Assembly: GCF_036174265.1 (NCBI RefSeq)
Contig: NZ_CP108055.1
Location: 310,001-374,000 of the forward strand
From: Streptomyces sp. NBC_00285
GTDB lineage: Bacteria; Actinomycetota; Actinomycetes; Streptomycetales; Streptomycetaceae
Reading direction: 5' to 3'
Length of the DNA stretch: 64,000 bases
The notes under the pieces were generated by a model, which saw only the letters and a list, made by a program, of their open reading frames with translations, made no database searches and was not told the origin of the DNA. Each line of letters begins with the position of its first letter. Within the stretch, counting starts at the first letter, position 1. The position numbers and the translations under genes were made by a program. Positions 1-64,000 of the stretch are shown in pieces.

Positions 1-725
1 CTGTGGACGCGAATGGCGTCACGTTGCTCGCGGTAGGCGGCGAGGGCCTCGTCGGACCAGTAGCGGCGGAAGTCGAGCACCTGGGCCGGATTGTGGTGCC
101 ACTGGGTGGCCCGGGGCGGCAGGATCTCCTCCCAGCTGCCGTAGCGCTGGCTCCAGAAGGCGGTCCCCCAGGCCGCGTTGACCGCCTCCAGGCTGCCGTG
201 GCGCTCGCGGAGCCAGCGCCGGAAGCCGGCGGCGGCGTGGTCGCAGTAGCAGACCGCGGCGTACTCGTTGTGGACGTGCCACAGGGCGAGCGCCGGGTGC
301 TCGCCGTAGCGGGCGGCCAGGGCGGTGGCGATCCCGCGCGCGGCCCGCCGGTAGGCGGGAGCGGCCAGGCAGTAGGTGTCCCGGCTGCCGTGGACGAGCC
401 CGGCTCCCTCGGCGGTGATCGGCATCGCGTCCGGGTGCGCCAGGGTGAACCAGGGCGGCGGGGAGGCGGTGGGGGTGGCCAGGTCCACGGCGACGCCGTA
501 GCTGTGCAGCCGGTCGAGCTGCTGGTCCAGCCAGGCGAACTCGTACCGGCCCTCCTCGGGTTCCAGTAGCGCCCAGGAGAAGACGCCGAGGGTGGTGAGG
601 TTGACCCGCGCCCGGCTCATCAGGGCGTCGTCCTCCTTCCAGGTCTCCTGGTCCCACTGCTCCGGGTTGTAGTCGCCGCCGAAGGCGAGGCCGCCCAGCC
701 GGGCGGTGAGTCTGCTGGTGCTCAC
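1..725 (-). CDS. GH42 beta-galactosidase, N-terminal part (runs off window)
   Basis: The reading frame starts at a GTG (725-723) and stays open to the window edge, so only about the first 241 residues are present. It hydrolyses terminal beta-galactosides (or related beta-glycosides) in the cytoplasm. The start carries the family signature FGGDYNPEQW near residue 10, a TIM-barrel N-terminus, and the HNEYA motif whose Glu is the expected acid/base of GH42. It is the last visible gene of the leftward sugar-uptake operon. The original stop of the preceding lacI gene would have overlapped this start as GTGA, suggesting translational coupling. The family call is firm; substrate is not determined. 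The 3' half lies outside the window. Confidence 0.9.
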   Translation of the reverse strand, partial: MSTSRLTARLGGLAFGGDYNPEQWDQETWKEDDALMSRARVNLTTLGVFSWALLEPEEGRYEFAWLDQQLDRLHSYGVAVDLATPTASPPPWFTLAHPDAMPITAEGAGLVHGSRDTYCLAAPAYRRAARGIATALAARYGEHPALALWHVHNEYAAVCYCDHAAAGFRRWLRERHGSLEAVNAAWGTAFWSQRYGSWEEILPPRATQWHHNPAQVLDFRRYWSDEALAAYREQRDAIRVH

Positions 726-1666
726 TTCACACTCTTTCGGGTAGGGGCGAGGCCGGGGACGGGCTGCGTGCGCGGTGCCGGACCGGTGACCGCGGTGAGC
801 CGCGGTGAGCCGCGGTGAGCACTGCTCGGCCAGGGCCTCGGGGCACAGCGCCACCACCGAGACGTCCTCGGGGACGACCCGCCCGGAGGCCCGCAGCAAC
901 GAGAGCAGCGGCTGGATCGCGCCCTCGTTGTGGACGACGAATCCGGTGGTGTCGGGACGGTCGGCCAGGATCCGGCTGACCACCCCGGCCACGGACTCGA
1001 AGGTGCCCTCGCAGGGACGGTGCAGCACCCGCAGGCCGAGGGCTGCCGCCGCGTCCTGGAAGCCGGTCAGGGTCCGTTCCGCGTAGCCGGAGTGGCGCTG
1101 GTAGACCGTCGGCGCGTAGCCGATGAACGCGACGTAGTGATGCCCCAGCTCGGCCAGTGCTCGGCGCAGAGCGCCCCGGCGTGGGCGAAGTCGTGGTCCG
1201 CGCAGGCGAGTCCGACGGGGTCGCTGGGCAGGCCGATCAGGGCGGCGGGGATGCCGGTCTCGCGCAGGACGGCGATGCGGGGGTCGTCGAGCTGGACGTC
1301 CATGAGGATGACGCCGTCGACGAGACCGCTGGCGGCGACGCTGCGCACCCCTTCCGATCCCTCGTCATGGGTGAGCAACAGGACGTCGTAGCCGAAGCGG
1401 CGGGCCGCCGTGGTGACCGAGATGGCGATCTCCATCATCACCGGCACGTCGATGTCGGTGCGCAGCGGTACCACCAGCGCGAGGATGTGCGAGCGTCGTC
1501 CGGCCAGCGCCCTGGCACCGGCGTTGGGGTGGTGGTCGAGGCGGGCGATCGCCTCCTCGACCCGCTTCTTGGTGGGGGTGGAGATCGCCCGCTTGCCACT
1601 GAGGATGTAGCTCACGGTGCTCGGGGAGACGCCTGCCGCCTCGGCCACTTCTGCCAGTGTCACCAT
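722..1666 (-). pseudogene. LacI-family regulator, double frameshift
   Basis: The ATG at 1666 begins a LacI-type helix-turn-helix (MVTLAEVAEAAGVSPSTVSY) and the start of the periplasmic-binding-like effector domain (SHILALVVPLRTD, SGLVDGVILMD). About 168 codons in, near 1160, the frame shifts by one base; recognisable LacI sequence (LAELGHHYVAFIGYAP, DTTGFVVHNEGA, PEDVSVVALCPE) continues in another frame. A second shift lies in a 10-bp tandem repeat (791-820): with two copies instead of three, the frame would end at a TGA overlapping the GH42 start. The C-terminal tail is also short for the family. The gene sits 5 bp after the permease gene. It was probably the local repressor acting at the 5464 palindrome. 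It is dead unless the shifts are sequencing errors. Confidence 0.85.
791..820. repeat. 10-bp tandem repeat, three copies
   Basis: Three perfect head-to-tail copies of CGCGGTGAGC lie inside the 3' end of the lacI reading frame. Ten bases is not a multiple of three, so each copy gained or lost changes the frame. Two copies would restore a reading frame that terminates exactly at the start of the GH42 gene. Confidence 0.95.
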
Positions 1667-1671
1667 GCCGG

Positions 1672-2628
1672 TCAGCCCTTGATCGCGCCGGTGAGCATGC
1701 CGGTCTTGAAGTGCTTCTGCATGAAGGGGTAGACCATCAGGATCGGCACCAGGGTCAGCACCACCACCGCCATCTGCAGGGAGAGCGGCGCGGTCTGGGT
1801 GTGCAGGGAGCCGAAGCCGCCGTTGGTGGCGCCCGGCATGGTCATCCCGTTGCTGACGTACTGGAGCAGCACGTACTGCAGTGGCCACTTGGTGCTGTCG
1901 GTCGGCATGTAGAGCATCACGTTGAAGAAGGAGTTCCAGTAGCCCACCGCGTAGAAGAGCGCCACCACCGCGGTGACCGCGCGGGAGGTCGGCAGCACGA
2001 TCGACCACAGGATGCGCCACTCGGTGCAGCCGTCCATGCGGGCGGCGTCGATGAGGTCGGAGGCGGTCCCGGAATAGAAGGAGCGCAGCACCAGGATGTT
2101 GAAGACGGAGACCGAACTGGGCAGGATAAGCGCCCAGTACTGTCCGTAGCCGCCGAGGGCGGTGACGACCAGGTAGGTGGGGATGAGGCCGCCGCCGACG
2201 AACATGGTGATGACGAGCACCAGCAGGATGGCGCGGTGACCGAAGGAACGGGAGCGGGACAGCCCGTAGGCGCACAGCACCGAGACCACCATGGAGAGCA
2301 GGGTGCCGACGACGGTGATGCCCAGGCTGACCAGGACGGCCCGGGTGACCGGCCCATCGACGAGCATCTGGTGGTAGGCGGCCACCGTCAGCCCGTCGGG
2401 CCAGATGACCAGGCCGCCGGCCCGGTTGATGGCGCCGGGGGTGGAGAAGCTGGTGACCACGACGATCCACAGCGGCACCAGGACCGCTGCGAGCACCAGC
2501 AGCAGCACGCCGCCCTTGAGGCCCTGCCCGACGGCCGTGGGCGGCTCCTCCCACACCGGGCGGTTGGGATGCCGGTCAGGACGGAGCGTCAGAGCCGGGG
2601 TCGGGGTGTCACTGAGTGTCTGGCTCAT
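1672..2628 (-). CDS. Carbohydrate ABC transporter permease (MalG/LplC type)
   Basis: This 318-residue integral membrane protein is one of two permease subunits for sugar import. It has the expected six-helix pattern (first helix about residues 39-60). An EAA-type loop, DAARMDGCTEWRILWSIVLP, near residue 200 is the site that docks the ATPase, which is not encoded here; streptomycetes commonly share MsiK. The C-terminal YPFMQKHFKTGMLTGAIKG ending is typical of LplC-like subunits. Its ATG overlaps the TGA of the upstream permease by four bases, and lacI follows 5 bp downstream, so all are one operon. Identity as a permease is firm; the sugar is inferred only from neighbouring glycosidases. Confidence 0.95.
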   Translation of the reverse strand: MSQTLSDTPTPALTLRPDRHPNRPVWEEPPTAVGQGLKGGVLLLVLAAVLVPLWIVVVTSFSTPGAINRAGGLVIWPDGLTVAAYHQMLVDGPVTRAVLVSLGITVVGTLLSMVVSVLCAYGLSRSRSFGHRAILLVLVITMFVGGGLIPTYLVVTALGGYGQYWALILPSSVSVFNILVLRSFYSGTASDLIDAARMDGCTEWRILWSIVLPTSRAVTAVVALFYAVGYWNSFFNVMLYMPTDSTKWPLQYVLLQYVSNGMTMPGATNGGFGSLHTQTAPLSLQMAVVVLTLVPILMVYPFMQKHFKTGMLTGAIKG

Positions 2629-3641
2629 TTGCGGTACAACCCGTCCTCACCGAAGGCGTGTGCGAGCCTGTTGGCTCCCCAGATCAGCAGCAGCGAGATC
2701 ACGCTCTTGAACAGTCCGGCCGCCGCGCCGTAGCTGTAGTTGTTGGTGGCGATGCCGTAGTAGAAGGAGAAGGTGTCCAGGACGTCGGCGGTGTCGTGGC
2801 CGACGGCGTTGCGCTGGATCAGGAACTGCTCGAAGCCGACGCTGAGCGCGTTGCCCAGCCGCAGCACCAGCATCAGCACGATGACGCCGCGCATGCCGGG
2901 CAGGGTGATGTGCCACATCCGCCGCCACCGGCCGGCCCCGTCCACCGCAGCGGCCTCGTAGAGGTTCTGGTCCACCGCGGCCAGCGCGGCGAGGAAGACG
3001 ATGATCCCCCAGCCCGCTTCCTTCCACACCGCCTGGCCGGAGATCAGCAGCGCGAAGGTGCGCGGGTTGGTCATGATGTCCCAGCTGCCCAGATTGTGCT
3101 GGGCGAGCAGGTGGTTGAGCACGCCGGCCCCGCCGAGCATCTGCTGGAAGACGGTGATGGCCAGCACCCAGGAGAAGAAGTGCGGCAGATAGACCACGGA
3201 CTGGATGAAGTTGCGGATCCGGGGGCTCATCACCGAGTTGAGCATCAGTGCGAGGGCGACCGGAACCGGGAAGAAGAGGACCAGCTGGACGAAGCTCAGC
3301 CACACGGTGTTGCGCAGCGCCGCCCAGAACACCGGGTCGTTGAACAGCTGCTGGAACTGGTCGAGACCGGCCCAGTCGCTGTGCATCACCCCGACCAGCG
3401 GGTCGTAGTACTCGAAGGCGGTGATCAGACCGAACAGCGGCGCGTAGTTGAAGACCAGCAGCAGTGCCACGACCGGGAGGGTCATGATGATCAGTGACTT
3501 GTCCCGGCGCAGCCGGATCCGCCAGGTCATCCCGGTACCCGGGAGGCTCTTGTCCGCCCGGCCGCTCCGCGCGCCGGCCGCTCGCTCGGTTCTGCGGCTC
3601 CCCTGGGTCTTCTTGGGTTTGATGGTGGATGTCACGGTCAC
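2625..3641 (-). CDS. Carbohydrate ABC transporter permease (UgpA/LplB type)
   Basis: This 338-residue membrane protein pairs with the following permease to form the import channel. A basic cytoplasmic N-terminus of about 45 residues precedes the first helix (SLIIMTLPVVALLLVFNYAPLFGL, with the characteristic NYAPLFG). An EAA-type loop (EAAAVDGAGRWRRMWHITLP) lies near residue 230. The length is usual for LplB-like proteins. The start is a GTG at 3641 after GGAGG; a second in-frame GTG six bases on is equally possible and better spaced from the GGAGG. The gene follows the solute-binding protein gene by 36 bp and overlaps the next permease by 4 bp. Confidence 0.95.
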   Translation of the reverse strand: MTVTSTIKPKKTQGSRRTERAAGARSGRADKSLPGTGMTWRIRLRRDKSLIIMTLPVVALLLVFNYAPLFGLITAFEYYDPLVGVMHSDWAGLDQFQQLFNDPVFWAALRNTVWLSFVQLVLFFPVPVALALMLNSVMSPRIRNFIQSVVYLPHFFSWVLAITVFQQMLGGAGVLNHLLAQHNLGSWDIMTNPRTFALLISGQAVWKEAGWGIIVFLAALAAVDQNLYEAAAVDGAGRWRRMWHITLPGMRGVIVLMLVLRLGNALSVGFEQFLIQRNAVGHDTADVLDTFSFYYGIATNNYSYGAAAGLFKSVISLLLIWGANRLAHAFGEDGLYRK

Positions 3642-3677
3642 GGTTCCTCCTTGCGTGGCGCCGCCTGCTGGTGCGGA

Positions 3678-5360
3678 CTACTGACCCGTGCCGAGCTTGT
3701 CGAGGATCTCGGTCTGGTACCACGCCTTGAGCCGGTCGCCGCCGCTGCTCTTCCAACTGGCCAGTACCGCCTGGTAGTCGGAGACCTTCTTCAGGCCGTG
3801 GGTGACGTCCTTGATGGTGTCCTGGACGGACTGGGCGTTGGCGATGGTGCTGTAGCGCGACGGCAAGGTGATGTTCATGCCGTAGAAGACCGGCTTGTAG
3901 GCGTGCTTGCTCGCAGCAGTGCACCAGGCGAGGGAGTCGCGGGTGACCTGTTCGGCACCCGGATTGAACACCACCGAGGGACCCGCGCCCAGGAACGGGA
4001 AGGTCTTCGGCAGAGCGGTCTTCTTGCCCTCGTCGGTGTATGTGGGCAGACCGTTCTGCAGGGTGTAGTGGACGCCCTCGACGCCGTAGGTGGCCATCGT
4101 GTACTCGGCCGAGCCGAAGGGAGCGGACAGGTAGTCGGCGACCGCGAGCAGTTCCTGGATCTGGTCGCCGGAGAGCTTGGCGTTGAAGTAGCTCAGCATG
4201 CTGGTGGAGGCGCCGAGGAACATCTGCGGGTCGGACTTGCCGTCGGCGGCGATGATGTTGAAGGCGTCCCGGCGGTAGTTCTTGTTCGCGGCGGTTCCGG
4301 ACTGGTAGTCACTGAGGCTCCAGGCCCCGGTGCCGCCACCCTGGATCAGGCACTTGCCCGAGAAGAAGCGGGTGCCGGCGTTGTTGGTGTTGCCGGCCAG
4401 TGCGTCGGGGTCCACGTATCCCGCCTTGGCCAGCCGGTAGTGCCAGTCCAGGGCCTCCAGCATTTCGGGCATCTCGTAGAAGTGGACCAGCTTGCCGTCC
4501 ACCACCGTGTACTTGTCCGGGAGTCCCCATGCCTGGTACAGGGAGGTCCAGACCTCGCCGAACGCCCAGACTCCGCCCTTGGCATTGGTCAGCTCCTTGC
4601 CCAGGTTCATGTAGTCCTCGGCGGACTTGACCTGGTCTGCGGTGATCCCCTTGGCCTCCAGGATGTCCCGGCGGTAGAACACCGATCCGGACAGCGGCAT
4701 CCCGCTGGCGAAGGTGGGAATGCCGTAGATCTTGTCCTCCCAGGCGCTGACCTGCCAGGCGAGGGTCGGGATCGCCGCCAGGTTGGGGTACTTCTTGATC
4801 TTCTCCCCGGCCAGGTAGGGCGTGAGGTCCGCCAGCTGGTTGCCGACCAGCCCACCCATGTTGAAGTTGTTGTTCCACCAGCTGGGCAGGTTGATCCAGT
4901 CCGGCAGCTTCTTCGCCGCGGTCATCGTCGGGATGATGGTCGCGTAGTCGTTGCCGTTCGCCGGCTTCATGGTGAGGTTGACGCCCAGCGCCTTGTTCAT
5001 GCCCTGGTAGAACGAGTTGCCCGCCGGCGGGAGGGCGTCCCACATGGGGGTCACCGCGGTGTAGCTGCCGCCCTTGCCCGGTATGCCGGAGACGGTGGCC
5101 ACCGGGTGGGCCGGGTAGGTCAGGTAGCCCGGGTCGGTGAAGGAACCTGCGGCTCCGGTCACCGAGGGGATGTCCGGCTTGACCGCCGTGCTCGCCACGT
5201 AGGCGGGAAGCACCGATGCCAGACCGGTCTTGCTGTTGGCGCCGCCCTTGCTGCTGGACTTGCCCCCGCCGCAGGCGGAGAGCACCGGGGACAGGGCGGC
5301 TGCTCCCGTCACAGCGACCGCGCCGTTCACGAAAGTTCTACGACTCATGGCGATGCTCAT
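3678..5360 (-). CDS. Extracellular solute-binding lipoprotein (sugar)
   Basis: This 560-residue protein captures a carbohydrate outside the cell for the two permeases downstream. The N-terminus MSIAMSRRTFVNGAVAVTG reads as a Tat-like signal and leads to a lipobox ending in LSACGGG, so it should be a membrane-anchored lipoprotein. The length and the WWNNNFNMGG and YGVEGVHY segments fit the large LplA-type binding proteins that partner LplB/LplC permeases. I chose the ATG at 5360, behind GAAGGGCAG, because longer upstream reading lacks a signal peptide. It is the first gene of the leftward operon, with a LacI-type palindrome about 100 bp upstream. Confidence 0.93.
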   Translation of the reverse strand: MSIAMSRRTFVNGAVAVTGAAALSPVLSACGGGKSSSKGGANSKTGLASVLPAYVASTAVKPDIPSVTGAAGSFTDPGYLTYPAHPVATVSGIPGKGGSYTAVTPMWDALPPAGNSFYQGMNKALGVNLTMKPANGNDYATIIPTMTAAKKLPDWINLPSWWNNNFNMGGLVGNQLADLTPYLAGEKIKKYPNLAAIPTLAWQVSAWEDKIYGIPTFASGMPLSGSVFYRRDILEAKGITADQVKSAEDYMNLGKELTNAKGGVWAFGEVWTSLYQAWGLPDKYTVVDGKLVHFYEMPEMLEALDWHYRLAKAGYVDPDALAGNTNNAGTRFFSGKCLIQGGGTGAWSLSDYQSGTAANKNYRRDAFNIIAADGKSDPQMFLGASTSMLSYFNAKLSGDQIQELLAVADYLSAPFGSAEYTMATYGVEGVHYTLQNGLPTYTDEGKKTALPKTFPFLGAGPSVVFNPGAEQVTRDSLAWCTAASKHAYKPVFYGMNITLPSRYSTIANAQSVQDTIKDVTHGLKKVSDYQAVLASWKSSGGDRLKAWYQTEILDKLGTGQ

Positions 5361-5463
5361 GGGCTGCCCTTCGAGGGTGGGATGAGGAGTCGAGCGTCGT
5401 GCAGATGCGCTGTAGTGCAGCCGGACCCTTGCAGGGAACTGACGGCCTGTCCGCCGGAAGCCG

Positions 5464-5477
5464 TCGAAGCGCTTCGA
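5464..5477. promoter_or_regulatory. LacI-family operator palindrome
   Basis: TCGAAGCGCTTCGA is a perfect 14-bp palindrome with the central CG expected for LacI-family operators. It sits between the divergent binding-protein and GH3 genes. A degenerate version (TCGAAGGGCTTCA) occurs at 5604-5616, nearer the GH3 start. The GAAGCGCTTC core recurs twice near 11.4-11.5 kb beside another lacI remnant. Confidence 0.75.
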
Positions 5478-5542
5478 TGTTGCCGAGAGGTTAAGCGCCA
5501 CTTTCCTCGGAGGGCAAGGCATGCACAGAGAAACGACAACTT

Positions 5543-5572
5543 AAAGTTTCCGGCAGCTACCAACGAAACTTT
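5543..5572. promoter_or_regulatory. Inverted repeat AAAGTTTC / GAAACTTT, possible second operator
   Basis: Two perfect 8-bp arms, AAAGTTTC (5543-5550) and GAAACTTT (5565-5572), are separated by 14 bp, and a TTGAC box follows at 5576-5580. The arms resemble CGAAACTTTCG-type elements reported upstream of Streptomyces xylanase genes; this is recalled, not searched. The placement suggests control of GH3-GH43 expression. Confidence 0.5.
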
Positions 5573-5683
5573 CTCTTGACGCTGGTGTAATCGCCTGTCA
5601 GCGTCGAAGGGCTTCACCACCGGCAGGGTTGCGCGACCGCGCCTGTCGGCCCGACTGCCCCGTTCAGCGAGGGATCCTGACCT

Positions 5684-8533
5684 GTGAGCACTGCCGCCGT
5701 GTCCGCCACGCCCCATTTCCGCGATCCCGGGCTTCCCCTGGCCCAGCGCGTCGACGAGCTGCTCTCCCAGCTCACGGCCGAGGAGCGGATCGCCATGCTG
5801 CACCAGTACTCCCCGGCGATCCCCCGGCTGGGAGTCGGCGAGTTCCGCACCGGCACCGAGACCCTGCACGGCGTCGCCCGGCTGGGCGAGGCCACCACCT
5901 TCCCGCAGGCCGTGGGCCTCGGCGCGAGCTGGGACGAGAGCCTGGTCCGCGAGGTCGCCGAGGCCGTCTCGGTCGAACAGCGCGCCTTCCACCACCACCG
6001 CCCGCCGACCGTCGGCACCGGCCGCACCAGCCTCCAGGGCTGGGCGCCGGTGGTGAACCTGCTACGCGACCCGCGCTGGGGACGCAACGAGGAGGGCTAC
6101 TCCGAGGACCCCGCGCACTCCGCCCGGCTCGGCGACGCCTTCTGCCGGGGCATGTCCGGCGACGACCCGGAGCATCTGCGCACCGCCCCCGTGCTCAAGC
6201 ACTTCCTCGGCTACAACAACGAGGACGGCCGTTGCACCACCTCCTCCGGGCTGCGCCCCCGGGTGCTGCACGAGTACGACCTGGCCGCCTTCAGGCTCGC
6301 CATCGCCACCGGCGCCGCCACCGGCGTCATGGCCGCGTACAACCTCGTCAACGGCCGTCCCTGCCACGTCAGTCCGCTGATCGGGCAGCAGCTGCGGCGC
6401 TGGGCCGAACCCACCGGGCACGAGCTGTTCGTGGTCAGCGACGCCGAGGCCCCGTCCAACCTGGTCGACCCCGAGCACTACTACGAGGACCACGCAGAGT
6501 CGCACGCCGCCGCCCTCAAGGCCGGCATCGACTCCTTCACCGACCACGGCGAGGACTCCTCCGTCACCGTGGGCCGCATCACCGAAGCCCTCGAACGCGG
6601 CCTGCTCACCATGGACGACGTGGACCGGGCGGTTCGCAGGCAGCTGTCCCTCCGCTTCCGCCTGGGCGAGTTCGACCCCGAGCACGACCCCTACGCCGGC
6701 ATCGGCTGGGAGGTCGTCAACTCCCCCGCCCACCAGGAGCTCGCCCTGCGCGCGGCCACCGAGTCCGTGGTGCTGCTGAAGAACGAGGGGCTGCTCCCGC
6801 TGCCCGCCGACCGCCGGGTCGCTGTCGTCGGCACACTGGCCTGCACCCTGTTCGAGGACTGGTACAGCGGCAGCCACCCCTACCGGATCACCGTCGCCGA
6901 CGGCCTCGGCGTCCAGGGCGTGGAGGGCGTGGACCGGATCGTGCTGCGCACGGCGGACGGCCGGGCGCTGACCGCCGCAGGCCCGGAAGGGATGCTGACC
7001 GTTGCGGATGCCCAGGACAGCGACCCGTCCGCACAGTTCGACCTCTTCGACTGGGATCTCGGGGTGCTCACCCTGCGCTCGGCCGTCACCGGCCGCTACG
7101 CCTCCCTGCGCGACGCCGACCGCCGGGTAGCCGCCGACCGGGACCAGCCCGGCGACTGGTACGTCCGCGAGACCTTCCGGCTCGAACCCGACGGCGACGG
7201 GGGCGAGTTGCTGCGGAGCGTCCTCACCGGCCGGTACGCGCAGGTCCACGCCGCCACCGGCGTTGTCACCATGTCCGGAGAGTCGCCGGAGGTGGCGGCA
7301 GTCCTCACCCGCACCGTCGTCCGTGATGGCGTCGCCGAGGCCGTCGCCGCCGCAGCCGCGGCGGACACCGCGGTCGTCGTCCTGGGCAACGACCCGCACA
7401 TCAACGGCCGGGAAACGCAGGACCGGGCCGGACTGAACCTCTCGCCGAACCAGGACCGCCTGCTGCGCGCGGTCCTCGCCGCCCAGCCGGACACCGTCCT
7501 GGTCGTCATGTCCAGCTACCCCTACGCGGTGGACTGGGCCGCCGAGCACGTCCCCGCGATCCTGTGGACCTCCCACGCCGGCCAGGAGACCGGCCGCGCC
7601 CTCGCACGCGTGCTGCGCGGGGATGCCGACGCGTCAGGCCGCCTCCCGCAGACCTGGTACCAGGGCGAGGACGAACTGCCCGAGCGCCTCGACTACGACA
7701 TCATCAAGGCCGGCTGGACCTACCAGTACCACCGCACCCCCGCCCTCTACCCCTTCGGCCACGGGCTCTCCTACGCCGACTTCAGCTACTCCCGGCTCGC
7801 CCTCGACGCCGACCGCCTGCCCCAGGACGGAACGGTCACGGCCCGGGTCTCCCTGGGCAACCGGGGCGAGCGGGCCGGAATGGAGACCGTCCAGCTCTAC
7901 GTCCGCGCACTGGACGCACGCTACGAGGCACCACTGCTGCGCCTCGCCGACTTCCGCAAGGTCCGGCTGGCGGCCGGCGAGTGGACGGAGCTGGAGTTCC
8001 GGCTGCCCGTCGAGCAGGCACTGGCCCACTGGGACGTCGCCACCGGCGCCTTCACCGTGGACCCCGGCCGCTACGAACTGCTCGTCGCCCGCAGCGCCGC
8101 CGACCCCGTGCTCACCGCCCGGTTCACCGTGGACGGACCGGCTCCCGCTCCCCGCCGGGCCGTCGGCCGGCCACTGCGTGCCGTGGACTTCGACGACTAC
8201 CGCGACGCCGTCATCGTCGACGCCGGCCGCACCGACGGGGACGCGGTGACGCCTGCCGCGAACCAGGCCGCGCGGCTGGTCTTCCGCAATGTGGACCTCA
8301 CCGGCGCGGCCACGCTGACCGCCGAGGTCTCCCGCACCGCGCCCGGCCCGGCCGGCCTGGACGTCTACGCGGACGGACTGCTGCTCGCTGCACTGCCGGT
8401 GGATTCGACCGGCGACCGGTACACCTGGACCACCGTCAGCGCCGCCCTGGGCCACCAGCACGGCACGCTCAGCGAACTGACGGTCGTACTCACCGGTGAA
8501 CAGCGTCTCGCCGCGCTGACGTTCGCGCCCTGA
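5684..8533 (+). CDS. GH3 beta-xylosidase/beta-glucosidase, multidomain
   Basis: This 949-residue GH3 enzyme removes non-reducing beta-xylosyl or beta-glucosyl units. There is no signal peptide, so it is likely cytoplasmic and acts on imported oligosaccharides. Visible parts in order are the N-terminal barrel (FPQAVGLGASWD, DPRWGRNEEGYSEDP, KHFLGYNNED), the nucleophile Asp253 in VVSDAEAP, and the C-terminal alpha/beta sandwich (ESVVLLKNEGLLPL). The sandwich is split by a lineage-specific insert of about 130 residues (roughly 420-550). A fibronectin-III-like domain (FGHGLSYADF) and a terminal sandwich of about 100 residues (CBM6-like) follow. The GTG start follows GAGGG. GH43 lies 47 bp downstream, which makes beta-xylosidase the likelier activity. 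Confidence 0.93.
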   Translation: MSTAAVSATPHFRDPGLPLAQRVDELLSQLTAEERIAMLHQYSPAIPRLGVGEFRTGTETLHGVARLGEATTFPQAVGLGASWDESLVREVAEAVSVEQRAFHHHRPPTVGTGRTSLQGWAPVVNLLRDPRWGRNEEGYSEDPAHSARLGDAFCRGMSGDDPEHLRTAPVLKHFLGYNNEDGRCTTSSGLRPRVLHEYDLAAFRLAIATGAATGVMAAYNLVNGRPCHVSPLIGQQLRRWAEPTGHELFVVSDAEAPSNLVDPEHYYEDHAESHAAALKAGIDSFTDHGEDSSVTVGRITEALERGLLTMDDVDRAVRRQLSLRFRLGEFDPEHDPYAGIGWEVVNSPAHQELALRAATESVVLLKNEGLLPLPADRRVAVVGTLACTLFEDWYSGSHPYRITVADGLGVQGVEGVDRIVLRTADGRALTAAGPEGMLTVADAQDSDPSAQFDLFDWDLGVLTLRSAVTGRYASLRDADRRVAADRDQPGDWYVRETFRLEPDGDGGELLRSVLTGRYAQVHAATGVVTMSGESPEVAAVLTRTVVRDGVAEAVAAAAAADTAVVVLGNDPHINGRETQDRAGLNLSPNQDRLLRAVLAAQPDTVLVVMSSYPYAVDWAAEHVPAILWTSHAGQETGRALARVLRGDADASGRLPQTWYQGEDELPERLDYDIIKAGWTYQYHRTPALYPFGHGLSYADFSYSRLALDADRLPQDGTVTARVSLGNRGERAGMETVQLYVRALDARYEAPLLRLADFRKVRLAAGEWTELEFRLPVEQALAHWDVATGAFTVDPGRYELLVARSAADPVLTARFTVDGPAPAPRRAVGRPLRAVDFDDYRDAVIVDAGRTDGDAVTPAANQAARLVFRNVDLTGAATLTAEVSRTAPGPAGLDVYADGLLLAALPVDSTGDRYTWTTVSAALGHQHGTLSELTVVLTGEQRLAALTFAP

Positions 8534-8580
8534 ACGGCGCCCACCCACCCGCCCACCACGCCGCCAAGGACTTCACACCG

Positions 8581-10077
8581 ATGACCTCCGCCACCAGCCC
8601 GGTGATCCCGGGCTTCCATCCCGACCCCAGCGTCTGCCGGGTCGGCGAGGACTACTACCTCGTCTGCTCCAGCTTCGAGTACTTCCCCGGCCTGCCCGTC
8701 TTCCACAGCCGCGACCTGGTCAACTGGACCCAGATCGGCAATGCCCTGGACCGCCCCAGCCAGCTCGACCTCCCTCCGGACACCCCCTCCTCCGGCGGCC
8801 TGTACGCCCCTACCCTGCGCCACCACGACGGTCGCTTCTGGCTGATCGTCACCAATGTCGCCTCCGGCGGCGGCAACATGGTCTACACCGCGACCGACCC
8901 GGCAGGCCCCTGGTCCGATCCCGTCCGCGTCCCCGGCGTCCCCGGCATCGACCCCGACCTCGCCTGGGACGAGGACGGCACCTGCTGGTGCACCTACGCC
9001 GGGGTCGCCCAGGTCCGCCTCGACCCCTCTACCGGCGAAATCCTCGGCGAGCCCTACCCCGTCTGGTCCGGCACCCCCGGCGCCACCGCGCCCGAGGCGC
9101 CGCACCTCTACCGCATCGGCGACCACTGGTACCTGATGCTCGCCGAGGGCGGCACCGAACGCGGCCACAGCGTCTCCATCGCCCGCGGCCCCTCCCCCAG
9201 CGGCCCCTTCGAGCCGTGCCCGGCCAACCCGATCCTCACTCACCGCGGCACCAGCAAGCCGGTCCAGAACACCGGCCACGCCGACCTGGTGCAGGCGCCC
9301 GACGGCAGCTGGTGGATGCTGCTGCTGGCCGTCCGGCCCCAGGGCGGCACCCCCGGCTGGCACGTACTCGGCCGCGAGACCTTCCTGGCCCCGGTCAGCT
9401 GGGAGGACGGCTGGCCCGTGATCGGCGAGGTCGGCGTGGAGCGCGCCGAGCTGCCCTGGCCGGTGGCGGCCCCCACCCCCGAGCCGGAGCGGGACGACTT
9501 CGAGCCGGGCGACCTGGCACACCACTGGATCTCCCTGCGCGACCGGCCCACCGAGCTGGTCAGCACCAAGGAGCGCGACAGCTGGCTGACCCTGCGCGCC
9601 CGCGGCGCCTCCCTGGACGAGCCCGACGTGGTCCTGCTGGGCCGCCGCCAGCAGCACCTCGCCTTCCGTGCCCGCACCCTGATCGATACGGCCGAGGGCA
9701 GCGGGGGGCTCGCCGTGCGCCTGGACGAGTTCCACCACTACAGCATCGAGGCGACCCCCGGGGGCCGACTCTCGGTCATCGCCAGGATCGGCTCGCTGCG
9801 CACCATCACCGCCGAACACACCCTCCCGGCAGGCCCGGTGACCCTCTTCGTCCGCACCGGACCCGCCCCCGAGCCGCACTGCGCGCGCACCGGCCCGGAC
9901 TCCCTTGTCTTCGGCTTCGAGTCCGCCGACGGAACGGCGACCGACCTGGCCACCCTGGACGGCCGCTACCTCTCCACCGAGGTCGCCGGCGGCTTCACCG
10001 GACGCGTCATCAGCCTCTACGCCGCCACCGGGACCACCCACTTCGACTGGTTCGACTACGCACCCCTGGTTCGCTAG
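8581..10077 (+). CDS. GH43 beta-xylosidase/arabinofuranosidase
   Basis: This 498-residue protein has a five-bladed GH43 catalytic domain followed by a C-terminal beta-sandwich (about 310-498) as in GH43 beta-xylosidases. The three expected acidic residues are visible: Asp15 in GFHPDPS (base), Asp124 in GIDPDL (pKa modulator) and Glu172 in APEAPHL (acid). FEYFPGLPVFHSRDLVNW is the typical opening. No signal peptide is present, so it probably trims imported xylo- or arabino-oligosaccharides together with the GH3 enzyme just upstream. A strong hairpin terminates the pair. Confidence 0.95.
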   Translation: MTSATSPVIPGFHPDPSVCRVGEDYYLVCSSFEYFPGLPVFHSRDLVNWTQIGNALDRPSQLDLPPDTPSSGGLYAPTLRHHDGRFWLIVTNVASGGGNMVYTATDPAGPWSDPVRVPGVPGIDPDLAWDEDGTCWCTYAGVAQVRLDPSTGEILGEPYPVWSGTPGATAPEAPHLYRIGDHWYLMLAEGGTERGHSVSIARGPSPSGPFEPCPANPILTHRGTSKPVQNTGHADLVQAPDGSWWMLLLAVRPQGGTPGWHVLGRETFLAPVSWEDGWPVIGEVGVERAELPWPVAAPTPEPERDDFEPGDLAHHWISLRDRPTELVSTKERDSWLTLRARGASLDEPDVVLLGRRQQHLAFRARTLIDTAEGSGGLAVRLDEFHHYSIEATPGGRLSVIARIGSLRTITAEHTLPAGPVTLFVRTGPAPEPHCARTGPDSLVFGFESADGTATDLATLDGRYLSTEVAGGFTGRVISLYAATGTTHFDWFDYAPLVR

Positions 10078-10090
10078 GGCCTGCAGACAC

Positions 10091-10124
10091 CTGTGGCGGT
10101 CCCGGTGCCTCCGGACCGCCACAG
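10091..10124. terminator. Hairpin terminator after GH3-GH43
   Basis: A perfect 12-bp stem (CTGTGGCGGTCC / GGACCGCCACAG) closes a 10-base loop 13 bp after the GH43 stop. There is no T-run, as is common for actinobacterial terminators. Confidence 0.75.
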
Positions 10125-10160
10125 GCCCCCACCCACCCGCCCGAAGGGACAGCACGTGCA

Positions 10161-10382
10161 CTCGACCGGCTCCACCAGGGGCTGGTGAACCGTCGTCAGC
10201 GGCGGCTCCACCCGGGAAGCCACCGGCAGGTCATCGAATCCGACCACGCTCAGATCGCCGGGGATGGTCAGCCGCGACTCCCGAGCCGCCTGGTAGCCGC
10301 CCAGGGCCCGCAGATCGTTGGCGGTGAGAACGGCGGTCGGCCGATCGGCGCGGCCCAGCAGCACCAGCGCCGCCTTCCTTCC
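10161..10382 (-). pseudogene. LacI-family regulator, C-terminal remnant
   Basis: The frame reads clear LacI effector-domain sequence: LLGRADRPTAVLTANDLRAL, GDLSVVGFDDLPVASRVEP, LTTVHQPL. That is the region near the C-terminus that contacts the effector. The helix-turn-helix half and the extreme C-terminus are missing. It differs from the regulators at 1666 and 11575, so it represents a third regulator. It abuts a GH31 remnant on the other strand, suggesting a former alpha-xyloside locus. Confidence 0.75.
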
Positions 10383-10471
10383 AGCCTCGCCGGCCGGCTC
10401 CGTCCGCACGAGTCAGCGCACGCTTCCAGCCCACACCATGACGCACCCCGTACGAACGGAGCACCCTCCTG

Positions 10472-10587
10472 ATGAAGTTCACCGACGGCTACTGGCTGCA
10501 CCGCCCGCTACGCCGCCGAGGTATCCGATGTGCAGGCCGACGAACAACGGTTGACCCTGTACGCACCCGTCAAGCACGTGCGGCACC
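10472..10587 (+). pseudogene. GH31 alpha-xylosidase, N-terminal remnant with frameshift
   Basis: An ATG behind a GGAG-like site begins MKFTDGYWLHRP. After a one-base shift the frame continues as YAAEVSDVQADEQRLTLYAP followed by VKHV. This matches the N-terminus of actinobacterial GH31 alpha-xylosidases as I remember it. Only about 40 codons remain before unrelated sequence begins. The remnant is too short to be functional. Confidence 0.6.
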
Positions 10588-11076
10588 CTTGGCGGCGCGG
10601 TCGACGGCGTACGTGCGGGCCTGCTCGGCAGTGGCGCGCCAGGGCAGGCCCCACGCCGTGGCGGCGGCGATGAGGGCGGGCGTGCCGTCGGCGTGCACGA
10701 GGCTGCGGCCGCCCGGTGACATCCGCCAGAAGCCGTGGCGGCGGAAGGGGGAGGCGGCGGCGGGGTCCGTCTCGCCGATGGTCAGGGTTCCCGTACGGCC
10801 GTGAAGTCCCGGATCCGCCACGCTGCTGACGGTCCGCCAGCTCCACTCACCGGCCAGTCCGGGTGAGGCAAAGCGGACGGCCCAGCGGCGGCCGCCGTCC
10901 CAGAAGGCCGGCTTGCGGACGACCGTTCCGCTGGCGGGGTGTCTGAACTCGGCCTCCAACTCGACCTCGGTGTACGGGGATTGGTGGTCCTGCGCGGCTT
11001 CGAACGCGATGTCCACCGGGGACCAGGGGGTGTGGGGCTCGGTCGCGGGGTTGGGATCCGTTCTCTCGGCGAAGGT
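10580..11076 (-). pseudogene. DUF5060/DUF4038 glycosidase-like fragment
   Basis: About 165 codons encode a DUF5060-type beta-sandwich (PHTPWSPVDIAFEA, VELEAEF, WDGGRRWAVRFASPGLAGEW) followed by the first strands of a DUF4038-type barrel (FWRMSPGGRSLVHADGTPA, AAATAWGLPWRAT). Such proteins are often secreted or intracellular glycosidases of the apiosidase-like group. It has no start of its own: its 5' end is fused in frame to a GH3 fragment near 11077, and its 3' end stops where the GH31 remnant begins. Confidence 0.7.
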
Positions 11077-11330
11077 CACGAGGTCCTTGTCCCAGGTGGC
11101 GCCGAGCCCCACTGCCTGCGGAAAGACCGTGGCCTCGCCGAGCCAGTCCACGCCGTGCAGCGCCCCCGTACCGGTCCGGAAGGAGGCGACACCCAGGCGC
11201 TCGACAGGCGGTGCAGCAGGGCGATCCTCTCGTCGAGCGTGAGCCGTTGCAGCAGGTCGTCGACGCGCTTCACCTGTGGGCGAGCGGGATCGCAAAACGG
11301 TGGCCGGCCGGCGTCGGGCAGGAAGGCAGA
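11077..11330 (-). pseudogene. GH3 beta-glycosidase, N-terminal fragment with frameshift
   Basis: One frame gives RVDDLLQRLTLDERIALLHRL. After a shift near 11205 another frame gives PPVERLGVASFRTGTGALHG followed by VDWLGEATVFPQAVGLGATW and DKDLV. Both align by eye with residues 20-97 of the intact GH3 protein at 5684. The fragment stops at DKDLV and is joined in frame to the DUF5060 fragment, giving a chimeric open frame of 275 codons. The next expected GH3 residues appear 5.5 kb away at 16565-16752. Confidence 0.8.
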
Positions 11331-11376
11331 ACCCACGGGAGAAACCCCTCAACGAGTGGGACAGGAAAGCAGTGAT

Positions 11377-11386
11377 GAAGCGCTTC
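11377..11386. promoter_or_regulatory. LacI-type operator copy
   Basis: GAAGCGCTTC, extended on one side as TGAAGCGCTTCGA, is the same core as the palindrome at 5464. It lies just upstream of the leftward GH3 fragment. Confidence 0.65.
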
Positions 11387-11496
11387 GACGCTGTCATCGT
11401 GCCCCTGGTCGGGTGTCAATGCCCGAAATGTAGAAAGCTTCTTTTGGTCCAACCCTTGTTTCGCTGAAAAGACCTCATTACCTTGCGTCGTGATGT

Positions 11497-11506
11497 GAAG
11501 CGCTTC
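11497..11506. promoter_or_regulatory. LacI-type operator copy
   Basis: A second TGAAGCGCTTCGA site, 120 bp from the previous one, lies 69 bp upstream of the rightward lacI remnant. The pair brackets a former divergent promoter. Confidence 0.65.
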
Positions 11507-11574
11507 GACACTCTCGCGCTCTCCCTCGGGGGAAGGGCCGCCCCGGCCGACAGGAAGGAAGCCGAGACACCACC

Positions 11575-12120
11575 ATGGTGACCATCGCCGACGTGGCCCG
11601 GCGCGCGGGCGTCTCGACCAGCACGGTAAGTGACGTGCTCAACGGCAGGACCTCAGCGTCCGACGCGACCCGGCGCCGTGTGCAGCGCTCCGTGGCCGAG
11701 CTCGGCTACCACCCCATCGCCGGCGCCAAGGCGCTGGCCGGCCGCCGCTCGCACATCATCGCGCTGGCCATGCCGCTGCGCACCGACATGTACCTCCCGG
11801 TCATGATGGAGGCCGCCGTCTGCGTCACCACTACCGCCCGCCGTCACGCCTACGACGTCGTGCTGATCACGAGCGACGAAGGTCCTGAGGGCGTGCGGCG
11901 CGTTGCGGCGAGCGGTCTCGCGGACGGCGTGATTCTCATGGCCGTCGAGCTCGACGGCCCGCGCATCCAGGTACTGCGGGAGCAGGGCACTTCATCGGCT
12001 ACGGCTCCCGGATCTACGAACGGCACGACGGGTACGCCGAACGCACCCTCGCAGGGTCGCCGAGCGGCTGGGAACCACCGGGTTCGTGGTGCAGCACGAG
12101 GAGGTGGCCTCCGTGTCGGG
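11575..12120 (+). pseudogene. LacI-family regulator, truncated and frameshifted
   Basis: An ATG begins a good LacI helix-turn-helix (MVTIADVARRAGVSTSTVSD) and half an effector domain (HIIALAMPLRTDMYLPVMME, SGLADGVILMAVEL). It closely parallels the regulator at 1666. Near 11985 the frame shifts; FIGYGSRIYERHDGYAERTL and then LGTTGFVVQHEE continue in other frames with an internal deletion. Nothing recognisable as LacI remains beyond about 12120. An open frame formally runs to 12264 but its tail is out-of-frame sequence. Confidence 0.85.
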
Positions 12121-12396
12121 ACCGTCCAGGGAACTGGGCCGGGACGCCACCCGTGGTTTCAGCACCCACCAGCCAACTCCCCCGACGGCATCGCTCAAGG
12201 GGTTGATGTTGTCCACGGGGCTCCTACTCCTTTTGATGCTCGACGTTTCGACCGTAGTTCGTGATATCGAACAGAGCGGAGCGTTCCTCTTTGCACTCCC
12301 CCACCCCCTGACGCACCGACTTCCACACCGCCAACTCCTGGGAGCTCTCCCAGGCTTCCTGGCGCCCTCCACGGCATCCGCACTCGAGGAGACACC

Positions 12397-12606
12397 ATGG
12401 TCACCCACGGAACGTCACGCTCGCAAACACCAAGCACCCTTCAGCAAAGGCGATTTGAGCTGTCGGGACGAAGAAGCGTGACAGCCCCCCTCAGTACCGT
12501 GCCCGGCCGCGATCTGGCCCACGCGTTCGCTATACGGCTCGCGCCTGCCGTTACCCAGGCTCCCGTGGACGTGGACCTGACCGATGCCCCCGGGAGCAGC
12601 CTGTGA
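12397..12606 (+). CDS. Small hypothetical protein, coupled to ThuA gene
   Basis: This 69-codon frame starts at an ATG behind GAGGAGA and its stop overlaps the GTG of the ThuA gene (GTGA). Both points suggest it is or was translated. I do not recognise the product. The basic N-terminus and the segment RDLAHAFAIRLAP give no family signal. It could be the remnant of a larger gene whose coupling to thuA was retained. The 12120-12396 stretch before it holds no recognisable gene. Confidence 0.4.
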   Translation: MVTHGTSRSQTPSTLQQRRFELSGRRSVTAPLSTVPGRDLAHAFAIRLAPAVTQAPVDVDLTDAPGSSL

Positions 12607-13265
12607 CGTCTGTCAAGCAGGCCTTGGTCGTCCGCGGGGGCTGGAACGGGCACGTCCCCGTGGCCGCCACCGACCGCTACGTCACGACACTCAAGGCGGA
12701 CGGCTACGCAGTGACCGTCTCCGGCACGCTCGACAGCTACCTCGATGAGGAGCTGCTGGCCGCCACGGACCTGGTGGTGCAGTGCTGGACGATGGGCGAG
12801 ATCACCGGCCCGCAGGCGGAGGGCCTGAGCCGGGCCGTCCGGGCGGGGACCGGTCTGGCCGGCTGGCACGGAGGCATCGTCGACGCGTTCCGCGCCGAGA
12901 CCCGCTATCAGATAATGACGGGCGGCCAGTTCGTGCACCACGCACGGGAGTTCACGACCTTCGAGGTGCGTCCGGTGCCGGGAAAAGACGATCATCCGGT
13001 GCTGGCCGGGATCGCACCCTTCACCGTCACCACCGAGCAGTACTACCTGCACGTGGATCCTGCGATCGAGGTACTCGCCGTCGCCGGGTACGGCCCCGAT
13101 CCCGACCATCCCGAACTCGTCGGCACGCCGGTGCCGGTCACCTGGGCCAAGCGCTGGGGCGCGGGCCGGGTGTTCGTCACCACCCTCGGACACAACTTCG
13201 CCGACCTGGAGGTTCCCGAGGTCGACACGATGATCCGGAAGGGCATGGCATGGGCGACCCGTTGA
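12603..13265 (+). CDS. ThuA-like domain protein
   Basis: This 220-residue protein has the ThuA fold (class I glutamine-amidotransferase-like), named for trehalose utilisation. Motifs include the opening LVVRGGWNGH, the central AGWHGGIVDAF, the GGQFVHH segment and a C-terminal GAGRVFVTTLGHN. Length is typical. It overlaps the oxidoreductase gene downstream. ThuA proteins often occur beside Gfo/Idh/MocA enzymes and may act on keto-sugars, but the reaction is not established. Confidence 0.85.
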   Translation: MTSVKQALVVRGGWNGHVPVAATDRYVTTLKADGYAVTVSGTLDSYLDEELLAATDLVVQCWTMGEITGPQAEGLSRAVRAGTGLAGWHGGIVDAFRAETRYQIMTGGQFVHHAREFTTFEVRPVPGKDDHPVLAGIAPFTVTTEQYYLHVDPAIEVLAVAGYGPDPDHPELVGTPVPVTWAKRWGAGRVFVTTLGHNFADLEVPEVDTMIRKGMAWATR

Positions 13266-14392
13266 CGGAACGCCCCGCAGCCCTGCGGATCGGGCTGGTC
13301 GGCGCCGGACAGATCAGCGGCGCCTATCTGCGGACCCTCCCCACGCTGGCGAATCTGAGCGTCACGGCCGTCGCCGACCTGGACGCGGCCCGCGCCCGCG
13401 CCGTCGCGGCCACCGTCCCCGGCGCCCGCGCCACGACCGTCAATGAGCTGTGCACGGCCGACGACGTCGACCTCGTCCTCAACCTGACCGTCCCCGCCGC
13501 CCACGCCGAGGTCGCCCATGCCGCGATCGCCGCGGGCAAGCACGTCTACGGCGAGAAGCCCCTGGCCGCAACCACGGCTGAGGCCCGATCCGTCCTCGAC
13601 GCGGCCGAAGCGGCGGGGGTACGGGTGGGCTGCGCGCCGGACACCGTCCTGGGCGCGGGCGTGCAGACCGCCCGCGCGGTGCTGGACGGCGGGGAGCTCG
13701 GCACATCCGTCGCCGCGACCGCCTTCATGACGGTCCCTGGCCCTGAACTCTGGCACCCGGCACCGGAGTTCTACTACCGGCCGGGCGGCGGACCGCTGTT
13801 CGACATGGGGCCGTACTACCTCACCGCGCTCGTCACCCTGCTCGGTCCGGTGCGCAAGGTGGTCGGCATGACCTCGGCCTCGCGGTCCGAGCGCACCGTC
13901 GGCCACGGCCCGCGCGCGGGCACCACATTCCCGGTGGAGGTGGCCACCCACGTGACCGGCGTTCTGGAGCACGCGAGCGGGGCCCTGTCGACGCTGGTGA
14001 TGTCGTTCGACGTCTGGGCAGCGGGCCTGCCGCACATCGAGATCTACGGAACGCAAGGCTCGCTGTCCGTCCCCGACCCGAACTACTTCGACGGCCCGGT
14101 GCGCCTCTGCCGGGCCGGCGCGGAGACCAAGGACTGGGAGGACGTCCCCGTGCGGGGCGGCTACCCGGGCGCCGAGCGCGGCTACGGCATCGCCGACCTG
14201 GCAGCCGCCCACGCCTCCGACACCCCGCACCGCGCGGACGGCGGCCTCGCCTATCACGTCCTGGAGGTCATGGAGGCGCTGCTCGTCACGGCCGAAGCCG
14301 GACAGCCGGTCCACATCACCAGCACCCTCGTGCGGCCGGCTGCCGTACCGCCGCAGGCGGGCCGGGCGTTCGCCGCGCACACCGGCCACTGA
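13250..14392 (+). CDS. Gfo/Idh/MocA-family sugar oxidoreductase
   Basis: This 380-residue NAD(P)-dependent dehydrogenase has the N-terminal Rossmann motif GLVGAGQISGAYL, the signature GKHVYGEKPLA (Lys of the EKP motif), and a C-terminal alpha/beta domain with GGGPLFDMGPYYLTAL. It probably oxidises or epimerises a sugar derivative. I chose the ATG at 13250, overlapping the ThuA gene by 16 bp; a TTG at 13262 is an alternative. The GH36 gene follows 27 bp downstream in the same operon. Confidence 0.92.
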   Translation: MGDPLTERPAALRIGLVGAGQISGAYLRTLPTLANLSVTAVADLDAARARAVAATVPGARATTVNELCTADDVDLVLNLTVPAAHAEVAHAAIAAGKHVYGEKPLAATTAEARSVLDAAEAAGVRVGCAPDTVLGAGVQTARAVLDGGELGTSVAATAFMTVPGPELWHPAPEFYYRPGGGPLFDMGPYYLTALVTLLGPVRKVVGMTSASRSERTVGHGPRAGTTFPVEVATHVTGVLEHASGALSTLVMSFDVWAAGLPHIEIYGTQGSLSVPDPNYFDGPVRLCRAGAETKDWEDVPVRGGYPGAERGYGIADLAAAHASDTPHRADGGLAYHVLEVMEALLVTAEAGQPVHITSTLVRPAAVPPQAGRAFAAHTGH

Positions 14393-14419
14393 CACCGAAG
14401 AAGCGAAGGAACACTCATC

Positions 14420-16543
14420 ATGATCGACACCCGCGTCCTCCTCGACTGGGGCCACGACGCCTTGCGCCTGATCATCGACGCCGACCAGGACGGCCGTCCG
14501 CGACTCCGTCACCTCGGCGCCCCCGACACCGCGCCCAGGCCGGCTGGTTCGAGGGAGTCGCTGCCGCTGGTCGAGGCCATGGTGGGCGGCTGTTCGTCGG
14601 GCCGGCAGGTGGTCGACGGCGTCGGCGCACGACTGCGCCACGTGGGCCACGAGGTGCAACGTGACGGGGCCTGGCACCAGTTGACCGTCCGCCTGCACGA
14701 CCCCGAGACGGACCTCGCCGCCGACGTGGTCTACCGCTCGCCCGACGGCATCCCCGTCCTGCGCGCACACGTGGAGCTGCGCAACGGGGGCAGCAACCCG
14801 CTCGACCTGGAGTCGGTCACCTCCCTCGTCCTCGGCGTCCTCACCATGGACCCGGCGCAGTTGGTGACCGCGGACCTGCTGTGGGCGGAGAGCGACTGGA
14901 TCAACGAGCACCGCTGGCAGCGGCGCCCGTTGCGCCAGGCCGTCCCGTACATCAACGGCCGCGTCCACCAGCCCTACCGCATGGGGACCTTCACCATCGC
15001 CGGGAAGGGTTCCTGTTCCACCGGCGGTCACCTGCCGATGGGCGCGCTGAGCGACCGCGAGACGGGGCGGACCTGGCTGTGGCAGCTGGAGACCAACGGT
15101 GGTGGCTGGCAGTGGGATTGCGGGGAGAGCAGGGACACGGGATTCCTGTCCCTGTCCGGCCCCACCAACCTCCGGCACGGCTGGTCGCACCGTCTTGAGC
15201 CGGGGGCGAGTTTCACGACCGTACCCGTGGCCCTCGCCCTCACCGAGGCCGGCGGCACCGACGAGGCGTTCGCCGCCCTCACCCGATACCGGCGGGCGAT
15301 CCGCCGCCCGCACCCCGACCACCAGCATCTTCCCGTCATCTTCAACGACTACATGAACTGCCTGATGGGCGACCCGACCACGGCCCGCCTACTGCCGCAC
15401 ATCGACGCCGCCGCCGAGGCGGGCGCCGAGTATTTCGTCATCGACGCCGGCTGGTACGACGACGGGGACGGCGGCTGGTGGACCACCGTCGGCGCGTGGG
15501 AGCCCGCCCCCTCCCGCTTTCCCGGCGAGGGCGGCCTGGGGGAGGTCATGGATCGGATACGGGAGCGCGGCATGGTGCCGGGACTGTGGCTGGAACCCGA
15601 AGTGGTGGGCGTGCACAGCCCGATCGCCGACACCCTGCCCGACGAGGCGTTCTTCCGCCGCCACGGCGCCCGCGTCAACGCGAACGGCCGCTTCCACCTC
15701 GACCTGCGCCACCCCGCCGCCCGCGCCCACCTGGACGCGGTGGTGGACCGGCTCGTCGACGACTTCGGCGTCGGCTACTTCAAACTCGACTACAACGTGG
15801 ACGCGGGTTCCGGCACCAGCAGTCACCCCGGTGAGGCCCCGGCGGACGGCCTGCTCGGCCACAACCGCGCCTTCCTCGACTGGCTGGACGGCGTGTTGGA
15901 CCGCCACCCGGGCCTCGTCCTGGAGAGCTGCGCCTCCGGCGGCAAGCGCGCCGATTACGCCCTTCTCTCGCGCGTCCAGCTGCACTCCACCAGCGACCAG
16001 CAGAACCTGGAGTTGTACGCCCCGATCGCGGCGGCCGCACCCACCGCGGTCACGCCGGAACAAGGGGCGGTGTGGGCCTACCCGCTGCCCGACGACTCTC
16101 TCGACGAGGTCGCCTTCACCATGGCCAGCGCCCTCCTCGGCCGTATCCACCTCTCCGGCCTCCTCCCCGAACTCGCCCCCGATGCCCTCGCGTTGGCGCA
16201 CGAGGCGGTCGCCGTCCACAAGACGATCCGCAGTGACCTGGCCACCGCTGTCCCCGCCTGGCCGCTGGGCCTCCCCGGCTGGTACGACCCGTGGATCGCC
16301 CTGACTCTGCACACACCCGACACCACGTACGTCACCGTGTGGCGCCGTCCCGGTGACGACTCCGACGAGTCGGCCGTTCTCCCGTTCCCGACCCTTCGCG
16401 GCGCCCGGGTCGGCGTCGACGTGCTGTACCCCTCCACCACGAAGGCGCAAGCCACGTGGGACCCGGAGGCCGCGACGCTCGACGTCTCCCTCCCGTCGGC
16501 CCCTTCGGCGGTGCTGCTCCGTCTCTCCACCCGCCCGGAGTGA
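14420..16543 (+). CDS. GH36 alpha-galactosidase
   Basis: This 707-residue cytoplasmic enzyme releases alpha-linked galactose from oligosaccharides such as raffinose or galactomannan pieces. An N-terminal super-sandwich (about 1-310) precedes the barrel, which begins at PVIFNDYMNCLMGDP. The nucleophile is Asp457 in FKLDYN. The acid/base is Asp526 in HSTSD, preceded by the substrate-binding SCASGG. Length matches the GH36 family. It is the third gene of the ThuA-oxidoreductase-GH36 operon. Confidence 0.95.
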   Translation: MIDTRVLLDWGHDALRLIIDADQDGRPRLRHLGAPDTAPRPAGSRESLPLVEAMVGGCSSGRQVVDGVGARLRHVGHEVQRDGAWHQLTVRLHDPETDLAADVVYRSPDGIPVLRAHVELRNGGSNPLDLESVTSLVLGVLTMDPAQLVTADLLWAESDWINEHRWQRRPLRQAVPYINGRVHQPYRMGTFTIAGKGSCSTGGHLPMGALSDRETGRTWLWQLETNGGGWQWDCGESRDTGFLSLSGPTNLRHGWSHRLEPGASFTTVPVALALTEAGGTDEAFAALTRYRRAIRRPHPDHQHLPVIFNDYMNCLMGDPTTARLLPHIDAAAEAGAEYFVIDAGWYDDGDGGWWTTVGAWEPAPSRFPGEGGLGEVMDRIRERGMVPGLWLEPEVVGVHSPIADTLPDEAFFRRHGARVNANGRFHLDLRHPAARAHLDAVVDRLVDDFGVGYFKLDYNVDAGSGTSSHPGEAPADGLLGHNRAFLDWLDGVLDRHPGLVLESCASGGKRADYALLSRVQLHSTSDQQNLELYAPIAAAAPTAVTPEQGAVWAYPLPDDSLDEVAFTMASALLGRIHLSGLLPELAPDALALAHEAVAVHKTIRSDLATAVPAWPLGLPGWYDPWIALTLHTPDTTYVTVWRRPGDDSDESAVLPFPTLRGARVGVDVLYPSTTKAQATWDPEAATLDVSLPSAPSAVLLRLSTRPE

Positions 16544-16564
16544 ACCGGCAGAACAAATAGCGAC

Positions 16565-16752
16565 GGTCGGGTGTACGCCGTGGCGATCGCCGCCGTCAGG
16601 TGCGGGTCCTCGGCGTAGCCCTCCTCGTTCCTGCCCCACAGCGGGTGCCGGAGCAGACTGACCGTCGGCGCCCACACGTTGAGCCCCACCCGGTCGTCGC
16701 GTGCGCGCATCGCCCGCGTCTCTTGGGCGACGGCGTCGCCGACCCGCACCAT
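16565..16752 (-). pseudogene. GH3 beta-glycosidase, internal fragment
   Basis: About 60 codons read VRVGDAVAQETRAM, VGLNVWAPTVSLLRHPLWGR, NEEGYAEDP. They align by eye with residues about 98-155 of the intact GH3 at 5684. The fragment begins exactly where the GH3 fragment at 11077 stops and lies on the same strand, but upstream rather than downstream of it. It ends in unrelated sequence near the GH36 stop. Confidence 0.75.
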
Positions 16753-16754
16753 GC

Positions 16755-16942
16755 CCGCGCTGATGCTCAGGAGCCAGGGACAGCTCGACCAACGTCCTCA
16801 CCGGGCCGTCCGCACACAGCAAGGCGTCACTCAGCTCGAACAAGGCGTCGGGCCTCTGGGTCAGGCAGGCATAGAACTCCGTCCGGAAGCATGACAGTTG
16901 GGCAAACGCATCCCGCGGGATGTCCCGCTGCAGCAGACTCAT
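16755..16942 (-). pseudogene. IS701-type transposase, N-terminal fragment
   Basis: From the ATG at 16942 the frame reads MSLLQRDIPRDAFAQLSC, FRTEFYACLTQRPDALFELS, DGPVRTLVELSLAPEHQRGH. That is the typical N-terminus of streptomycete IS701-type transposases. It is cut after about 60 codons at the GH3 fragment. No catalytic domain is present. The piece probably marks a deletion endpoint. Confidence 0.7.
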
Positions 16943-17134
16943 CGCTACGGCCTTCGTACTGGGCAAGTGCCTCTGTGACGGAGCACAGGATCAGGCGAAG
17001 GCCGCTCTCACGTCAGGCACTCAGCCGAAAACGTCAGCAAGTTCGAGGCCATGTTCGACCACGGACGATGAACGTCAAGCTTAGGACTGGAATCAGAATG
17101 AAGTCTCTGCGGCTCGGGAATGACGGCGTGTCAG

Positions 17135-18010
17135 TTAAGGCTGACGCGGCCCGGAGGCCTGGGGAAGCTGGAGTCCGGACCAGGCATCGACTTCGCACTG
17201 CCTGTCGGCATTGTTCCCTGTGGCCATGACTGTGCCGTTGGCGCGCAGGCCGAGGGTGTGCGTTGAACCGGCCGCCACGGCGACCATGTCGCGCCAATCG
17301 ACGACTTCGCACTGTCCGTAGCTGTTGTCTCCCGCTGCGAGGACCCGTCCTGACGCTGTAACTCCGACGGTGTGGTAGCTGCCTGCGTCCAGTGCCACGA
17401 CGTTTTCCCACTCATCGACCGTGCACGCCCCGTTCGCCCGGTCGCCGGTCGCTACTGCCCGCCCGTCGGCTCTGAGGCCGACGGTATGGAGATACCCGGC
17501 CGAAATGGCGGCCAGGTCACGCCACCCTTCAACGGCACACTGCCCTCGTCGGTTGCTCCCGGCGGCCAGTGCAGAACCGTCCGACCGGACGCCGACGGAG
17601 TGCCAGTCACCACACGAGAGGACGACCATCTCGCGCCAGGACTGCACGTCGCATTGTCCTTCTGAACTCCGGCCAACTGCTAGCACCCGGCCATTCGAGA
17701 GTAACCCGAGTGTGCAGCGCCAGCCTGCGGCCACGGCCGTGACGCCTCGCCATCCGGCGACATCACGTTGCCCATCGCCATTCCACCCCGTTGCCAACAC
17801 CGTGCCGTCCGACCGGAGTCCCACTGTATGAGACCTGCCCGTGTTCGTTGCGGTATGGACGTTGCCGGCTGCCACCGCGACGACGTCTTCCCATCGCTCG
17901 ACACGACATTCAGCGGCCGCGGTATGGCCCACGGCGAGAACGGTTCCATCCCAGCGCCGTCCGACCGAATGACGCCTTCCGGCCGCCAGCGCCGACAGGT
18001 TAGCGAGCAT
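17135..18010 (-). CDS. RCC1-like beta-propeller repeat protein
   Basis: This 291-residue protein is built almost entirely from about six copies of a 40-42-residue RCC1-type repeat: H-T-V-G-L-R-x-D-G-x-V-x-A-x-G, then GQCxVxxWxDxVAVAAG. Together they should close into a beta-propeller. There is no signal peptide and no other domain. The ATG at 18010 follows AAGGAGGCGGG. Bacterial RCC1 proteins are usually assumed to be interaction scaffolds; I cannot assign a partner. It lies between mobile-element remnants, so recent acquisition is possible. Confidence 0.8.
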   Translation of the reverse strand: MLANLSALAAGRRHSVGRRWDGTVLAVGHTAAAECRVERWEDVVAVAAGNVHTATNTGRSHTVGLRSDGTVLATGWNGDGQRDVAGWRGVTAVAAGWRCTLGLLSNGRVLAVGRSSEGQCDVQSWREMVVLSCGDWHSVGVRSDGSALAAGSNRRGQCAVEGWRDLAAISAGYLHTVGLRADGRAVATGDRANGACTVDEWENVVALDAGSYHTVGVTASGRVLAAGDNSYGQCEVVDWRDMVAVAAGSTHTLGLRANGTVMATGNNADRQCEVDAWSGLQLPQASGPRQP

Positions 18011-18071
18011 CCCGCCTCCTTGTGCTGGCGCGCGTTCGCGACAGGGGATTCCACCCTACGCTGGCCTGGAA

Positions 18072-18766
18072 TTAGAGCGGTGTCCTCAGCCATCGCCAGC
18101 AGATGACGGCACAACCGAGTGCGATGAAGGCCTGGTGGATATCGTCGCGGATCTCCCAACGGATGCGTAGGCAGCGGAACCAGTGCAGTAATGCGATGGC
18201 GCCTTCCACGACCCAGCGGTGTACGCCGAGTCCGGAGCCGTGTTCGGTGCCGCGTCGGGCGATGTGCGGGGTGATTTGGAAGCGTCGGACCTGGTCGCGG
18301 TAGCTCTCGTGGTCGTAGCCGCGGTCGGCGTAGAGGTGCTTCGGGCGGCGCAGCGGTTGGCCGCGTTTGCCTCGGATCAGCGGGACGGCTCGGATCAGTG
18401 GGATCAACTGGGTCACGTCGTTGCGGTTGCCGCCGGTCAGCGTGGCGGCCAGCGGGATGCCGTGGGCCTCGACGATCACGTGGTGCTTGCTGCCGGTCTT
18501 GCCCCGGTCCACCGGGGACGGGCCGGTGGCCGCACCACCTTTCATCGCCCGCAGATGGCTCGAGTCGACCGACGCCCGGGACAGAACCAGTATGCCGGCC
18601 GCCCGCAGTTCGGCCAACAGCATCTCGTGCAGGCGCTGCCAGACCCCGGCCTCGTTCCACTCCCGCAGTCGCCTCCAGCAGGTCATCCCGGAGCCGAAGC
18701 CGAATTCCTGCGGGAGGTAGCGCCAGGGGATGCCGGTATAGAGCACGAACAGGATGCCGCACATCG
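18072..18766 (-). pseudogene. IS5-family transposase, N-terminally truncated
   Basis: The frame carries the DDE core of an IS5-type transposase: CGILFVLYTGIPWRYLPQEF, GSGMTCWRRL, RASVDSSHLRA (first Asp), GSKHHVIVEAHGIPL, LYADRGYDHE (second Asp), then VVEGAIALLHWFRCLRIRW. The usual first 45-50 residues are missing. Homology stops near 18766, where an SRPBCC gene begins on the other strand, so the open frame to 18785 is fortuitous at its 5' end. The stop overlaps GAGCGGTGTCCTCA, which looks like the surviving terminal repeat. The element is not mobile by itself. Confidence 0.85.
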
Positions 18767-19188
18767 ATGAGCACACGACGGTCATTGCGGCGGGGGTCGA
18801 CGACGTCTGGCGCAGTCTGGGCGAGACACTGGACCGATCCTTCTCGCGTCCTGGTATGGCGCGCTACGCGAGACTGGTGGGATCCGCCGACTGCACAGCG
18901 TCTGGACCACGGCCCCTTGCCGAAGGCTCGACGGTGCCCGGTTTTCGAGTGGTCGCTGCGGTCCCGGGACGGGAGCTGGTCCTCAAGGGGCGCCATCGTT
19001 TCTCGTCCTACGCCCTGATCTTTCGCCTCGAACACATCAGTCCGGGTCGATCACGGTTGCGCGCCGAAAGCCGAGCTGTTTTTCCCGGCCTGGCCGGCAG
19101 CATCTACCGACGGCTCGTCATCGGGACGGGCGGTCACGAGATTGGCATGCGGCGCCTTCTCTCAGCAATCCGCCGCCGATCCGAGTAG
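18754..19188 (+). CDS. SRPBCC/START-like small protein
   Basis: This 144-residue protein resembles the Bet v1/SRPBCC ligand-binding fold: EHTTVIAAGVDDVWRSLGET at the start, a central FRVVAAVPGRELVLKGRHRF strand pair, and a C-terminal helix region (PGLAGSIYRRLVIGTGGHEI). Its first four codons overlap the truncated IS5 transposase, so the native promoter and perhaps a few N-terminal residues were lost. The ribosome site (ACAGG) is weak. Function is unknown. Confidence 0.65.
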   Translation: MPHIDEHTTVIAAGVDDVWRSLGETLDRSFSRPGMARYARLVGSADCTASGPRPLAEGSTVPGFRVVAAVPGRELVLKGRHRFSSYALIFRLEHISPGRSRLRAESRAVFPGLAGSIYRRLVIGTGGHEIGMRRLLSAIRRRSE

Positions 19189-19326
19189 CGCATACACGAT
19201 CACGGTCCCCCGTCCCTATAGACGAGCTACACCCAAGTCCGTTTCTTCGTGCAGTTCGCGGACCCGGAGTGCCCGGTCGGGGTGCTGGTTGAAGGCATTC
19301 AGGACGGTGCTGATCCAAGGACTGGG

Positions 19327-20274
19327 TCACTGGTGGTGGCGGAGCGGTGGAGCGCTTGGCATGGGGGATTCGTTTACGCGGTCGGGTGGCGTGGGCGGCT
19401 TTGCGGGCGGCGACGCGCGTTGGGAGGCGCGGAAGGCCAGGGGGGTTCGACCGGTGTGGCGTTGGAAGAACTTGCCGAAGTGGGTGGCGCTGGTGAAGCC
19501 GAGGTGGGCTGCGATGGTGGCGGCGGGTTCGGTGCCGTGGGCGAGGAGGCGCTTGGCCTCCAGGGCGAGGCGCTGGTCGAGGTAGTCCTTTGCGCTGAGG
19601 CCGGCTGCGGTGTGGGTGGCGCGGGTGAGGGTGCGGGTGGAGTAGCCGAGTTCGCGGGCGTAGTCGTCGATGCGGTGGGTGCGGGAGAAGTCTCGTTCGA
19701 CGGCGTCGCGGAACCGCAGGAAGGGCTCGGGGGCGGATTCCGCGGCCTGACCGTGTTGCTGCGGGTTGGCGAGGCGCAGGAGTACCACGTCGAGCAGGCG
19801 GTGCAGGAGGGCGGTGTGGACCGGCAGTGGATGGCGCTCCGACTGGGGGAACTCCGCGGCCAGTTGCTCGGCCGCGGCTGCCAGTAGGGGGACATCCGCA
19901 GGGTCGGGGCTGTACAGGGGCATCGGGGCAGTGGTGATGCCGAGGCCGGCCAGTTCCGCGGTCTCGGGGGCGACGAAGTCCTCCTGGAAGAGGATCATGA
20001 TGGCCTCGGCCTGGTCGGGGTTCTGCCACTGGTGCACCTGGCCGGGCCGGATCCACAGCCAGGAGCCGGGCGGCAGTACGTACCCGGTGAAGTCGACGCG
20101 GTGGCGCAGGGTGCCGGCGGTGACCAGCAGCAGGGCGTGGAAGTCCTGCCGGTGCGGGGTGGCGATGTGCCAGGGCCAGTCACGGGTGCGGTCGCGGAAG
20201 TCGGCCAGGGTCATCACCTCCAGGCCGCCGGCGGAGCCGGCCGGAGGCTGGAAGACCACCTTCGGCAGTCCCAT
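19327..20274 (-). CDS. AraC-family transcriptional regulator
   Basis: This protein of about 315 residues has an N-terminal cupin-like sensor (GYVLPPGSWLWIRPGQVHQW) and a C-terminal double helix-turn-helix (RIDDYARELGYSTRTLTRAT and TIAAHLGFTSATHFGKFFQR, with RTPLAFRASQ). I chose the ATG at 20274 (MGLPKVVFQPP); an ATG at 20349 would add 25 residues. It diverges from the metallo-hydrolase gene at 20521, which it may control. A low-complexity Pro/Arg tail follows the DNA-binding domain. The 19189-19326 gap shows nothing. Confidence 0.9.
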   Translation of the reverse strand: MGLPKVVFQPPAGSAGGLEVMTLADFRDRTRDWPWHIATPHRQDFHALLLVTAGTLRHRVDFTGYVLPPGSWLWIRPGQVHQWQNPDQAEAIMILFQEDFVAPETAELAGLGITTAPMPLYSPDPADVPLLAAAAEQLAAEFPQSERHPLPVHTALLHRLLDVVLLRLANPQQHGQAAESAPEPFLRFRDAVERDFSRTHRIDDYARELGYSTRTLTRATHTAAGLSAKDYLDQRLALEAKRLLAHGTEPAATIAAHLGFTSATHFGKFFQRHTGRTPLAFRASQRASPPAKPPTPPDRVNESPMPSAPPLRHHQ

Positions 20275-20520
20275 CTCCCGCTGACCGGGCTTCGGCCGCG
20301 CTTGTCGCCTGTGGACCATCACGAGACCGAAGCGTATCTCGCCGGACATCCGGTTCCGCCGCAGTATGGAGGTGTTCCAGAGGCGACCCGCCCGCAGCGT
20401 GGAAGCCAGCTATGTCCGCTGCGGCCGATAGTCGGTCGCGAACCCGAGCACCAGCCATCCGCCCCTCCCCATGCCTCACCACCCCTTACCCCTCACCCGT
20501 ACTTCGACAGGAGCAGAGCC

Positions 20521-21303
20521 ATGCACGGCACCATCACGGTCATCGACAAGGGTCCGGTCCGCATCCACAGCTACACCGCGCCCGAGGACGGCCTGGACGT
20601 CAACACCCAGCTGATCGAGACGCCGTCGCGGATCGTCGCCGTCGACGCGCAGTTCGCCCTCGCCTACGCCGACGAGGTCGTCGCCTACGCCAAGCAGCTC
20701 GGCAAGCCGCTCGACCGCCTCGTCGTCAGCCATGCGCACCCGGATCATTACCAGGGTGCGGCCCGCTTCGGCGTCCCCGTGCACGCCCTGGCGGAGACCA
20801 CCGCGGAGATCGTCGCCACAGGCGACAAGACCGACCTGCCCACCGGCGCCCCGATCCCGCTCGCCGACATGACCCCGACCGTGGAGATCACCCCCGGCAC
20901 CGAGGTCATCGACGGCATCCCCTTCGTGTTCGAGAAGGTGACCGGCGGCGAGATCCACACCACCGTCGTGATCAAGCTGCCCGAGCAGGGCGTGCTGGTC
21001 GCCCAGGACGTCGTCTACAACCACACCCACCTGTGGTTCCTGGACAAGGACTTCGACGGCTGGCAGGCCAACATCGATCGCTTCGCAGCCGAGACGGAGT
21101 ACGACACGATCCTGCCCGGTCATGGGGCGCCGACCACCCCTGCCATCTGGGCCGAGCTGACCGACTACGTCAACGCCGGCCGGGAACTGCTCGATGACGA
21201 CGGCGACGCGTACAAGAAGGCCATCACCGAGCGTTACCCCGACTACAAGGGCGCGGCACTCATCGACGTCGCCAACGCCTACATGTTCGGCCCCAAGAGC
21301 TGA
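20521..21303 (+). CDS. Metallo-beta-lactamase-fold hydrolase
   Basis: This 260-residue cytoplasmic enzyme has the zinc motif SHAHPDHYQG (HxHxDH) near residue 70, a further metal ligand in VLVAQDVVYNH, and ILPGHGAP near the C-terminus. Substrate is unknown. The ATG follows ACAGGAGCAGAGCC. It is divergent from the AraC regulator, with 246 bp between the two start codons, suggesting an inducible detoxification or quorum-type hydrolase. No signal peptide. Confidence 0.9.
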   Translation: MHGTITVIDKGPVRIHSYTAPEDGLDVNTQLIETPSRIVAVDAQFALAYADEVVAYAKQLGKPLDRLVVSHAHPDHYQGAARFGVPVHALAETTAEIVATGDKTDLPTGAPIPLADMTPTVEITPGTEVIDGIPFVFEKVTGGEIHTTVVIKLPEQGVLVAQDVVYNHTHLWFLDKDFDGWQANIDRFAAETEYDTILPGHGAPTTPAIWAELTDYVNAGRELLDDDGDAYKKAITERYPDYKGAALIDVANAYMFGPKS

Positions 21304-21508
21304 CGCGTCTCCTGGGCCGGCGACGCCCGCGTCCACGTATCTCTCCCTCCGAAGCGACACCTCGCCCGCCGCGCCCCGCCTGGCCGTCTCCAGCTGCGAC
21401 AACGCGCGCACAGCGGACGAGGTCGTCGAGGCTGGACAATGCGCTGCCGCGCAGGGGCCCGGGGCACGGCAGCCGTGACCCCGGCATCCGGCTCAGCGGC
21501 TCAGCGGC

Positions 21509-22462
21509 TCAGCGGACGGTGAGGACGATCTTGCCCGTCGTGCGATCGGTCTCACCCAGCGCGTGTGCTTCGGCCGCCTGGGCGAGCGGGAACGTAGCCT
21601 CGATGTGGGCCCGGAGTTTGCCCGAGCCGGCCAGGTCGGCGATGGCACGCATGCCCGCGTGGTCAGCCTCCACGAGCAGCCCTTCGAGCCGCACTCCGAG
21701 TTCCGCGGCCTTCTCGGTCTCCTCCGGCGTGCCGCCACCGAGGAGCGATACCAGGGTTCCGCCCTTGCGCAGCACGCCCAGAGAGCGGGTACGGGTCTCG
21801 CCCGCGAGCGGGTCGAGGACCAGGTCCACGTCGCTGACGGCCTCGGCGAAGTCGACGGTCCGGTAGTCGATCACCTCGTCGGCGCCCAGTTCGCGCAGGA
21901 ACGCGTGCTTGCCCGCGCTCGCCGTGCCGATGACGTACGCGCCGCGGGCCTTGGCGATCTGTACGGCGAGGTGGCCGACCCCGCCCGCGGCCGCGTGGAT
22001 CAGGACGCGCTGTCCCGGGCGGACGTCGGCGGTGTCGACGAGGGCCTGCCAGGCGGTGAGGGCGGCGAGCGGGAGGGCGCCTGCCTGGATGTGGTCGACG
22101 TTGGCAGGCTTGGGCGCGAAGGACCGGGTGGGGGCGGTGACGTACTCGGCGTGGGCGCCGACGCCGTGCGGGTAGGGCAGCATGCCGAAGACCTCGTCGC
22201 CCGGCTTGAAGAGGGTGACGCCGAAGCCGACCGCCTCGACGACGCCGGAGACGTCCCAGCCGAGGACGAACGGCGGCTCGCCGACGAACGCGCCGCCGGC
22301 CCGGTGCTTCCAGTCGGTGGGGTTGACGCCTGCCGCGTGGACGGCGACGAGGATCTCGCTGACGCCGGGCACCGGCCGCGGAACCTCGATCTCCTTCAGT
22401 ACTTCGGGGCCGCCGTGGACGTCCTGGCCCATCGCACGCATCGATGCATTCGAATCAGTCAT
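21509..22462 (-). CDS. MDR-family NADPH-dependent oxidoreductase (quinone reductase type)
   Basis: This 317-residue zinc-independent medium-chain reductase has a GroES-like N-terminus (GVNPTDWKHRAGG) and a Rossmann domain with AAAGGVGHLAVQIAK near residue 155. It then reads GTASAGKHAFLRELGADEVI and closes with TGKIVLTVR. It probably reduces quinones or enones with NADPH. It diverges from the GlxA-type regulator at 22533 with only 70 bp between starts, so that regulator likely controls it. Confidence 0.93.
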   Translation of the reverse strand: MTDSNASMRAMGQDVHGGPEVLKEIEVPRPVPGVSEILVAVHAAGVNPTDWKHRAGGAFVGEPPFVLGWDVSGVVEAVGFGVTLFKPGDEVFGMLPYPHGVGAHAEYVTAPTRSFAPKPANVDHIQAGALPLAALTAWQALVDTADVRPGQRVLIHAAAGGVGHLAVQIAKARGAYVIGTASAGKHAFLRELGADEVIDYRTVDFAEAVSDVDLVLDPLAGETRTRSLGVLRKGGTLVSLLGGGTPEETEKAAELGVRLEGLLVEADHAGMRAIADLAGSGKLRAHIEATFPLAQAAEAHALGETDRTTGKIVLTVR

Positions 22463-22532
22463 GCGTCAACACTGCGGCAGGCGGCCATCACCCGGCAATG
22501 GCAAGATTGCCAGCATTCGATAGGATCGTGCC

Positions 22533-23549
22533 ATGAGGCATGAAGTTCATCCCGGTCATGGGAGTCATCCGGTCCAGCTTCTGGGACACCGCCCCCATAG
22601 CGTGGCCGTGCTGGCACTCGAAGGCGTCTACCCCTTCGAACTCGGCATCCCGAACAGGGTCTTCGCCGACGCTGACGGGCGGTACGACGTGCGCACCTGC
22701 ACCGTCGACGGGCGCCCGGTACGCACCAGTGCGGACTTCACGGTGGCCGTCGAGCACGGCCCCGAGGCGCTGGAGACCGCCGACACGGTGGTCATCCCGC
22801 CGTTCGACCACGCCCTTGTCTCGGACCGGCTGACGGAACCGATGGCGACCGCACTCGCCCGGATCCGGCCGGGTACGCGGATCGTGTCCATCTGCACGGG
22901 CGCCTTCCTGCTCGCGGCGGCCGGGTTGCTCGACGGGCGGCCGGCGACCACGCACTGGGTGTTGGCCGACACCTTCCGCCGGCTCTTCCCGGGGGTCGCG
23001 CTGGACGCCGAGGTGCTGTTCGTGGACGACGGCGACATCCTCACCTCGGCCGGAGCCGCGTCCGGACTGGACGTCTGCCTCCATCTCGTACGCAAGGACC
23101 ACGGCAGCGAGCTCGCCAACCGGGTGGCGCGGCGCTGTGTCGTACCGCCGTGGCGGGAGGGCGGACAGGCCCAGTACATCGAGCAGCCCGTCCCCGACCT
23201 GTCCTCGGCGGGAACGGCGGCGAGCCGGCAGTGGGCCCTGGAGCGCCTCGACCAGCCGCTGACGCTCGCGGATCTGGCCGGGCACGCGCGGATGAGCGCA
23301 CGGACCTTCGCTCGCCGCTTCCAGGAGGAGACCGGCACCAGCCCCGGGCGCTGGCTCATCCAGCAACGGGTCCACCGGGCACGGCAGTTGCTCGAGTCCA
23401 GCGATCTGTCCGTGGACCGGATCGCGGGCGAGGTGGGCTTCGCGACGGGGGCCTCGCTGCGGCAGCATCTGCACGCGGCGATCGGGGTGTCCCCGCTGGC
23501 CTACCGGCGTACGTTCCGCACGGCGCCGACGGGACTGGGTCCCATCTGA
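22533..23549 (+). CDS. GlxA-type AraC regulator with DJ-1/PfpI-like domain
   Basis: This 338-residue regulator joins an N-terminal DJ-1/PfpI-like domain (VAVLALEGVYPFELGIPNRV, SICTGAFLLAAAGLLDGR with the nucleophile-elbow-like Cys, LTSAGAASGLD) to a C-terminal AraC double helix-turn-helix (TLADLAGHARMSARTFARRF, VDRIAGEVGFATGASLRQHL). The ATG at 22533 is used; the homologous core begins about residue 24. It is divergently arranged with the MDR reductase gene. Confidence 0.92.
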   Translation: MRHEVHPGHGSHPVQLLGHRPHSVAVLALEGVYPFELGIPNRVFADADGRYDVRTCTVDGRPVRTSADFTVAVEHGPEALETADTVVIPPFDHALVSDRLTEPMATALARIRPGTRIVSICTGAFLLAAAGLLDGRPATTHWVLADTFRRLFPGVALDAEVLFVDDGDILTSAGAASGLDVCLHLVRKDHGSELANRVARRCVVPPWREGGQAQYIEQPVPDLSSAGTAASRQWALERLDQPLTLADLAGHARMSARTFARRFQEETGTSPGRWLIQQRVHRARQLLESSDLSVDRIAGEVGFATGASLRQHLHAAIGVSPLAYRRTFRTAPTGLGPI

Positions 23550-23951
23550 ACCAGGCACCCCGAAGGGGCTGCTGAAGGCGGCCCAAGCTCTACCTGGGAG
23601 CGGGCCGCGCCTCGTCCACCCTCGCCACCCAGACCTTCGCGGGCCTGCTGCCCAACAGCGCACTGGGCTTGATCCGCTTTGACGGACATCCAAGATCAAG
23701 GGTTCAGCCCCTCGCCGCGATGAGGAATCTCAACCGCCTGGATTTCATCGGCGAGAGCCTGAGGGCCGCCCTCGAGGTTCCCGTCGGGGCGCCCCTACAG
23801 CCCGTGCTCGCCCTGTGGCAAGCCCGCGTCACTCGAAGGAGTTGGGCGTTCTTCCGCTGCTGAACGCCCAGCACCCCACTCGCGTACTGTCACATGCCTG
23901 CCGCATAGCCGGGCGTAGCGCTGGCCGATTCGGGGAGGGGACGGTACCGAG
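23550..23951. other. Intergenic stretch with one hairpin
   Basis: About 400 bp without a convincing gene. Short open frames show no family signal. A perfect 9-bp stem (TGGGCGTTC 23843-23851 / GAACGCCCA 23862-23870) with a 10-base loop may be a terminator or an old element end. The region could hold decayed coding sequence. Confidence 0.5.
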
Positions 23952-24287
23952 GTGATAACGGATACCGACTGGGGTGACCGCGGGCTGTGCAAGAGCACCG
24001 ACCCAGACGAACTGTTCGTCGAGGGAGCTGCGCAAAACCTGGCGAAAGCCGTATGTACCGGCTGCCCCGTGCGCACCGAATGCCTGGCCTACGCCCTGGA
24101 TCAGCGCATCGAACACGGCGTCTGGGGCGGCATGACCGAACGTGAGCGACGGGCGCTCCTGCGCCGCAGGCCGACCGTTATCTCGTGGCAACGCCTGCTG
24201 GAAACCGCCCGCTTGGAGTACACGCATCAAGCTCATGCTGCTGTCCCGGACGGTGGCGTGCTCCCGGCGCTGCACGAGGTCTGCTGA
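23952..24287 (+). CDS. WhiB-like (Wbl) iron-sulfur transcription factor
   Basis: This 111-residue protein carries the four invariant Wbl cysteines (Cys13, Cys35, Cys38, Cys44 in CTGCPVRTEC) that bind a [4Fe-4S] cluster. The GVWGGMTERERRALLRR turn and basic helix contact sigma-region 4 and DNA. Wbl proteins are confined to Actinobacteria and their phages and plasmids. The ATG follows GAGGTG at 23949-23954; the ribosome site GGGGAGGGGA lies about 14 bp upstream. It stands alone next to an IS element, so it may belong to an accessory block. Confidence 0.93.
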   Translation: MITDTDWGDRGLCKSTDPDELFVEGAAQNLAKAVCTGCPVRTECLAYALDQRIEHGVWGGMTERERRALLRRRPTVISWQRLLETARLEYTHQAHAAVPDGGVLPALHEVC

Positions 24288-24340
24288 CCTGGGTCCCTGC
24301 TCGTCTTCTCCAGCACGGCGGGGAAGAGGAAAGACGCAAC

Positions 24341-24410
24341 AGCAGGCACGGGACATCCCTGTGATCATCTGGTTTCGACACCACAGCGCTCACGAAAACC
24401 CGTGCCTGCT
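24341..24410. repeat. 12-bp inverted repeat
   Basis: AGCAGGCACGGG (24341-24352) and CCCGTGCCTGCT (24399-24410) form a perfect inverted pair 46 bp apart, downstream of the wbl gene. It may be a long-range hairpin or the relict end of a mobile element. No gene lies between 24288 and the IS. Confidence 0.6.
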
Positions 24411-24481
24411 CTGCTACTAGCCCTTACCGGTCTGATCGCCAACTCTCCACGCAGTCAGGGAACCTGACGGAGTCCTACTAG

Positions 24482-26320
24482 CTTGACTCTGTCGGGGATC
24501 TTGGAGTTCCTCGGTGCGGCAGCATGATCAACGGGCATGCTCGGGTGGTTCCGCCGACCGATGCAGTTGTCGAGGTGCCCGTTGTCCCTTCGCCCCCGTT
24601 CCGGTGAGCAAGTCCCTTCTCTGACCGCGCAGATCGCGCGGGCGAGCAACCCGGGCGGTACGACGGCGATATGGGTACGCGATCGCCTCGATGGGCTGTG
24701 GTGCGACGAGGACTTCGCCGACTGGTACCCGCGGGATGGGCGCCCGGGGCTCTCGCCTGCTCAACTGGCCACCGTCTGTGTGCTGCAGTTCCTGCTCGGC
24801 CTGTCGGACCGGCAGGCCGCCGAGGCGGTCCGCTGTCGCATCGACTTCAAGTACGCCATGGCGATGGAACTGGACGATCCCGGGTTCCACCACAGCGTGC
24901 TGGCCGACTTCCGCGACCGTCTCGCCGAAGGCGATCGCGCTGACCGCCTCCTCGACCTCGCGCTGGCCCGCCTCACGGAGGCCGGACTGGTGCGCGAGCG
25001 CACCACGCAGCGCACCGACTCCACCCACGTCCTGGCTGCGGTGCGCGACCTGACCCGCCTGGAGTTGGTCACCGAGGCGGTCCGCGCCGCACTCGAAGAA
25101 GTCGCTGGTATGTCCCCTCACCTGCTGGACGAGCTGGTCGATGAGGAGTGGGGCCGCCGCTACGGTCGGCCGGTCCGCCTGGGCAAGAACCCCACCAAGC
25201 CCACGACCAGGATCCTGGCCACCGGGAACGATGCCGTCCGGCTCCTGGAACACCTCTACCGGCACGGAGCAGGCCGCCCGTCCGGCCCTCGCGTCCAGGC
25301 CCTGCGCCAGATCATGGTGCAGAACTACCACCGTGACCAGGCAGGCCGGCTACGCTGGCGCACCGCCGAGAAGGAAGGCGGACCCGGGCTGCCGCCCTCG
25401 TCCCGGGCAGTCGTCTCGCCCTACGACACCTCGGCCCGCTATGCGAGGCACGGGCACATCATCAGCTGGAAAGGGTTCGCCGCTCATCTGACGGAGACCT
25501 GTGCTCCCGACGGCCCCAACGTGATCACGGACGTGGCCACCACCGCGGCCACCACCCACGACAGTCAGGTCCTGCCCGGCATCCACACCCGTCTGGCGCG
25601 GCGCGGGCTGCTGCCCGCCGAGCATCTGGTCGACGCCGGCTACACGTCCCTGCCCCACCTCGAACAAGCCACCCGTGAACACCAGGTCACGGTCTCCGGG
25701 CCGCTGCGGAGCAACCCCACCCGCCAACACCGGCAGAACGAGGGCTTCGCCCGGGACGACTTCCACATCGACTACGACCGTCAGCAGGTCACGTGCCCCC
25801 AGGGGCAGGTCAGTGCGGGCTGGCACGGCCCCTACCCAACCTCGTCACCCACCGCGGCCCCGCTGATCGTGGCCAGGTTCACCAAGAGTCAGTGCCGTCC
25901 CTGCCCGGCCCGCACCCAGTGCACCTCCACCGCCGACAGTGCCCGAACCGTGGGCTTTCCCCCGCGAGAACTCCGTGACCTGCAACTTCGCGTCCGCGCG
26001 GAGCAACAGACGCCCGAGTGGAAGACCCGCTATGCGGTCCGCTCGGGAGTGGAGGGCACGGTCAACGAGTTCGCCCACGGACACGGCATGCGGCGCTGCC
26101 GCTACCGAGGACAGGGAAAGGCCCACATTCAGCACGTTCTGACGGCCATTGCCGTCAACATCGAGCGCCTCAGCGGACTGCCACCGGCCGAAGAAGCACC
26201 CACGTCCCGTCGACCGACTGCCTTCCAGCACTACCTCGACCAACGCGAGATACCCCGGCTGAAGTCTTGGCGAACCCTGGGAACCTGACCGGCATCTCCA
26301 AGATCCCCGACAGAGTCAAG
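24482..26320 (+). mobile_element. Complete IS1182-family insertion sequence
   Basis: The 1839-bp element is bounded by perfect 24-bp inverted repeats starting CTTGACTCTGTCGG (24482-24505 and 26297-26320). It is flanked by a direct CTAG (24478-24481 and 26321-26324), matching the palindromic 4-bp target duplications I recall for this family. One intact transposase fills it. It appears recent and possibly active. It inserted between the wbl gene and the flavoprotein promoter without obviously breaking a gene. Confidence 0.92.
24537..26288 (+). CDS. IS1182-family transposase
   Basis: This 583-residue DDE transposase is intact. It shows the N-terminal helix-turn-helix region ([40 protein letters not shown]), first Asp in [16 protein letters not shown], second Asp in HLVDAGYTS, a zinc-like [10 protein letters not shown], and the terminal Glu region [20 protein letters not shown]. 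Length and order are normal for the family. Confidence 0.95.
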
Positions 26321-26572
26321 CTAGACGACGCAGTTGGACATGACCGCTATCGGGTACTGACCGGTGAACGCCGCATGCTTGACGATCTTCCGGTGCAGGT
26401 TGATGCGGGTGCGGGAGATGACCGCCCCGTGGATGTCGGGCCGCGCCGCCGGACGGGACAGCGCCCGCCACGGCTCATCAGACTTGGTACCGGGTGATCG
26501 AGTCCTACGCCCCCGCCCCGCGGCTCGCCGACTGTGCCCGTGAGGCTCCTCGATATCTGATCCGCCCATTCG

Positions 26573-26601
26573 CCAATCCGCGGCGCGACCTGTTCCGGAT
26601 T
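26573..26601 (+). promoter_or_regulatory. SigK-type promoter upstream of the flavoprotein gene
   Basis: CCAATCC (26573-26579), a 16-bp spacer and CGGATT (26596-26601, followed by ACG) match exactly the element upstream of the local sigK-like gene. It resembles the mycobacterial SigK consensus as remembered. Transcription would start near 26608, about 30 bases before the ATG with its GGGAGG. Confidence 0.7.
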
Positions 26602-26638
26602 ACGCGCGGACCTGATCGCGAGCGCGGGAGGAAAGTGG

Positions 26639-27898
26639 ATGAGGCGGACGGCCGTGGTGGGCTCCGGTGTCGCGGGGCTGACCGCCGCGTACATTCTGGG
26701 CCGGACGCGACACGTCGTGCTCTACGAGGCCGATGACCGGCTCGGTGGGCACGCACACACGCATGAGCTGACGTCGTCGTACGACGGGCGGGTGCACCGC
26801 GTGGACTCCGGGTTCATCGTGCACAACCACCGCACCTACCCGAACCTGCTGCGGCTCTTCGACGAACTCGGCGTCACCACGCAGGAGTCGGAGATGAGCA
26901 TGTCGGTGCGGTGCGAGGGCTGCGGCCTGGAGTACGCCGGTGCACGCGGCCCCGCCGGACTGCTCGCCCGGCCCCGGGCACTCCTGCGCGGGTCGTATCT
27001 GCGGCTGCTGGTGGAGGTGCCTGCATTCCACCGGGCGGCAAGGCGGTTGCTGGCCTACGGCGGCGAGCAGGGCCTGACGCTGGGCGAGTTCCTGGACCGG
27101 GAGGGCTTCTCTGCCTATTTCCGCGCCCACTTCATGACACCTGTGGTGTCGGCGGTGTGGTCCTGCGACGCCGGCACCGCTCAGCGCTACCCGGCTTCCT
27201 ATCTGTTCCGCTTCCTGGAGCACCACGGGATGCTGTCGGTCGGCGGCTCGCCGGTGTGGCGCACGGTCACCGGCGGTTCCCGCGCGTACGTCGACCGGGT
27301 CGCCGAGCACATCGGTGAGATCCGCACCGGCACCCCCGTACGGGCCGTGCGCCGCCACGCCGGCGCTGCCGAGGTGACCGCGGCCGACGGCACCACGGAG
27401 TCGTACGACTCGGTGGTCGTTGCGGTCCATCCGGATCAGGCGCTGCGCCTGCTCGCCGATCCGACCGACCGGGAGCGGGAGGTGCTCGGCGCTTTTCGCT
27501 ACTCGCGCAACACCACCCTCCTGCACACCGACACCCGACTGCTGCCCCGCGCCCGAGGAGCCCGTGCCTCCTGGAACTACCTCATGCCGTCCTGCACGGC
27601 GGGCGCCGACCGGGTGCGGGTCAGCTACGACATGAACCGGCTGCAACGTCTCGACGCAGCCGAGGCGTTCGTCGTCACCCTCGGCGGCGAGGACCGCGTC
27701 GATCCCGGCCGGGTGCTGGCCCGCATGGTCTACGAACACCCCGTGTACACCCCGGAGTCGGTAGCCGCCCAGGGGCGGCTGCACGAGCTGGCCGGTGATG
27801 TCTGCGTGTTCGCGGGTGCCTATCACGGGTGGGGGTTCCACGAGGACGGCTGCCGGTCGGGCGTCGAGGCCGCCGCTGCGCTGGGAGCGCGCTGGTGA
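26639..27898 (+). CDS. FAD-dependent amine-oxidase-type protein (Rv0449c-like)
   Basis: This 419-residue flavoprotein has the dinucleotide motif VVGSGVAGLTAAYIL at residues 5-19, the RLGGHAHTH segment, and SGFIVHNHRTYPNLLRLFDE, all typical of the NAD/FAD-dependent oxidoreductases encoded beside DUF1365 and cyclopropane-fatty-acid synthase genes. It probably modifies a lipid. The ATG follows GGGAGGAAAGTGG. The first codons of DUF1365 overlap its stop, so they were one operon. In Mycobacterium tuberculosis the equivalent trio lies next to sigK. Confidence 0.9.
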   Translation: MRRTAVVGSGVAGLTAAYILGRTRHVVLYEADDRLGGHAHTHELTSSYDGRVHRVDSGFIVHNHRTYPNLLRLFDELGVTTQESEMSMSVRCEGCGLEYAGARGPAGLLARPRALLRGSYLRLLVEVPAFHRAARRLLAYGGEQGLTLGEFLDREGFSAYFRAHFMTPVVSAVWSCDAGTAQRYPASYLFRFLEHHGMLSVGGSPVWRTVTGGSRAYVDRVAEHIGEIRTGTPVRAVRRHAGAAEVTAADGTTESYDSVVVAVHPDQALRLLADPTDREREVLGAFRYSRNTTLLHTDTRLLPRARGARASWNYLMPSCTAGADRVRVSYDMNRLQRLDAAEAFVVTLGGEDRVDPGRVLARMVYEHPVYTPESVAAQGRLHELAGDVCVFAGAYHGWGFHEDGCRSGVEAAAALGARW

Positions 27899-27942
27899 AC
27901 GCCGCCCTGTACGCCTGCACGATCCGTCATCAGAGTCCTTTC
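27895..27942 (+). pseudogene. DUF1365 gene, first codons only
   Basis: A GTG overlapping the flavoprotein stop begins VNAALYACTIRHQ, matching the conserved N-terminus of DUF1365 proteins. After about 15 codons the sequence turns into the left part of a tnpB-bearing element. The remaining roughly 230 codons, and any following cyclopropane synthase gene, are absent from the right flank, so insertion was accompanied by deletion. Confidence 0.75.
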
Positions 27943-28084
27943 GTAGATACCCTCGCCTTTAGGTGGGGGAGGAAACGAAGCCCCTGCGGGGCAGGGCAGG
28001 GTGCGGGGTTTCGCCGTCAGAGCGAAAGACCGTGCTCTGACCCGCAGGTGTGAACTTCGCCTGTCCTGGCACTAGTTTGCGAGC

Positions 28085-29278
28085 GTGACCACGACGTGTG
28101 TGAAGCGGGCATTTAAGTGCCGCTTCTATCCCACGGACGAGCAGGCGGCTGAGCTGTCGCGCACGTTCGGCTGCGTCCGCAAGGTCTACAACCTGGCGCT
28201 CGCCGCCCGCACCGAGGCGTGGACGCGGCAGGAGCGGGTGAACTACAACGCCACCTCGGCGATGCTGACGGCGTGGAAGAAGACTGAGGAGCTGGCGTTT
28301 CTCAACGAGGTCTCGTCCGTTCCGCTCCAGCAGTGCCTTCGGCACCTCCAGGTTGCGTTCACCAGCTTCTTCGGCAAGCGTGCGAAGTACCCGCGCTTCA
28401 AGTCGAGGAAGAAGTCCCGCAGGTCCGCCGAATACACCACCAGCGGTTTCCGTTTCCGTGACGGCGCGCTGACTCTGGCCAAGATGCGCGGACACCTGGA
28501 CATCGTCTGGTCCCGGCCTCTGCCCCAGGGCGCGAAGCCGTCCACGGTGACCGTCTCGCAGGACGCGGCCGGACGCTGGTTCGTGTCGATGCTGTGCGAG
28601 GACCCGTCCGTGAAACCGCTCCCCGCCGCCGGCAACGCCGTGGGCGTGGATGTCGGCCTGGACCATCTGCTGACCCTGTCCACCGGGGAGAAGATTGCCA
28701 ACCCCCGGCACGAGCGCACCGACCGCGCCCGTCTTGCCCTGGCCCAGCGACGCATGGCGAAGAAGGCCAAGGGCTCGGCGAACCGGGCCAAGGCCCGCCG
28801 GAAGGTCGCCAAGATCCATGCCCGTATCGCCGACCGGCGTCGTGACGGGCTGCACAAACTGACTACTCGTCTCGTTCGTGAGAACCAAACGATCGTGATC
28901 GAGGACCTGACCGTGCGCACCATGGTCAAGAACCGGAGCCTGTCCCGCGCCATCAGCGATGCCGCGTGGTCGCAGTTCCGGAACCTGCTGGAGTACAAGG
29001 CCGCCTGGTACGGGCGGGAAGTGATCGCTGTGGACCGGTGGTTCCCCTCGTCCAAGCTGTGCTCCACCTGCGGCACCCTTAAGGAGAAGATGCCGCTGCA
29101 CATCCGCACGTGGACGTGCGACTGCGGCACGACCCACGACCGGGACGTGAACGCAGCGAAGAACCTGCTGGCCGCCGGACGGGCGGTGTCGGCCTGTGGA
29201 GCCGGTGTAAGACCTCAACGGAGTTCTCCGGACGGGCAGTCGGCGAAGAAACAGGAACCCTCACGGCGCGAGCCGTAG
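28085..29278 (+). CDS. tnpB: TnpB RNA-guided nuclease
   Basis: This 397-residue protein is a full-length TnpB. It has the N-terminal RAFKCRFYPTDEQ and FGCVRKVYNLAL helices, and split RuvC residues Asp189 (GVDVGLDHLL), Glu273 (IVIEDL) and Asp354 (DRDVNAAKN). A zinc finger (CSTCG, Cys326/329, and CDCG, Cys345/347) lies between the last two. All catalytic positions are intact. TnpB proteins cut DNA guided by an RNA transcribed across the gene's 3' end and the element's right end. The start is a GTG at 28085. Confidence 0.95.
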   Translation: MTTTCVKRAFKCRFYPTDEQAAELSRTFGCVRKVYNLALAARTEAWTRQERVNYNATSAMLTAWKKTEELAFLNEVSSVPLQQCLRHLQVAFTSFFGKRAKYPRFKSRKKSRRSAEYTTSGFRFRDGALTLAKMRGHLDIVWSRPLPQGAKPSTVTVSQDAAGRWFVSMLCEDPSVKPLPAAGNAVGVDVGLDHLLTLSTGEKIANPRHERTDRARLALAQRRMAKKAKGSANRAKARRKVAKIHARIADRRRDGLHKLTTRLVRENQTIVIEDLTVRTMVKNRSLSRAISDAAWSQFRNLLEYKAAWYGREVIAVDRWFPSSKLCSTCGTLKEKMPLHIRTWTCDCGTTHDRDVNAAKNLLAAGRAVSACGAGVRPQRSSPDGQSAKKQEPSRREP

Positions 29279-29282
29279 GAAT

Positions 29283-29302
29283 CCCCTCCCTTCAGGGAGG
29301 GG
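29283..29302 (+). ncRNA. Right-end hairpin, likely 3' scaffold of omega RNA
   Basis: CCCCTCCC-TTCA-GGGAGGGG is a perfect 8-bp stem just after the tnpB stop. In tnpB elements the guide RNA overlaps the tnpB 3' end and ends in a right-end structure whose downstream flank is the guide. By that model the guide would be the sequence immediately after the hairpin, from about 29303 on. The RNA role is inferred. Confidence 0.6.
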
Positions 29303-29397
29303 AGCGTCAATGCGGGTTCCTCTCGGCTTCGTTCTCGATGGGCTCTCAGTTCGTCAGACCCGGCCCGGACGCGTCTGTGACGCGGGGCCGGAAACCA

Positions 29398-29433
29398 ATC
29401 CGCGGGGCGCCACGCGTGTGGCACCCCGCGGAT
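29398..29433. terminator. Strong hairpin terminator after the fasciclin gene
   Basis: A 16-pair stem with one mismatch (ATCCGCGGGG-c-GCCAC / GTGGC-a-CCCCGCGGAT) closes a GCGT loop, 9 bp beyond the fasciclin stop. It would end the leftward molybdoenzyme-fasciclin transcript. Confidence 0.85.
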
Positions 29434-29442
29434 GACGCGGCG

Positions 29443-30102
29443 TCAGCTGGTGGGCATCAGGACGCTGTCGATGATGTAGACGGTGGCGTTGGCGGTCTGG
29501 ACGTTGCCGCAGACCACCTTGGCGGAGTCGTTGACGGTGTAGGACTGGCCGGAACCGGAGGTGGTGAGCTTCGCCTTCTCCAGGGTGTCGAAGGAGCCCT
29601 TCTCCAGGTCCTTCGGCGTGAGCTTCTGGCCCACCACGTGGTAGGTGAGGATCTTCGTCAGCTGTGCCTTGTCGTTCAGGACCTTGTCCAGGGTGGCCTT
29701 GGGAATCTTCGCGAAGGCGTCGTTGGTCGGCGCGAACACGGTGATGTTCTGGGCGTTGTTGAGAGTGTCGACCAGCCCGGCCTTCTTCACCGCGGCGACC
29801 AGCGTGGACAGTGCCGGGTTGTTGGAGGCGGCGGTGGCGACCGGGTCCTGGGCCATGCCGTCGAAGGAACCGGCACCGCTCGTGGGCACCGCCGAACAAG
29901 CCGAACCGAACGGCTTGTCCATGGCGGTGCTGCTGTCGGAGCCGGTCATGCTGTCGTCCGACGCGGAGGCGGACGCCGACGCCTTCGACGAGGAGTCCGA
30001 CGTGGTCGAGTCGGAGCCGCTGTCGGAGCAGGCGCTCAGGGCCAGGGGCAGGACGGCCGCGGCGGCCAGGGTCACGGCGGTACGGCGGATACGGGTGTTC
30101 AT
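29443..30102 (-). CDS. Fasciclin-domain lipoprotein (MPT70/MPT83-like)
   Basis: This 219-residue secreted protein has a signal peptide with lipobox LALSACSDSG and a Ser/Ala/Asp-rich linker (about 24-62). A single FAS1 domain follows, with ITVFAPTNDAF and LTYHVVGQKL as the two conserved FAS1 boxes and VYIIDSVLMP at the end. It should be anchored on the outer face of the membrane. I start at the ATG 30102 behind AGGAGA rather than the longer frame at 30144. It follows the molybdoenzyme gene by 69 bp. In mycobacteria, mpt70 and mpt83 encode the same type of protein and are major SigK targets. Confidence 0.93.
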   Translation of the reverse strand: MNTRIRRTAVTLAAAAVLPLALSACSDSGSDSTTSDSSSKASASASASDDSMTGSDSSTAMDKPFGSACSAVPTSGAGSFDGMAQDPVATAASNNPALSTLVAAVKKAGLVDTLNNAQNITVFAPTNDAFAKIPKATLDKVLNDKAQLTKILTYHVVGQKLTPKDLEKGSFDTLEKAKLTTSGSGQSYTVNDSAKVVCGNVQTANATVYIIDSVLMPTS

Positions 30103-30171
30103 GGTGTTTCTCCTGTTGGTTGACGCAGCCTGAGCTGCCTTCATGGGGAAAGGGAACGGTGGCTTGGGGGG

Positions 30172-31773
30172 TCAGTCGACGGTCACGACAACGGAGTGCC
30201 ATCCACTGGCGCCGTCGGGGATGGTGCGGGTGCGTTTCTCGGTCTGCACCGCGCCGGTGCGGTCGGTGGCGCGCACGGTGAGGGTGTGGCCGCCCTTGGT
30301 GGCCTGCCAGGGGAAGGTCCACTGGCGCCAGGTGTCGCGGGAGTCCTCGGTGGCGAGCCGGGCTTGCTGCCAGGGGCCGTCGTCCACGCGGACCTCGACT
30401 GTGTCGATGCCGCGGTGCTGGGCCCAGGCGACGCCGGCGACCATCACGGTGCCCGCCGTGGGCCGTGCGAACGGCTTGGGCGTGTCGATGCGCGACTGCG
30501 TCTTGACGGGCGCCGTGCGGGCCCATCCGCGCTTGACCCAGTAGGGGTCGTAGGAGTCGAACGTGGTGAGCTCGATGTCCTTGATCCACTTGCAGGCGGA
30601 GACGAAGCCGTACAGGCCGGGCACCACCATGCGGACCGGGAAGCCGTGGGTGAAGGGCAGGGGTTCGCCGTTCATGCCGAGGGCGAGGAGGGCGTCGCGG
30701 CCGTCCATCACGTCCTCGACCGGGCTGCCGATCGTCATGCCGTCCACCGAGCGGGCGACCAACTGGTCGGCGGGCCCGCCCTTCGAGGGCGGCTTGACCC
30801 CGCACTCGGCCAGCAGATCGGCCAGCCGTACGCCGATCCAGCGGGCGTTGCCGACGTAGGGGCCGCCGACCTCGTTGGAGACACAGGTCAGCGTGATGTC
30901 CCGCTCGACCAGGTCACGGCCCAGGAGATCGTCGTATGAGAGCGTGACCGGACGGCTGACTCCCTTGCCGTGGATCCGCAGCTTCCAGGTCGTCGCGTCC
31001 ACCCTGGGCACCACGAGGGCGGTGTCGACGCGGTAGAAGTCCGCGTTGGGCGTGACGAACGGGCTGAGGCCGGGCAGCCGCGGTCCCGCGCCCTTCGGCA
31101 CGGCGGGGGCGGGGGATGCGGGCGCGGGCAGCACCACGTTGCGCCGGGAGGCGACCGCGTCCCGGCCGCCGGCTCCGGCCAGGGCACGGCCCAGCAGCCC
31201 GGCGCCCGCCGACGCCACGGCCGCGGTGCTGGCCGCGATCACGAAGCCGCGGCGGTCCCAGTCGCCTCCGGGCGGGACCGTCGGGGGCGCGTGGGGTTCC
31301 GTGCGGGGTTCGAGGCGGCCCGTGAGCACATACAGGAGCACGGCTGCGGCGACGGCCCCCGCCGCTGAGGGCAGCGCGTCCGTGACACCGGCCGAGTCGG
31401 GTCTTCCGGTCGCCGCGAGCGCCCCCACGGCCCCGAACAGCAGCACACCGGCCGCGGCCGTACGGCGAAACCACAGTCCGGCGATTCCCAGGGATACCGC
31501 GAAAAGCGCAAGGACCGCGAGAATTCCAAGCTGGAGAACCAATTTGTCGTCGGCGCCGAAATTCCGGATCGCCCAGTCCTTGACCGCGGCGGGCGTGCGG
31601 TCGATCGCGGCGCCGCCGACGGCGACGACGGGACCGGCCTGCGGGCGGACCGCGCCCGCCACGGCCTCGGCGACCGCAAGCGCGGCACACCCGGCCAGCG
31701 CACCGCTGAGCGCGCCCAGCAGCAGCCGCACCGGACCGGGCCGGCGGCGGGGATTCTTCTCGTTCTCGGTCAC
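30172..31773 (-). CDS. Membrane molybdopterin oxidoreductase (sulfite-oxidase family)
   Basis: This 533-residue protein has three or four N-terminal membrane helices (about 15-40, 78-103, 106-122, 138-151) and a helix after DRRGFV near 174. An oxidoreductase molybdopterin domain follows, with the cofactor ligand Cys297 in TLTCVSNEVGG and FTHGFPVRMVVPGLYGFVSA. A C-terminal Mo-co dimerisation-like Ig domain (about 430-533) completes it. It probably reduces or oxidises a small substrate at the cell surface. An ATG at 31818 is possible, but a SigK-type promoter lies inside that extension, so the GTG at 31773 is preferred and the mRNA would be leaderless. Confidence 0.9.
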   Translation of the reverse strand: MTENEKNPRRRPGPVRLLLGALSGALAGCAALAVAEAVAGAVRPQAGPVVAVGGAAIDRTPAAVKDWAIRNFGADDKLVLQLGILAVLALFAVSLGIAGLWFRRTAAAGVLLFGAVGALAATGRPDSAGVTDALPSAAGAVAAAVLLYVLTGRLEPRTEPHAPPTVPPGGDWDRRGFVIAASTAAVASAGAGLLGRALAGAGGRDAVASRRNVVLPAPASPAPAVPKGAGPRLPGLSPFVTPNADFYRVDTALVVPRVDATTWKLRIHGKGVSRPVTLSYDDLLGRDLVERDITLTCVSNEVGGPYVGNARWIGVRLADLLAECGVKPPSKGGPADQLVARSVDGMTIGSPVEDVMDGRDALLALGMNGEPLPFTHGFPVRMVVPGLYGFVSACKWIKDIELTTFDSYDPYWVKRGWARTAPVKTQSRIDTPKPFARPTAGTVMVAGVAWAQHRGIDTVEVRVDDGPWQQARLATEDSRDTWRQWTFPWQATKGGHTLTVRATDRTGAVQTEKRTRTIPDGASGWHSVVVTVD

Positions 31774-31779
31774 GTGGGG

Positions 31780-31808
31780 AATCCGGTCCTGAACTCCCGC
31801 CGGATTGG
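31780..31808 (-). promoter_or_regulatory. SigK-type promoter of the molybdoenzyme-fasciclin operon
   Basis: Reading leftward, CCAATCC (31808-31802), 16 bp, then CGGATT (31785-31780). The GTG start at 31773 sits 6-7 bases after the -10 box, right where transcription should begin, predicting a leaderless transcript. Confidence 0.75.
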
Positions 31809-31842
31809 TCTCACCCACGATCGGATGAATTTTCTTTTCCCA

Positions 31843-31872
31843 CCAATCCGCGCCCGCCTTCGGCTACGGATC
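31843..31872 (+). promoter_or_regulatory. Variant SigK-type promoter toward the ECF sigma gene
   Basis: CCAATCC (31843-31849) is followed after 17 bp by CGGATC (31867-31872), one base longer and one base different from the three other copies. It points to the ECF gene at 32051 and would leave a leader of about 170 bases. Confidence 0.4.
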
Positions 31873-32050
31873 ACCTGTAAAACGTCTTTTCATTTCACCG
31901 GTCGTCGACTGTGACGGCGGTCGTCGGCATCCGTCGGGCCCTCTCGGCCCGAAGTCCCGCGTAACGGAGACCGCGCCGCGGTGTCCAACCTTCGGAACAC
32001 CGGCCTTGGAAAGACCGGCTTTCGAAAGACCGGACGAGAGGAGCCGCCCA

Positions 32051-32650
32051 GTGGCGGGGGCCCGCACACCGAGCGCACCACCCGACAGCGCACCACCGAA
32101 CACCCGGCTCGACACGGACGACGCCCTGCTGACGGTCCGTGCCGCGGAGGGTGACGAGGACGCCTTCGCCGTGCTCGTGCAACGGCACGCGCCGTCGCTC
32201 ACCCGCCTCGCCACCCGACTGCTCGGCACCCGGACCGAGGCCGAGGACGCGGTCCAGGACGCCTTCCTCAGCGCCTGGCGGCGGCTGCCCGAGTTCCAGG
32301 GGCGCTCCTCCTTCGGCACCTGGATATACCGGATCGTCACCAACCGCTGCCTGAACGTGCTGCGCTCCCGCAGGCCCACAGCCCCACTGGAGGCGGTCGG
32401 AGACGTGCCCGCAGCCGAGCACAGCACGTCCCCGGCCCGGATCACCGAGGGCCGCGACGCGGTACGTGAACTGCGCGGAGCCCTCGACCTGCTCTCGGCC
32501 GAACAGCGCGCCTGCTGGGTGCTGCGGGAACTGGACGGCCGCTCCTACGAGTTCGTCGCGGACGCGGTCGGCATCAGCCAGGAGGCCGTGAGGGCCCGGG
32601 TCTTTCGTGCCCGCCGTTGTCTGACACAAGCACTGGGGGCCTGGCGATGA
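32051..32650 (+). CDS. ECF sigma factor
   Basis: This 199-residue RNA polymerase sigma factor has region 2 (EDAFAVLVQRHAPSLTRLAT, TEAEDAVQDAFLSAWRRLPE, FGTWIYRIVTNRCLNVLRSR) and region 4 (LLSAEQRACWVLRELDGRSY, VADAVGISQEAVRARVFRAR). I prefer the GTG at 32051, behind GAGAGGAGCC, to the longer frame from 32006. Its stop overlaps the next gene (ATGA), whose product carries a zinc anti-sigma motif. It is distinct from the SigK-like factor 2.6 kb away. Confidence 0.93.
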   Translation: MAGARTPSAPPDSAPPNTRLDTDDALLTVRAAEGDEDAFAVLVQRHAPSLTRLATRLLGTRTEAEDAVQDAFLSAWRRLPEFQGRSSFGTWIYRIVTNRCLNVLRSRRPTAPLEAVGDVPAAEHSTSPARITEGRDAVRELRGALDLLSAEQRACWVLRELDGRSYEFVADAVGISQEAVRARVFRARRCLTQALGAWR

Positions 32651-33267
32651 CCGACCGGACCGACCCACCGCACGGCACGTCCACCCACGAGGACGGCGAC
32701 GAACTCCTGCCGTGCGGACGGCTGCTGTCCCGAGCCTGGGCCGACTGGGAGGACCAGTCGGACAATACCCACCCGCGAACCTGCCCGCACTGCCGAAAGG
32801 CGGTGCGCGGGCTCGACGAACTGGAGTCCGCGGTACGCGGGCTGCGCACCGAGACGGCGGACACCGGCTCCTACGACACCGAGCCGCTGACCCGGCGGAT
32901 CATGGACGTGGTCCGCCTCGAACTGCGGCCGGGCCGCCCCCTGCCGCTCGGCGAACCCGCCGAGGACCTGTGGATCATGGAAGCGGTCGCAGCCCGCGCC
33001 CTGCGCACCGCGGCGGAAACGGTCCCGGGCGTCCGCGCCGGATCCTGCCGCCTTCTCGACGTCCACGAGGACGGCACGGTCGAGGTCCGCCTCGACATCC
33101 ACGCCCCGCCCGGCGTCCCCCTGCCCGACCTCACCGCGCAGGTGCGGGAACAGGTGCGGCGGGCCGCCCACCGCGCCCTGGGCATGGTCATAACGGCCGT
33201 GCACATCCAAGTCACCGACCTGGCCCACCCAGCAGCCGACGACGACCGGGAAGGCCCTACGCCATGA
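32647..33267 (+). CDS. Zinc-motif anti-sigma/Asp23-like fusion protein
   Basis: This 206-residue protein has an N-terminal HX3CX2C motif (His42, Cys46, Cys49 in HPRTCPHC), the signature of zinc-binding anti-sigma domains. The C-terminal half (about 95-195) resembles the Asp23/Gls24 envelope-stress domain (VPGVRAGSCRLL, VEVRLDIHAPPGVPLPDLTA, VREQVRRAAHRALGM). It has no membrane helix. Coupling by ATGA overlap to the ECF gene suggests it controls that sigma; this is inferred. The next gene encodes another Asp23-like protein. Confidence 0.7.
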   Translation: MTDRTDPPHGTSTHEDGDELLPCGRLLSRAWADWEDQSDNTHPRTCPHCRKAVRGLDELESAVRGLRTETADTGSYDTEPLTRRIMDVVRLELRPGRPLPLGEPAEDLWIMEAVAARALRTAAETVPGVRAGSCRLLDVHEDGTVEVRLDIHAPPGVPLPDLTAQVREQVRRAAHRALGMVITAVHIQVTDLAHPAADDDREGPTP

Positions 33268-33617
33268 CCGAGCACACCGCGAGGACCCCGCACCGCACGC
33301 TGGCCGAGGAGGTCGCCGGCGCCGTGACAGAGGTACCGGGGGTCGCCTTCCTACGGCCCGGTCTGGCCGACCGGCTGCGCACGACGCTGGCCCGCACCAC
33401 GCCGGCCCGCCCCGCGCCGCACCCTGCCGGGGTCCGGATGACCCGCCCGGACAGCGAGGGGCCCTGGCACGTCGAGATCCACGTCGTGGCGCTCCGGCAG
33501 GGGCGGACCGTGGACGTGGCCCGCGCTGTCCGCGACGCCGTCGGGCATCGCCTGGATGTCCTGGCCCCCGCCGCGTTTCCGCCCCGGGTCACCGTGACGA
33601 TCACCGGGCTCCTCTGA
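33264..33617 (+). CDS. Asp23/Gls24-like small protein
   Basis: This 117-residue protein has a pattern typical of actinobacterial Asp23-family members: AEEVAGAVTEVPGVAFLRPG at the start and VEIHVVALRQGRTVDVARAV in the second half, ending PPRVTVTITGLL. It overlaps the preceding gene by ATGA. Such proteins associate with the membrane and envelope stress in Firmicutes; the role here is unknown. The 261 bp that follow, up to the convergent anti-sigma gene, show no gene. Confidence 0.75.
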   Translation: MTEHTARTPHRTLAEEVAGAVTEVPGVAFLRPGLADRLRTTLARTTPARPAPHPAGVRMTRPDSEGPWHVEIHVVALRQGRTVDVARAVRDAVGHRLDVLAPAAFPPRVTVTITGLL

Positions 33618-33878
33618 GGCCGGTCCCCTGCGGGGCGCAGGTTCGGTCGCCATCAACGGCGCCGCGACGATCCGCTCCCCGGTGAGCCGCCACGCCCGGC
33701 GCAGCCGGACATGCTCCCCGAGACCCGACACCGGTGCTCTGCCGTCCCGGCAGCGACGACGGGTACCAACTGCCGAGGCAGAACACCGGCCGTCATGACG
33801 TCCGACCACCCGCCGGCACATGCTGCGACTTCACGTCATGCCATGCACCCCTGTGCCGTAGAGCACTGCCCCTCGCCG

Positions 33879-34631
33879 TCAGCCAGGAAGGGCCATCAGG
33901 GCGATCGGCGTGGTGGTGGGCTGTTGTGAGCCGCCGCTGGGTTCGACGGTGACACCCATGCCCGACGCCCCGTCGACGTCGCCCCGCATCAGGACGGCCT
34001 GGTCACCGCGGTCCGGGTCCATCAGCCCGGCCGACCGCATGGTCCCGCCGTCGTCGAACCACAGCTGGTAGACCCTCCCGGAGGGCGGACGGTCCATCCC
34101 CGAGACGACGAACACGGCCCTGTCCCGGCTGCGGGAGACGACGACCGCACCGGTGGCACCGCCGGCCAGGCCGGCGGCACGGGTCCTGGCGTCCGGCGCC
34201 GCCAGTACCGCGGCGATCTCATCGGACGTCCGGGAAACCTGACGTGCCTGGGCACCGGCCTCCTCGGCTCGCTGGTGCTGCCACAGGGTTGTCCCGCCGA
34301 GCGCCGCGGCCGCCGCGAGGCAGGCGGCGAGCGCCCACCGGGACAGCAGCCGAGCCCTCAGCCCGGCACGTACCGCAAGGACCCGGGCGGGCGTGCCGGG
34401 CGCCTCCTGGCGGACGGTGGTGATCCGGTGCAGCACCTGCTCGCGCAGTGCCGGAGCCGCAGCCGTGGCCACGGCCAGTCCCAGACGCGCGGCCGTCGCG
34501 CCCAACTCGGCCGATTCCTGCGCGCACGGCTCGCAGCCCGCCAGGTGCCGTTCGAACGAAGCGTTCTCCTCGTCCGACAGGGCGTGCAGGGCGTACGCGC
34601 CTGTCAGCCGGTGCAGGTCGATGGTCCTCAC
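33879..34631 (-). CDS. rskA: RskA-type anti-sigma factor
   Basis: This 250-residue single-pass membrane protein has a cytoplasmic zinc-type anti-sigma domain (TGAYALHALSDEE, then HLAGCEPC with His29, Cys33, Cys36). One membrane helix follows near residues 100-120 (WALAACLAAAAALGGTTLW), then an extracytoplasmic RskA domain (VYQLWFDDGGTMRSAGLM near 200). It should hold the SigK-like factor at the membrane until proteolysed. Its GTG overlaps the sigma stop by four bases. Length and order match mycobacterial RskA. Confidence 0.92.
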   Translation of the reverse strand: MRTIDLHRLTGAYALHALSDEENASFERHLAGCEPCAQESAELGATAARLGLAVATAAAPALREQVLHRITTVRQEAPGTPARVLAVRAGLRARLLSRWALAACLAAAAALGGTTLWQHQRAEEAGAQARQVSRTSDEIAAVLAAPDARTRAAGLAGGATGAVVVSRSRDRAVFVVSGMDRPPSGRVYQLWFDDGGTMRSAGLMDPDRGDQAVLMRGDVDGASGMGVTVEPSGGSQQPTTTPIALMALPG

Positions 34632-35212
34632 GCGGTCACCCCCAGGCAGTCGCGCAGCCGGATCAGTCCGTCGCGCAGTCGGGTCTTCACGGTCCCCAGC
34701 GGGAGCCCCAGCGCCTCGGCAACCTCGCGGTAGGTCAGCCCCCGGTAGTAGGCGAGCGTGACCGACTGGCGCTGGAGCTCGGTCAGCGTGCGCAGACAGC
34801 GCCGCACCTGTTCCCGCTCCAGGCTCGCCTCGACATGCTCGGCCACCTCGTCGTACTCGGGAACCTGGTCGAGCAGCGCGGCCTTGTGGTCCCGGGCCAT
34901 CGCGGCGTCCACCGAACGCACCCGGTCCACCGCCCGGCGGTGCGCCAGCGTGAGGATCCAGTTCACCGCGCTCCCGCGATCGGGCCGGTAGCGGGGAGCC
35001 GTCCGCCACACCTCCACCAGGACCTCCTGCGTCACCTCCTCCGACTGCGCGTGATCCCGCAGCACCGCACGCACCACACCGAGCACCGGGCCCGCCACAT
35101 GGTCGTACACGCGAGCGAACGCCGCCTCGTCCCCCAGGGCCACCTGCCCCACGAGTTCCTGCAGATCAGGCCCCCTAGAGGGGTTTCTGCCGATATGTAC
35201 TGCTTCTTTCAC
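34628..35212 (-). CDS. sigK: SigK-type ECF sigma factor
   Basis: This 194-residue sigma factor has region 2 (FARVYDHVAGPVLGVVRAVL, QSEEVTQEVLVEVWRTAPRY, GSAVNWILTLAHRRAVDRVR) and region 4 (LTELQRQSVTLAYYRGLTYR, EVAEALGLPLGTVKTRLRDG), characteristic of the SigK group with its paired RskA. The GTG at 35212 follows GGAGG. A promoter identical in pattern to its presumed targets lies 36 bp upstream of the start codon, indicating autoregulation. Assignment to the SigK group rests on the RskA partner, the fasciclin and flavoprotein neighbours and the promoter. Confidence 0.88.
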   Translation of the reverse strand: MKEAVHIGRNPSRGPDLQELVGQVALGDEAAFARVYDHVAGPVLGVVRAVLRDHAQSEEVTQEVLVEVWRTAPRYRPDRGSAVNWILTLAHRRAVDRVRSVDAAMARDHKAALLDQVPEYDEVAEHVEASLEREQVRRCLRTLTELQRQSVTLAYYRGLTYREVAEALGLPLGTVKTRLRDGLIRLRDCLGVTA

Positions 35213-35247
35213 CGAGGGGCCTCCACCGTCGGGACATGTCCGGGCGT

Positions 35248-35276
35248 AATCCGTTCCCGCAGGCCACATGGATTGG
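35248..35276 (-). promoter_or_regulatory. Autoregulatory SigK-type promoter
   Basis: Reading leftward, CCAATCC (35276-35270), 16 bp, CGGATT (35253-35248), then ACG, identical in both boxes and spacing to the copy at 26573. It gives a leader of about 29 bases carrying GGAGG before the sigma GTG. Confidence 0.75.
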
Positions 35277-35501
35277 TCACACTCGTGACGAATTCACCGA
35301 CGGCGACGGTGACGACGGACGACCCGGAACAGTCCGGAGTCCCTACCGAAGGCGGAACCCTTCACCTGCCCCGATTTTCCCGGCCACGGGGAGGGACCGA
35401 CAGGGCCTCCGGGACGACTGTCCCATGCGGTTCCGACGCCGTGATCACACCAGCCAGGTGAAGGGATCGTTCTACATCTGCGGGCCTCGGAAAGCCGTGA
35501 G

Positions 35502-36047
35502 TCAGCAGCAGCGGCTCTGCCGTGGCTCCACGGAACCCACCTGTTCCATGCGCCGGATCTCCCGCTCCGCCGCTTCCAAGTGCCCGAGGTCGAGGGCCAT
35601 CGCGGCACGCCCGGCGACATAGAAGAGGTCCTGTCGGATGTGACAGCCCAGTCCTGGTTGCCGGCACAAGGCCAGGAACCGCACCTCGAGACTGAGTTCG
35701 ATGCGACCCATCTCGTCTCGAACGCCGACCGGGAGTGCGGCGTGCCGGAGGTCCTTGGCGTAGTCGCGCGTCTGCCGGTCCGCCTCGTCAGGCCGGGCTT
35801 CCACGGGACGACAGGGGTGATCTGCCCACTCCGTGTCAGCCCAGCAGCCGAGTTCGTCCAGGTACTCGGAGGCGACCACCAAATCCGGGGGCGAGGCTGA
35901 GAAAGCCGCGTCCGCGCCAGCAACCAGCTGGGCGAGACGGCGTCGCGCGTCGCCGTCCCCCGCCACGCACATCGCGATGAACCCCGATAACACGTCGAGC
36001 CTGCGCGACACCTCTGCCCGCTGCCAGATCTCGTAAAGTCCCGTCAT
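35502..36047 (-). CDS. Hypothetical protein
   Basis: This 181-residue protein of mostly helical character is not recognised. The ATG at 36047 follows GGGGAACGG. It opens MTGLYEIWQRAEVSRRLDVL and has no signal peptide, membrane helix or known motif; several Cys residues are scattered. Stretches such as LAQLVAGADAAFSASPPDLV look like an alpha-solenoid or immunity-type protein, but this is a guess. It stands alone, with 294 bp of empty sequence before the subtilase gene. Confidence 0.65.
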   Translation of the reverse strand: MTGLYEIWQRAEVSRRLDVLSGFIAMCVAGDGDARRRLAQLVAGADAAFSASPPDLVVASEYLDELGCWADTEWADHPCRPVEARPDEADRQTRDYAKDLRHAALPVGVRDEMGRIELSLEVRFLALCRQPGLGCHIRQDLFYVAGRAAMALDLGHLEAAEREIRRMEQVGSVEPRQSRCC

Positions 36048-36341
36048 CCACCGTTCCCCTTTCGCCGACCGCGCCTCCGCGCCCCGAACCCTATGACGCG
36101 CCCCCGCCAACGGGTCCAAAGGTTTTTCCGAGCTCAGCGAACGAACTTCATGCCCGCTCGGTGCGACGCACGGTCTCCTCTCACAGCCTTGTGTCGGCGA
36201 GCGGGGGCTTCTTGATCATTGCGGGACAGTGCTCAAGAGGGACGGCCTTGTGCGGAGGTACCGCAATGGGGATCATGGGGCCGCCGCCACGATGGCAGCA
36301 CCCGAATACCACCCAACTCACCTGACAACAAAGGGGTTTGC

Positions 36342-39300
36342 ATGAGCTTATGGATGCGTTCGGGGGCAGTGGCGATTGCCACCGCGCTCACCCTGGGCAT
36401 GGCGCCCGGGATCAGACCCGGCCTGTCGGCAGCGGCGGAGGCCGCACCGGCAGGAAGTACGGCGCAGAGTGGCGGCCGCACCGTCACCCTGATCACCGGA
36501 GACACGGTGACCACCGACGGCACCGGCCGCGTCATCGGAGTCCGGGCGGGTGAGGGACGCGAGGACATCGCGATCTCCGTCCACCGCTACCAGGACCGCA
36601 GTTACGTGATCCCTGAGGACGCGGTGCGGCCGCTGGCCGAGGGCACCGTGGACCGACGGCTGTTCGATGTGACGGAACTGCTCGCCGCGGACATCGACGA
36701 CACACAGCGGGACTCGACGCCGCTGATCGTGACCTACCGTACGGCCGGTGCGGCATCGGCGAAACGGGAACTCGTCGCCGCCGACGCGGAGGTCGAGCGA
36801 AACCTGCCGGTGATCAACGGCCAGGCGGTCAAGGTGAATAGGTCCGACGCCGCACAGGTGTGGGACGCGCTCACAGACGCCAGTACGGGTGCCCGGGCGG
36901 ATGCCACCCAGGTCGCCTCCGGCATCGAAAAGGTGTGGCTGGACGCCGCCCGGACGGCGAGCCTGGACCAGAGCGTGCCGCAGATCGGCGCGCCCACGGC
37001 ATGGGCCTCCGGCTACGACGGCAAGGGCGTCACCATCGCCGTACTGGACACGGGCGTTGACCAGACCCACCCGGATCTGGCCGACCGGGAGATCACCGAG
37101 AAGAACTTCGGCTCCTCGCCGGACAACGTGGACCGGGTCGGCCACGGCACCCATGTCGCCTCCATCGCGGCCGGTTCCGGCGCCAAGTCCGGTGGCCGCT
37201 ACAAGGGTGTCGCCCCCGGCGCGAAGATCCTCGACGGCAAGGTCCTCAACGACATGGGATCCGGCTACGAGTCGGACATCATCGCCGGTATGCAGTGGGC
37301 CGTCGACCAGAATGCCAACGTTGTCAACCTCTCCCTGGGCGGCACCGACAGCGCGGGCATCGACCCGCTGGAGGAGGCCGTCAACACCCTGTCCGCCAAG
37401 AGCAGAACACTGTTCGTGATAGCCGCCGGCAACGAGGGGCCCCTCGCCGGCACCATCGGCTCTCCCGGCAGCGCGGCCGCCGCACTCACCGTCGGCGCGG
37501 TGGACAAGCAGAACCGGATCGCCACCTTCTCCAGCGTAGGCCCCACCAAGGACGGCTCCCTGAAGCCCGACCTCACCGCGCCGGGCCGGTTCATCGTCGC
37601 CGCCAAGGCGGCCGAGGGCACGATAGGCACCCCCGCGGGCGACGGATACGTCTCCCTCAACGGCACCTCGATGGCCACCCCGCATGTCGCGGGCGCAGCG
37701 GCCATCCTCGCCCAGCGGCACCCCGACTGGACCGGGCAGCAGCTCAAGCAGGCCCTCGTCTCCTCCACCAAGCCCACGGCAGGCCTGACCGTGCAGCAGC
37801 AGGGCACCGGACGGGTGGACGTCGCGAGGGCCGTCAGACAGACGGTGAGCAGTGAGGCGTCGTCCGTCGGCTTCGGTGCACAGCAGTGGCCGCACACCGA
37901 CGACACCCCGCTGGCCAAGAAGATCACGTACCGCAACACCGGCACCTCGGCGGTCACCCTCAGCCTGGCCGTCCAGGCGACCGACGCCGCCGGAAAGTCC
38001 GCTCCCCGGGGGCTGTTCACCGTTTCGACGAAGCGCGTCACCGTGCCCGCGGGCGGCACCGCCTCCGTGGACGTGACCGCCGACGCCCGCACCGTACCGG
38101 CGGGAGGCGACTACTCGGGCGCTCTGGTCGCCACCGGCGGCGGCCAGAGCGTACGCACCGCCCTGGCGGCCGACCCCGAGGTGGAGTCGTACGACCTGAC
38201 GATGAACGTCCTCGACGGCAACGGGGACCAGGCGTTCTTCCCGTTCATCATTCTCTACGGCCTGGACAGCCCGGCCCTGCTGTGGAACGCGCAGACCAGC
38301 GACGGCGTCGTGCGGTTCCGCGCGCCGAAGGGGGCGTACAACGTCTTCGCCCTGGTCACCACCTGGAGTGGTGGGGCCGCGGGGACGGCGGAACTGACGC
38401 AGCCGCGGCTGTCGCTGACCGCGGACACCCGCACGGTCCTGGACGCCCGTGAGGCCAAGCCGGTGTCGCTCACCCCACCGGATCCTGATGCCACGTCCAA
38501 CGGCGCCTACGCCTCGTACATAATGCGCGCGGCCGGGTCGGAACTCGCCGCGGGCATTCTGACCGGGAGTGACTTCTCGCGGCTCAGGATCGCCCAGTCT
38601 TCCGGCGCCCCGGCGTCACCCGCCGACGGTTTCGAGGCCCAGGTCGGCGCCACCTACAGCAAGGGCACCGACACCGCGTACGACCTGCTGTACACCAGAT
38701 CCGGCTCGTTCTAGGACGGCTTCTCGCACACGGCGAGTACGAGCGAACTCGCGCGCGTGGACATCGCCGCGGGCGCTCCCGCGGCGGGCAAGACGGGCAG
38801 CGTCACGGCCAGTTGGCGCACACCGCTCGGCGAGGCCTACGGCGTCGCCGCCACCGGCTTCGCCCTCCCGGGCAGCCAGCGGCATTACGTCACCGCGCCC
38901 AAGGACTACACCTGGGGCTTCGACTTCGTACAGAAGGGCGCGAGCGGCGGGCACGAAACGTTCCTGAGCGGCGTGGACCGGACGTACCGGGCCGGACGGA
39001 ACTACTCCGAGAAGACCTTCAACACCGGTGTGTTCGGGCCCAGCCTGGCCGAAGGGCCGGGCGGCGGAGGCGTGTCGCGTCTCGGTGACGACCTGAAGAT
39101 CTGTCTGCCGCAGTTCGCCGACGGCTCCGGCCACCTCGGCGACTCCGTGACCGAGACGGCCAAGGCCACACTCACCTCGGGCGGTGTCCCCTATCTGTAC
39201 CGCACAGTGACCGCACTGGAGCCGAAGTACCTGCGCTGCCGGTCCGTGACCACACTCCCCGCGGCACGGCAGCCCTACCGCCTCACCACGGACTCCTCCC

Positions 39301-39707
39301 GGCCGACGGAGGTCTCCGGGGTCAGCACGCGGGTCAGCGCCTCCTGGACGTTCGTCTCCGGCCGTGTGTCCGGCACACGTGCAGCCGTCCTGCCGCTGTC
39401 CTCGGTCCGCTTCGCTCCCGAACTGACGTCGGCCGGCACGGCGAAGGCGGGCACCCGTCTGACGGTGCCACTCATCGTCGAGGGCGCGGCGGCCACGCGG
39501 GGAGTGAAGGCGCTCTCGGTCGAGGTCTCGTACGACGCGGGGGCAACCTGGCGGAAGACGGACGTGCGTTCCTCCGAGAGTACGCGGCAGGTGACTCTGG
39601 CCCACCCCGCGGACGCCCGTTCCGTCTCCTTCCGAGCCCGTCTGACGGACATGGGCGGGAACACACACACGGTGACGATCATCGACGCGTACCTCCTGAC
39701 GCGCTGA
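36342..39707 (+). pseudogene. Secreted S8 subtilase, interrupted by one in-frame TAG
   Basis: The ATG at 36342, behind AAAGGGG, starts a signal peptide (MSLWMRSGAVAIATALTLGM) and propeptide. A peptidase S8 domain follows with Asp236 (AVLDTGVDQTHPDL), His268 (VGHGTHVAS) and Ser443 (NGTSMATPHVAG), then a long beta-rich C-terminal region. The frame ends in TAG at 38712-38714 (codon 791) but resumes immediately in the same frame (DGFSHTASTSELARVDIAAG) for another 330 codons to 39707. Full length would be about 1121 residues, usual for these large streptomycete subtilases. The catalytic domain is intact, so the shortened 790-residue product could still be active. Confidence 0.85.
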
Positions 39708-40226
39708 CCGTCCGACGCGCCGGCCGAGAGGTTGTGACGTCCGGCGGTCGATGAGAGGAGGGTGTCCGGTATCGGCGTATGACGACCGATGAACCGGACG
39801 GCCGACAGACTGTGGGTCGCCTGGATGCATTCGCCGGATCAGTGAGCAGGACTGCTCGTTGTGCCGGCCAATGCATCTGGGCGGCAGACAGCCGGACCAC
39901 GGGGCTTAGCACCTTGGGAAGCGGCGACCCCAGGCAGGCGCACCGGTGCCCGCTTTACCTCGCCAATGTCCTTTTCGCTGTGATCACGCTCTTCGTGAGC
40001 CATGGTTCTTCCACGGGGAGCAAGCGGGCCGACCGGGTGACTTCATCGGTGATCGCCCTGTCAACTCCGCCATCCAACCCGCTGGTCGTCCCACAACACA
40101 CCTCTTTGATCAGGAGTGTTGCTACGACTGGTTGAACCCGGTCAGTACACGAGCAGGGCATCCGCCGAAGCAAGAAGGCAAGGCTCGTCCACACGGTCCG
40201 CTGACTATGACGGCTGAACGGTTGGA
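39708..40226. other. Intergenic stretch, nothing recognised
   Basis: About 520 bp between convergent genes. Short open frames on both strands show no family signal, and I see no clear hairpin or repeat. Local GC is lower than in neighbouring genes, so foreign or decayed sequence is possible. Confidence 0.5.
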
Positions 40227-41120
40227 CTATCCGTTGTGTGCTTCGATCTCGGTCGCCAGCGTCTGTTGGGTGGCCGCCCACGAAGCCAGGAGCGCCAAAT
40301 TGTCAGCGGTCGGTGTGCCCTCGGGTGCGGTGTAGACGTTGAGGCGCAGGCCGGGTTCGGCGGGCAGTTCCAGGGACTCGACGTCCAAGTCGAGCTGGCC
40401 CACGATCGGATGGCGCATACGTTTACGGCCGGACCGGTGCAGCCGCACGTCCCGAGATGCCCACCGCTGCCGAAATAGCTCACTGCACGTCGACAGTTCG
40501 CCGACCAGGGCGATCAGCGCCTCGTCGTGCGGATTGCGGCCGGCTTCCATGCGTAGCTTCGCGGCCACGTCACCGACAATTTGGTCGTAGTCGACAAAGA
40601 AATCTCCGGCCGCCTCGGGGTTGAGATAGACGAACCGCGCTGTGTTCGCGGGCCTGCGCGGGTCCGCCAGCACCGGTGAATACAGTGCGCGAGCGAGTTG
40701 ATTCATGGCGAGCACGTCATAACGGCCGTTACCGATCCAGGCCGGCGCATCGGAGATCGCGTCGAGCACCTGCTGCAGCGTCGAGCGCACCGTCGCGGCA
40801 GCCTTACGCCGGCGTGGGCCGCTGGGCGCCCTGGATTGGCGCGCGAGGTGGAACAGGTGGTCGCGCTCGGCCTCGTCGAGTTGCAAGGCAGAGGCCAACG
40901 CGTCGAGCACGCCATCGGAAGCACCGGAGAGGCTGCCGCGCTCCATGCGCACGTAGTAGTCGACCGATACGCCCGCCAGTAGCGCTACCTCCTCGCGGCG
41001 CAGACCTTTGACCCGACGGTTGCCGCCGTAAGCGGGCAGGCCCGCCTGCTCGGGTGCGATGCGGGCGCGACGCGAGCTGAGAAACTCCCGGATCTCGGTG
41101 CGTAGATCCATCGTGGCCAT
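40227..41120 (-). CDS. XRE/MmyB-type transcriptional regulator
   Basis: This 297-residue regulator has an N-terminal XRE helix-turn-helix (VKGLRREEVALLAGVSVDYY with VRMERG) and the MmyB-like ligand-binding domain (ISDAPAWIGNGRYDVLAMNQ, FVYLNPEAAGDFFVDYDQIV, LPAEPGLRLNVYTAPEGTPT) common in actinobacteria. The ATG at 41120 is used. The SDR gene lies 27 bp upstream on the same strand, and such regulators usually control the adjacent SDR. Confidence 0.93.
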   Translation of the reverse strand: MATMDLRTEIREFLSSRRARIAPEQAGLPAYGGNRRVKGLRREEVALLAGVSVDYYVRMERGSLSGASDGVLDALASALQLDEAERDHLFHLARQSRAPSGPRRRKAAATVRSTLQQVLDAISDAPAWIGNGRYDVLAMNQLARALYSPVLADPRRPANTARFVYLNPEAAGDFFVDYDQIVGDVAAKLRMEAGRNPHDEALIALVGELSTCSELFRQRWASRDVRLHRSGRKRMRHPIVGQLDLDVESLELPAEPGLRLNVYTAPEGTPTADNLALLASWAATQQTLATEIEAHNG

Positions 41121-41147
41121 CCCCTTACCGTAAGCCGGTCCCGCAGT

Positions 41148-41954
41148 TTAGGGGGTACCCGTTGCGGTCGTCGCGGTGCCGCCGTCTACCGGGATGATGG
41201 CGCCCGTGAGGTAGGAGCCGGCCCGGCTGGCGAGAAACACGGCGATGCCCGCCATGTCGTCGTCGCGGCCGAGCCGGCGCAGAGGGGCCGCCGCCGCGAT
41301 CGTGTCGCCGATGGCATCGAGCGTGGCCCCCATCATCTGCGACGGGAACACTCCCGGTGCTACCGCGTTCACCGTTACGTGCTGTGGGCCCAGCTCCCTG
41401 GCGAGCACCCTGGTGAGTTGATGGAGTGCCGCTTTGCTGCTGGCGTACGAGTAGTTGGGCGCCTGGGCGACGTGGATGGCGGCGATACTGCCGATGTTGA
41501 TGATCCGCGCGGGGTCATCGGCGGTGCCCGCCTTGCGAAGTGCGGGCAGCAGCGCCTGCACCAGCCAGAACGGCGACTTGAGGTTGAGGTCGATCACTGA
41601 GTCCCAGGCCTCGTCCGGGAACGTCTCCAGCGGCTCGCTCCGCATCGCTCCCGCATTGTTGACCAGGATGTCCAGGCGTTCCGAGTCGGCCATGACAAGA
41701 TCAGCGAGGCGCTGACACTCGTCGTGCCTGGACAGGTCGGCGGGGATTGCTTGAACGTCGCCGAATTCGGACAGGAGATGCTGTGCCTCCGCGCACGCGT
41801 CTGCCTTGCGTGAGCTGATGACGACGCGGGCGCCCGCCTGAAGAAGGCCGCGAGCTATCATCATCCCAATGCCCCTGGTGCCGCCAGTGACAAGCGCGTA
41901 CTTCCCGCTCAGATCGAAAAGTCCTGTGCGAGTGGTGAATTGGTGGTCCGCCAT
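41148..41954 (-). CDS. SDR-family oxidoreductase
   Basis: This 268-residue short-chain dehydrogenase has the cofactor motif VTGGTRGIG near residue 23, NNAG near 98 and the catalytic Ser/Tyr/Lys set (IGSIAAIHVAQAPNYSYASSK). It ends with GAIIPVDGG. It should reduce a ketone or oxidise an alcohol with NAD(P)(H). It is the first gene of a two-gene unit with the XRE regulator. Confidence 0.94.
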   Translation of the reverse strand: MADHQFTTRTGLFDLSGKYALVTGGTRGIGMMIARGLLQAGARVVISSRKADACAEAQHLLSEFGDVQAIPADLSRHDECQRLADLVMADSERLDILVNNAGAMRSEPLETFPDEAWDSVIDLNLKSPFWLVQALLPALRKAGTADDPARIINIGSIAAIHVAQAPNYSYASSKAALHQLTRVLARELGPQHVTVNAVAPGVFPSQMMGATLDAIGDTIAAAAPLRRLGRDDDMAGIAVFLASRAGSYLTGAIIPVDGGTATTATGTP

Positions 41955-42372
41955 TGGTCTCCGTCCCTTCGTTCGTGGAAGAAATCGCCGGCATGGTCGC
42001 GCATTCGGGGCAGCTGAATTGAAATGATGGGGGTACAGCTGCAGTGCGTGTCCATGGAGTGTTGTCGGCGCTTTCGGCTCAACCAGGTTGACAGGAGTTC
42101 TGGACGTCTGGGAGACCCTGGTGATCCAGGTACTGTGAGAGCCCCCCTTGCTTGGTGCGCTGACCCCGGATCCACCAGCTTGATGCGGGTGGATGGTTCT
42201 TCCAGAAACGAAGAAATGCCTTGCGGCCTGCGATGACGGGGTTTCTCCAGGACCACATCAGGCACGATCGGCAGGGCTCTTCCGAGATGCAGTCTTCCCA
42301 TGCCGCGGGGGCGGTTTCATCCGCGTTCGATGATCCGAACCTGATGCTCGTCCATGCCCGGCCCTGGGCTCG
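41955..42372. other. Intergenic stretch, nothing recognised
   Basis: About 420 bp between the SDR start and the end of the leftward peptide cluster. No convincing reading frame, repeat or RNA structure was seen. It probably holds the SDR promoter and marks the left boundary of the cluster. Confidence 0.5.
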
Positions 42373-43398
42373 TTACCCGGGGGCGACGCAGGCATACAGC
42401 GGCAGTGGTTTCATGCCGTGGCGTTCCTTCATCGGGCGGTTGCTCCGGCCACCCTCAACCCACTGCTTGCCCGCCTCGATGGCAGTGCGGATCTCGGTGG
42501 CCCACAGAAGGTAGTTGGGGCTGAAACTGTGGACGGTGGCATCGCTGGTGCCACCCACCCACATGTGCAGGCGCAGGTCGTCCAGCAGGACCACCGCCGC
42601 CGCCAGCGTCCGCTCGCGCGCATCGACGCGCACGACGCGGGCGCGGTCGCCCAGGGCCATGACGAAGTCGATGAAGGCGTTCTCGGGATACATGTCCGCG
42701 CTGCCGTACTTGGCGGCCGTGCGACGGGTCAGGTCGCACACGGTGCGCAGGAAGTCCGGCCGGGGGGCTTCGACGGACGTCGTGACACCGGCGTCGGCCG
42801 CGCGGCGCAGATACTGGCGGATCGTGCGGCGCGTCTTCGGGCCCAGTGTTACCAGATAGTCGTCGTAGGTCGCCAGGCCCTGCAGCGGGAGCTGAAAGCG
42901 GGTGACGATGGGGGCCACCCGCCACCCCATGCGCCGGGCGGCGCCGAGCAACGGGTCGCCCTCCGCGACGTTGACGAGGCCCGTGGCCCGCGCGTTGTCG
43001 CGGGCTCCCAGTTCGACCAGGGCGTCCAGCATCGCCGCGAGCACCCGGTCGCGGTGGTCCGTGTTGGTCGCGAGGACGGGGACACAGGTGTCGTAGCAGT
43101 ACCAGTTGTGCCCGAGGAGCGCGGTGCCGTCCGCCTCTGGGATGCCGACGGTCCGCAGGAAGCCGTACGGGTCGCCCTGCTTGTCGAGGTAGCACGGCAG
43201 CACGGCGACGATCCGCCCGGCGTCGACGGCCGTCAGATAGCGGACGGCGGCGTATGGGCTGAGCGGGCTGTCCTGGTAGGCCCGCAGATACGCCGGGGAG
43301 TAGTGGACGGGGGCGCCGGCCGAGGCAGCCACCTGCTGCCACTGCTCGGTGTCGAGGTCGTCGATGGACTCGACGAACTGGACTTGCGGCACGCTCAT
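42373..43398 (-). CDS. FemAB/GNAT-like acyltransferase
   Basis: This 341-residue protein belongs to the GNAT-fold group often annotated as peptidoglycan-biosynthesis or CelD/BcsL-like. It shows the segments PVHYSPAYLRAYQD, GPKTRRTIRQYLRRAADAG and GGRSNRPMKERHGMKPLPLY. It probably transfers an acyl or aminoacyl group, possibly from an aminoacyl-tRNA, to an amine. It is the last gene of the leftward RiPP-like operon and overlaps the M28 peptidase gene by four bases (ATGA). A role in tailoring the peptide product is inferred. Confidence 0.8.
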   Translation of the reverse strand: MSVPQVQFVESIDDLDTEQWQQVAASAGAPVHYSPAYLRAYQDSPLSPYAAVRYLTAVDAGRIVAVLPCYLDKQGDPYGFLRTVGIPEADGTALLGHNWYCYDTCVPVLATNTDHRDRVLAAMLDALVELGARDNARATGLVNVAEGDPLLGAARRMGWRVAPIVTRFQLPLQGLATYDDYLVTLGPKTRRTIRQYLRRAADAGVTTSVEAPRPDFLRTVCDLTRRTAAKYGSADMYPENAFIDFVMALGDRARVVRVDARERTLAAAVVLLDDLRLHMWVGGTSDATVHSFSPNYLLWATEIRTAIEAGKQWVEGGRSNRPMKERHGMKPLPLYACVAPG

Positions 43399-45362
43399 GC
43401 CGTGCCTCCTTCGTGTGGCCGTCTGGTCCCGGGCGCCGCCACGTTGTCCGCCGCGGCTTCCTCGATCCACCCTGCCCCGGCGATCGCTGCCAGGAATCGC
43501 TCCCCGAAGTCTGCTGTCGTGGGGCGGATCCCGGAGTCCAGCTCAGCGATGCGGATGACGGCCGCCGCGTCGGAGCTGCCGTCGATGCTCTGCGCGAGGG
43601 CCATCGCGGCGGCATAGCAGCCGCCCCGGTCCACGGTCAGCTCTTCCAGGAACCACTGGCTGTCCTTCTGTGCCATGGCTCCCATCAGGGCCCGGAGGTT
43701 GAAGGGCCCGGGCCAGTTCCTGCGCAGGCCCGGGCCGCGCGGTGACGGTGGCGGCTGTTCTGTAAGGCCGTCGTCCCAGACGGACGACAGTGTGCGGTGC
43801 AGCCCGGCGAGGAATTCGGCCTGTCGGTCGAGCAGGCGGGGGCTCGCACCGAGCGGGCGCAGGGTGTGCAGGGCGTCCCGGCCGTAGTGCCAGCGCCGGG
43901 TGAGACGGGCGGCGGCCATCCCGTCGGAGGGGGGCCCGTCGGCGGACGGCAGGCATGCGGTCATCCGCCGGGCCGTCCAGCGGGCCAGGAGCTGGGTGAT
44001 GCGGTCGGCGTCCCGTCCGTCGGCCGTCGCCACGACGGCGGCCGCGGACGCCGCGATCGTGGCGGACCTGCGCAGCTCCAGCGGATCGACCTTGTCGAGT
44101 GTGTCGGCACTGGAGTGGTTGAAGCGGTCGGGCCAGTGCCCCAGTTGTACGGCGGGGCAGCCGATGGCTCGGTCGGCGAGGATCGCGTGGTCGGATGCGC
44201 CGACGAACGGTGTCGTGCGCCAGGCCCAGGTGTCGCAGCCGACGGCTCCGCTGTAGGAGCGCGCGGCGGGTGGAAGGGCTCGTACACAGGCTTCGACCAG
44301 GGCGTTGGCGTAGTGCGGGAGGTACTCCGGGCCGTATTCCACGATCAGTGGGCCGCCGCAGCGGCGCTGGTCTTCGCCCACCATGTCGAGGTTGACCGCC
44401 ATCGCGGGGAGCGGTCGGGTGCCCTCTTCGACCGCTTGGTGGACGTAGGCGGCCAGGCCCACGAACTCGGGTGCCCACACGAACCGGACGGGTCGGCGCA
44501 GCGAGCGTCCCGCCAGCACGCGTCCGGCTGCCAGTGCCGCCGCGACTCCCGAGGCGTTGTCGTTGGCTCCGGGCGCCGGATGGCACAGGTGGGCGGTGAG
44601 CAGACATGCGTCGGCCTCGTCCGCCGGCGGACACCTCGACGGGGTGCGGGCGACCACGACAGGCATCTGCCGGGGGCCCGTGTCGACATCGACGACCACC
44701 CGGGCCCGCTCCCCCCGCCGGTGCGCACGCAGCAGCTCCTCCAGCTGGGCCGGGAACACGCTGAAGCCGAACAGGGAACTGTCGCCGGGCAGTTCGACCC
44801 GCCCCGCCTGTCCGGGCCGGTCGGGGTCTGTCGTCACACAGAACCCCCTCGCCTTCTCGGCCCGCATCCGGGCGAACAGGCCGGGACCGAGGTCGGCCGC
44901 CGACCCGACGAGGACCAGCGCGCCCGGCGGCCAGCCGGAATCCCGCGGCAGCGCGAGCGGCACCTCGCCGTCCACGGCCACCGAGTTCGCCGCGATGGCG
45001 TAGGGCTGTGCGGGGTAACTGACCAGCGGGGGACGGCCGTTGAGCGAGAGGTGCGCGGCGCGCGGCGTCCAGGAGGAGGGCGCCGTGTACGTCCACCACG
45101 CGGTCCTGCCGTCCGCCGGGAAGCTCAGCACCTTGACGTCGGCCAGCCCCACGCGTTCGGCCTCGCCCGCGACGAAGTCGGCTGCCTCGGCGATGCCCGC
45201 CGATCCCTGGTAACGGTCCCATTCGGCCAGCCGGGCGACCCAGCCCATCGCTTCGTCGGCGTCGATTCTCTGGTGGATGCCACCGACCAGGCCGCTCAGG
45301 CCACTTGGGCCGCTGAGGCGGTCCGAAAGGCCCGGGCCGCTCGCACCTGCGAAGCCGCTCAC
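43395..45362 (-). CDS. M28-family peptidase (DUF4910-like)
   Basis: This 655-residue protein has an M28 zinc-peptidase core between about 230 and 450: LLTAHLCHPAPGANDNASG (His and Asp ligands), FVWAPEFVG (Glu), VNLDMVGED and GASDHAILAD. A PA-like inserted domain precedes the core and a helical extension of about 190 residues follows. No signal peptide, so it is probably cytoplasmic and could remove a leader peptide or trim residues stepwise. It starts 2 bp after the fusion gene upstream. Peptidase family is clear; substrate is inferred from context. Confidence 0.85.
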   Translation of the reverse strand: MSGFAGASGPGLSDRLSGPSGLSGLVGGIHQRIDADEAMGWVARLAEWDRYQGSAGIAEAADFVAGEAERVGLADVKVLSFPADGRTAWWTYTAPSSWTPRAAHLSLNGRPPLVSYPAQPYAIAANSVAVDGEVPLALPRDSGWPPGALVLVGSAADLGPGLFARMRAEKARGFCVTTDPDRPGQAGRVELPGDSSLFGFSVFPAQLEELLRAHRRGERARVVVDVDTGPRQMPVVVARTPSRCPPADEADACLLTAHLCHPAPGANDNASGVAAALAAGRVLAGRSLRRPVRFVWAPEFVGLAAYVHQAVEEGTRPLPAMAVNLDMVGEDQRRCGGPLIVEYGPEYLPHYANALVEACVRALPPAARSYSGAVGCDTWAWRTTPFVGASDHAILADRAIGCPAVQLGHWPDRFNHSSADTLDKVDPLELRRSATIAASAAAVVATADGRDADRITQLLARWTARRMTACLPSADGPPSDGMAAARLTRRWHYGRDALHTLRPLGASPRLLDRQAEFLAGLHRTLSSVWDDGLTEQPPPSPRGPGLRRNWPGPFNLRALMGAMAQKDSQWFLEELTVDRGGCYAAAMALAQSIDGSSDAAAVIRIAELDSGIRPTTADFGERFLAAIAGAGWIEEAAADNVAAPGTRRPHEGGTA

Positions 45363-45363
45363 G

Positions 45364-47307
45364 CTATCCGCCCTGGGAGAAGGCCGCGCGGAACGCCGTC
45401 AGCCGGGCGTTCGACAGCGGGACGGTGATCTTGAAAAGCCTGCCGCCGCTCTCCGCGTCCGACAGCCCCCGGTCCGCAGCCCCCGGACCGGACGGCGCGC
45501 GCCCCTCCACCCTCGTCCCCGTGCCCCGCATCCCCTGTCCCTCCACCTCTTTGACCTGCAGCCCCAGTTTCTCGATCAGGGCCCTGGCCGAGTCGTCCGC
45601 CGGTGCGGTCACCCATGGCAGACAGACAGCCCCCTGCGTCACCGCTAGCCCCGCCCCCCGCAGCAGTGCCGTCATCTGCGGCTTCACCTCGGCGATCCTG
45701 GCCCGCAGCGCGGCGAAGACGTCTCCCTGCGCCAGCAGGCCGAGGGAGACGGCCAGGCCGAAGCCGTTCGCGCCCAGCGGTGGCAGGGCTTCCCGCAGTC
45801 GTTGCGTCAGCGCGGGCGCGGCGACCGCGAAGCCGACCCTGAGCCCGCCGCAGCAGTAGCCCTTGGACATGCTGCGCACGACGATCAGGTTGTCGTGGTC
45901 GGCGACCGCGGGTACGCAGCTGGCGGACGGCCCGGCGTAGACGGCGTATGCCTCGTCGAGGACCACCGTCGTGCCGCGTGCGCGGGCGGCCTGGGCGATC
46001 TCCTCCAGCGCCGCTCTGCCGTACAGGTCTCCCGTGATCGTCGGGCGGTCGAGGACGAGGACCGAGGGAGCATGCTGGTCGAGGTCGGCCGCCAGGTCCT
46101 CGATCCGGGTCGCGAGCGCCTCACTGCCCCAGCGCGCGGCCCATCGTGGCAGGTCCGGGTGACCGCCGCGCAGGTGCAGCACGGGGCCCGGCTGCGCCAG
46201 TGCGGCGCACGCGTGCAGCAGAGCGGTGGCGCCGGTCCCGGCGGTCACCGTGTCCGGGGGCAGTTCGAGGCCGAAGTGCTCGGACAGCACCGGCGCGGCC
46301 TGTGCGGCGGCATAGGGGTCCATCACGTGGTAGGCGCGCGCTGCGTCGGGGGTGACCCCCCGCAGGGCACGGTCGACCGCGGGCCGTACGAAGTCGATCT
46401 CGTCGGGCGACCAGCGCAGGTCCAGGACATCCCCGAGGGCGGCCGGTTCCGCCGGTCCCGGTGCCGCGGAGCCCACGAGCCCTGCGGCGGTGGGCCGTTG
46501 CCACGCCGTGATCGCGGTGGTGTCCCCGGCCCTGGGGTTACGGGCGACGAACTGCACGTATCGCGTCGTCAGTGCGGCTTCTTGGCCGATGGTGAAGTCT
46601 GCGTCGGCGCGCTCGACCTCGAAACCGGCGCGGATCAGCAGTTCTCGTACCTCGGCGGGCTGGTAGAGCCGTACGTCGTCATGGACGACGACCGGCTCCG
46701 CGTCACCGTGCCGGACCTCGATCGAACCGGCGCTGCGGCCGCTCACCACGCGGTAGTCCCGGCGGAAGACGGCCCGCAACCCCTCGGTCTCGAAGGTCGC
46801 CTCGGGCACGTAGTGGCCCGCGATCGTCAGGACGTTGGAATGGTCGAGTACGAGGAGCCCGCCCGGTACGAGCGCGCGGCGGGCCTCTCGGAGCAGCCGC
46901 AGCTGCTGGGCATCACTGCCCCAGCCGAAGGACTGCACGCAGACGAGCGCGTCGAACTCCCCCACCGGCCAGGCGGGTTCACGCAGCAGGTCCAGGTGCA
47001 GCCACCGCGCCTCCACCCCGGCCGCGGCCGCCGACCCCGCGGCCTGCCGCAGCGCCCACGCACCGACGTCGACCCCGGTGACACGGAACCCGCGCCCGGC
47101 CAACGCGACCGCATGGCGCCCCGTGCCGCAGCCCAGGTCGAGGACGCGCCGGCCCGGGGCCGAGGCGTCGAGGACCGCGGCCAGGTAGTCGGCCTCCGCC
47201 GCGGTGCGCTCGGGGGTGTACTCGTGGGCCGCCACCGCCCAGAACTCCTCGCCGAAGAAGTCCCGGTACCAGGGGCGGTGCGCACCGCCGCTCGCGTCAT
47301 CGGTCAC
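45364..47307 (-). CDS. SAM methyltransferase-PLP aminotransferase fusion
   Basis: This 647-residue two-domain protein joins a class I methyltransferase (RRVLDLGCGTGRHAVALAGR near residues 53-72, about 1-260) to a fold-type I PLP enzyme (about 290-647). The latter shows VTAGTGATALLHACAALAQP, VLDEAYAVYAG (PLP-binding Asp and Tyr) and the Schiff-base Lys482 in RSMSKGYCCGGLRVGF, as in histidinol-phosphate aminotransferase or CobD. The GTG at 47307 overlaps the upstream stop (GTGA); the longer frame from 47499 is out of register with homology. Such a fusion is unusual and suggests consecutive amination/decarboxylation and methylation of one intermediate. Confidence 0.88.
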   Translation of the reverse strand: MTDDASGGAHRPWYRDFFGEEFWAVAAHEYTPERTAAEADYLAAVLDASAPGRRVLDLGCGTGRHAVALAGRGFRVTGVDVGAWALRQAAGSAAAAGVEARWLHLDLLREPAWPVGEFDALVCVQSFGWGSDAQQLRLLREARRALVPGGLLVLDHSNVLTIAGHYVPEATFETEGLRAVFRRDYRVVSGRSAGSIEVRHGDAEPVVVHDDVRLYQPAEVRELLIRAGFEVERADADFTIGQEAALTTRYVQFVARNPRAGDTTAITAWQRPTAAGLVGSAAPGPAEPAALGDVLDLRWSPDEIDFVRPAVDRALRGVTPDAARAYHVMDPYAAAQAAPVLSEHFGLELPPDTVTAGTGATALLHACAALAQPGPVLHLRGGHPDLPRWAARWGSEALATRIEDLAADLDQHAPSVLVLDRPTITGDLYGRAALEEIAQAARARGTTVVLDEAYAVYAGPSASCVPAVADHDNLIVVRSMSKGYCCGGLRVGFAVAAPALTQRLREALPPLGANGFGLAVSLGLLAQGDVFAALRARIAEVKPQMTALLRGAGLAVTQGAVCLPWVTAPADDSARALIEKLGLQVKEVEGQGMRGTGTRVEGRAPSGPGAADRGLSDAESGGRLFKITVPLSNARLTAFRAAFSQGG

Positions 47308-48524
47308 AGGGCGTCCGCCCGCAGCGCCTCCTGCCGGAGGAGGAAGCCGCACACGTCGCACAGTCCGGCCGGGTTGGGCACACCCTCCATCAGGAGATAC
47401 CGGCCCTCGCAGACCCGGCACACGTCGTCGACCACCGGCAGCAGACTGCGCTGCACGTTCTCGAAGGCGTTGAACAGGTAGTAGTCGATGCCCGGCCACA
47501 GGTCGTACAGGTGGTCGGCCATCGCGTAGGCCAGGGAGCGTTCGTCGGAGCCGGTGGTGAAGCGGCCCGGGGCGCCCTGCCGGTTGAGCTCCGGCGCGAC
47601 GAGTTCGAGGTAGAGGGTCAGTTCCTTCTTGGTGATGCGGTAGAGCGGGAAGACGTACCGCAGATCGCCCAGCTCGCGGACGGGGACGCCGCCCATCCGG
47701 TATCCGGTGGTGAACCAGGTGACCATGCTGGCAACCAGGTCGTCGGCGTTGAAGCCGAAGGCCACGACCGAGGCGCCGGCACGTGCGGCCTCCTGCTCCA
47801 GCATGCGGCGCAGCACCTGGTGGCCGATCACCATGTTCATGTTGCGGTGTTCGCCGGCGACGACCTTGTTCATCACGTCGACGAACGGCTCGCGCAGCTT
47901 GAACAGTTCGGCCACGTCGTCGGCGGTCACGATCGTGTGGTCCAGGCCGAGACCCTCGCAGGCGTCCAGCGCGATCTGGAAGGTCGCCGGCTCGTCCCAG
48001 TCGGGCAGCCCGGTGATGGTGACGGCCGTCATGTCGATCTCGGGCCAGCGGCCCCGGGTGCGTTCGAGCAGCTTGAGATAGGCGACGCTGTCCCGGCCGC
48101 CCGACAGTCCGATGACGGCTCGGTCCCCGGCGCGCATCGTCCCGCCGGAGGTGATGCTCTGGACGAAGGTCTCCTCGACGTACTGCACGAAGGTCTCGGC
48201 GGTGAGCTGTTCGGTGCGGCGTTCCAGGGTCCCGCCGTGGTCGAACAGGACGGACTTGGAGTACACGGGGTCCGGCGCGGCGTAGACGTGCTCCTTGGGC
48301 TTGCGCAGTACGTCGAGGTCATAGTGGCGTACCTGACGGACCTCGATGACCTCGTCGGCCTCGACGACGACCGCCGATTCGGGGATCACCGCTCCGTTCC
48401 GGTACGAGAGCACCGCGTTGGCCGGAATGCCGTGCAGGCGCAGGACATCGAGGAGGTTCTGGCCCGGTACTGCATACAGGGTCTCCGAACCACCGGTCTT
48501 GTTGCGGAACACGACCGTGCTCAC
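47304..48524 (-). CDS. Beta-grasp (ThiS-like) + PP-loop ATPase fusion
   Basis: This 406-residue protein starts with a ubiquitin-like beta-grasp domain (residues 1-66: GQNLLDVLRLHGIPANAVLS, EVIEVRQVRHYDLDV). A PP-loop ATPase of the TtcA/CTU1/adenine-nucleotide alpha-hydrolase type follows, with SGGRDS at 141-146 and AFGFNADDLVASMV. The C-terminus has paired CxxC motifs (CRVCEG and CDVCGF). Known relatives adenylate a substrate and install sulfur. The beta-grasp part lacks the free C-terminal Gly-Gly because it is fused. In this operon it is the best candidate for putting sulfur on the peptide or on a nucleotide partner. Confidence 0.85.
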   Translation of the reverse strand: MSTVVFRNKTGGSETLYAVPGQNLLDVLRLHGIPANAVLSYRNGAVIPESAVVVEADEVIEVRQVRHYDLDVLRKPKEHVYAAPDPVYSKSVLFDHGGTLERRTEQLTAETFVQYVEETFVQSITSGGTMRAGDRAVIGLSGGRDSVAYLKLLERTRGRWPEIDMTAVTITGLPDWDEPATFQIALDACEGLGLDHTIVTADDVAELFKLREPFVDVMNKVVAGEHRNMNMVIGHQVLRRMLEQEAARAGASVVAFGFNADDLVASMVTWFTTGYRMGGVPVRELGDLRYVFPLYRITKKELTLYLELVAPELNRQGAPGRFTTGSDERSLAYAMADHLYDLWPGIDYYLFNAFENVQRSLLPVVDDVCRVCEGRYLLMEGVPNPAGLCDVCGFLLRQEALRADAL

Positions 48525-48557
48525 GGTCTCTCCTAGTCGTCTGGGGGATGCTGGGGT

Positions 48558-49673
48558 CTACCAGTTCTGGGCGAGCGGTGCGTTCCAGGCTGCGAGGGGT
48601 ACGAGCATCTCGTCGTCGGTGAGGGATCCGTGCTCCCAGGCGACGGTGGGGTCGGGCACCGGGAAGGCCGCGGAGGTGGCGAGGGCGACCACCGCGCCGA
48701 TGCGCTCGCGGACGACGGGGGTCGCGGCGAGCAGCCCGCGTTCGGCCAGGTCATCGGGGCTCAGGACGAGCGCGTGGTCGCCGAGTGCGTCGCTCAGGGC
48801 GGCCGCGAGCTCCTGTTCGTGGCCGGGCTGCGGATACATCCACCGGACACGGCCCGCGCCGCCGCTGGGCATCCGGCAGTGCGCCGGGGAGTCCAACCGG
48901 TCCCAGGCGTCCAGGAGTTCGGGCTTCGGTTGGACCGGGACCTGGCCGTGGTCGGCGTGGGCGAGGACGCTCCATCCGGCGTCGGCCCAGCGGCTCGCCG
49001 CGGTGTCCAGCAGCCGCAGGGATGCGTGCAGACGGTCGTCGTAGCCGCTGATGTGGATGTGGTCGTCGAGGTTCACGTAGGCCCATACCAGGGGTGGTAC
49101 GTCGTGTGGTTGTGCGAGGACGGCCTCGACCTCGCGCACCGTCCGCTCGGCGACCGCGATGCAATCGGGGTCGAGTTCGGTCGCCGGCGAGTGGGCGACC
49201 CGGGCGCCGTGCAGCAGCGCCGCGGCCCACTCCCCGGTCAACCGCTCGAGTTCGGCGCCGACCACGAAGGCGGTGGCGCCGGCCGCGGCGACGCGGTCGA
49301 AGAGGGTCACACCACCGTGCAGCAGGGGATTCCTGGGCGGCGGGCAGGGGCCGAAGGCGTGCGTCTGGCCCGTGATGAGGTGGGTGACGCAGTCGGCGTC
49401 CGGCGCCCGGTACACCATGCCGAGGGCGCCGTGCTGTGAGGGGTCGGCGCCGGTGACGGCGGTGAGCCAGGCAGTGGTCGAGGTGCTCGGGAACGTGGAG
49501 CGCAGGGGGCGTGTCCTGGCGTGGGCGAGGGCTGCTTCCGCGACGCCGTACGACAGGCCGTCGACCGCCAGGACGCACAGTCCGCGGGGCGCCGCGCGCA
49601 GACACCGCTCGACGACTTCGGGTACCACGCGCAGGTCGGCGGACGCTGTCGTACGTCCGCCGACACGTGGCAC
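48558..49673 (-). CDS. Alkaline-phosphatase-superfamily phosphodiesterase (NPP-like)
   Basis: This 371-residue protein resembles nucleotide pyrophosphatase/phosphodiesterases. It has LCVLAVDGLSYG (first metal Asp), STFPSTSTTAWLTAVTGADP (the Thr nucleophile lies around residues 64-67), GALGMVYRAP, YVNLDDHIHISGYDD and LAHADHGQVPV (metal ligands). No signal peptide, so it is intracellular. The GTG at 49673 lies 5 bp after the precursor-peptide stop; the longer frame from 49895 would cover the peptide gene and is rejected. Hydrolysis of a nucleotide-linked intermediate would suit the nucleotidyltransferase and NDK-like genes nearby. Confidence 0.82.
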   Translation of the reverse strand: MPRVGGRTTASADLRVVPEVVERCLRAAPRGLCVLAVDGLSYGVAEAALAHARTRPLRSTFPSTSTTAWLTAVTGADPSQHGALGMVYRAPDADCVTHLITGQTHAFGPCPPPRNPLLHGGVTLFDRVAAAGATAFVVGAELERLTGEWAAALLHGARVAHSPATELDPDCIAVAERTVREVEAVLAQPHDVPPLVWAYVNLDDHIHISGYDDRLHASLRLLDTAASRWADAGWSVLAHADHGQVPVQPKPELLDAWDRLDSPAHCRMPSGGAGRVRWMYPQPGHEQELAAALSDALGDHALVLSPDDLAERGLLAATPVVRERIGAVVALATSAAFPVPDPTVAWEHGSLTDDEMLVPLAAWNAPLAQNW

Positions 49674-49678
49674 CGTGC

Positions 49679-49840
49679 TCAGAAGTTCGGCACGCAGTCG
49701 GTGCAGGTGGTGCGGAACTTGGCGATGTGCACGGCCTGACGGTCCGTGATCATGCGCTCGACGAGGCGCGGCAGCAACATCACCGGCGCGGGGGTCGATG
49801 TGGTGGTGGTCTTCACAGTGGGGCGTGGAGCTGTCTGCAT
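49679..49840 (-). CDS. Candidate RiPP precursor peptide, 53 residues
   Basis: The ATG at 49840 follows an excellent ribosome site (AGGAGGAATTC). The 53-residue peptide starts MQTAPRPTVKTTTTSTPAPV, has a helical middle (LLPRLVERMITDRQAVHIAK, leader-like) and ends FRTTCTDCVPNF, a compact tail with two Cys, four Thr and terminal Phe. No known domain. It is the first gene of the tightly packed operon, and the modifying enzymes follow within 5 bp. Leader plus short Cys/Thr core, strong translation signal and position all fit a RiPP precursor. I do not recognise the family. Confidence 0.75.
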   Translation of the reverse strand: MQTAPRPTVKTTTTSTPAPVMLLPRLVERMITDRQAVHIAKFRTTCTDCVPNF

Positions 49841-49892
49841 GAATTCCTCCTGCTGGCTGGAATAGCGCGAGAGAAAAGTGCCGAACAACCTT

Positions 49893-49928
49893 CAACTTTG
49901 CGTGAACAGGTCAACACATGGCGAGTTG
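49893..49928. promoter_or_regulatory. CAACT / AGTTG element upstream of the precursor gene
   Basis: CAACTTTGCG (49893-49902) and GCGAGTTG (49921-49928) face each other in the promoter region of the peptide operon. GCGAGTTG recurs exactly at 51993-52000 beside CAACTACGC, upstream of the 16-codon ORF and the NDK-like gene. A shared operator for both arms is plausible. Two GTGTTGAC boxes lie here on the minus strand. Confidence 0.45.
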
Positions 49929-50038
49929 GCCTGTCAACACCGGCCAGTCACCGGTTCCCGCCCCAACTGTGGTCGTTTTCAAGCTAGTTGATGCGCCGGA
50001 AACATGGGAGCCGCGCGCGGCGAAAGCGGTGGCGGCTG

Positions 50039-50860
50039 TCAATTGACGAAGATCAGGGATTCCGCTTCCTCGACGATCTTCTCGGGGACGGGCGGACTCA
50101 TCAGGGTGCCCGCATAGCGCTCGGCGTCCGGGTCCGCTGCCCGGTGGGCGCGGGCGACGGCGTCCGCCACGTCGTAACGCGTGGTCCTCAGGCGGACGTC
50201 GGGGCCCAGCAGGGCCCAGTACGCGGTTCCCGGCTCACCGGCGTGGTACGGCAGCCCGACGCTTCCCGGGTTGACGCTGCGCAGGCCCGCCACCACACGG
50301 TCGAACTGGAGGTGCGAGTGCCCGGTGACCAGAACGCGCGCGTCGAGGGCCGCGGACAGCCGTGCGAACCGCTCCGCCGGCGTGCCCGGTGTGACCAGTT
50401 CATGGTCGCTGCGCGGCGAGCCATGGCAGAAGTGCGCCGGGCCGAGGCCGTCGATCTCGACCGTGACTGCGAAGGGCACCCGGGTGAGGAAGTCGATGGC
50501 CTCGGGCGAGTGCTGGGCCGCGATCCACGACTGACGGGGTGTGTCGGCCACGCGCGCGGCGGTGCCGATCTCGGCGGCGTACCGGTCGGCGTTGCCCCGC
50601 ACGCACAGGGCGCGCTCCCCCAGCGCGAGGATCCGCTCGTACGTCTCCTGCGGCTGCGGGCCCCACGTCAGGTCGCCGCACAGCACGACGAGGTCGGCCG
50701 CGGCGACGTCGGGTTCGGCGAGCACGGCTTCGAAGGCGGGGATGTTCGCGTGGATGTCGGAGAGTACGGCGACCCGGGCCACCGGCCCGTACCGCTGCAC
50801 CGGCCCTTCCCAGCTCGCCGGACCGTGCAGCGTGACGTCGTCCGTCGTGGAGTCGTCCAT
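50039..50860 (-). CDS. Metallophosphoesterase
   Basis: This 273-residue calcineurin-like phosphoesterase has all metal motifs: SDIHANIPAFEAVL, LCGDLTWGP, RGNAD and VTGHSHLQFD. The MPE core spans about 28-215. The ATG at 50860 (MDDSTTDD) is used; longer reading would overlap the NDK-like gene. It lies 56 bp after the NDK-like gene on the same strand. Substrate unknown; in this cluster it could remove a phosphate used as a protecting or activating group. Confidence 0.9.
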   Translation of the reverse strand: MDDSTTDDVTLHGPASWEGPVQRYGPVARVAVLSDIHANIPAFEAVLAEPDVAAADLVVLCGDLTWGPQPQETYERILALGERALCVRGNADRYAAEIGTAARVADTPRQSWIAAQHSPEAIDFLTRVPFAVTVEIDGLGPAHFCHGSPRSDHELVTPGTPAERFARLSAALDARVLVTGHSHLQFDRVVAGLRSVNPGSVGLPYHAGEPGTAYWALLGPDVRLRTTRYDVADAVARAHRAADPDAERYAGTLMSPPVPEKIVEEAESLIFVN

Positions 50861-50916
50861 CGGGGATGGGGCCTTTCGGGTGCGGTCCTGGGCGCGGGAC
50901 GGGCGGGCAGGGACGG

Positions 50917-51918
50917 TCACTGGTCCGCGGCGACGACCGCGGGCGTGGGACCGCGAGCGGGCAGCGTGGTGGTCGCGGGGACGTTTCCGCCCGCCCCAGG
51001 TGGTGCGGCCTGCGTGGACCTGGAGGTTCGGGGATGGTTCAGACGTGTGCCGGGAGGCGGTCCGATCAGCGCCGTGCCCTCGGACGGCAGGCCGTCGACC
51101 AGATGCGCGGCGATCACTATGCGGTCCCACAGCGGGAGCCCGCCGTGGTCCTCGGCCAGCTCATCCACCCGGGCGAGGAGCCCGTCGGAGTCGGTCACCG
51201 CCGGCGGCAGCGGGCCGGGAGTCGGGGCCAGGGAGTGGGCCGGATGGGCGGCGTAGAGCCGACGTGCGGCGGCGGCCACCTCGGCGGCACGCCCGGGCGA
51301 CGGCTCGCCCGCCAGCATCGCCAGCGCCTCGTCCCGGCGCCGCCCCGACAGCAGGACGCCCACCTCCCGGATGAGATCGGCGCAATCGTCCGGCGCGTGC
51401 AGGAAATTGAGACACATCAGCTCGCAGCCGAGCGCACCGCGCAGTGAACCGCCCCCCGTGTCCCGGTTCTTGGACGATCCCTTCAACTCCCCGAGCCGTT
51501 CGGCCGCCGTCATCCCCGTCCGCTCCGGACCCTGGGTGCAGCGCAGCGCGACGAAGAGACAGGGCGGCCCCGACTCCAGGATCATGTCCACGGCCCGGAT
51601 GACGGCCAGCGGCGCGGCGTTGATCTGGTAGCGCCACAGCTCGCGGCAGACCCGCGCGTCGACCCGGACCTCCAGCGCGCCGAGCGGTGCGAAACCGTGG
51701 CCCGCCAGCAGGTCGAGGGCGGCCTCGATGCGGCGTCCGACGACGGCGTCGGGCTTGAACATGACGAAGGTGGTACGGCCAAGTGTCCGCTCGGTCTCCC
51801 CCGCGTCCCGCCCGTCCAGCAAAGCGGCCATCTCGCGGAAGTAGACGTCGTCCGGATAGGTTCGGCGCCGTACGGGGTCGTGCGTGAAGGGGGCCCGCAA
51901 CCACTGCTGGACGGCCAT
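50917..51918 (-). CDS. Nucleoside-diphosphate-kinase-like protein
   Basis: This 333-residue protein has an NDK-like fold from about 45 to 190: TFVMFKPDAVVGRRIEAALD matches the KPDAV opening. LNFLHAPDDCADLIREV retains the His of the NDK active-site motif (usually N-x-x-H-x-S-D). A long insert separates the two, and the C-terminal 140 residues are helical then Pro/Ala-rich and unassigned. It is far longer than housekeeping NDK (about 140), so it is probably a specialised phosphotransferase. The ATG follows GGAGGATC. It diverges from the 16-codon ORF. Confidence 0.75.
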   Translation of the reverse strand: MAVQQWLRAPFTHDPVRRRTYPDDVYFREMAALLDGRDAGETERTLGRTTFVMFKPDAVVGRRIEAALDLLAGHGFAPLGALEVRVDARVCRELWRYQINAAPLAVIRAVDMILESGPPCLFVALRCTQGPERTGMTAAERLGELKGSSKNRDTGGGSLRGALGCELMCLNFLHAPDDCADLIREVGVLLSGRRRDEALAMLAGEPSPGRAAEVAAAARRLYAAHPAHSLAPTPGPLPPAVTDSDGLLARVDELAEDHGGLPLWDRIVIAAHLVDGLPSEGTALIGPPPGTRLNHPRTSRSTQAAPPGAGGNVPATTTLPARGPTPAVVAADQ

Positions 51919-51973
51919 GATCCTCCGACTCTCCGCGCGGTGGCGGCCTGTGCACCTACCCGGCAATTCACGC

Positions 51974-52000
51974 CAACTACGCTGTATGCAAAGCGAGTTG
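51974..52000. promoter_or_regulatory. Imperfect inverted repeat CAACTACGC / GCGAGTTG
   Basis: CAACTACGC (51974-51982) and GCGAGTTG (51993-52000) lie in the 156-bp gap between the divergent NDK-like gene and the 16-codon ORF. The right arm is identical to one upstream of the 53-residue peptide gene. Confidence 0.45.
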
Positions 52001-52074
52001 CACCGTTGCCATGCACCATGGGGGGCAATACGCTGAGGCTAACTTCCCAGACCGAACACATCAAGGAGGGTCCC

Positions 52075-52125
52075 ATGAGCGTCGCCTTCAAGAAGGTTAC
52101 GGTCCGTCCGAAGCCGGGCAAGTAA
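52075..52125 (+). CDS. 16-residue peptide ORF
   Basis: An ATG preceded at ideal distance by AAGGAGGG encodes MSVAFKKVTVRPKPGK and then TAA. It is far too short for gene finders. The strong ribosome site, very basic composition and position at the head of the nucleotidyltransferase/exporter arm suggest it is translated, either as a second, leaderless precursor (microcin C-like in size) or as a leader/attenuation peptide. About 150 bp separate it from the next start. No homologue is recalled. Confidence 0.55.
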   Translation: MSVAFKKVTVRPKPGK

Positions 52126-52278
52126 GCGATCGGTGTCGATGCGATCGGGATCCGGTCGTCCGGTATTTCCGGAGATCCTGATCGCGTCTTCCGTCGCTCG
52201 CCCGAGCGTCTCCCTCGTTCAATTCGCGTCGCCCTTTCGACCCCGACGAAATCTCGCTCACTGAGGGCGGAGTCCGCG

Positions 52279-53655
52279 TTGACCGACACAACGACCGGGA
52301 TCGCGGTCACGACGGACACGGTTCTCGCCCTGCTGAAAGCGAAGCCCCGGTCCGCTCGCGACACCGTGCTGCGCACGGCCCGCGACAGTCAGCACAAGCT
52401 CGCCGGAACCCTGTTGAGCCTCTGGGCCGCCGCCGGCGAGGAGCTCACGGTCGACCAGGCGGCCGAACTACGGCTGGCCCAGGAGCGTATCGAGCACTAC
52501 CGCCGGCTCTGGGAACAGCTTCAGGAGCACGCGCCCGACGCCTTCCTCCTGAAGGGGATGACGATCGCCGCCCTCTATCCGCCGGGGGTACTCCGCTCGG
52601 CCGGCGACCTCGACGTCATCTGCCCCCGCCATGACGACCTGTGGGCCTGCGCCCGCCACCTTGCCGCGACCGGCTGGGAGTTGGAGGCCTTCACCGTGGG
52701 GCCCGCCCACCCCGGCGACACCGTCTCCCCGCACCTGGGCGCAGAGTTCCGCAAACCGGCACCTGACCCGTCCCAGGACCCCTACGCCGTGGGCCTGTTC
52801 ACCGCCGAGATCGTGACGGACGTCCACGGACCGCCCCGGCAACTCGCCCGGCCGCCGGGTTCCCCACTGGCCGCGAGCACCGTCGCCCTGGTCGCGGAAC
52901 GCTGGGAACGACGCTTCCGCTCCCGTGACCTGCTCGACCTGGTCCTCCTGCTCGGGGCCCTGGACGAGCCGGGCCTACGACAGCTGCGCGCCGACCTCGA
53001 CAAGGCCGGTCTGTGGCCGGAGTGGCGGGAGGCGATGCGCGGAATCGGCCGCCTCGGCTGGCGGCCCGCGGTAGTCCTGCCGCACACCCGGGCGGCGGCT
53101 GTCCGCGTACGACTGCTGCGGTCGGTGCGCACGGCCTTGCGCTGGAGCAACCCGGTTCGCGCGGCAGCCTTCGTCGCGCAGTCCGGCATCGAGGGCCGCG
53201 GGGGGCGCCTCGCCGCTCTCGCCTCCGATGTCATACACCGCCGGCCCGGTGCGCGACGGCTGCTCACCGCGGGAGTGCCGCTGTTCGGGGTGCCTGTGCC
53301 CGAGGTGCCTGTGCCCGAGGTGCCCATGCCCGAGGTGCCCATGCCCGGGGTGCCGATGCCCGGGAAGCAGCCGGCCGCACGCGCCGACACGGCCTCAATC
53401 GCTGCCGACGGTGTGCGTGCGGACGGCCCCACGGACGGATCTCCCGACGCCGAGCCGGTCGAGGGGCTGCAGCTCCACGACGTCGGCCGCCATCTGGTCG
53501 CGCGGACCCCGCTGGGTGCCTTCCTGCTGGTGTCCGGGGCCGCCCGGCAGGAATGGCTCGACGAGGCAGCCGGTCCGCAGTCCGTCCCCTCCACCCCATC
53601 CGGACCATCCAGCACCAGGTCTTCTTCGTCTTCGTCAGTGCGAACGGGAGCATGA
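52279..53655 (+). CDS. Nucleotidyltransferase-fold protein
   Basis: This 458-residue protein begins at TTG 52279. A nucleotidyltransferase-like domain covers about 85-200: LKGMTIAALYPPGVLRSAGDL followed by DV carries the S-x-x-D-x-D metal pattern, with a later Asp in AEIVTDVHG. A helical middle follows, then a Pro-rich repeat (VPVPEV/VPMPEV, about 338-362) and a C-terminal patch (LQLHDVGRHLVARTPLGAFL) that might bind peptide. Similar proteins occur in some peptide clusters and may adenylylate products or act in immunity. The stop overlaps the ABC ATPase start (ATGA). Confidence 0.75.
   Translation: MTDTTTGIAVTTDTVLALLKAKPRSARDTVLRTARDSQHKLAGTLLSLWAAAGEELTVDQAAELRLAQERIEHYRRLWEQLQEHAPDAFLLKGMTIAALYPPGVLRSAGDLDVICPRHDDLWACARHLAATGWELEAFTVGPAHPGDTVSPHLGAEFRKPAPDPSQDPYAVGLFTAEIVTDVHGPPRQLARPPGSPLAASTVALVAERWERRFRSRDLLDLVLLLGALDEPGLRQLRADLDKAGLWPEWREAMRGIGRLGWRPAVVLPHTRAAAVRVRLLRSVRTALRWSNPVRAAAFVAQSGIEGRGGRLAALASDVIHRRPGARRLLTAGVPLFGVPVPEVPVPEVPMPEVPMPGVPMPGKQPAARADTASIAADGVRADGPTDGSPDAEPVEGLQLHDVGRHLVARTPLGAFLLVSGAARQEWLDEAAGPQSVPSTPSGPSSTRSSSSSSVRTGA
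53290..53364 (+). repeat. 15-bp coding tandem repeat (VP[VM]PE)
   Basis: Five consecutive near-identical 15-bp units of the type GTGCCTGTGCCCGAG encode VPVPE/VPMPE/VPMPG pentapeptides inside the nucleotidyltransferase gene. The unit is in frame, so copy number can vary without breaking the protein. It probably forms an extended linker. Confidence 0.85.
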
Positions 53656-54641
53656 TGCGCGACAGCGGCCATCGGCCGGACGGTACGCAGCTGGCCGTCG
53701 ACACCCGCTGCCTCAAGCGCGAGTACCGCGTGCGGCGCGGCCCGGCAGTCACCGCCCTGGACGGTGTGTCGATCCAGGTGGAGCAGGGCGAGGTGCACGG
53801 ACTGCTCGGCCCGAACGGGGCCGGCAAGAGCACTCTGATGAAGATCCTCTCGACGGTGCTGCTGCCGACCTCCGGAAGCGCCTATGTGCTCGGCCATGAC
53901 CTGGTGACCGAGCACCGGCGGATCCGGCCGCTGCTCGGCATCGTCTTCGGCGGCGAACGCGGCCTCTATCCACGCCTGACTGCCCGTCAGAACCTGCGCT
54001 ACTGGGCAGCGCTGTACGGCCTGTCCACGAAGAAGGGCCTGGCCAGGACCAACGAACTGCTCGACGAACTCGGCCTGGCCGAGCGGGCCGACGACCGCGT
54101 GGAGACCTTCTCGGTCGGCATGCGCCAACGTCTGCACCTGGCCCGGGGAATCATCGGAGACCCACGTGTACTGCTGCTCGACGAACCCACCAACGGCCTG
54201 GACCCGCTGGCCGCCCGCCAGTTGCGAGAGCTGATCCAGAAGCTCGCCGGGGAGGGCCGTACCATCCTCCTCGCCACGCACGATCTGGCCGAGGCTGAAG
54301 TGCTCTGCGACCGCGTCACGATGATCAATCACGGCCGGGTCATCGCGGCCGAGGCGCCGAAGACCCTGGCACGGCTGATGTCACGGCAGGAACGTATCCG
54401 CGTCCGCGCCGATACTGGGCTGCTCAACCGGGTGCGCGACCTCGACGGTGTCCTCGACGTGGCCCCGGCCGACGACGGCACCGCGGTGATCTCCGTCGAC
54501 AGCCAGGAAGCCGTCGGCACCGTACTGGCATTTGTGGTCGCCGAGGGTGTCACCGACGTCCGCACGGAGCTGCCCGGCCTCGAAGAGGTCTACCTCCGAC
54601 TCGTGCACCACAACGAGCAGCGCAGCGTGGTGAACCGGTGA
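53652..54641 (+). CDS. ABC-2 transporter ATPase
   Basis: This 329-residue ATP-binding subunit has Walker A (GPNGAGKST near 56), the signature FSVGMRQRL, Walker B VLLLDEPTNGLD and the His switch ATHDL. A C-terminal regulatory domain of about 80 residues follows. It is of the daunorubicin/Nod-type exporter class. I start at the ATG 53652, overlapping the nucleotidyltransferase stop; the much longer open frame from 53013 is a shadow. With the two permeases downstream it should export the cluster product or confer self-resistance. Confidence 0.95.
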   Translation: MMRDSGHRPDGTQLAVDTRCLKREYRVRRGPAVTALDGVSIQVEQGEVHGLLGPNGAGKSTLMKILSTVLLPTSGSAYVLGHDLVTEHRRIRPLLGIVFGGERGLYPRLTARQNLRYWAALYGLSTKKGLARTNELLDELGLAERADDRVETFSVGMRQRLHLARGIIGDPRVLLLDEPTNGLDPLAARQLRELIQKLAGEGRTILLATHDLAEAEVLCDRVTMINHGRVIAAEAPKTLARLMSRQERIRVRADTGLLNRVRDLDGVLDVAPADDGTAVISVDSQEAVGTVLAFVVAEGVTDVRTELPGLEEVYLRLVHHNEQRSVVNR

Positions 54642-55405
54642 GTCTGCTCGCCGCGACCGGCCGCTTCCAGGGCCGTCTGGTGCTGACCCACCGCGACTAC
54701 CTCATCGACCTGGTGCGCACCCCACTGCTCGCCGCCGTGTTCCTGCTGTTGATCCGGCACAACGACAAGCCCGACCTCCTGGCCTACGGGCTGCTCGCAC
54801 CGGTGCTGATGGGTGTGTGGAGCATGGCGATGCTGATCTCCGGGGAGGTCGTCGACAACGACCGCTGGCTCGGCACCCTGGAACTCCAGATCGCGGCACC
54901 GGCCGACTTCGCCCGGGTAGTGCTCAGCAGGGTCTGGGTGACCACGGCGATCAGTCTGCTGACGGTGGTGGAGGTCGCCGCCGTCGCGATCCTCGGCTTC
55001 GGCATCGTCCCCGAGGTCCCCCACCCGTTCATCTTCCTGGTGAGCCTGCTCGCCACCGCGGTCGCCACCGCCGGGTCCGCCACCCTGATGGCCGCCCTGT
55101 TCGTGGCGACGCGCACCGCCCGTACCTTCCAGAACTCGCTGAGCTATCCGGTGCTGCTGCTCGGCGGGGTATTCACCCCCCTCGACCGGCTGCCGGAGTG
55201 GACGCACCCCATCGGTCGCCTCCTCTACCTTTCCTGGAGTTCCGACCTCCTGCGTGACGCGCTGAACCCGGCCCCCGTCACCTCGGCGCTCTGGCGGACC
55301 AGCGTCGTCCTTTTCCTCGGGCTCCTCACCGGGCTCGGCGGCCGACTGCTGCTCGGCAGGGTCGTACGGCTGGTACGGGAGACCGGGACGGTGGGACTGT
55401 CTTGA
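54638..55405 (+). CDS. ABC-2 transporter permease
   Basis: This 255-residue membrane protein has about six helices (for example LLAAVFLLLIRHND, FIFLVSLLATAVATAGSATL, VVLFLGLLTGLGGRLLLG) and the ABC-2 motif NSLSYPVLLLGGVFTPLDRL with P-E-W-T-H-P-I-G before the fifth helix. The GTG overlaps the ATPase stop. It is one half of the exporter channel. Confidence 0.92.
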   Translation: MSLLAATGRFQGRLVLTHRDYLIDLVRTPLLAAVFLLLIRHNDKPDLLAYGLLAPVLMGVWSMAMLISGEVVDNDRWLGTLELQIAAPADFARVVLSRVWVTTAISLLTVVEVAAVAILGFGIVPEVPHPFIFLVSLLATAVATAGSATLMAALFVATRTARTFQNSLSYPVLLLGGVFTPLDRLPEWTHPIGRLLYLSWSSDLLRDALNPAPVTSALWRTSVVLFLGLLTGLGGRLLLGRVVRLVRETGTVGLS

Positions 55406-56250
55406 GCAACGTCACGGACGTCACGGCCACCTCGACGGACGACGGCACGCCCGGCGCGTCCAGCCGCCGTCTCCAGGTACTGAGCTGGGCGGCGCGCGCC
55501 GGAGCCGCCGACTACGGCACGGTCTTCACCTGGAAGACCTGGCTGCTCGGCTGGTTTGTGCGGATGCTCGCCCAGGTGCTCTTCTTCACCACCATCGGCG
55601 ACCTGCTCGGCCCCGGCCAGGCCCGCTACCTGCTGATCGGCAACGCGGTGGCGCTGGTGGCGCTGCACGGCATCTTCGCGACCGCGTCGACCACATGGGA
55701 ACTCCAGAACGGCACCCTGCCCCTGCTGGTCGCCTCTCCCAGCAGCCCCTCGCTGGTCCTGCTGGGACGGAGCCTGTTCTGGCTACCGGACGGCGTGGCA
55801 TGCGGCCTGGGCGCGATACTCATCCTCGCCCCCGTGGCGGACCTGCGGTTGACCGTGGCCAGGGTGGCCCTGCTCGCCGCTCTCCTCGTCCTCGTCGCGA
55901 TGACGACCTACTGCCTCGGCCTGTTCCTGGGCTCCCTGGTACTGACCGCTGCGGACCTGCGCAACGTGGTGTCGAACGCGGCGTTCACGGTGATGCTGAT
56001 CGTCTGCGGCCCTGAGGTACCGGCGAGCGCCGTCGGCCCGGTGCTCGGCCGGATCGGCGACGTCCTGCCACTCACCCACGGTCTCCTCGCGGTCCGCGAA
56101 GTACTGGCCGGAAGAGCGGGTCCCCACACCGCCGTGCTGGCGGGCTGGGAAACACTCATCGGGGCCTGCTGGCTCGCGGCGGCCCTCACAACACTGACAT
56201 GGCGAGCCCGCCGCAGCCGCCGCGACGGGGCGGCCCTCTTCCTGACTTGA
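55402..56250 (+). CDS. ABC-2 transporter permease
   Basis: This 282-residue membrane protein is the second channel half. A 40-residue cytoplasmic start precedes helices including WLLGWFVRMLAQVLFFTTIG, LAALLVLVAMTTYCLGLFLG and VSNAAFTVMLIVCGPEVPAS, with DVLPLTHGLLAVREVLAGRA near the end. The TTG start at 55402 overlaps the previous stop. It is the last gene of the rightward arm. Confidence 0.92.
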   Translation: MSNVTDVTATSTDDGTPGASSRRLQVLSWAARAGAADYGTVFTWKTWLLGWFVRMLAQVLFFTTIGDLLGPGQARYLLIGNAVALVALHGIFATASTTWELQNGTLPLLVASPSSPSLVLLGRSLFWLPDGVACGLGAILILAPVADLRLTVARVALLAALLVLVAMTTYCLGLFLGSLVLTAADLRNVVSNAAFTVMLIVCGPEVPASAVGPVLGRIGDVLPLTHGLLAVREVLAGRAGPHTAVLAGWETLIGACWLAAALTTLTWRARRSRRDGAALFLT

Positions 56251-56672
56251 CCCCGGTCCGTGACCTGAGCTCAACCCCCGGGATCTTGAGGCTCCCGGCG
56301 GCCCGGCATGACCACGGGCATCCCTTGGGCTGTTCCGCAGACCGGCCTTCGTCGTGACCCGTCCGTCCGCGTCGCGAACCGGGGTGAGTTGCAGCAGCAT
56401 CTGATGGATCTCACCGATGTCCAGGACGTGCCAGCCCTCCAGCCCCATCACGTCCAGAGCGGCAGCCGCAACCCCGCGGGGTGACGGCGATGGTCTCGGG
56501 CAGGACGGTCACCCGGGAGGGACGGGTCGGCCGCCTCTCCATCGGGGATGGGCCGTTTCGTGCTGCCGGGCAACCATTGAACTGCGCGGACCAGTTGCTT
56601 GCTGTTCCCGGGCCGTCCTGTTCACTTGTGCCAGGCAGCCGGTTGCAACGCCATGCGGCACTCGGCCACTGC
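56251..56672. other. Intergenic stretch with an unassigned minus-strand remnant
   Basis: About 420 bp. On the minus strand, GLEGWHVLDIGEIHQMLLQL and VRDADGRVTTKAGLRN (near 56340-56450) look like real coding sequence but have no start or end and no family I can name. It may be a gene remnant at the right edge of the peptide cluster. Confidence 0.45.
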
Positions 56673-57386
56673 TCAGGTCTGCTTTCCGTCACATACGTCG
56701 GTTCCGTCCACCGTATGCGGGATCCGCGACCCGCAGGCGACCATCTTCCAGTCGAGCCGCAGCGTGTACGGACTTCCGTTCACGTGGTAGTCGATCCACG
56801 CGGTGTTGATGTAGCCGCCCTGCTTACCCACGTCCAGGACGAACAGCAGCTCGGTGAAACCCGTGCCTTCCTTGTCCTGGTCGGCGCAGCTCTGGGTGAT
56901 GCGGCTTCCTGTCCGTGCGTCCTTGTAGTCGCCGGGTGCCTTGCGCTGCTGGAAGTGCGGAGGTGCACCCAGGGCAGCGCCGATCTGGCCGGCGTCGACG
57001 GTGGCCTTCCACACTTGCGGGGTGACGGTCCGCAGCTTCAGGGAGACCGACCTCGGCTTCACCGGCGTGCTGTAGCGGATGGCGTCGATGGTGATCGGAT
57101 CCCCGCTGGTCGAGCACAGGAGGTAGCTGCCGAACGTCACCGTCCACGGAACCTTCTTCGGCGCATAGACCGATGTGGTGCCCGTGTCGGTGTGGGACTG
57201 CAAGGGGCCGGCCCCGCTGACGTGCTCTACGCGCTCGTCACCGAACGGCCAACCGGTAAGCAGGGACACCGTCATCGCCGCGGCCGCCGCGGAGGCGGCC
57301 AGGATCAGCGCGGTCTTTCCCCTGCGGCCTCGACGGAGCCGCCGTGCGGGCACGGCGGCTTCCTCGCGCGTGGCGCTGCTGGTCAC
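56673..57386 (-). CDS. Hypothetical membrane-anchored or secreted protein
   Basis: This 237-residue protein starts at GTG 57386, overlapping the stop of the decayed gene upstream. A basic N-terminus (RRLRRGRRGK) precedes one hydrophobic segment at about residues 22-45 (TALILAASAAAAAMTVSLLT), so most of the chain should lie outside. The exterior part contains several Cys (LLCSTSG, QSCADQ, KMVACGSR, DVCDGK) and looks beta-rich. I do not recognise the family. Confidence 0.65.
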   Translation of the reverse strand: MTSSATREEAAVPARRLRRGRRGKTALILAASAAAAAMTVSLLTGWPFGDERVEHVSGAGPLQSHTDTGTTSVYAPKKVPWTVTFGSYLLCSTSGDPITIDAIRYSTPVKPRSVSLKLRTVTPQVWKATVDAGQIGAALGAPPHFQQRKAPGDYKDARTGSRITQSCADQDKEGTGFTELLFVLDVGKQGGYINTAWIDYHVNGSPYTLRLDWKMVACGSRIPHTVDGTDVCDGKQT

Positions 57387-57975
57387 AGTTCCTCTTGTAT
57401 GCCGTTGTAGTACTGCTGGACCTTTGACGCGTAAGCCGGCTTGTCCGTGTTGCCACACAGGCAGTCGTGCCCGGCGTCCATCTTGTAGCTGAGCGTGGAG
57501 CCCTGGGTGTAGGCCCGTGACGTGCTCAGGTCGATGCCGATCACCGAACCGGTCTTGACGCCACCGGAGTTGGAGTACGCCTCGCCGGTGGTCTTCGTGC
57601 AGGTGCCGGCTGGCATGTCGAAGGTGCACTTCGCCCGGGAGAGCCAGTACGGCGGGTTGGCGTTGAGGTGGATCGTCTTTTCGCCGCCGGTCTCCGAGAC
57701 GGCCTTCACCTTGCGGTTGATGATCACGCCCCTCGCAGTCGTACTTGTACTCGTAGTAGCGGACCTTGGCCCGGAACGAGATGTTCGGGTTGGTGTCGGG
57801 GTCTCACTGGAAGTCGAAGCCCTTGGCGTTGGCGACCGAGGCACTGCCGGACGCGGACCAAGTCGTGCCGTCCGTGGTGACCGCCGCGCCGTAGGTGACC
57901 TCGGAGCCGTTGCTGTGGGTCGCCGTTGAACAGAACGCCGGAAAGAAGTTCTTCGTGACGATTTGGTCGCCATGA
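57383..57975 (-). pseudogene. Decayed secreted-protein gene, 5' truncated
   Basis: The last 117 codons read cleanly (VIINRKVKAVSETGGEKTIH, CTFDMPAGTCTKTTGEAYSN, AYASKVQQYYNGIQEEL). Upstream homologous-looking sequence (VTKNFFPAFCSTATHSNGSE, SASVANAKGFDFQ) is interrupted by an in-frame TGA near 57806 and a one-base shift near 57733, and no start precedes it. Cys-rich extracellular character suggests a secreted protein, co-transcribed with the hypothetical gene downstream. Function unknown. Confidence 0.65.
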
Positions 57976-58212
57976 ACATATCAGACCCTCACGTCGCCAC
58001 CACGGGCACCTGTTCGAGTCAGCACCTGGAACCCGGCGGTAGACCTTTGATCGGTTGGGCGGCGCTGCGCATAGGTTGGCTTGGTGAGTGGCGGAGTGCG
58101 AGAACGGTGGAGGGTGCCGCAGCCACGGTGAGTATGTCGGGGTGGGCGAGGAGACCGCCGGCGACGGCGGCCCCGCGGGCGAACCGGCCACCTGCCCGCC
58201 GCTGCCCGCGTC

Positions 58213-58344
58213 ACCGGTGAGGACCTTGACCGCGGCCAGGCGGTGGATCTTGGGATCGTGTGCCGCCCAGACCTGTCCGAACCCGTCCGCGCCGATTGCC
58301 TCGATCAGCCGGAAACACCGGTCCAGCACGGCTCCTTCCCGCAC
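58213..58344 (-). pseudogene. Ser/Thr protein kinase, N-terminal remnant
   Basis: From an ATG at 58344 the frame reads MREGAVLDRCFRLIEAIGAD, GFGQVWAAHD, HRLAAVKVLT: the glycine loop and the ATP-binding Lys of a PknB-type kinase. Homology stops after about 44 codons and nothing of the catalytic loop is present. The rest of the open frame to 57724 is unrelated sequence. The flanking 57976-58212 and 58345-58709 stretches show no gene. Confidence 0.7.
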
Positions 58345-58709
58345 TCACCGCATACCAGGCGTGTACCCGTCACGCTACGGCGGGACAACTTTCAGTAACA
58401 GGGGGTTCTGATCTGTGAGTTGGCTCAGGCCGTGGTCCGCATTGCAGCCTGCTCGGGGGCGACGACTGCCTACCGGAGGCCCGGGCGGCGCGTTCCTGTC
58501 GCACGAGCGGGCGGTACGTCGCCGAGCTCCCGGTGGATCCCGACACTCGATGCCCAAAGTAAGTCTCTTTTCAGCCATGCCTCTGTAACGTCCCTGCGCG
58601 GAAAGGTACTTCCGTACAGGATCATGCACCTGACATCTTGCATCCACCACTTGTTTCGTATGGCCCGGTCCGTGTCCTCGGCACGGCCGGGCCTTCTCCG
58701 GAGGACGCA

Positions 58710-60509
58710 TTGATACCCCACATATCCAGCCGCCCCAGACGCACGCTGGTGCTGGCAGCCACGCTCGGCGCCGCTCTCGCGTTCGGCGCCCCCGGCGCCC
58801 TCGCGGGCACGCTTCCCGTCGCCCCCTCCACCGCGCCGGCCGCCAAGGCCCAGGCTCCGGCCGCCGTGCCGGCCTCCCAGAGTGCGGCCTGGGTGGCCGG
58901 TACACGTGCCTACCTCGTGATCACCGCACCCGGTGACAGTTCGGCGGTCCGCTCCGCGATCGCGGCCAACGGCGGCACCGTCTTCTCGAACTTCGACGCC
59001 ATCGGCGTGATCGTCGCCCACTCGGCGTCCAGCTCATTCGCCGCCACCATGCGCGGTGTCGCCGGCGTGCAGCAGGTCGGCGCCACGCGCACCTCGGACG
59101 TCCCGGCCGACGCCTACACCCCGGCGCTCCCGGCCAACCCGGCCCAGGCCACGACCCCGGCCGGAGAACCGGTCCGGGCCGACATGAGTCAGATCAAGGC
59201 CGACCAGGCCTGGGCCGTGAACCCGGGCTCCGCGTCCGTCAAGGTCGGCATCCTGGACACCGGTGTGGACGACCAGCACCAGGACCTGGCGCCCAACTTC
59301 GATGCGGCCGACTCGGTCTCCTGCGCCTACGGCAAGCCCGACACCCGGGCCGGCGCCTGGCGGGACGTCGACACGCACGGCACCCATGTAGCGGGCACCA
59401 TCGCCGCGGCCAAGAACGGCAAGGGTGTCGTCGGCGTGGCACCCGGGGTCAAGATCGCCGCGGTCCGGGTCGCCGAGCCGGGCAACGCCTTCTTCTTCGC
59501 CGAGAACACCATCTGCGGTTTCGTCTGGGCCGGTGACCACGGCTTCCAGGTCACCAACAACAGCTATTACACGGACCCGTGGCAGTTCAACTGCCCGGAC
59601 AACATCGACCAGGCCGCCATCATCGAGGGCGTCAAGCGCGCCCAGGAGTACGCCGAGAGCAAGGGCTCCCTCCAGATCGCCGCCGCGGGCAACGAGAACT
59701 ACGACCTCGCCCACAAGACGACCGACTCCGCGAGCCCGAACGACTCGACGCCGACCACCCGCACCATCACCAACGCCTGCCTCGACATCCCGACCGAACT
59801 GCCGGGCGTGGTCACGGTCGCGGCCAACGGCACGGGCGTCACCAAGGCCTCGTTCTCCAACTACGGCCAGGGCGTCATCGACGTCGCGGCGCCGGGCAGC
59901 AGTGTGTACTCCACCGTCCCCGGCGGCGGCTACGGCAGCAAGAGCGGCACCTCGATGGCCACCCCGCACGTGGTCGGCGTGGCGGCGCTCATCGCCAGCG
60001 CCAACCCGGGCATCACCCCGGCGCAGATCCGAGCCAAGCTGGCCGCCCAGGCCAACGACATCGCCTGCCCCTCGGACAGCCGCTGCACGGGCACGACGGC
60101 CAACAACTCGTTCTTCGGCGAGGGACAGGTCGACGCCCTCAAGGCCGTCGGGGCCACCCCGCCGCCCGGCGCGTACTTCGAGAACCTCGCGGACTTCACC
60201 ATCAACGACAACGCGACCGTGGAGAGCCCGATCGCCGTCACCGGCGTGACCGGCAACGCCCCGGCCACCCTCAAGGTGGGCGTGGACATCAAGCACACCT
60301 ACATCGGTGACCTGAAGGTCGACCTGGTGGCGCCGGACGGCACCGTCTACACGCTGCACAACCACACCGGCGGCAGCACCGACAACATCGCCCAGACCTA
60401 CACCGTGAACGCCTCCTCGGAGGTCGCGAACGGCACCTGGAAGCTGCGCGTCAACGACAACGCCGCCTCCGACACGGGCACGCTCGACGCCTGGAACCTG
60501 ACCTTCTGA
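58710..60509 (+). CDS. Secreted S8 subtilase with P-domain
   Basis: This 599-residue extracellular protease begins at a TTG (58710) directly after CGGAGGA; the longer ATG frame at 58638 would bury the signal peptide. The signal peptide (RRTLVLAATLGAALAFGAPG) is followed by an I9-like propeptide (AYLVITAPGDSSAVRSAIAA). The S8 domain has Asp183 (GILDTGVDD), His223 (THGTHVAGT), oxyanion Asn329 (AAGNEN) and Ser415 (SGTSMATPHV). A C-terminal proprotein-convertase P-domain (about 495-599: VGVDIKHTYIGDLKVDLVAP, TWKLRVNDNAASDTGTLDAW) ends it. A hairpin terminator follows. Confidence 0.95.
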   Translation: MIPHISSRPRRTLVLAATLGAALAFGAPGALAGTLPVAPSTAPAAKAQAPAAVPASQSAAWVAGTRAYLVITAPGDSSAVRSAIAANGGTVFSNFDAIGVIVAHSASSSFAATMRGVAGVQQVGATRTSDVPADAYTPALPANPAQATTPAGEPVRADMSQIKADQAWAVNPGSASVKVGILDTGVDDQHQDLAPNFDAADSVSCAYGKPDTRAGAWRDVDTHGTHVAGTIAAAKNGKGVVGVAPGVKIAAVRVAEPGNAFFFAENTICGFVWAGDHGFQVTNNSYYTDPWQFNCPDNIDQAAIIEGVKRAQEYAESKGSLQIAAAGNENYDLAHKTTDSASPNDSTPTTRTITNACLDIPTELPGVVTVAANGTGVTKASFSNYGQGVIDVAAPGSSVYSTVPGGGYGSKSGTSMATPHVVGVAALIASANPGITPAQIRAKLAAQANDIACPSDSRCTGTTANNSFFGEGQVDALKAVGATPPPGAYFENLADFTINDNATVESPIAVTGVTGNAPATLKVGVDIKHTYIGDLKVDLVAPDGTVYTLHNHTGGSTDNIAQTYTVNASSEVANGTWKLRVNDNAASDTGTLDAWNLTF

Positions 60510-60523
60510 CCTCGCGCTTTCGA

Positions 60524-60558
60524 CCCCGACGGCTGCCGAACGCGGGCATCCGTCGGGG
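60524..60558. terminator. Hairpin terminator between convergent subtilase and GH5 genes
   Basis: CCCCGACGG (60524-60532) pairs perfectly with CCGTCGGGG (60550-60558). Inner TGCC/GGCA pairs extend the stem. It begins 15 bp after the subtilase stop and could serve both convergent genes. Confidence 0.75.
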
Positions 60559-60619
60559 TGCACGGTCGTGACGAAGAACGTCGACGTGGGGCGGAAAGCC
60601 CCCTCGGCTGTCTGTCCGG

Positions 60620-61630
60620 TTACAGGCCCCAGCCCCAACGCAGTTGTGCCACGCCCGAGGAGTTGTTCACCGCAAGTCCGCTGCCGCTCTGCCGGGTGAT
60701 CGAGTAGCTGTCGCCCGAGCGCAGGCCGGGCCAGTAGACGACGCCCATCTGACGGGACCTCGTCAAATCCGTGGTGGCGGCGAAGTACGCGGTGAAGGTG
60801 TTGCCGTCCTGGTTCCCGCCGTAGTAGTTCAGCCCGGTCGTCATCGGGGCACCGGCCTCGTCGATGATGGTGCGGGACGAGTACGAGCCGAGCCGGTTGC
60901 TCAGGTTGGTGGTCCACGCCGAGCGGGTCGTGTCCGAGGCCCAGTATCCGTAGAAGTGCAGCGACAGCAGTGTGCCGTTCAGGGCGCTGGCCGCCCCTAC
61001 GCCCGTGACGTTGTCGTTGTAACCGGTGCCGCTGATGAGGACCCGCCCGCGGGGGGTGCTCGAATGCCGGGACAGCCACGACGAGCAGAGCGACACCCAG
61101 TCGTTCAGGCTGTAACCGAACGGCTCGTTCATCGGTTCGAAGTAGACGTTGCCGTTGCTGCCGTAGTCGCTGATGACCTTGTCCCACATGGTGTTCCACG
61201 CGTTCATGTCATCGACTTTGCCGTCTTTGTTCGCTTCCCAGTAGCCGAAGATGACCTTCATGCCGTGGGACAGGGCCGAGTCCGCGGCGCCCTTGTACCG
61301 CCCCCACCAGTCCGAGTTGACGCTCTGCGGGTTGATCGGCAGGCGCACGGTGTTCGCGCCGAGCTGCTGCTGGAAGCCGCTGATGATGCCATCGGCCTTG
61401 GAGCGGACGCTGTCGTAGCTGTCCCCGGCCGCGAGGCCGGTCGGGATCACCCAGCCGTCCACGTAATTGTCGCGGCCGTCCGCCCAGTTGACTCCGTGGA
61501 AGGAGTTGGTGGCGGCGGATGCGCCATGAGAAACCGTCAGCAGTGGCGCGAGGAGTGCTGCGATCAGGAAGGCGCGCAGACGGGCGCGAAGGCGAAGGCG
61601 AAGGCGAAGGCGAAGGCGAAGGCGATTCAC
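60620..61630 (-). CDS. Secreted GH5 cellulase (endoglucanase)
   Basis: This 336-residue GH5 enzyme has a signal peptide whose positive region is a run of Arg-Leu dipeptides, then FLIAALLAPLLTVSHGASA. The single catalytic barrel starts SFHGVNWADG and has the acid/base Glu169 (EPMNEPFG) and the nucleophile Glu258 (IIDEAG). It should cut beta-1,4-glucan or a related mannan outside the cell. No carbohydrate-binding module is attached. I prefer the GTG at 61630 to an ATG 34 codons upstream because the signal peptide then begins properly and the palindromic operator falls upstream. Confidence 0.9.
   Translation of the reverse strand: MNRLRLRLRLRLRLRARLRAFLIAALLAPLLTVSHGASAATNSFHGVNWADGRDNYVDGWVIPTGLAAGDSYDSVRSKADGIISGFQQQLGANTVRLPINPQSVNSDWWGRYKGAADSALSHGMKVIFGYWEANKDGKVDDMNAWNTMWDKVISDYGSNGNVYFEPMNEPFGYSLNDWVSLCSSWLSRHSSTPRGRVLISGTGYNDNVTGVGAASALNGTLLSLHFYGYWASDTTRSAWTTNLSNRLGSYSSRTIIDEAGAPMTTGLNYYGGNQDGNTFTAYFAATTDLTRSRQMGVVYWPGLRSGDSYSITRQSGSGLAVNNSSGVAQLRWGWGL
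61586..61625 (-). repeat. Hexanucleotide tandem repeat in the GH5 signal peptide
   Basis: Six perfect copies of GCGAAG (61586-61621) plus a partial one encode alternating Leu-Arg in the n-region of the signal peptide on the minus strand. The six-base unit preserves frame, so slippage would only change the positive charge of the signal peptide. Confidence 0.95.
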
Positions 61631-61656
61631 ACGAACTCCATTGTTCGATTGCTCGA

Positions 61657-61670
61657 TGTTTACGTAAACA
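61657..61670. promoter_or_regulatory. Palindromic operator TGTTTACGTAAACA
   Basis: A perfect 14-bp palindrome with central CG, unusually AT-rich for this genome, lies 27 bp upstream of the GH5 start. This is the form expected for a LacI-family repressor of a cellulase or hemicellulase gene. No regulator is encoded beside it. Confidence 0.7.
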
Positions 61671-62453
61671 CCTGTCCCGGCGTGGGGGTACCGAGTCGAA
61701 GACAGGGAGGTTTCTGAATGCTGATCCTCCATCGAATCAGTGTCAAGGGCCTGTCAGGAGGCGTATCCCGTGTAACAACGGCGGGTCGGGGCGGGCGACC
61801 AACGGGTGCTCACCGAGGTGGACCCCGAACGCCTTGCCTGGGACAGGCAACACCCGACCTGGCCGACCTGGCCGACCAACAAGCCGGTGTTCACCGGCGG
61901 CCAGGTCCCGCAAGAAGTTCACTGGGACAGCGGCCACCTCGCAGAGCCAGTCCGCGTCGCCTCCAAGAAGGCCGGCACGCCGCCGCTCCACCGAGCGGAC
62001 TCCTTCACCAGACCCGCCAGCACCCTGCACATCGACAACTACCTCCAGACGCACCTGCGGTTCCCCCCAGCACGACATCGGGATGACGAGGGCTATCACC
62101 GCATTGCCTCCAATCACGCGCTGGGCGCAACCGGGAGGCACTGAGGCAGGCGCGGCAGGGGCCAGGCCGGATCCCATCGCCAGCCAGACCACGCGGCGAG
62201 GTCCGCGAACAGCCCGGAGCGTTCTTGGATCATCGCGAGGACCTGAGTGCGGGCGCCGTCCACGGCCCGGTGCTCGGTGTCGGTGACGATGCCGAGCCGC
62301 CGTACATGCGCGTACTCCGGCCTTGGGGACCAGCGGAACAGCCAGTAACGCTAAGCACTTGATCTCGGGCTTCTAGCACGGGTGATCGGTGTCGTGCGGG
62401 GGTTCGGCGGAAGGTCCCCGACCGCTGGTTGGGGGATGGCTATGGTCCGCCGC
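61671..62453. other. Intergenic stretch, probable decayed sequence
   Basis: About 780 bp without a convincing gene. A plus-strand frame at 61806-62144 and a minus-strand segment near 62190-62330 (EYAHVRRLGIVTDTEHRAVD) look like coding remnants but lack starts, ends or a recognisable family. The left end of the Tn3-type element should lie here, but I could not identify its roughly 38-bp repeat with only one end visible. Confidence 0.45.
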
Positions 62454-64000
62454 ATGCCGGTGGAATTTCTGACTGATGAGCAGGCTGAGGCGTATGGGAA
62501 GTTCGCCGAGGAGCCGACGAAGCCTGAGCTGGAGCGGTTCTTCTTCCTTGATGACGAGGACCTGAAGCTGATCGCGAAGCGGCGCGGGGACCACAACCGT
62601 CTCGGCTTCGCGCTCCAGATGTGCACGGTGCGGTACATCGGGCTGTTCCTGGAGGACCCCCTCGCGGTGCCGTGGCCGGTCGTCGAGCATCTGGCCGAGC
62701 AGCTGGGGATCGGGGATGCCTCCCAGATCAAGCGGTATACCGAGCGCAGGCCGACGCCGTACGAGCACGCGTGGGAGATACGTGACGCGTACGGCTATCA
62801 CCAGTACGAGGACCACGACCAGGGCCGGAAGCTCAGGGCCTTCCTGCACGGCCGGGCGTGGACGGCGCACGCGGAGGGGCCGAAGGCTTTGTTCGATCAC
62901 GCGGTGGGCTGGCTGCGCCGCAACCGGGTGCTGCTGCCGGGAGTGAGTGTGCTGGCCCGGCAGGTCGCCGAGGTCCGCGGCGTCGCGGACAAGCGGCTGC
63001 ACGCCACGGTCGCCAGGGCGGCCCGGCGGGCGGACCCGGCTCTGCCCGGCGACCTGGTTGCCACGCTGAAGACGCCGGAGGGCAAACGGCATTCGGAGCT
63101 GGAGCGGATGCGCCGGCCGCCGACGCGGACCACCGGCACCGCGATGAAGGCCGCGTTGCAGCGGGTCGAGGACATCGCCGCCTTCCAGTTGGGCCGTCTC
63201 AGGCTGGAGCAGGTTCCGCCGAACCGGCTGTCCGCGCTGGCCCGGTACGGGCTGGGCACCAAGGCGCCGAAGCTGGAGCGGACCCCGGAGCCCAAGCGCA
63301 CGGCGATGCTCACCGCGGTGATGCGCCACTTGGAGGCGAAGGCGATCGACGACGCGCTGGACCTTTTCGAGATCCTGATGGCCACCCGGCTGATCAGCTC
63401 CGCGAGGCGGTCCACGGACAAGCAGCGCCTGTCCACGCTGCCGCAGTTGGAGAAGGCGGCACGGATCACCGCCCGGGTCTCGAAGGTGATCATCGAGGAG
63501 CTGGAGCTCATCGAGGCGAGCGGCTGCGATGTCGACGTGGCCGGGCTGTGGCGGGCCTTGGAGGAGGTCGCGCCTCGGGCCGCGCTCTCCAGCGCGGCGG
63601 CCACGGTGGTGAGCCTGGTGCCGGAGGACGACGGCACGGCGGAGACCGCGCTGCGTGGGGCGCTGGCGCTGCGCTACAACACCGTCAAGCCGTTCCTGTC
63701 GCTGCTGGGTGAGTCGAAGGCGCTGGACGCGGCGCCCGCCGGCAGACGGATCCTCACCGGGGTGCAGCGGCTCCCGGCTCTCTCCCGGCGGAAGGCGGGC
63801 GAGAAGCCGCTGCTGCCGCGCGAGGTCGACGACAAGCTGGTGCCGGCGCACTGGCGCAAGACCGTGTACGCGAACGCGGAGCTGCCGCAGGGGGCGGTGG
63901 ACCGGGATGCGTACGTGGTGTGTGTGCTGGAGCAGCTGTTCGGCGCGCTGAGGCGCCGCGACATCTTCGCCTCGCCCTCGCACCGCTGGTCCGACCCGCG
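62454..64000 (+). CDS. tnpA: Tn3-family transposase, N-terminal half (runs off window)
   Basis: The open frame continues past the window edge; about 515 codons are visible of the roughly 1000 expected. It starts with the Tn3-type N-terminal DUF4158 domain (EFLTDEQAEAYGKFAEEPTK, ELERFFFLDDEDLKLIAKRR, RLGFALQMCTVRYIGLFLED), then YEHAWEIRDAYGY and a helical middle (LGRLRLEQVPPNRLSALARY). The DDE catalytic part lies outside. In-frame ATGs at 62436 and 62442 are alternative starts. It resembles actinobacterial Tn4556-type elements. Confidence 0.9.
   Translation, partial: MPVEFLTDEQAEAYGKFAEEPTKPELERFFFLDDEDLKLIAKRRGDHNRLGFALQMCTVRYIGLFLEDPLAVPWPVVEHLAEQLGIGDASQIKRYTERRPTPYEHAWEIRDAYGYHQYEDHDQGRKLRAFLHGRAWTAHAEGPKALFDHAVGWLRRNRVLLPGVSVLARQVAEVRGVADKRLHATVARAARRADPALPGDLVATLKTPEGKRHSELERMRRPPTRTTGTAMKAALQRVEDIAAFQLGRLRLEQVPPNRLSALARYGLGTKAPKLERTPEPKRTAMLTAVMRHLEAKAIDDALDLFEILMATRLISSARRSTDKQRLSTLPQLEKAARITARVSKVIIEELELIEASGCDVDVAGLWRALEEVAPRAALSSAAATVVSLVPEDDGTAETALRGALALRYNTVKPFLSLLGESKALDAAPAGRRILTGVQRLPALSRRKAGEKPLLPREVDDKLVPAHWRKTVYANAELPQGAVDRDAYVVCVLEQLFGALRRRDIFASPSHRWSDP

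Follow-up and report, generated by a model that had tools for sequence, protein, structure and literature searches.

The window analysed here, a stretch of 64,000 nucleotides from Streptomyces sp. NBC_00285, seems on balance to encode a ribosomal-peptide pathway that belongs to an undescribed family, in which the core of a small peptide would be the substrate of a PP-loop enzyme without an iron-sulfur (Fe-S) site. No description of this system was found in the open literature. The original prediction had placed a peptide-centred cluster outside the standard RiPP classes at this position, and our results support this. All the genes that it named are present: the gene for a 53-residue peptide is followed by those for an NPP-type phosphodiesterase, a PP-loop ATPase, a methyltransferase-aminotransferase fusion, an M28/DUF4910 peptidase, and a FemAB/GNAT-like transferase, and the flanking genes are found as well. 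The statement that nearly all of these genes overlap by 4 bp was too strong, since only two of the five operon junctions do so, the genes at the other three being 50, 33, and 1 bp apart; of the three plus-strand junctions, two overlap by 4 bp and one by 1 bp. A scan for promoters and terminators found nothing.

A Small Peptide with a Fixed Core

The precursor or carrier peptide (53 amino acids; 49679..49840, minus strand) begins with an ATG at 49840, with GGAGG upstream as seen by sequence inspection, and consists of a variable leader, a conserved middle segment, and a fixed C-terminal core, KFRTTCTDCVPNF, encoded by the codons of its last 13 residues (49682..49720, minus strand). Locus comparison showed that this C-terminus is common to the window peptide and 13 related loci. 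Because these 13 residues hardly differ among all 14 loci of the window's clade despite synonymous changes at 8 of the 13 codons, the conservation of the core is, as judged from these alignments, far beyond chance. With words from the core, 397 database relatives of the peptide were found; the best 120 of the 397 all end with KFRTTCTDC[V/L]PN plus a bulky residue, and among these 120 the leaders vary while the core stays fixed, with nine further residues invariant beside the two cysteines. At least one Cys occurs in every peptide core seen. The C-terminal residue is Y, F, W, M, or L in clade A and R or K in clade B, and the fixed residues of both clades are internal, not terminal. In other words, the cluster contains what is expected of a RiPP, namely a gene-encoded precursor with a variable leader and a conserved core. 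A literature search with the clade-A core sequence found no mention of it.

Related cores have been found elsewhere. The core of clade B, a sister clade, is IRFRTCCADPRAS[R/K], and FRT...D is common to the cores of both clades; an enterobacterial branch has a different fixed core. The conserved core, its co-occurrence with the PP-loop enzyme, described below, and these clade-B and enterobacterial cores together support a peptide-centred pathway, either RiPP-like or based on a carrier peptide, at the level of sequence comparison.

Co-occurrence and Distribution of the Peptide and the PP-Loop Enzyme

Among 345 genomes of one order, the PP-loop enzyme is present in 15, and the peptide was scored in 14 of these and found on inspection in the fifteenth. 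None of the 345 genomes has the peptide without the enzyme (co-occurrence, p = 5e-24). The original prediction had proposed to look for a small peptide conserved together with the enzymes, and such a peptide is there. Among 230 genomes of another family, the peptide and the enzyme occur together in the same four. In most clade-A clusters of the order searched, the two genes are not adjacent, lying 3.9–6.9 kb apart in 10 of 11 rows. Across three genome sets, the enzyme is sparse (1/61, 2/396, and 15/345 genomes). The pathway is common to scattered actinobacteria and a Geobacillus plasmid, with a distant form in enterobacteria.

Some clade-B clusters have the window-type enzymes, and others have SPASM radical-SAM enzymes; of the four with window-type enzymes, three contain the aminotransferase part of the fusion but not the methyltransferase part. 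The peptidase is of the M16 type in some other clusters and M20 in those with the SPASM set, and ATP-grasp ligase genes are present in loci L047 and L019. Thus, the claim that LanB, YcaO, radical-SAM, and ATP-grasp genes are missing holds for the window proteins scanned but not for related clusters, which carry radical-SAM and ATP-grasp genes.

A cluster from a Legionella MAG (L020) has the PP-loop (48%), methyltransferase-aminotransferase, M28, and NPP genes, but no recognisable peptide was found in the 46 kb examined of its 57-kb contig, nor by a profile search of the MAG genome. This one relative counts against a peptide product, and the PP-loop enzyme may have a different substrate there. 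Searched with the Xenorhabdus enzyme, 369 genomes of the same class gave a single match, the MAG itself. For another PP-loop gene, on a Paenarthrobacter plasmid (L024), none of the small ORFs examined looked like a convincing peptide, and this locus was left out of the co-occurrence counts. Plasmid records were matched five times by the window enzyme, four times by the Xenorhabdus enzyme, and once by the Pantoea NPP protein, which matched itself. In the viral and phage collections, no relatives were confirmed in viral contigs: one phage record weakly matched the window enzyme (24.8% identity, E 9e-6), and the Pantoea enzyme matched none. No E. coli genome matched the initial 3.7 kb of DNA from the Pantoea cluster. 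A Persicobacter match was dropped as a relative, as we read its ORF of 270 residues as an ordinary TtcA.

A PP-Loop Enzyme without Fe-S Cysteines

The PP-loop ATPase (47304..48524, minus strand) has the motif SGGRDS, an N-terminal beta-grasp-like fusion, and a C-terminal CxxC...CxxC. The nearest folds of its predicted model are the thiolases TtuA and NcsA, with LarE ranking lower, and it shares with them the SGGxDS PP-loop and, in the model, the fold. Pfam reports PF01171 alone, under the cut-off, and the NCBIfam matches, to tRNA thiolases, are weak. The beta-grasp call rests on the source naming (“sulfur carrier protein ThiS”) and the predicted strand order, Pfam giving no beta-grasp match for the N-terminus.

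TtuA/NcsA-type thiolases bind a [4Fe-4S] cluster with three cysteines, according to an excerpt of PMC6225789. In the family studied here, the only invariant cysteines are C369, C372, C389, and C392 of the C-terminal ribbon; a non-ribbon cysteine, C189, is present in 26 of 45 sequences and in 5 of 12 diverse sequences. The NcsA stretches PCSFC and SPCP, which we take to hold its Fe-S cysteines, align with Cys-free stretches, and none of the 45 sequences has a Cys at window residues 222–242 or 308–328; that is, the three-cysteine [4Fe-4S] site is absent from these 45 sequences. As judged from the model and the alignment, the enzyme is derived from the TtuA/NcsA tRNA-thiolase fold and has lost the Fe-S site. 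Sulfur transfer, suggested by the original prediction, was rejected as the default reading because these cysteines are missing; the N-terminal domain, being fused, also lacks a free C-terminus on which a thiocarboxylate could form.

Partner Enzymes and Flanking Genes

The other enzymes of the operon, all on the minus strand, have conserved active-site patterns. In the NPP/alkaline-phosphatase-superfamily phosphodiesterase (48558..49628; PF01663, E 2e-10), D23, D188, H192, D226, H227, and H333 are invariant in 13 loci, which we take to be a metal-site pattern; it is 31% identical to its Pantoea homologue. The fusion protein (45364..47307) joins a SAM methyltransferase to a CobD/HisC-type PLP aminotransferase/decarboxylase, and its invariant K482 is likely the PLP lysine. 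The M28/DUF4910 peptidase (43395..45362) has a conserved metal-site pattern and 35% identity to the Pantoea homologue. The FemX-like (GNAT-fold) transferase (42373..43398; PF13480/PF04339) matches FemX by profile at E 5e-7, with a predicted model of pLDDT 92.4; K324 is present in 17 of 17 sequences, and N320, four residues earlier, in 13 of 17. The conserved Lys corresponds to K305 in FemXWv and to K329 in DhpH-C, where N325 precedes it by four residues (PMC12945691). With both a FemX-like sequence and the conserved Lys, this protein is probably an aminoacyl-tRNA-dependent transferase.

Upstream of the operon are an accessory gene for a YfcE-type metallophosphoesterase (50039..50860, minus strand; TIGR00040 above cut-off) and a gene for an NDK-like protein (50917..51918, minus strand) with a conserved, catalytic-type His174 and an NDK domain just under the Pfam cut-off (25.6 vs 27). 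On the plus strand are an NTP_transf_5 nucleotidyltransferase (52279..53655; PF14907) with invariant D110 and D112, an ABC transporter ATPase (53655..54641), and two ABC-2 membrane proteins (54638..55405 and 55402..56250; both PF01061), which lie side by side in 4 of 15 loci. The predicted link to nucleotides is supported, with the nucleotidyltransferase in 14 of 15 loci and the NDK-like gene in 7 of 15 (blastp). The metallophosphoesterase and the ABC-2 exporter, also named in the original prediction, were dropped as core parts because each is present in only 4 of 15 loci; the exporter is that of the window and L008–L010, and 8 of the 11 other loci have an MFS gene.

The Pfam scan of the window proteins found no YcaO, desulfurase, rhodanese, or E1-like domain and no PqqD-type (RRE) match, and no lantibiotic dehydratase (LanB-like, PEARL) domain was found in these or in the extra proteins scanned from related loci. 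Pfam frequently misses RREs, however, and some RiPPs have none.

A Proposed Pathway and Its Alternatives

In the pathway that we favor, the invariant module would be two genes, for a peptide of about 50 residues whose C-terminal core is the substrate and for the PP-loop enzyme. The enzyme would bind the peptide and spend ATP to adenylate a carbonyl (of the backbone amide, an Asp/Asn side chain, or the C-terminus), to be captured by an amine or by the side chain of a core Cys or Thr. The nucleotidyltransferase, NDK-like, and NPP-type enzymes might put on and take off a nucleotide or phosphate tag; these roles, and the choice of carbonyl, are guesses. The methyltransferase/PLP fusion would tailor the released or N-terminal residue, the M28 peptidase (M16 in other clusters) would trim the peptide, the FemX-like enzyme would add an amino acid from aminoacyl-tRNA, and the product would leave through the ABC-2 or MFS exporter. 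Elsewhere, SPASM radical-SAM and M20 enzymes would replace the tailoring set around the same kind of peptide/PP-loop pair. Counted against this explanation are the Legionella cluster without a visible peptide, the mostly large distance between the two genes, the lack of a recognised RRE domain in the window proteins, and the reduction of the fusion in three of the clade-B clusters with window-type enzymes.

We speculate further, as a tentative extension, that the Fe-S-less, TtuA-derived enzyme is a peptide-amide activator that adenylates the backbone carbonyl beside a core Cys/Thr, giving azolines, amidines, or thioamides independently of YcaO, and that it founds a RiPP superclass in which the peptide is always of one kind and the tailoring modules around it (nucleotide/PLP/FemX or SPASM radical-SAM) are exchanged.

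A less probable alternative is that the peptide is a carrier, a scaffold like those of the pearlins or the LysW-type carrier proteins; the PP-loop enzyme would activate the peptide at its C-terminus or at an Asp side chain and load an amino acid, and the residue would be tailored and cut off by M28 or M20, with the core recycled. The same core occurs with two very different tailoring sets, as would be expected of a scaffold, the peptidase type switches between M28 and M20, and ATP-grasp ligases appear in two loci. Pearlins are built on peptides of similar size, according to excerpts of PMC9016710 and PMC9303977. However, no PEARL domain was found among the Pfam-scanned proteins, and it is the terminal residue that varies and the internal ones that are fixed. 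A sulfur pathway, either that of the original prediction or LarE-like, with the core Cys as a sacrificial or persulfide donor and the PP-loop enzyme thiolating a nucleotide or the peptide, is unlikely: the thiolase-like fold, the Cys in every core seen, and C189 would suit it, but the family lacks the Fe-S cysteines and any invariant cysteine outside the ribbon, the window proteins scanned lack sulfur-mobilising domains (desulfurase, rhodanese, E1-like), and the nine fixed non-Cys residues in the best 120 of the 397 cores are more than a sulfur donor needs.

It is quite improbable that the PP-loop enzyme needs the small protein as a partner or regulator, not as a substrate, and that the product is a small molecule from other precursors. 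The tight pairing of the two genes and the peptide-less Legionella cluster agree with such a role, whereas the pattern of variable leader and fixed core does not, nor does the presence of peptidases and SPASM radical-SAM enzymes, which are typical of peptide maturation. That an ordinary tRNA-modifying enzyme merely lies beside an unrelated ORF is scarcely credible, since its sparse distribution, its clustering with tailoring enzymes, and its co-occurrence with the peptide outweigh a fold and weak NCBIfam matches that are those of tRNA thiolases.

If the favored pathway is correct, a class of ribosomal-peptide pathways would be gained whose defining enzyme is not known to do such work, and a tRNA-modification fold would have been recruited to peptide chemistry. 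The fixed core would then give the substrate of the enzymes in advance, so that in vitro tests would be direct.

Comparison with Known Systems

The PP-loop enzyme shares its predicted fold, the SGGxDS PP-loop, and the C-terminal cysteine pairs with the tRNA thiolases TtuA/NcsA and differs in the absent Fe-S cysteines, the N-terminal beta-grasp-like fusion, and the biosynthetic-cluster setting. N-acetyl sugar amidotransferase (NASAT) is also a PP-loop enzyme with a tetracysteine motif, which binds zinc and is implicated in converting an amide to an amidine (excerpt of PMC10607449); in that excerpt its substrate is a sugar, the motif is N-terminal to the PP-loop rather than C-terminal as here, and no beta-grasp domain is mentioned. 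In the 6-thioguanine pathway, a PP-loop ATPase related to tRNA thiolases, YcfA, likewise works in secondary metabolism, but makes a thio-nucleobase, and the excerpt of PMC6225789 mentions no precursor peptide.

Pearlins (3-thiaglutamate and 3-thiahomoleucine) resemble the present system in a peptide of about 50 residues that is tailored and then proteolysed; their LanB-like enzyme, PEARL, attaches a residue carried by tRNA to the C-terminus, and no such domain is among the proteins scanned here. The GNAT-fold transferases of dehydrophos and pacidamycin (PMC12945691) are FemX-like, aminoacyl-tRNA-dependent tailoring enzymes with the key Lys, a dependence that is predicted here, but their products do not derive from a peptide of this type. 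The YcaO gene of LAP and thioamitide clusters is absent from the window proteins scanned. The nitrilobacillins have an asparagine-synthetase-like PP-loop enzyme within a RiPP cluster (PMC13060819), so that an ATP-pyrophosphatase-type enzyme acts there on a ribosomal precursor peptide, as we propose here. Their enzyme belongs to the asparagine-synthetase family, occurs in Bacillus-related hosts, has MNIO and HExxH partners, and works on another peptide, whereas Pfam finds no asparagine-synthase domain in the window PP-loop protein, which is of the TtuA/NcsA type.

Gene Organization around the Peptide

The window, which is high in G+C, covers 310-374 kb of contig 1 in a genome of 10.3 Mb. ORF and codon-usage analysis confirmed a minus-strand operon for a small peptide, an NPP-type phosphodiesterase (NPP), the PP-loop protein, a methyltransferase-aminotransferase fusion (MT-AT), an M28/DUF4910 peptidase, and a FemAB/GNAT protein. 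The 53-residue peptide is encoded at 49679-49840 (minus strand), and GGAGG precedes its ATG. On the upstream side of the operon, the same strand carries genes for a YfcE-type phosphoesterase and an NDK-like protein, and beyond the latter the plus strand carries a PF14907 nucleotidyltransferase gene (NTP_transf_5) followed by ABC-2 genes. The peptide-headed cluster of the original prediction was confirmed and all the operon genes it named are present; the 4-bp overlaps, said to couple nearly all of them, occur at two of five junctions, fewer than claimed.

Two subtilase (S8) genes (36369-38714 and 58749-60509) stand on both sides of the cluster region, some distance off. At the operon's end lie genes for an MmyB-type regulator and an adjoining SDR oxidoreductase (40227-41954), a pair probably unrelated to the operon.

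A Peptide with a Fixed C-Terminus

When an alignment of PP-loop proteins (A2) was run against genome contigs, 14 loci were obtained, and in 13 of them we found a peptide of 46-57 residues ending in KFRTTCTDCVPNY or a close variant; the single miss was L020, from a Legionella metagenome-assembled genome. A peptide profile searched against 5.8 billion proteins gave 397 relatives, and in the best 120 of these the C-terminal 13 positions read K-F-R-T-T-C-T-D-C-[V/L]-P-N-[Y/F/W/M/L] without exception, behind a variable leader. Because these 120 are the top-scoring relatives and the core was among the search words, this count is biased towards conservation. The 14 window-clade loci, window included, are a fairer sample, since they were found by the PP-loop gene. 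There, synonymous variation affects 8 of the 13 core codons, and residues are replaced at four positions only (T to N, T to S, and V to L, once each, and the last residue). These comparisons indicate a genuine peptide with a fixed C-terminus.

Enzyme and peptide were also sought independently of each other across whole genomes. Of the 345 genomes in the order that includes L015's, 15 have the enzyme and 14 the peptide, all 14 with both and none with the peptide alone (Fisher p 5e-24). In the fifteenth (G862, locus L051), ORF inspection detected a peptide missed by the profile, MATATL...IRFRTCCADPRASR, whose gene precedes the PP-loop gene by 178 bp. Of the 230 genomes in the family to which L016's genome belongs, four have the enzyme, and the peptide is found in the same four (p 9e-9), clade-B peptides being already part of the profile applied. 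The 13 genomes that supplied L008-L021 yielded 13 copies of the peptide (E <= 0.1), spread over 12 of these genomes and all at known clusters. The PP-loop family is sparse: in a set of 61 relatives only the window's own genome has it, and in the phylum it occurs in two of 396 genomes, again counting the window's own.

Modules of Clade A and Clade B

For clade A, the window type, gene content was tallied at 15 loci, among them the window, L020, and L016, which is cut by a contig end. NPP, MT-AT, M28, and a FemX-like protein are each present in 13/15, NTP_transf_5 in 14/15, a second FemX-like protein and MFS in 8/15 each, M16 in 7/15, and ABC-2 and metallophosphoesterase in 4/15 each. The 7/15 obtained for NDK-like proteins is an undercount, since a looser criterion gives 12 loci. 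A single ORF in L010 (6683-8455) holds both NDK-like and metallophosphoesterase domains, linking both functions. L019 (core KFRTNCSDCVPNL) encodes the peptide, the PP-loop protein, NTP_transf_5, a FemAB-like protein, an ATP-grasp ligase, and an MFS protein; NPP, MT-AT, and M28 are absent from the 14.5 kb examined of its 17.4-kb contig.

Spacing was measured at 12 loci, clade-B L051 among them, and there the peptide gene precedes the PP-loop gene by 58-178 bp. In the window the two are separated by the NPP gene, and in 10 clade-A rows of the co-occurrence table they are 3.9-6.9 kb apart.

Clade-B PP-loop proteins are 26-29% identical to the window's, and their peptide core is IRFRTCCADPRAS[R/K]. 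Two tailoring sets accompany them. That of L048-L051 resembles the window's (NPP, M28, FemX-like, and a fusion-related aminotransferase), with an MFS gene in addition. L048, L049, and L050 match only the aminotransferase half of MT-AT, the match in L051 spans most of the fusion, and Pfam recognized no methyltransferase domain in the two proteins scanned (L048 and L051). In L047, L058, L059, and L060, peptide and PP-loop genes of the clade-B kind stand alongside SPASM radical-SAM genes, two in each except L059, which has one and whose contig ends 1.3 kb further; three of the four have an M20 peptidase gene. L047 additionally encodes two ATP-grasp proteins, a PhyH oxygenase, and a radical-SAM protein resembling RlmN, and relatives of the last two occur in L058.

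Within one region, L058 has two peptide genes (10772-10924 and 19036-19191) with an identical core, IRFRTCCADPRASK, and different leaders. RlmN/Cfr-like genes accompany clade-B peptides at L047 5395-6267, where the RlmN model is matched from its position 72 onwards, and at L058 5755-6585 and 19311-19964, adjoining the second peptide copy as well. The encoded enzyme could modify the peptide or RNA.

Distant Branches

The peptide of Geobacillus plasmid pGS18, RFRTCATDPITSW, resembles both clades, matching clade A in FRT..TD and clade B in FRTC..DP. Pantoea plasmid L003 represents a distant enterobacterial branch with peptide and NTP_transf_5 (identities: PP-loop 23%, M28 35%, NPP 31%, aminotransferase 27%). 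Its peptide has nine database relatives, Klebsiella, Serratia, and Dickeya among those named; nine of the 10 sequences carry the stretch GIETICGASCETGAQ unchanged, and two residues differ in the tenth. This version of the cluster (L003 9553-20414) also encodes thymidylate-kinase-like, PEP-binding-domain, FAD-binding, amidase, and SurE proteins. A Xenorhabdus plasmid has a gene for a short peptide ending in DICGGSTRVVSG, which precedes its PP-loop gene by 77 bp. On the Paenarthrobacter plasmid L024, a distant PP-loop relative (8830-10038) follows a large S1-domain protein gene and has no recognized peptide. Clp/AAA-type unfoldase genes or fragments adjoin three distant PP-loop loci (L002 15258-16532, L004 12339-13232, and L020 9507-9980), possibly as self-protection or a link to the target.

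The Peptide-Centred Reading

The peptide-centred interpretation of the original prediction is supported, and its sulfur interpretation is not. L020 counts against the former: it has several of the enzymes, and no peptide is visible in 46 of the 57 kb of its contig, nor genome-wide by profile. At L020 10001-21096 and L027 7176-11360, PP-loop, MT-AT, M28, FemAB-like, and NPP genes occur with glycosyltransferase, PIG-L deacetylase, and radical-SAM genes; no peptide is visible, and the enzyme may there serve another substrate. In the open-licence literature, the titles and abstract openings of the matches listed describe neither the peptide nor any RiPP cluster with a TtuA-like enzyme, and two exact clade-A core strings gave no paper. 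The cluster is a candidate for a new RiPP or carrier-peptide class.

Partner Enzymes

The partner enzymes look catalytically intact: patterns are conserved for the NPP Asp/His, the PLP lysine, the M28 His/Asp/Glu, the NDK His, and the nucleotidyltransferase D-x-D, all active-site residues of such enzymes. M20 replaces M28 in the radical-SAM clusters, and ATP-grasp ligase genes occur in L047 and L019; these features suggest that release of a modified residue or short peptide, with ligation of amino acids to it, may be a common theme. The FemX-like protein matches FemX structures by profile (E 5e-7), with K324 in 17/17 and N320 in 13/17 sequences. The spacing of N320/K324 is that of residues N325/K329 in DhpH-C, as given in PMC12945691.
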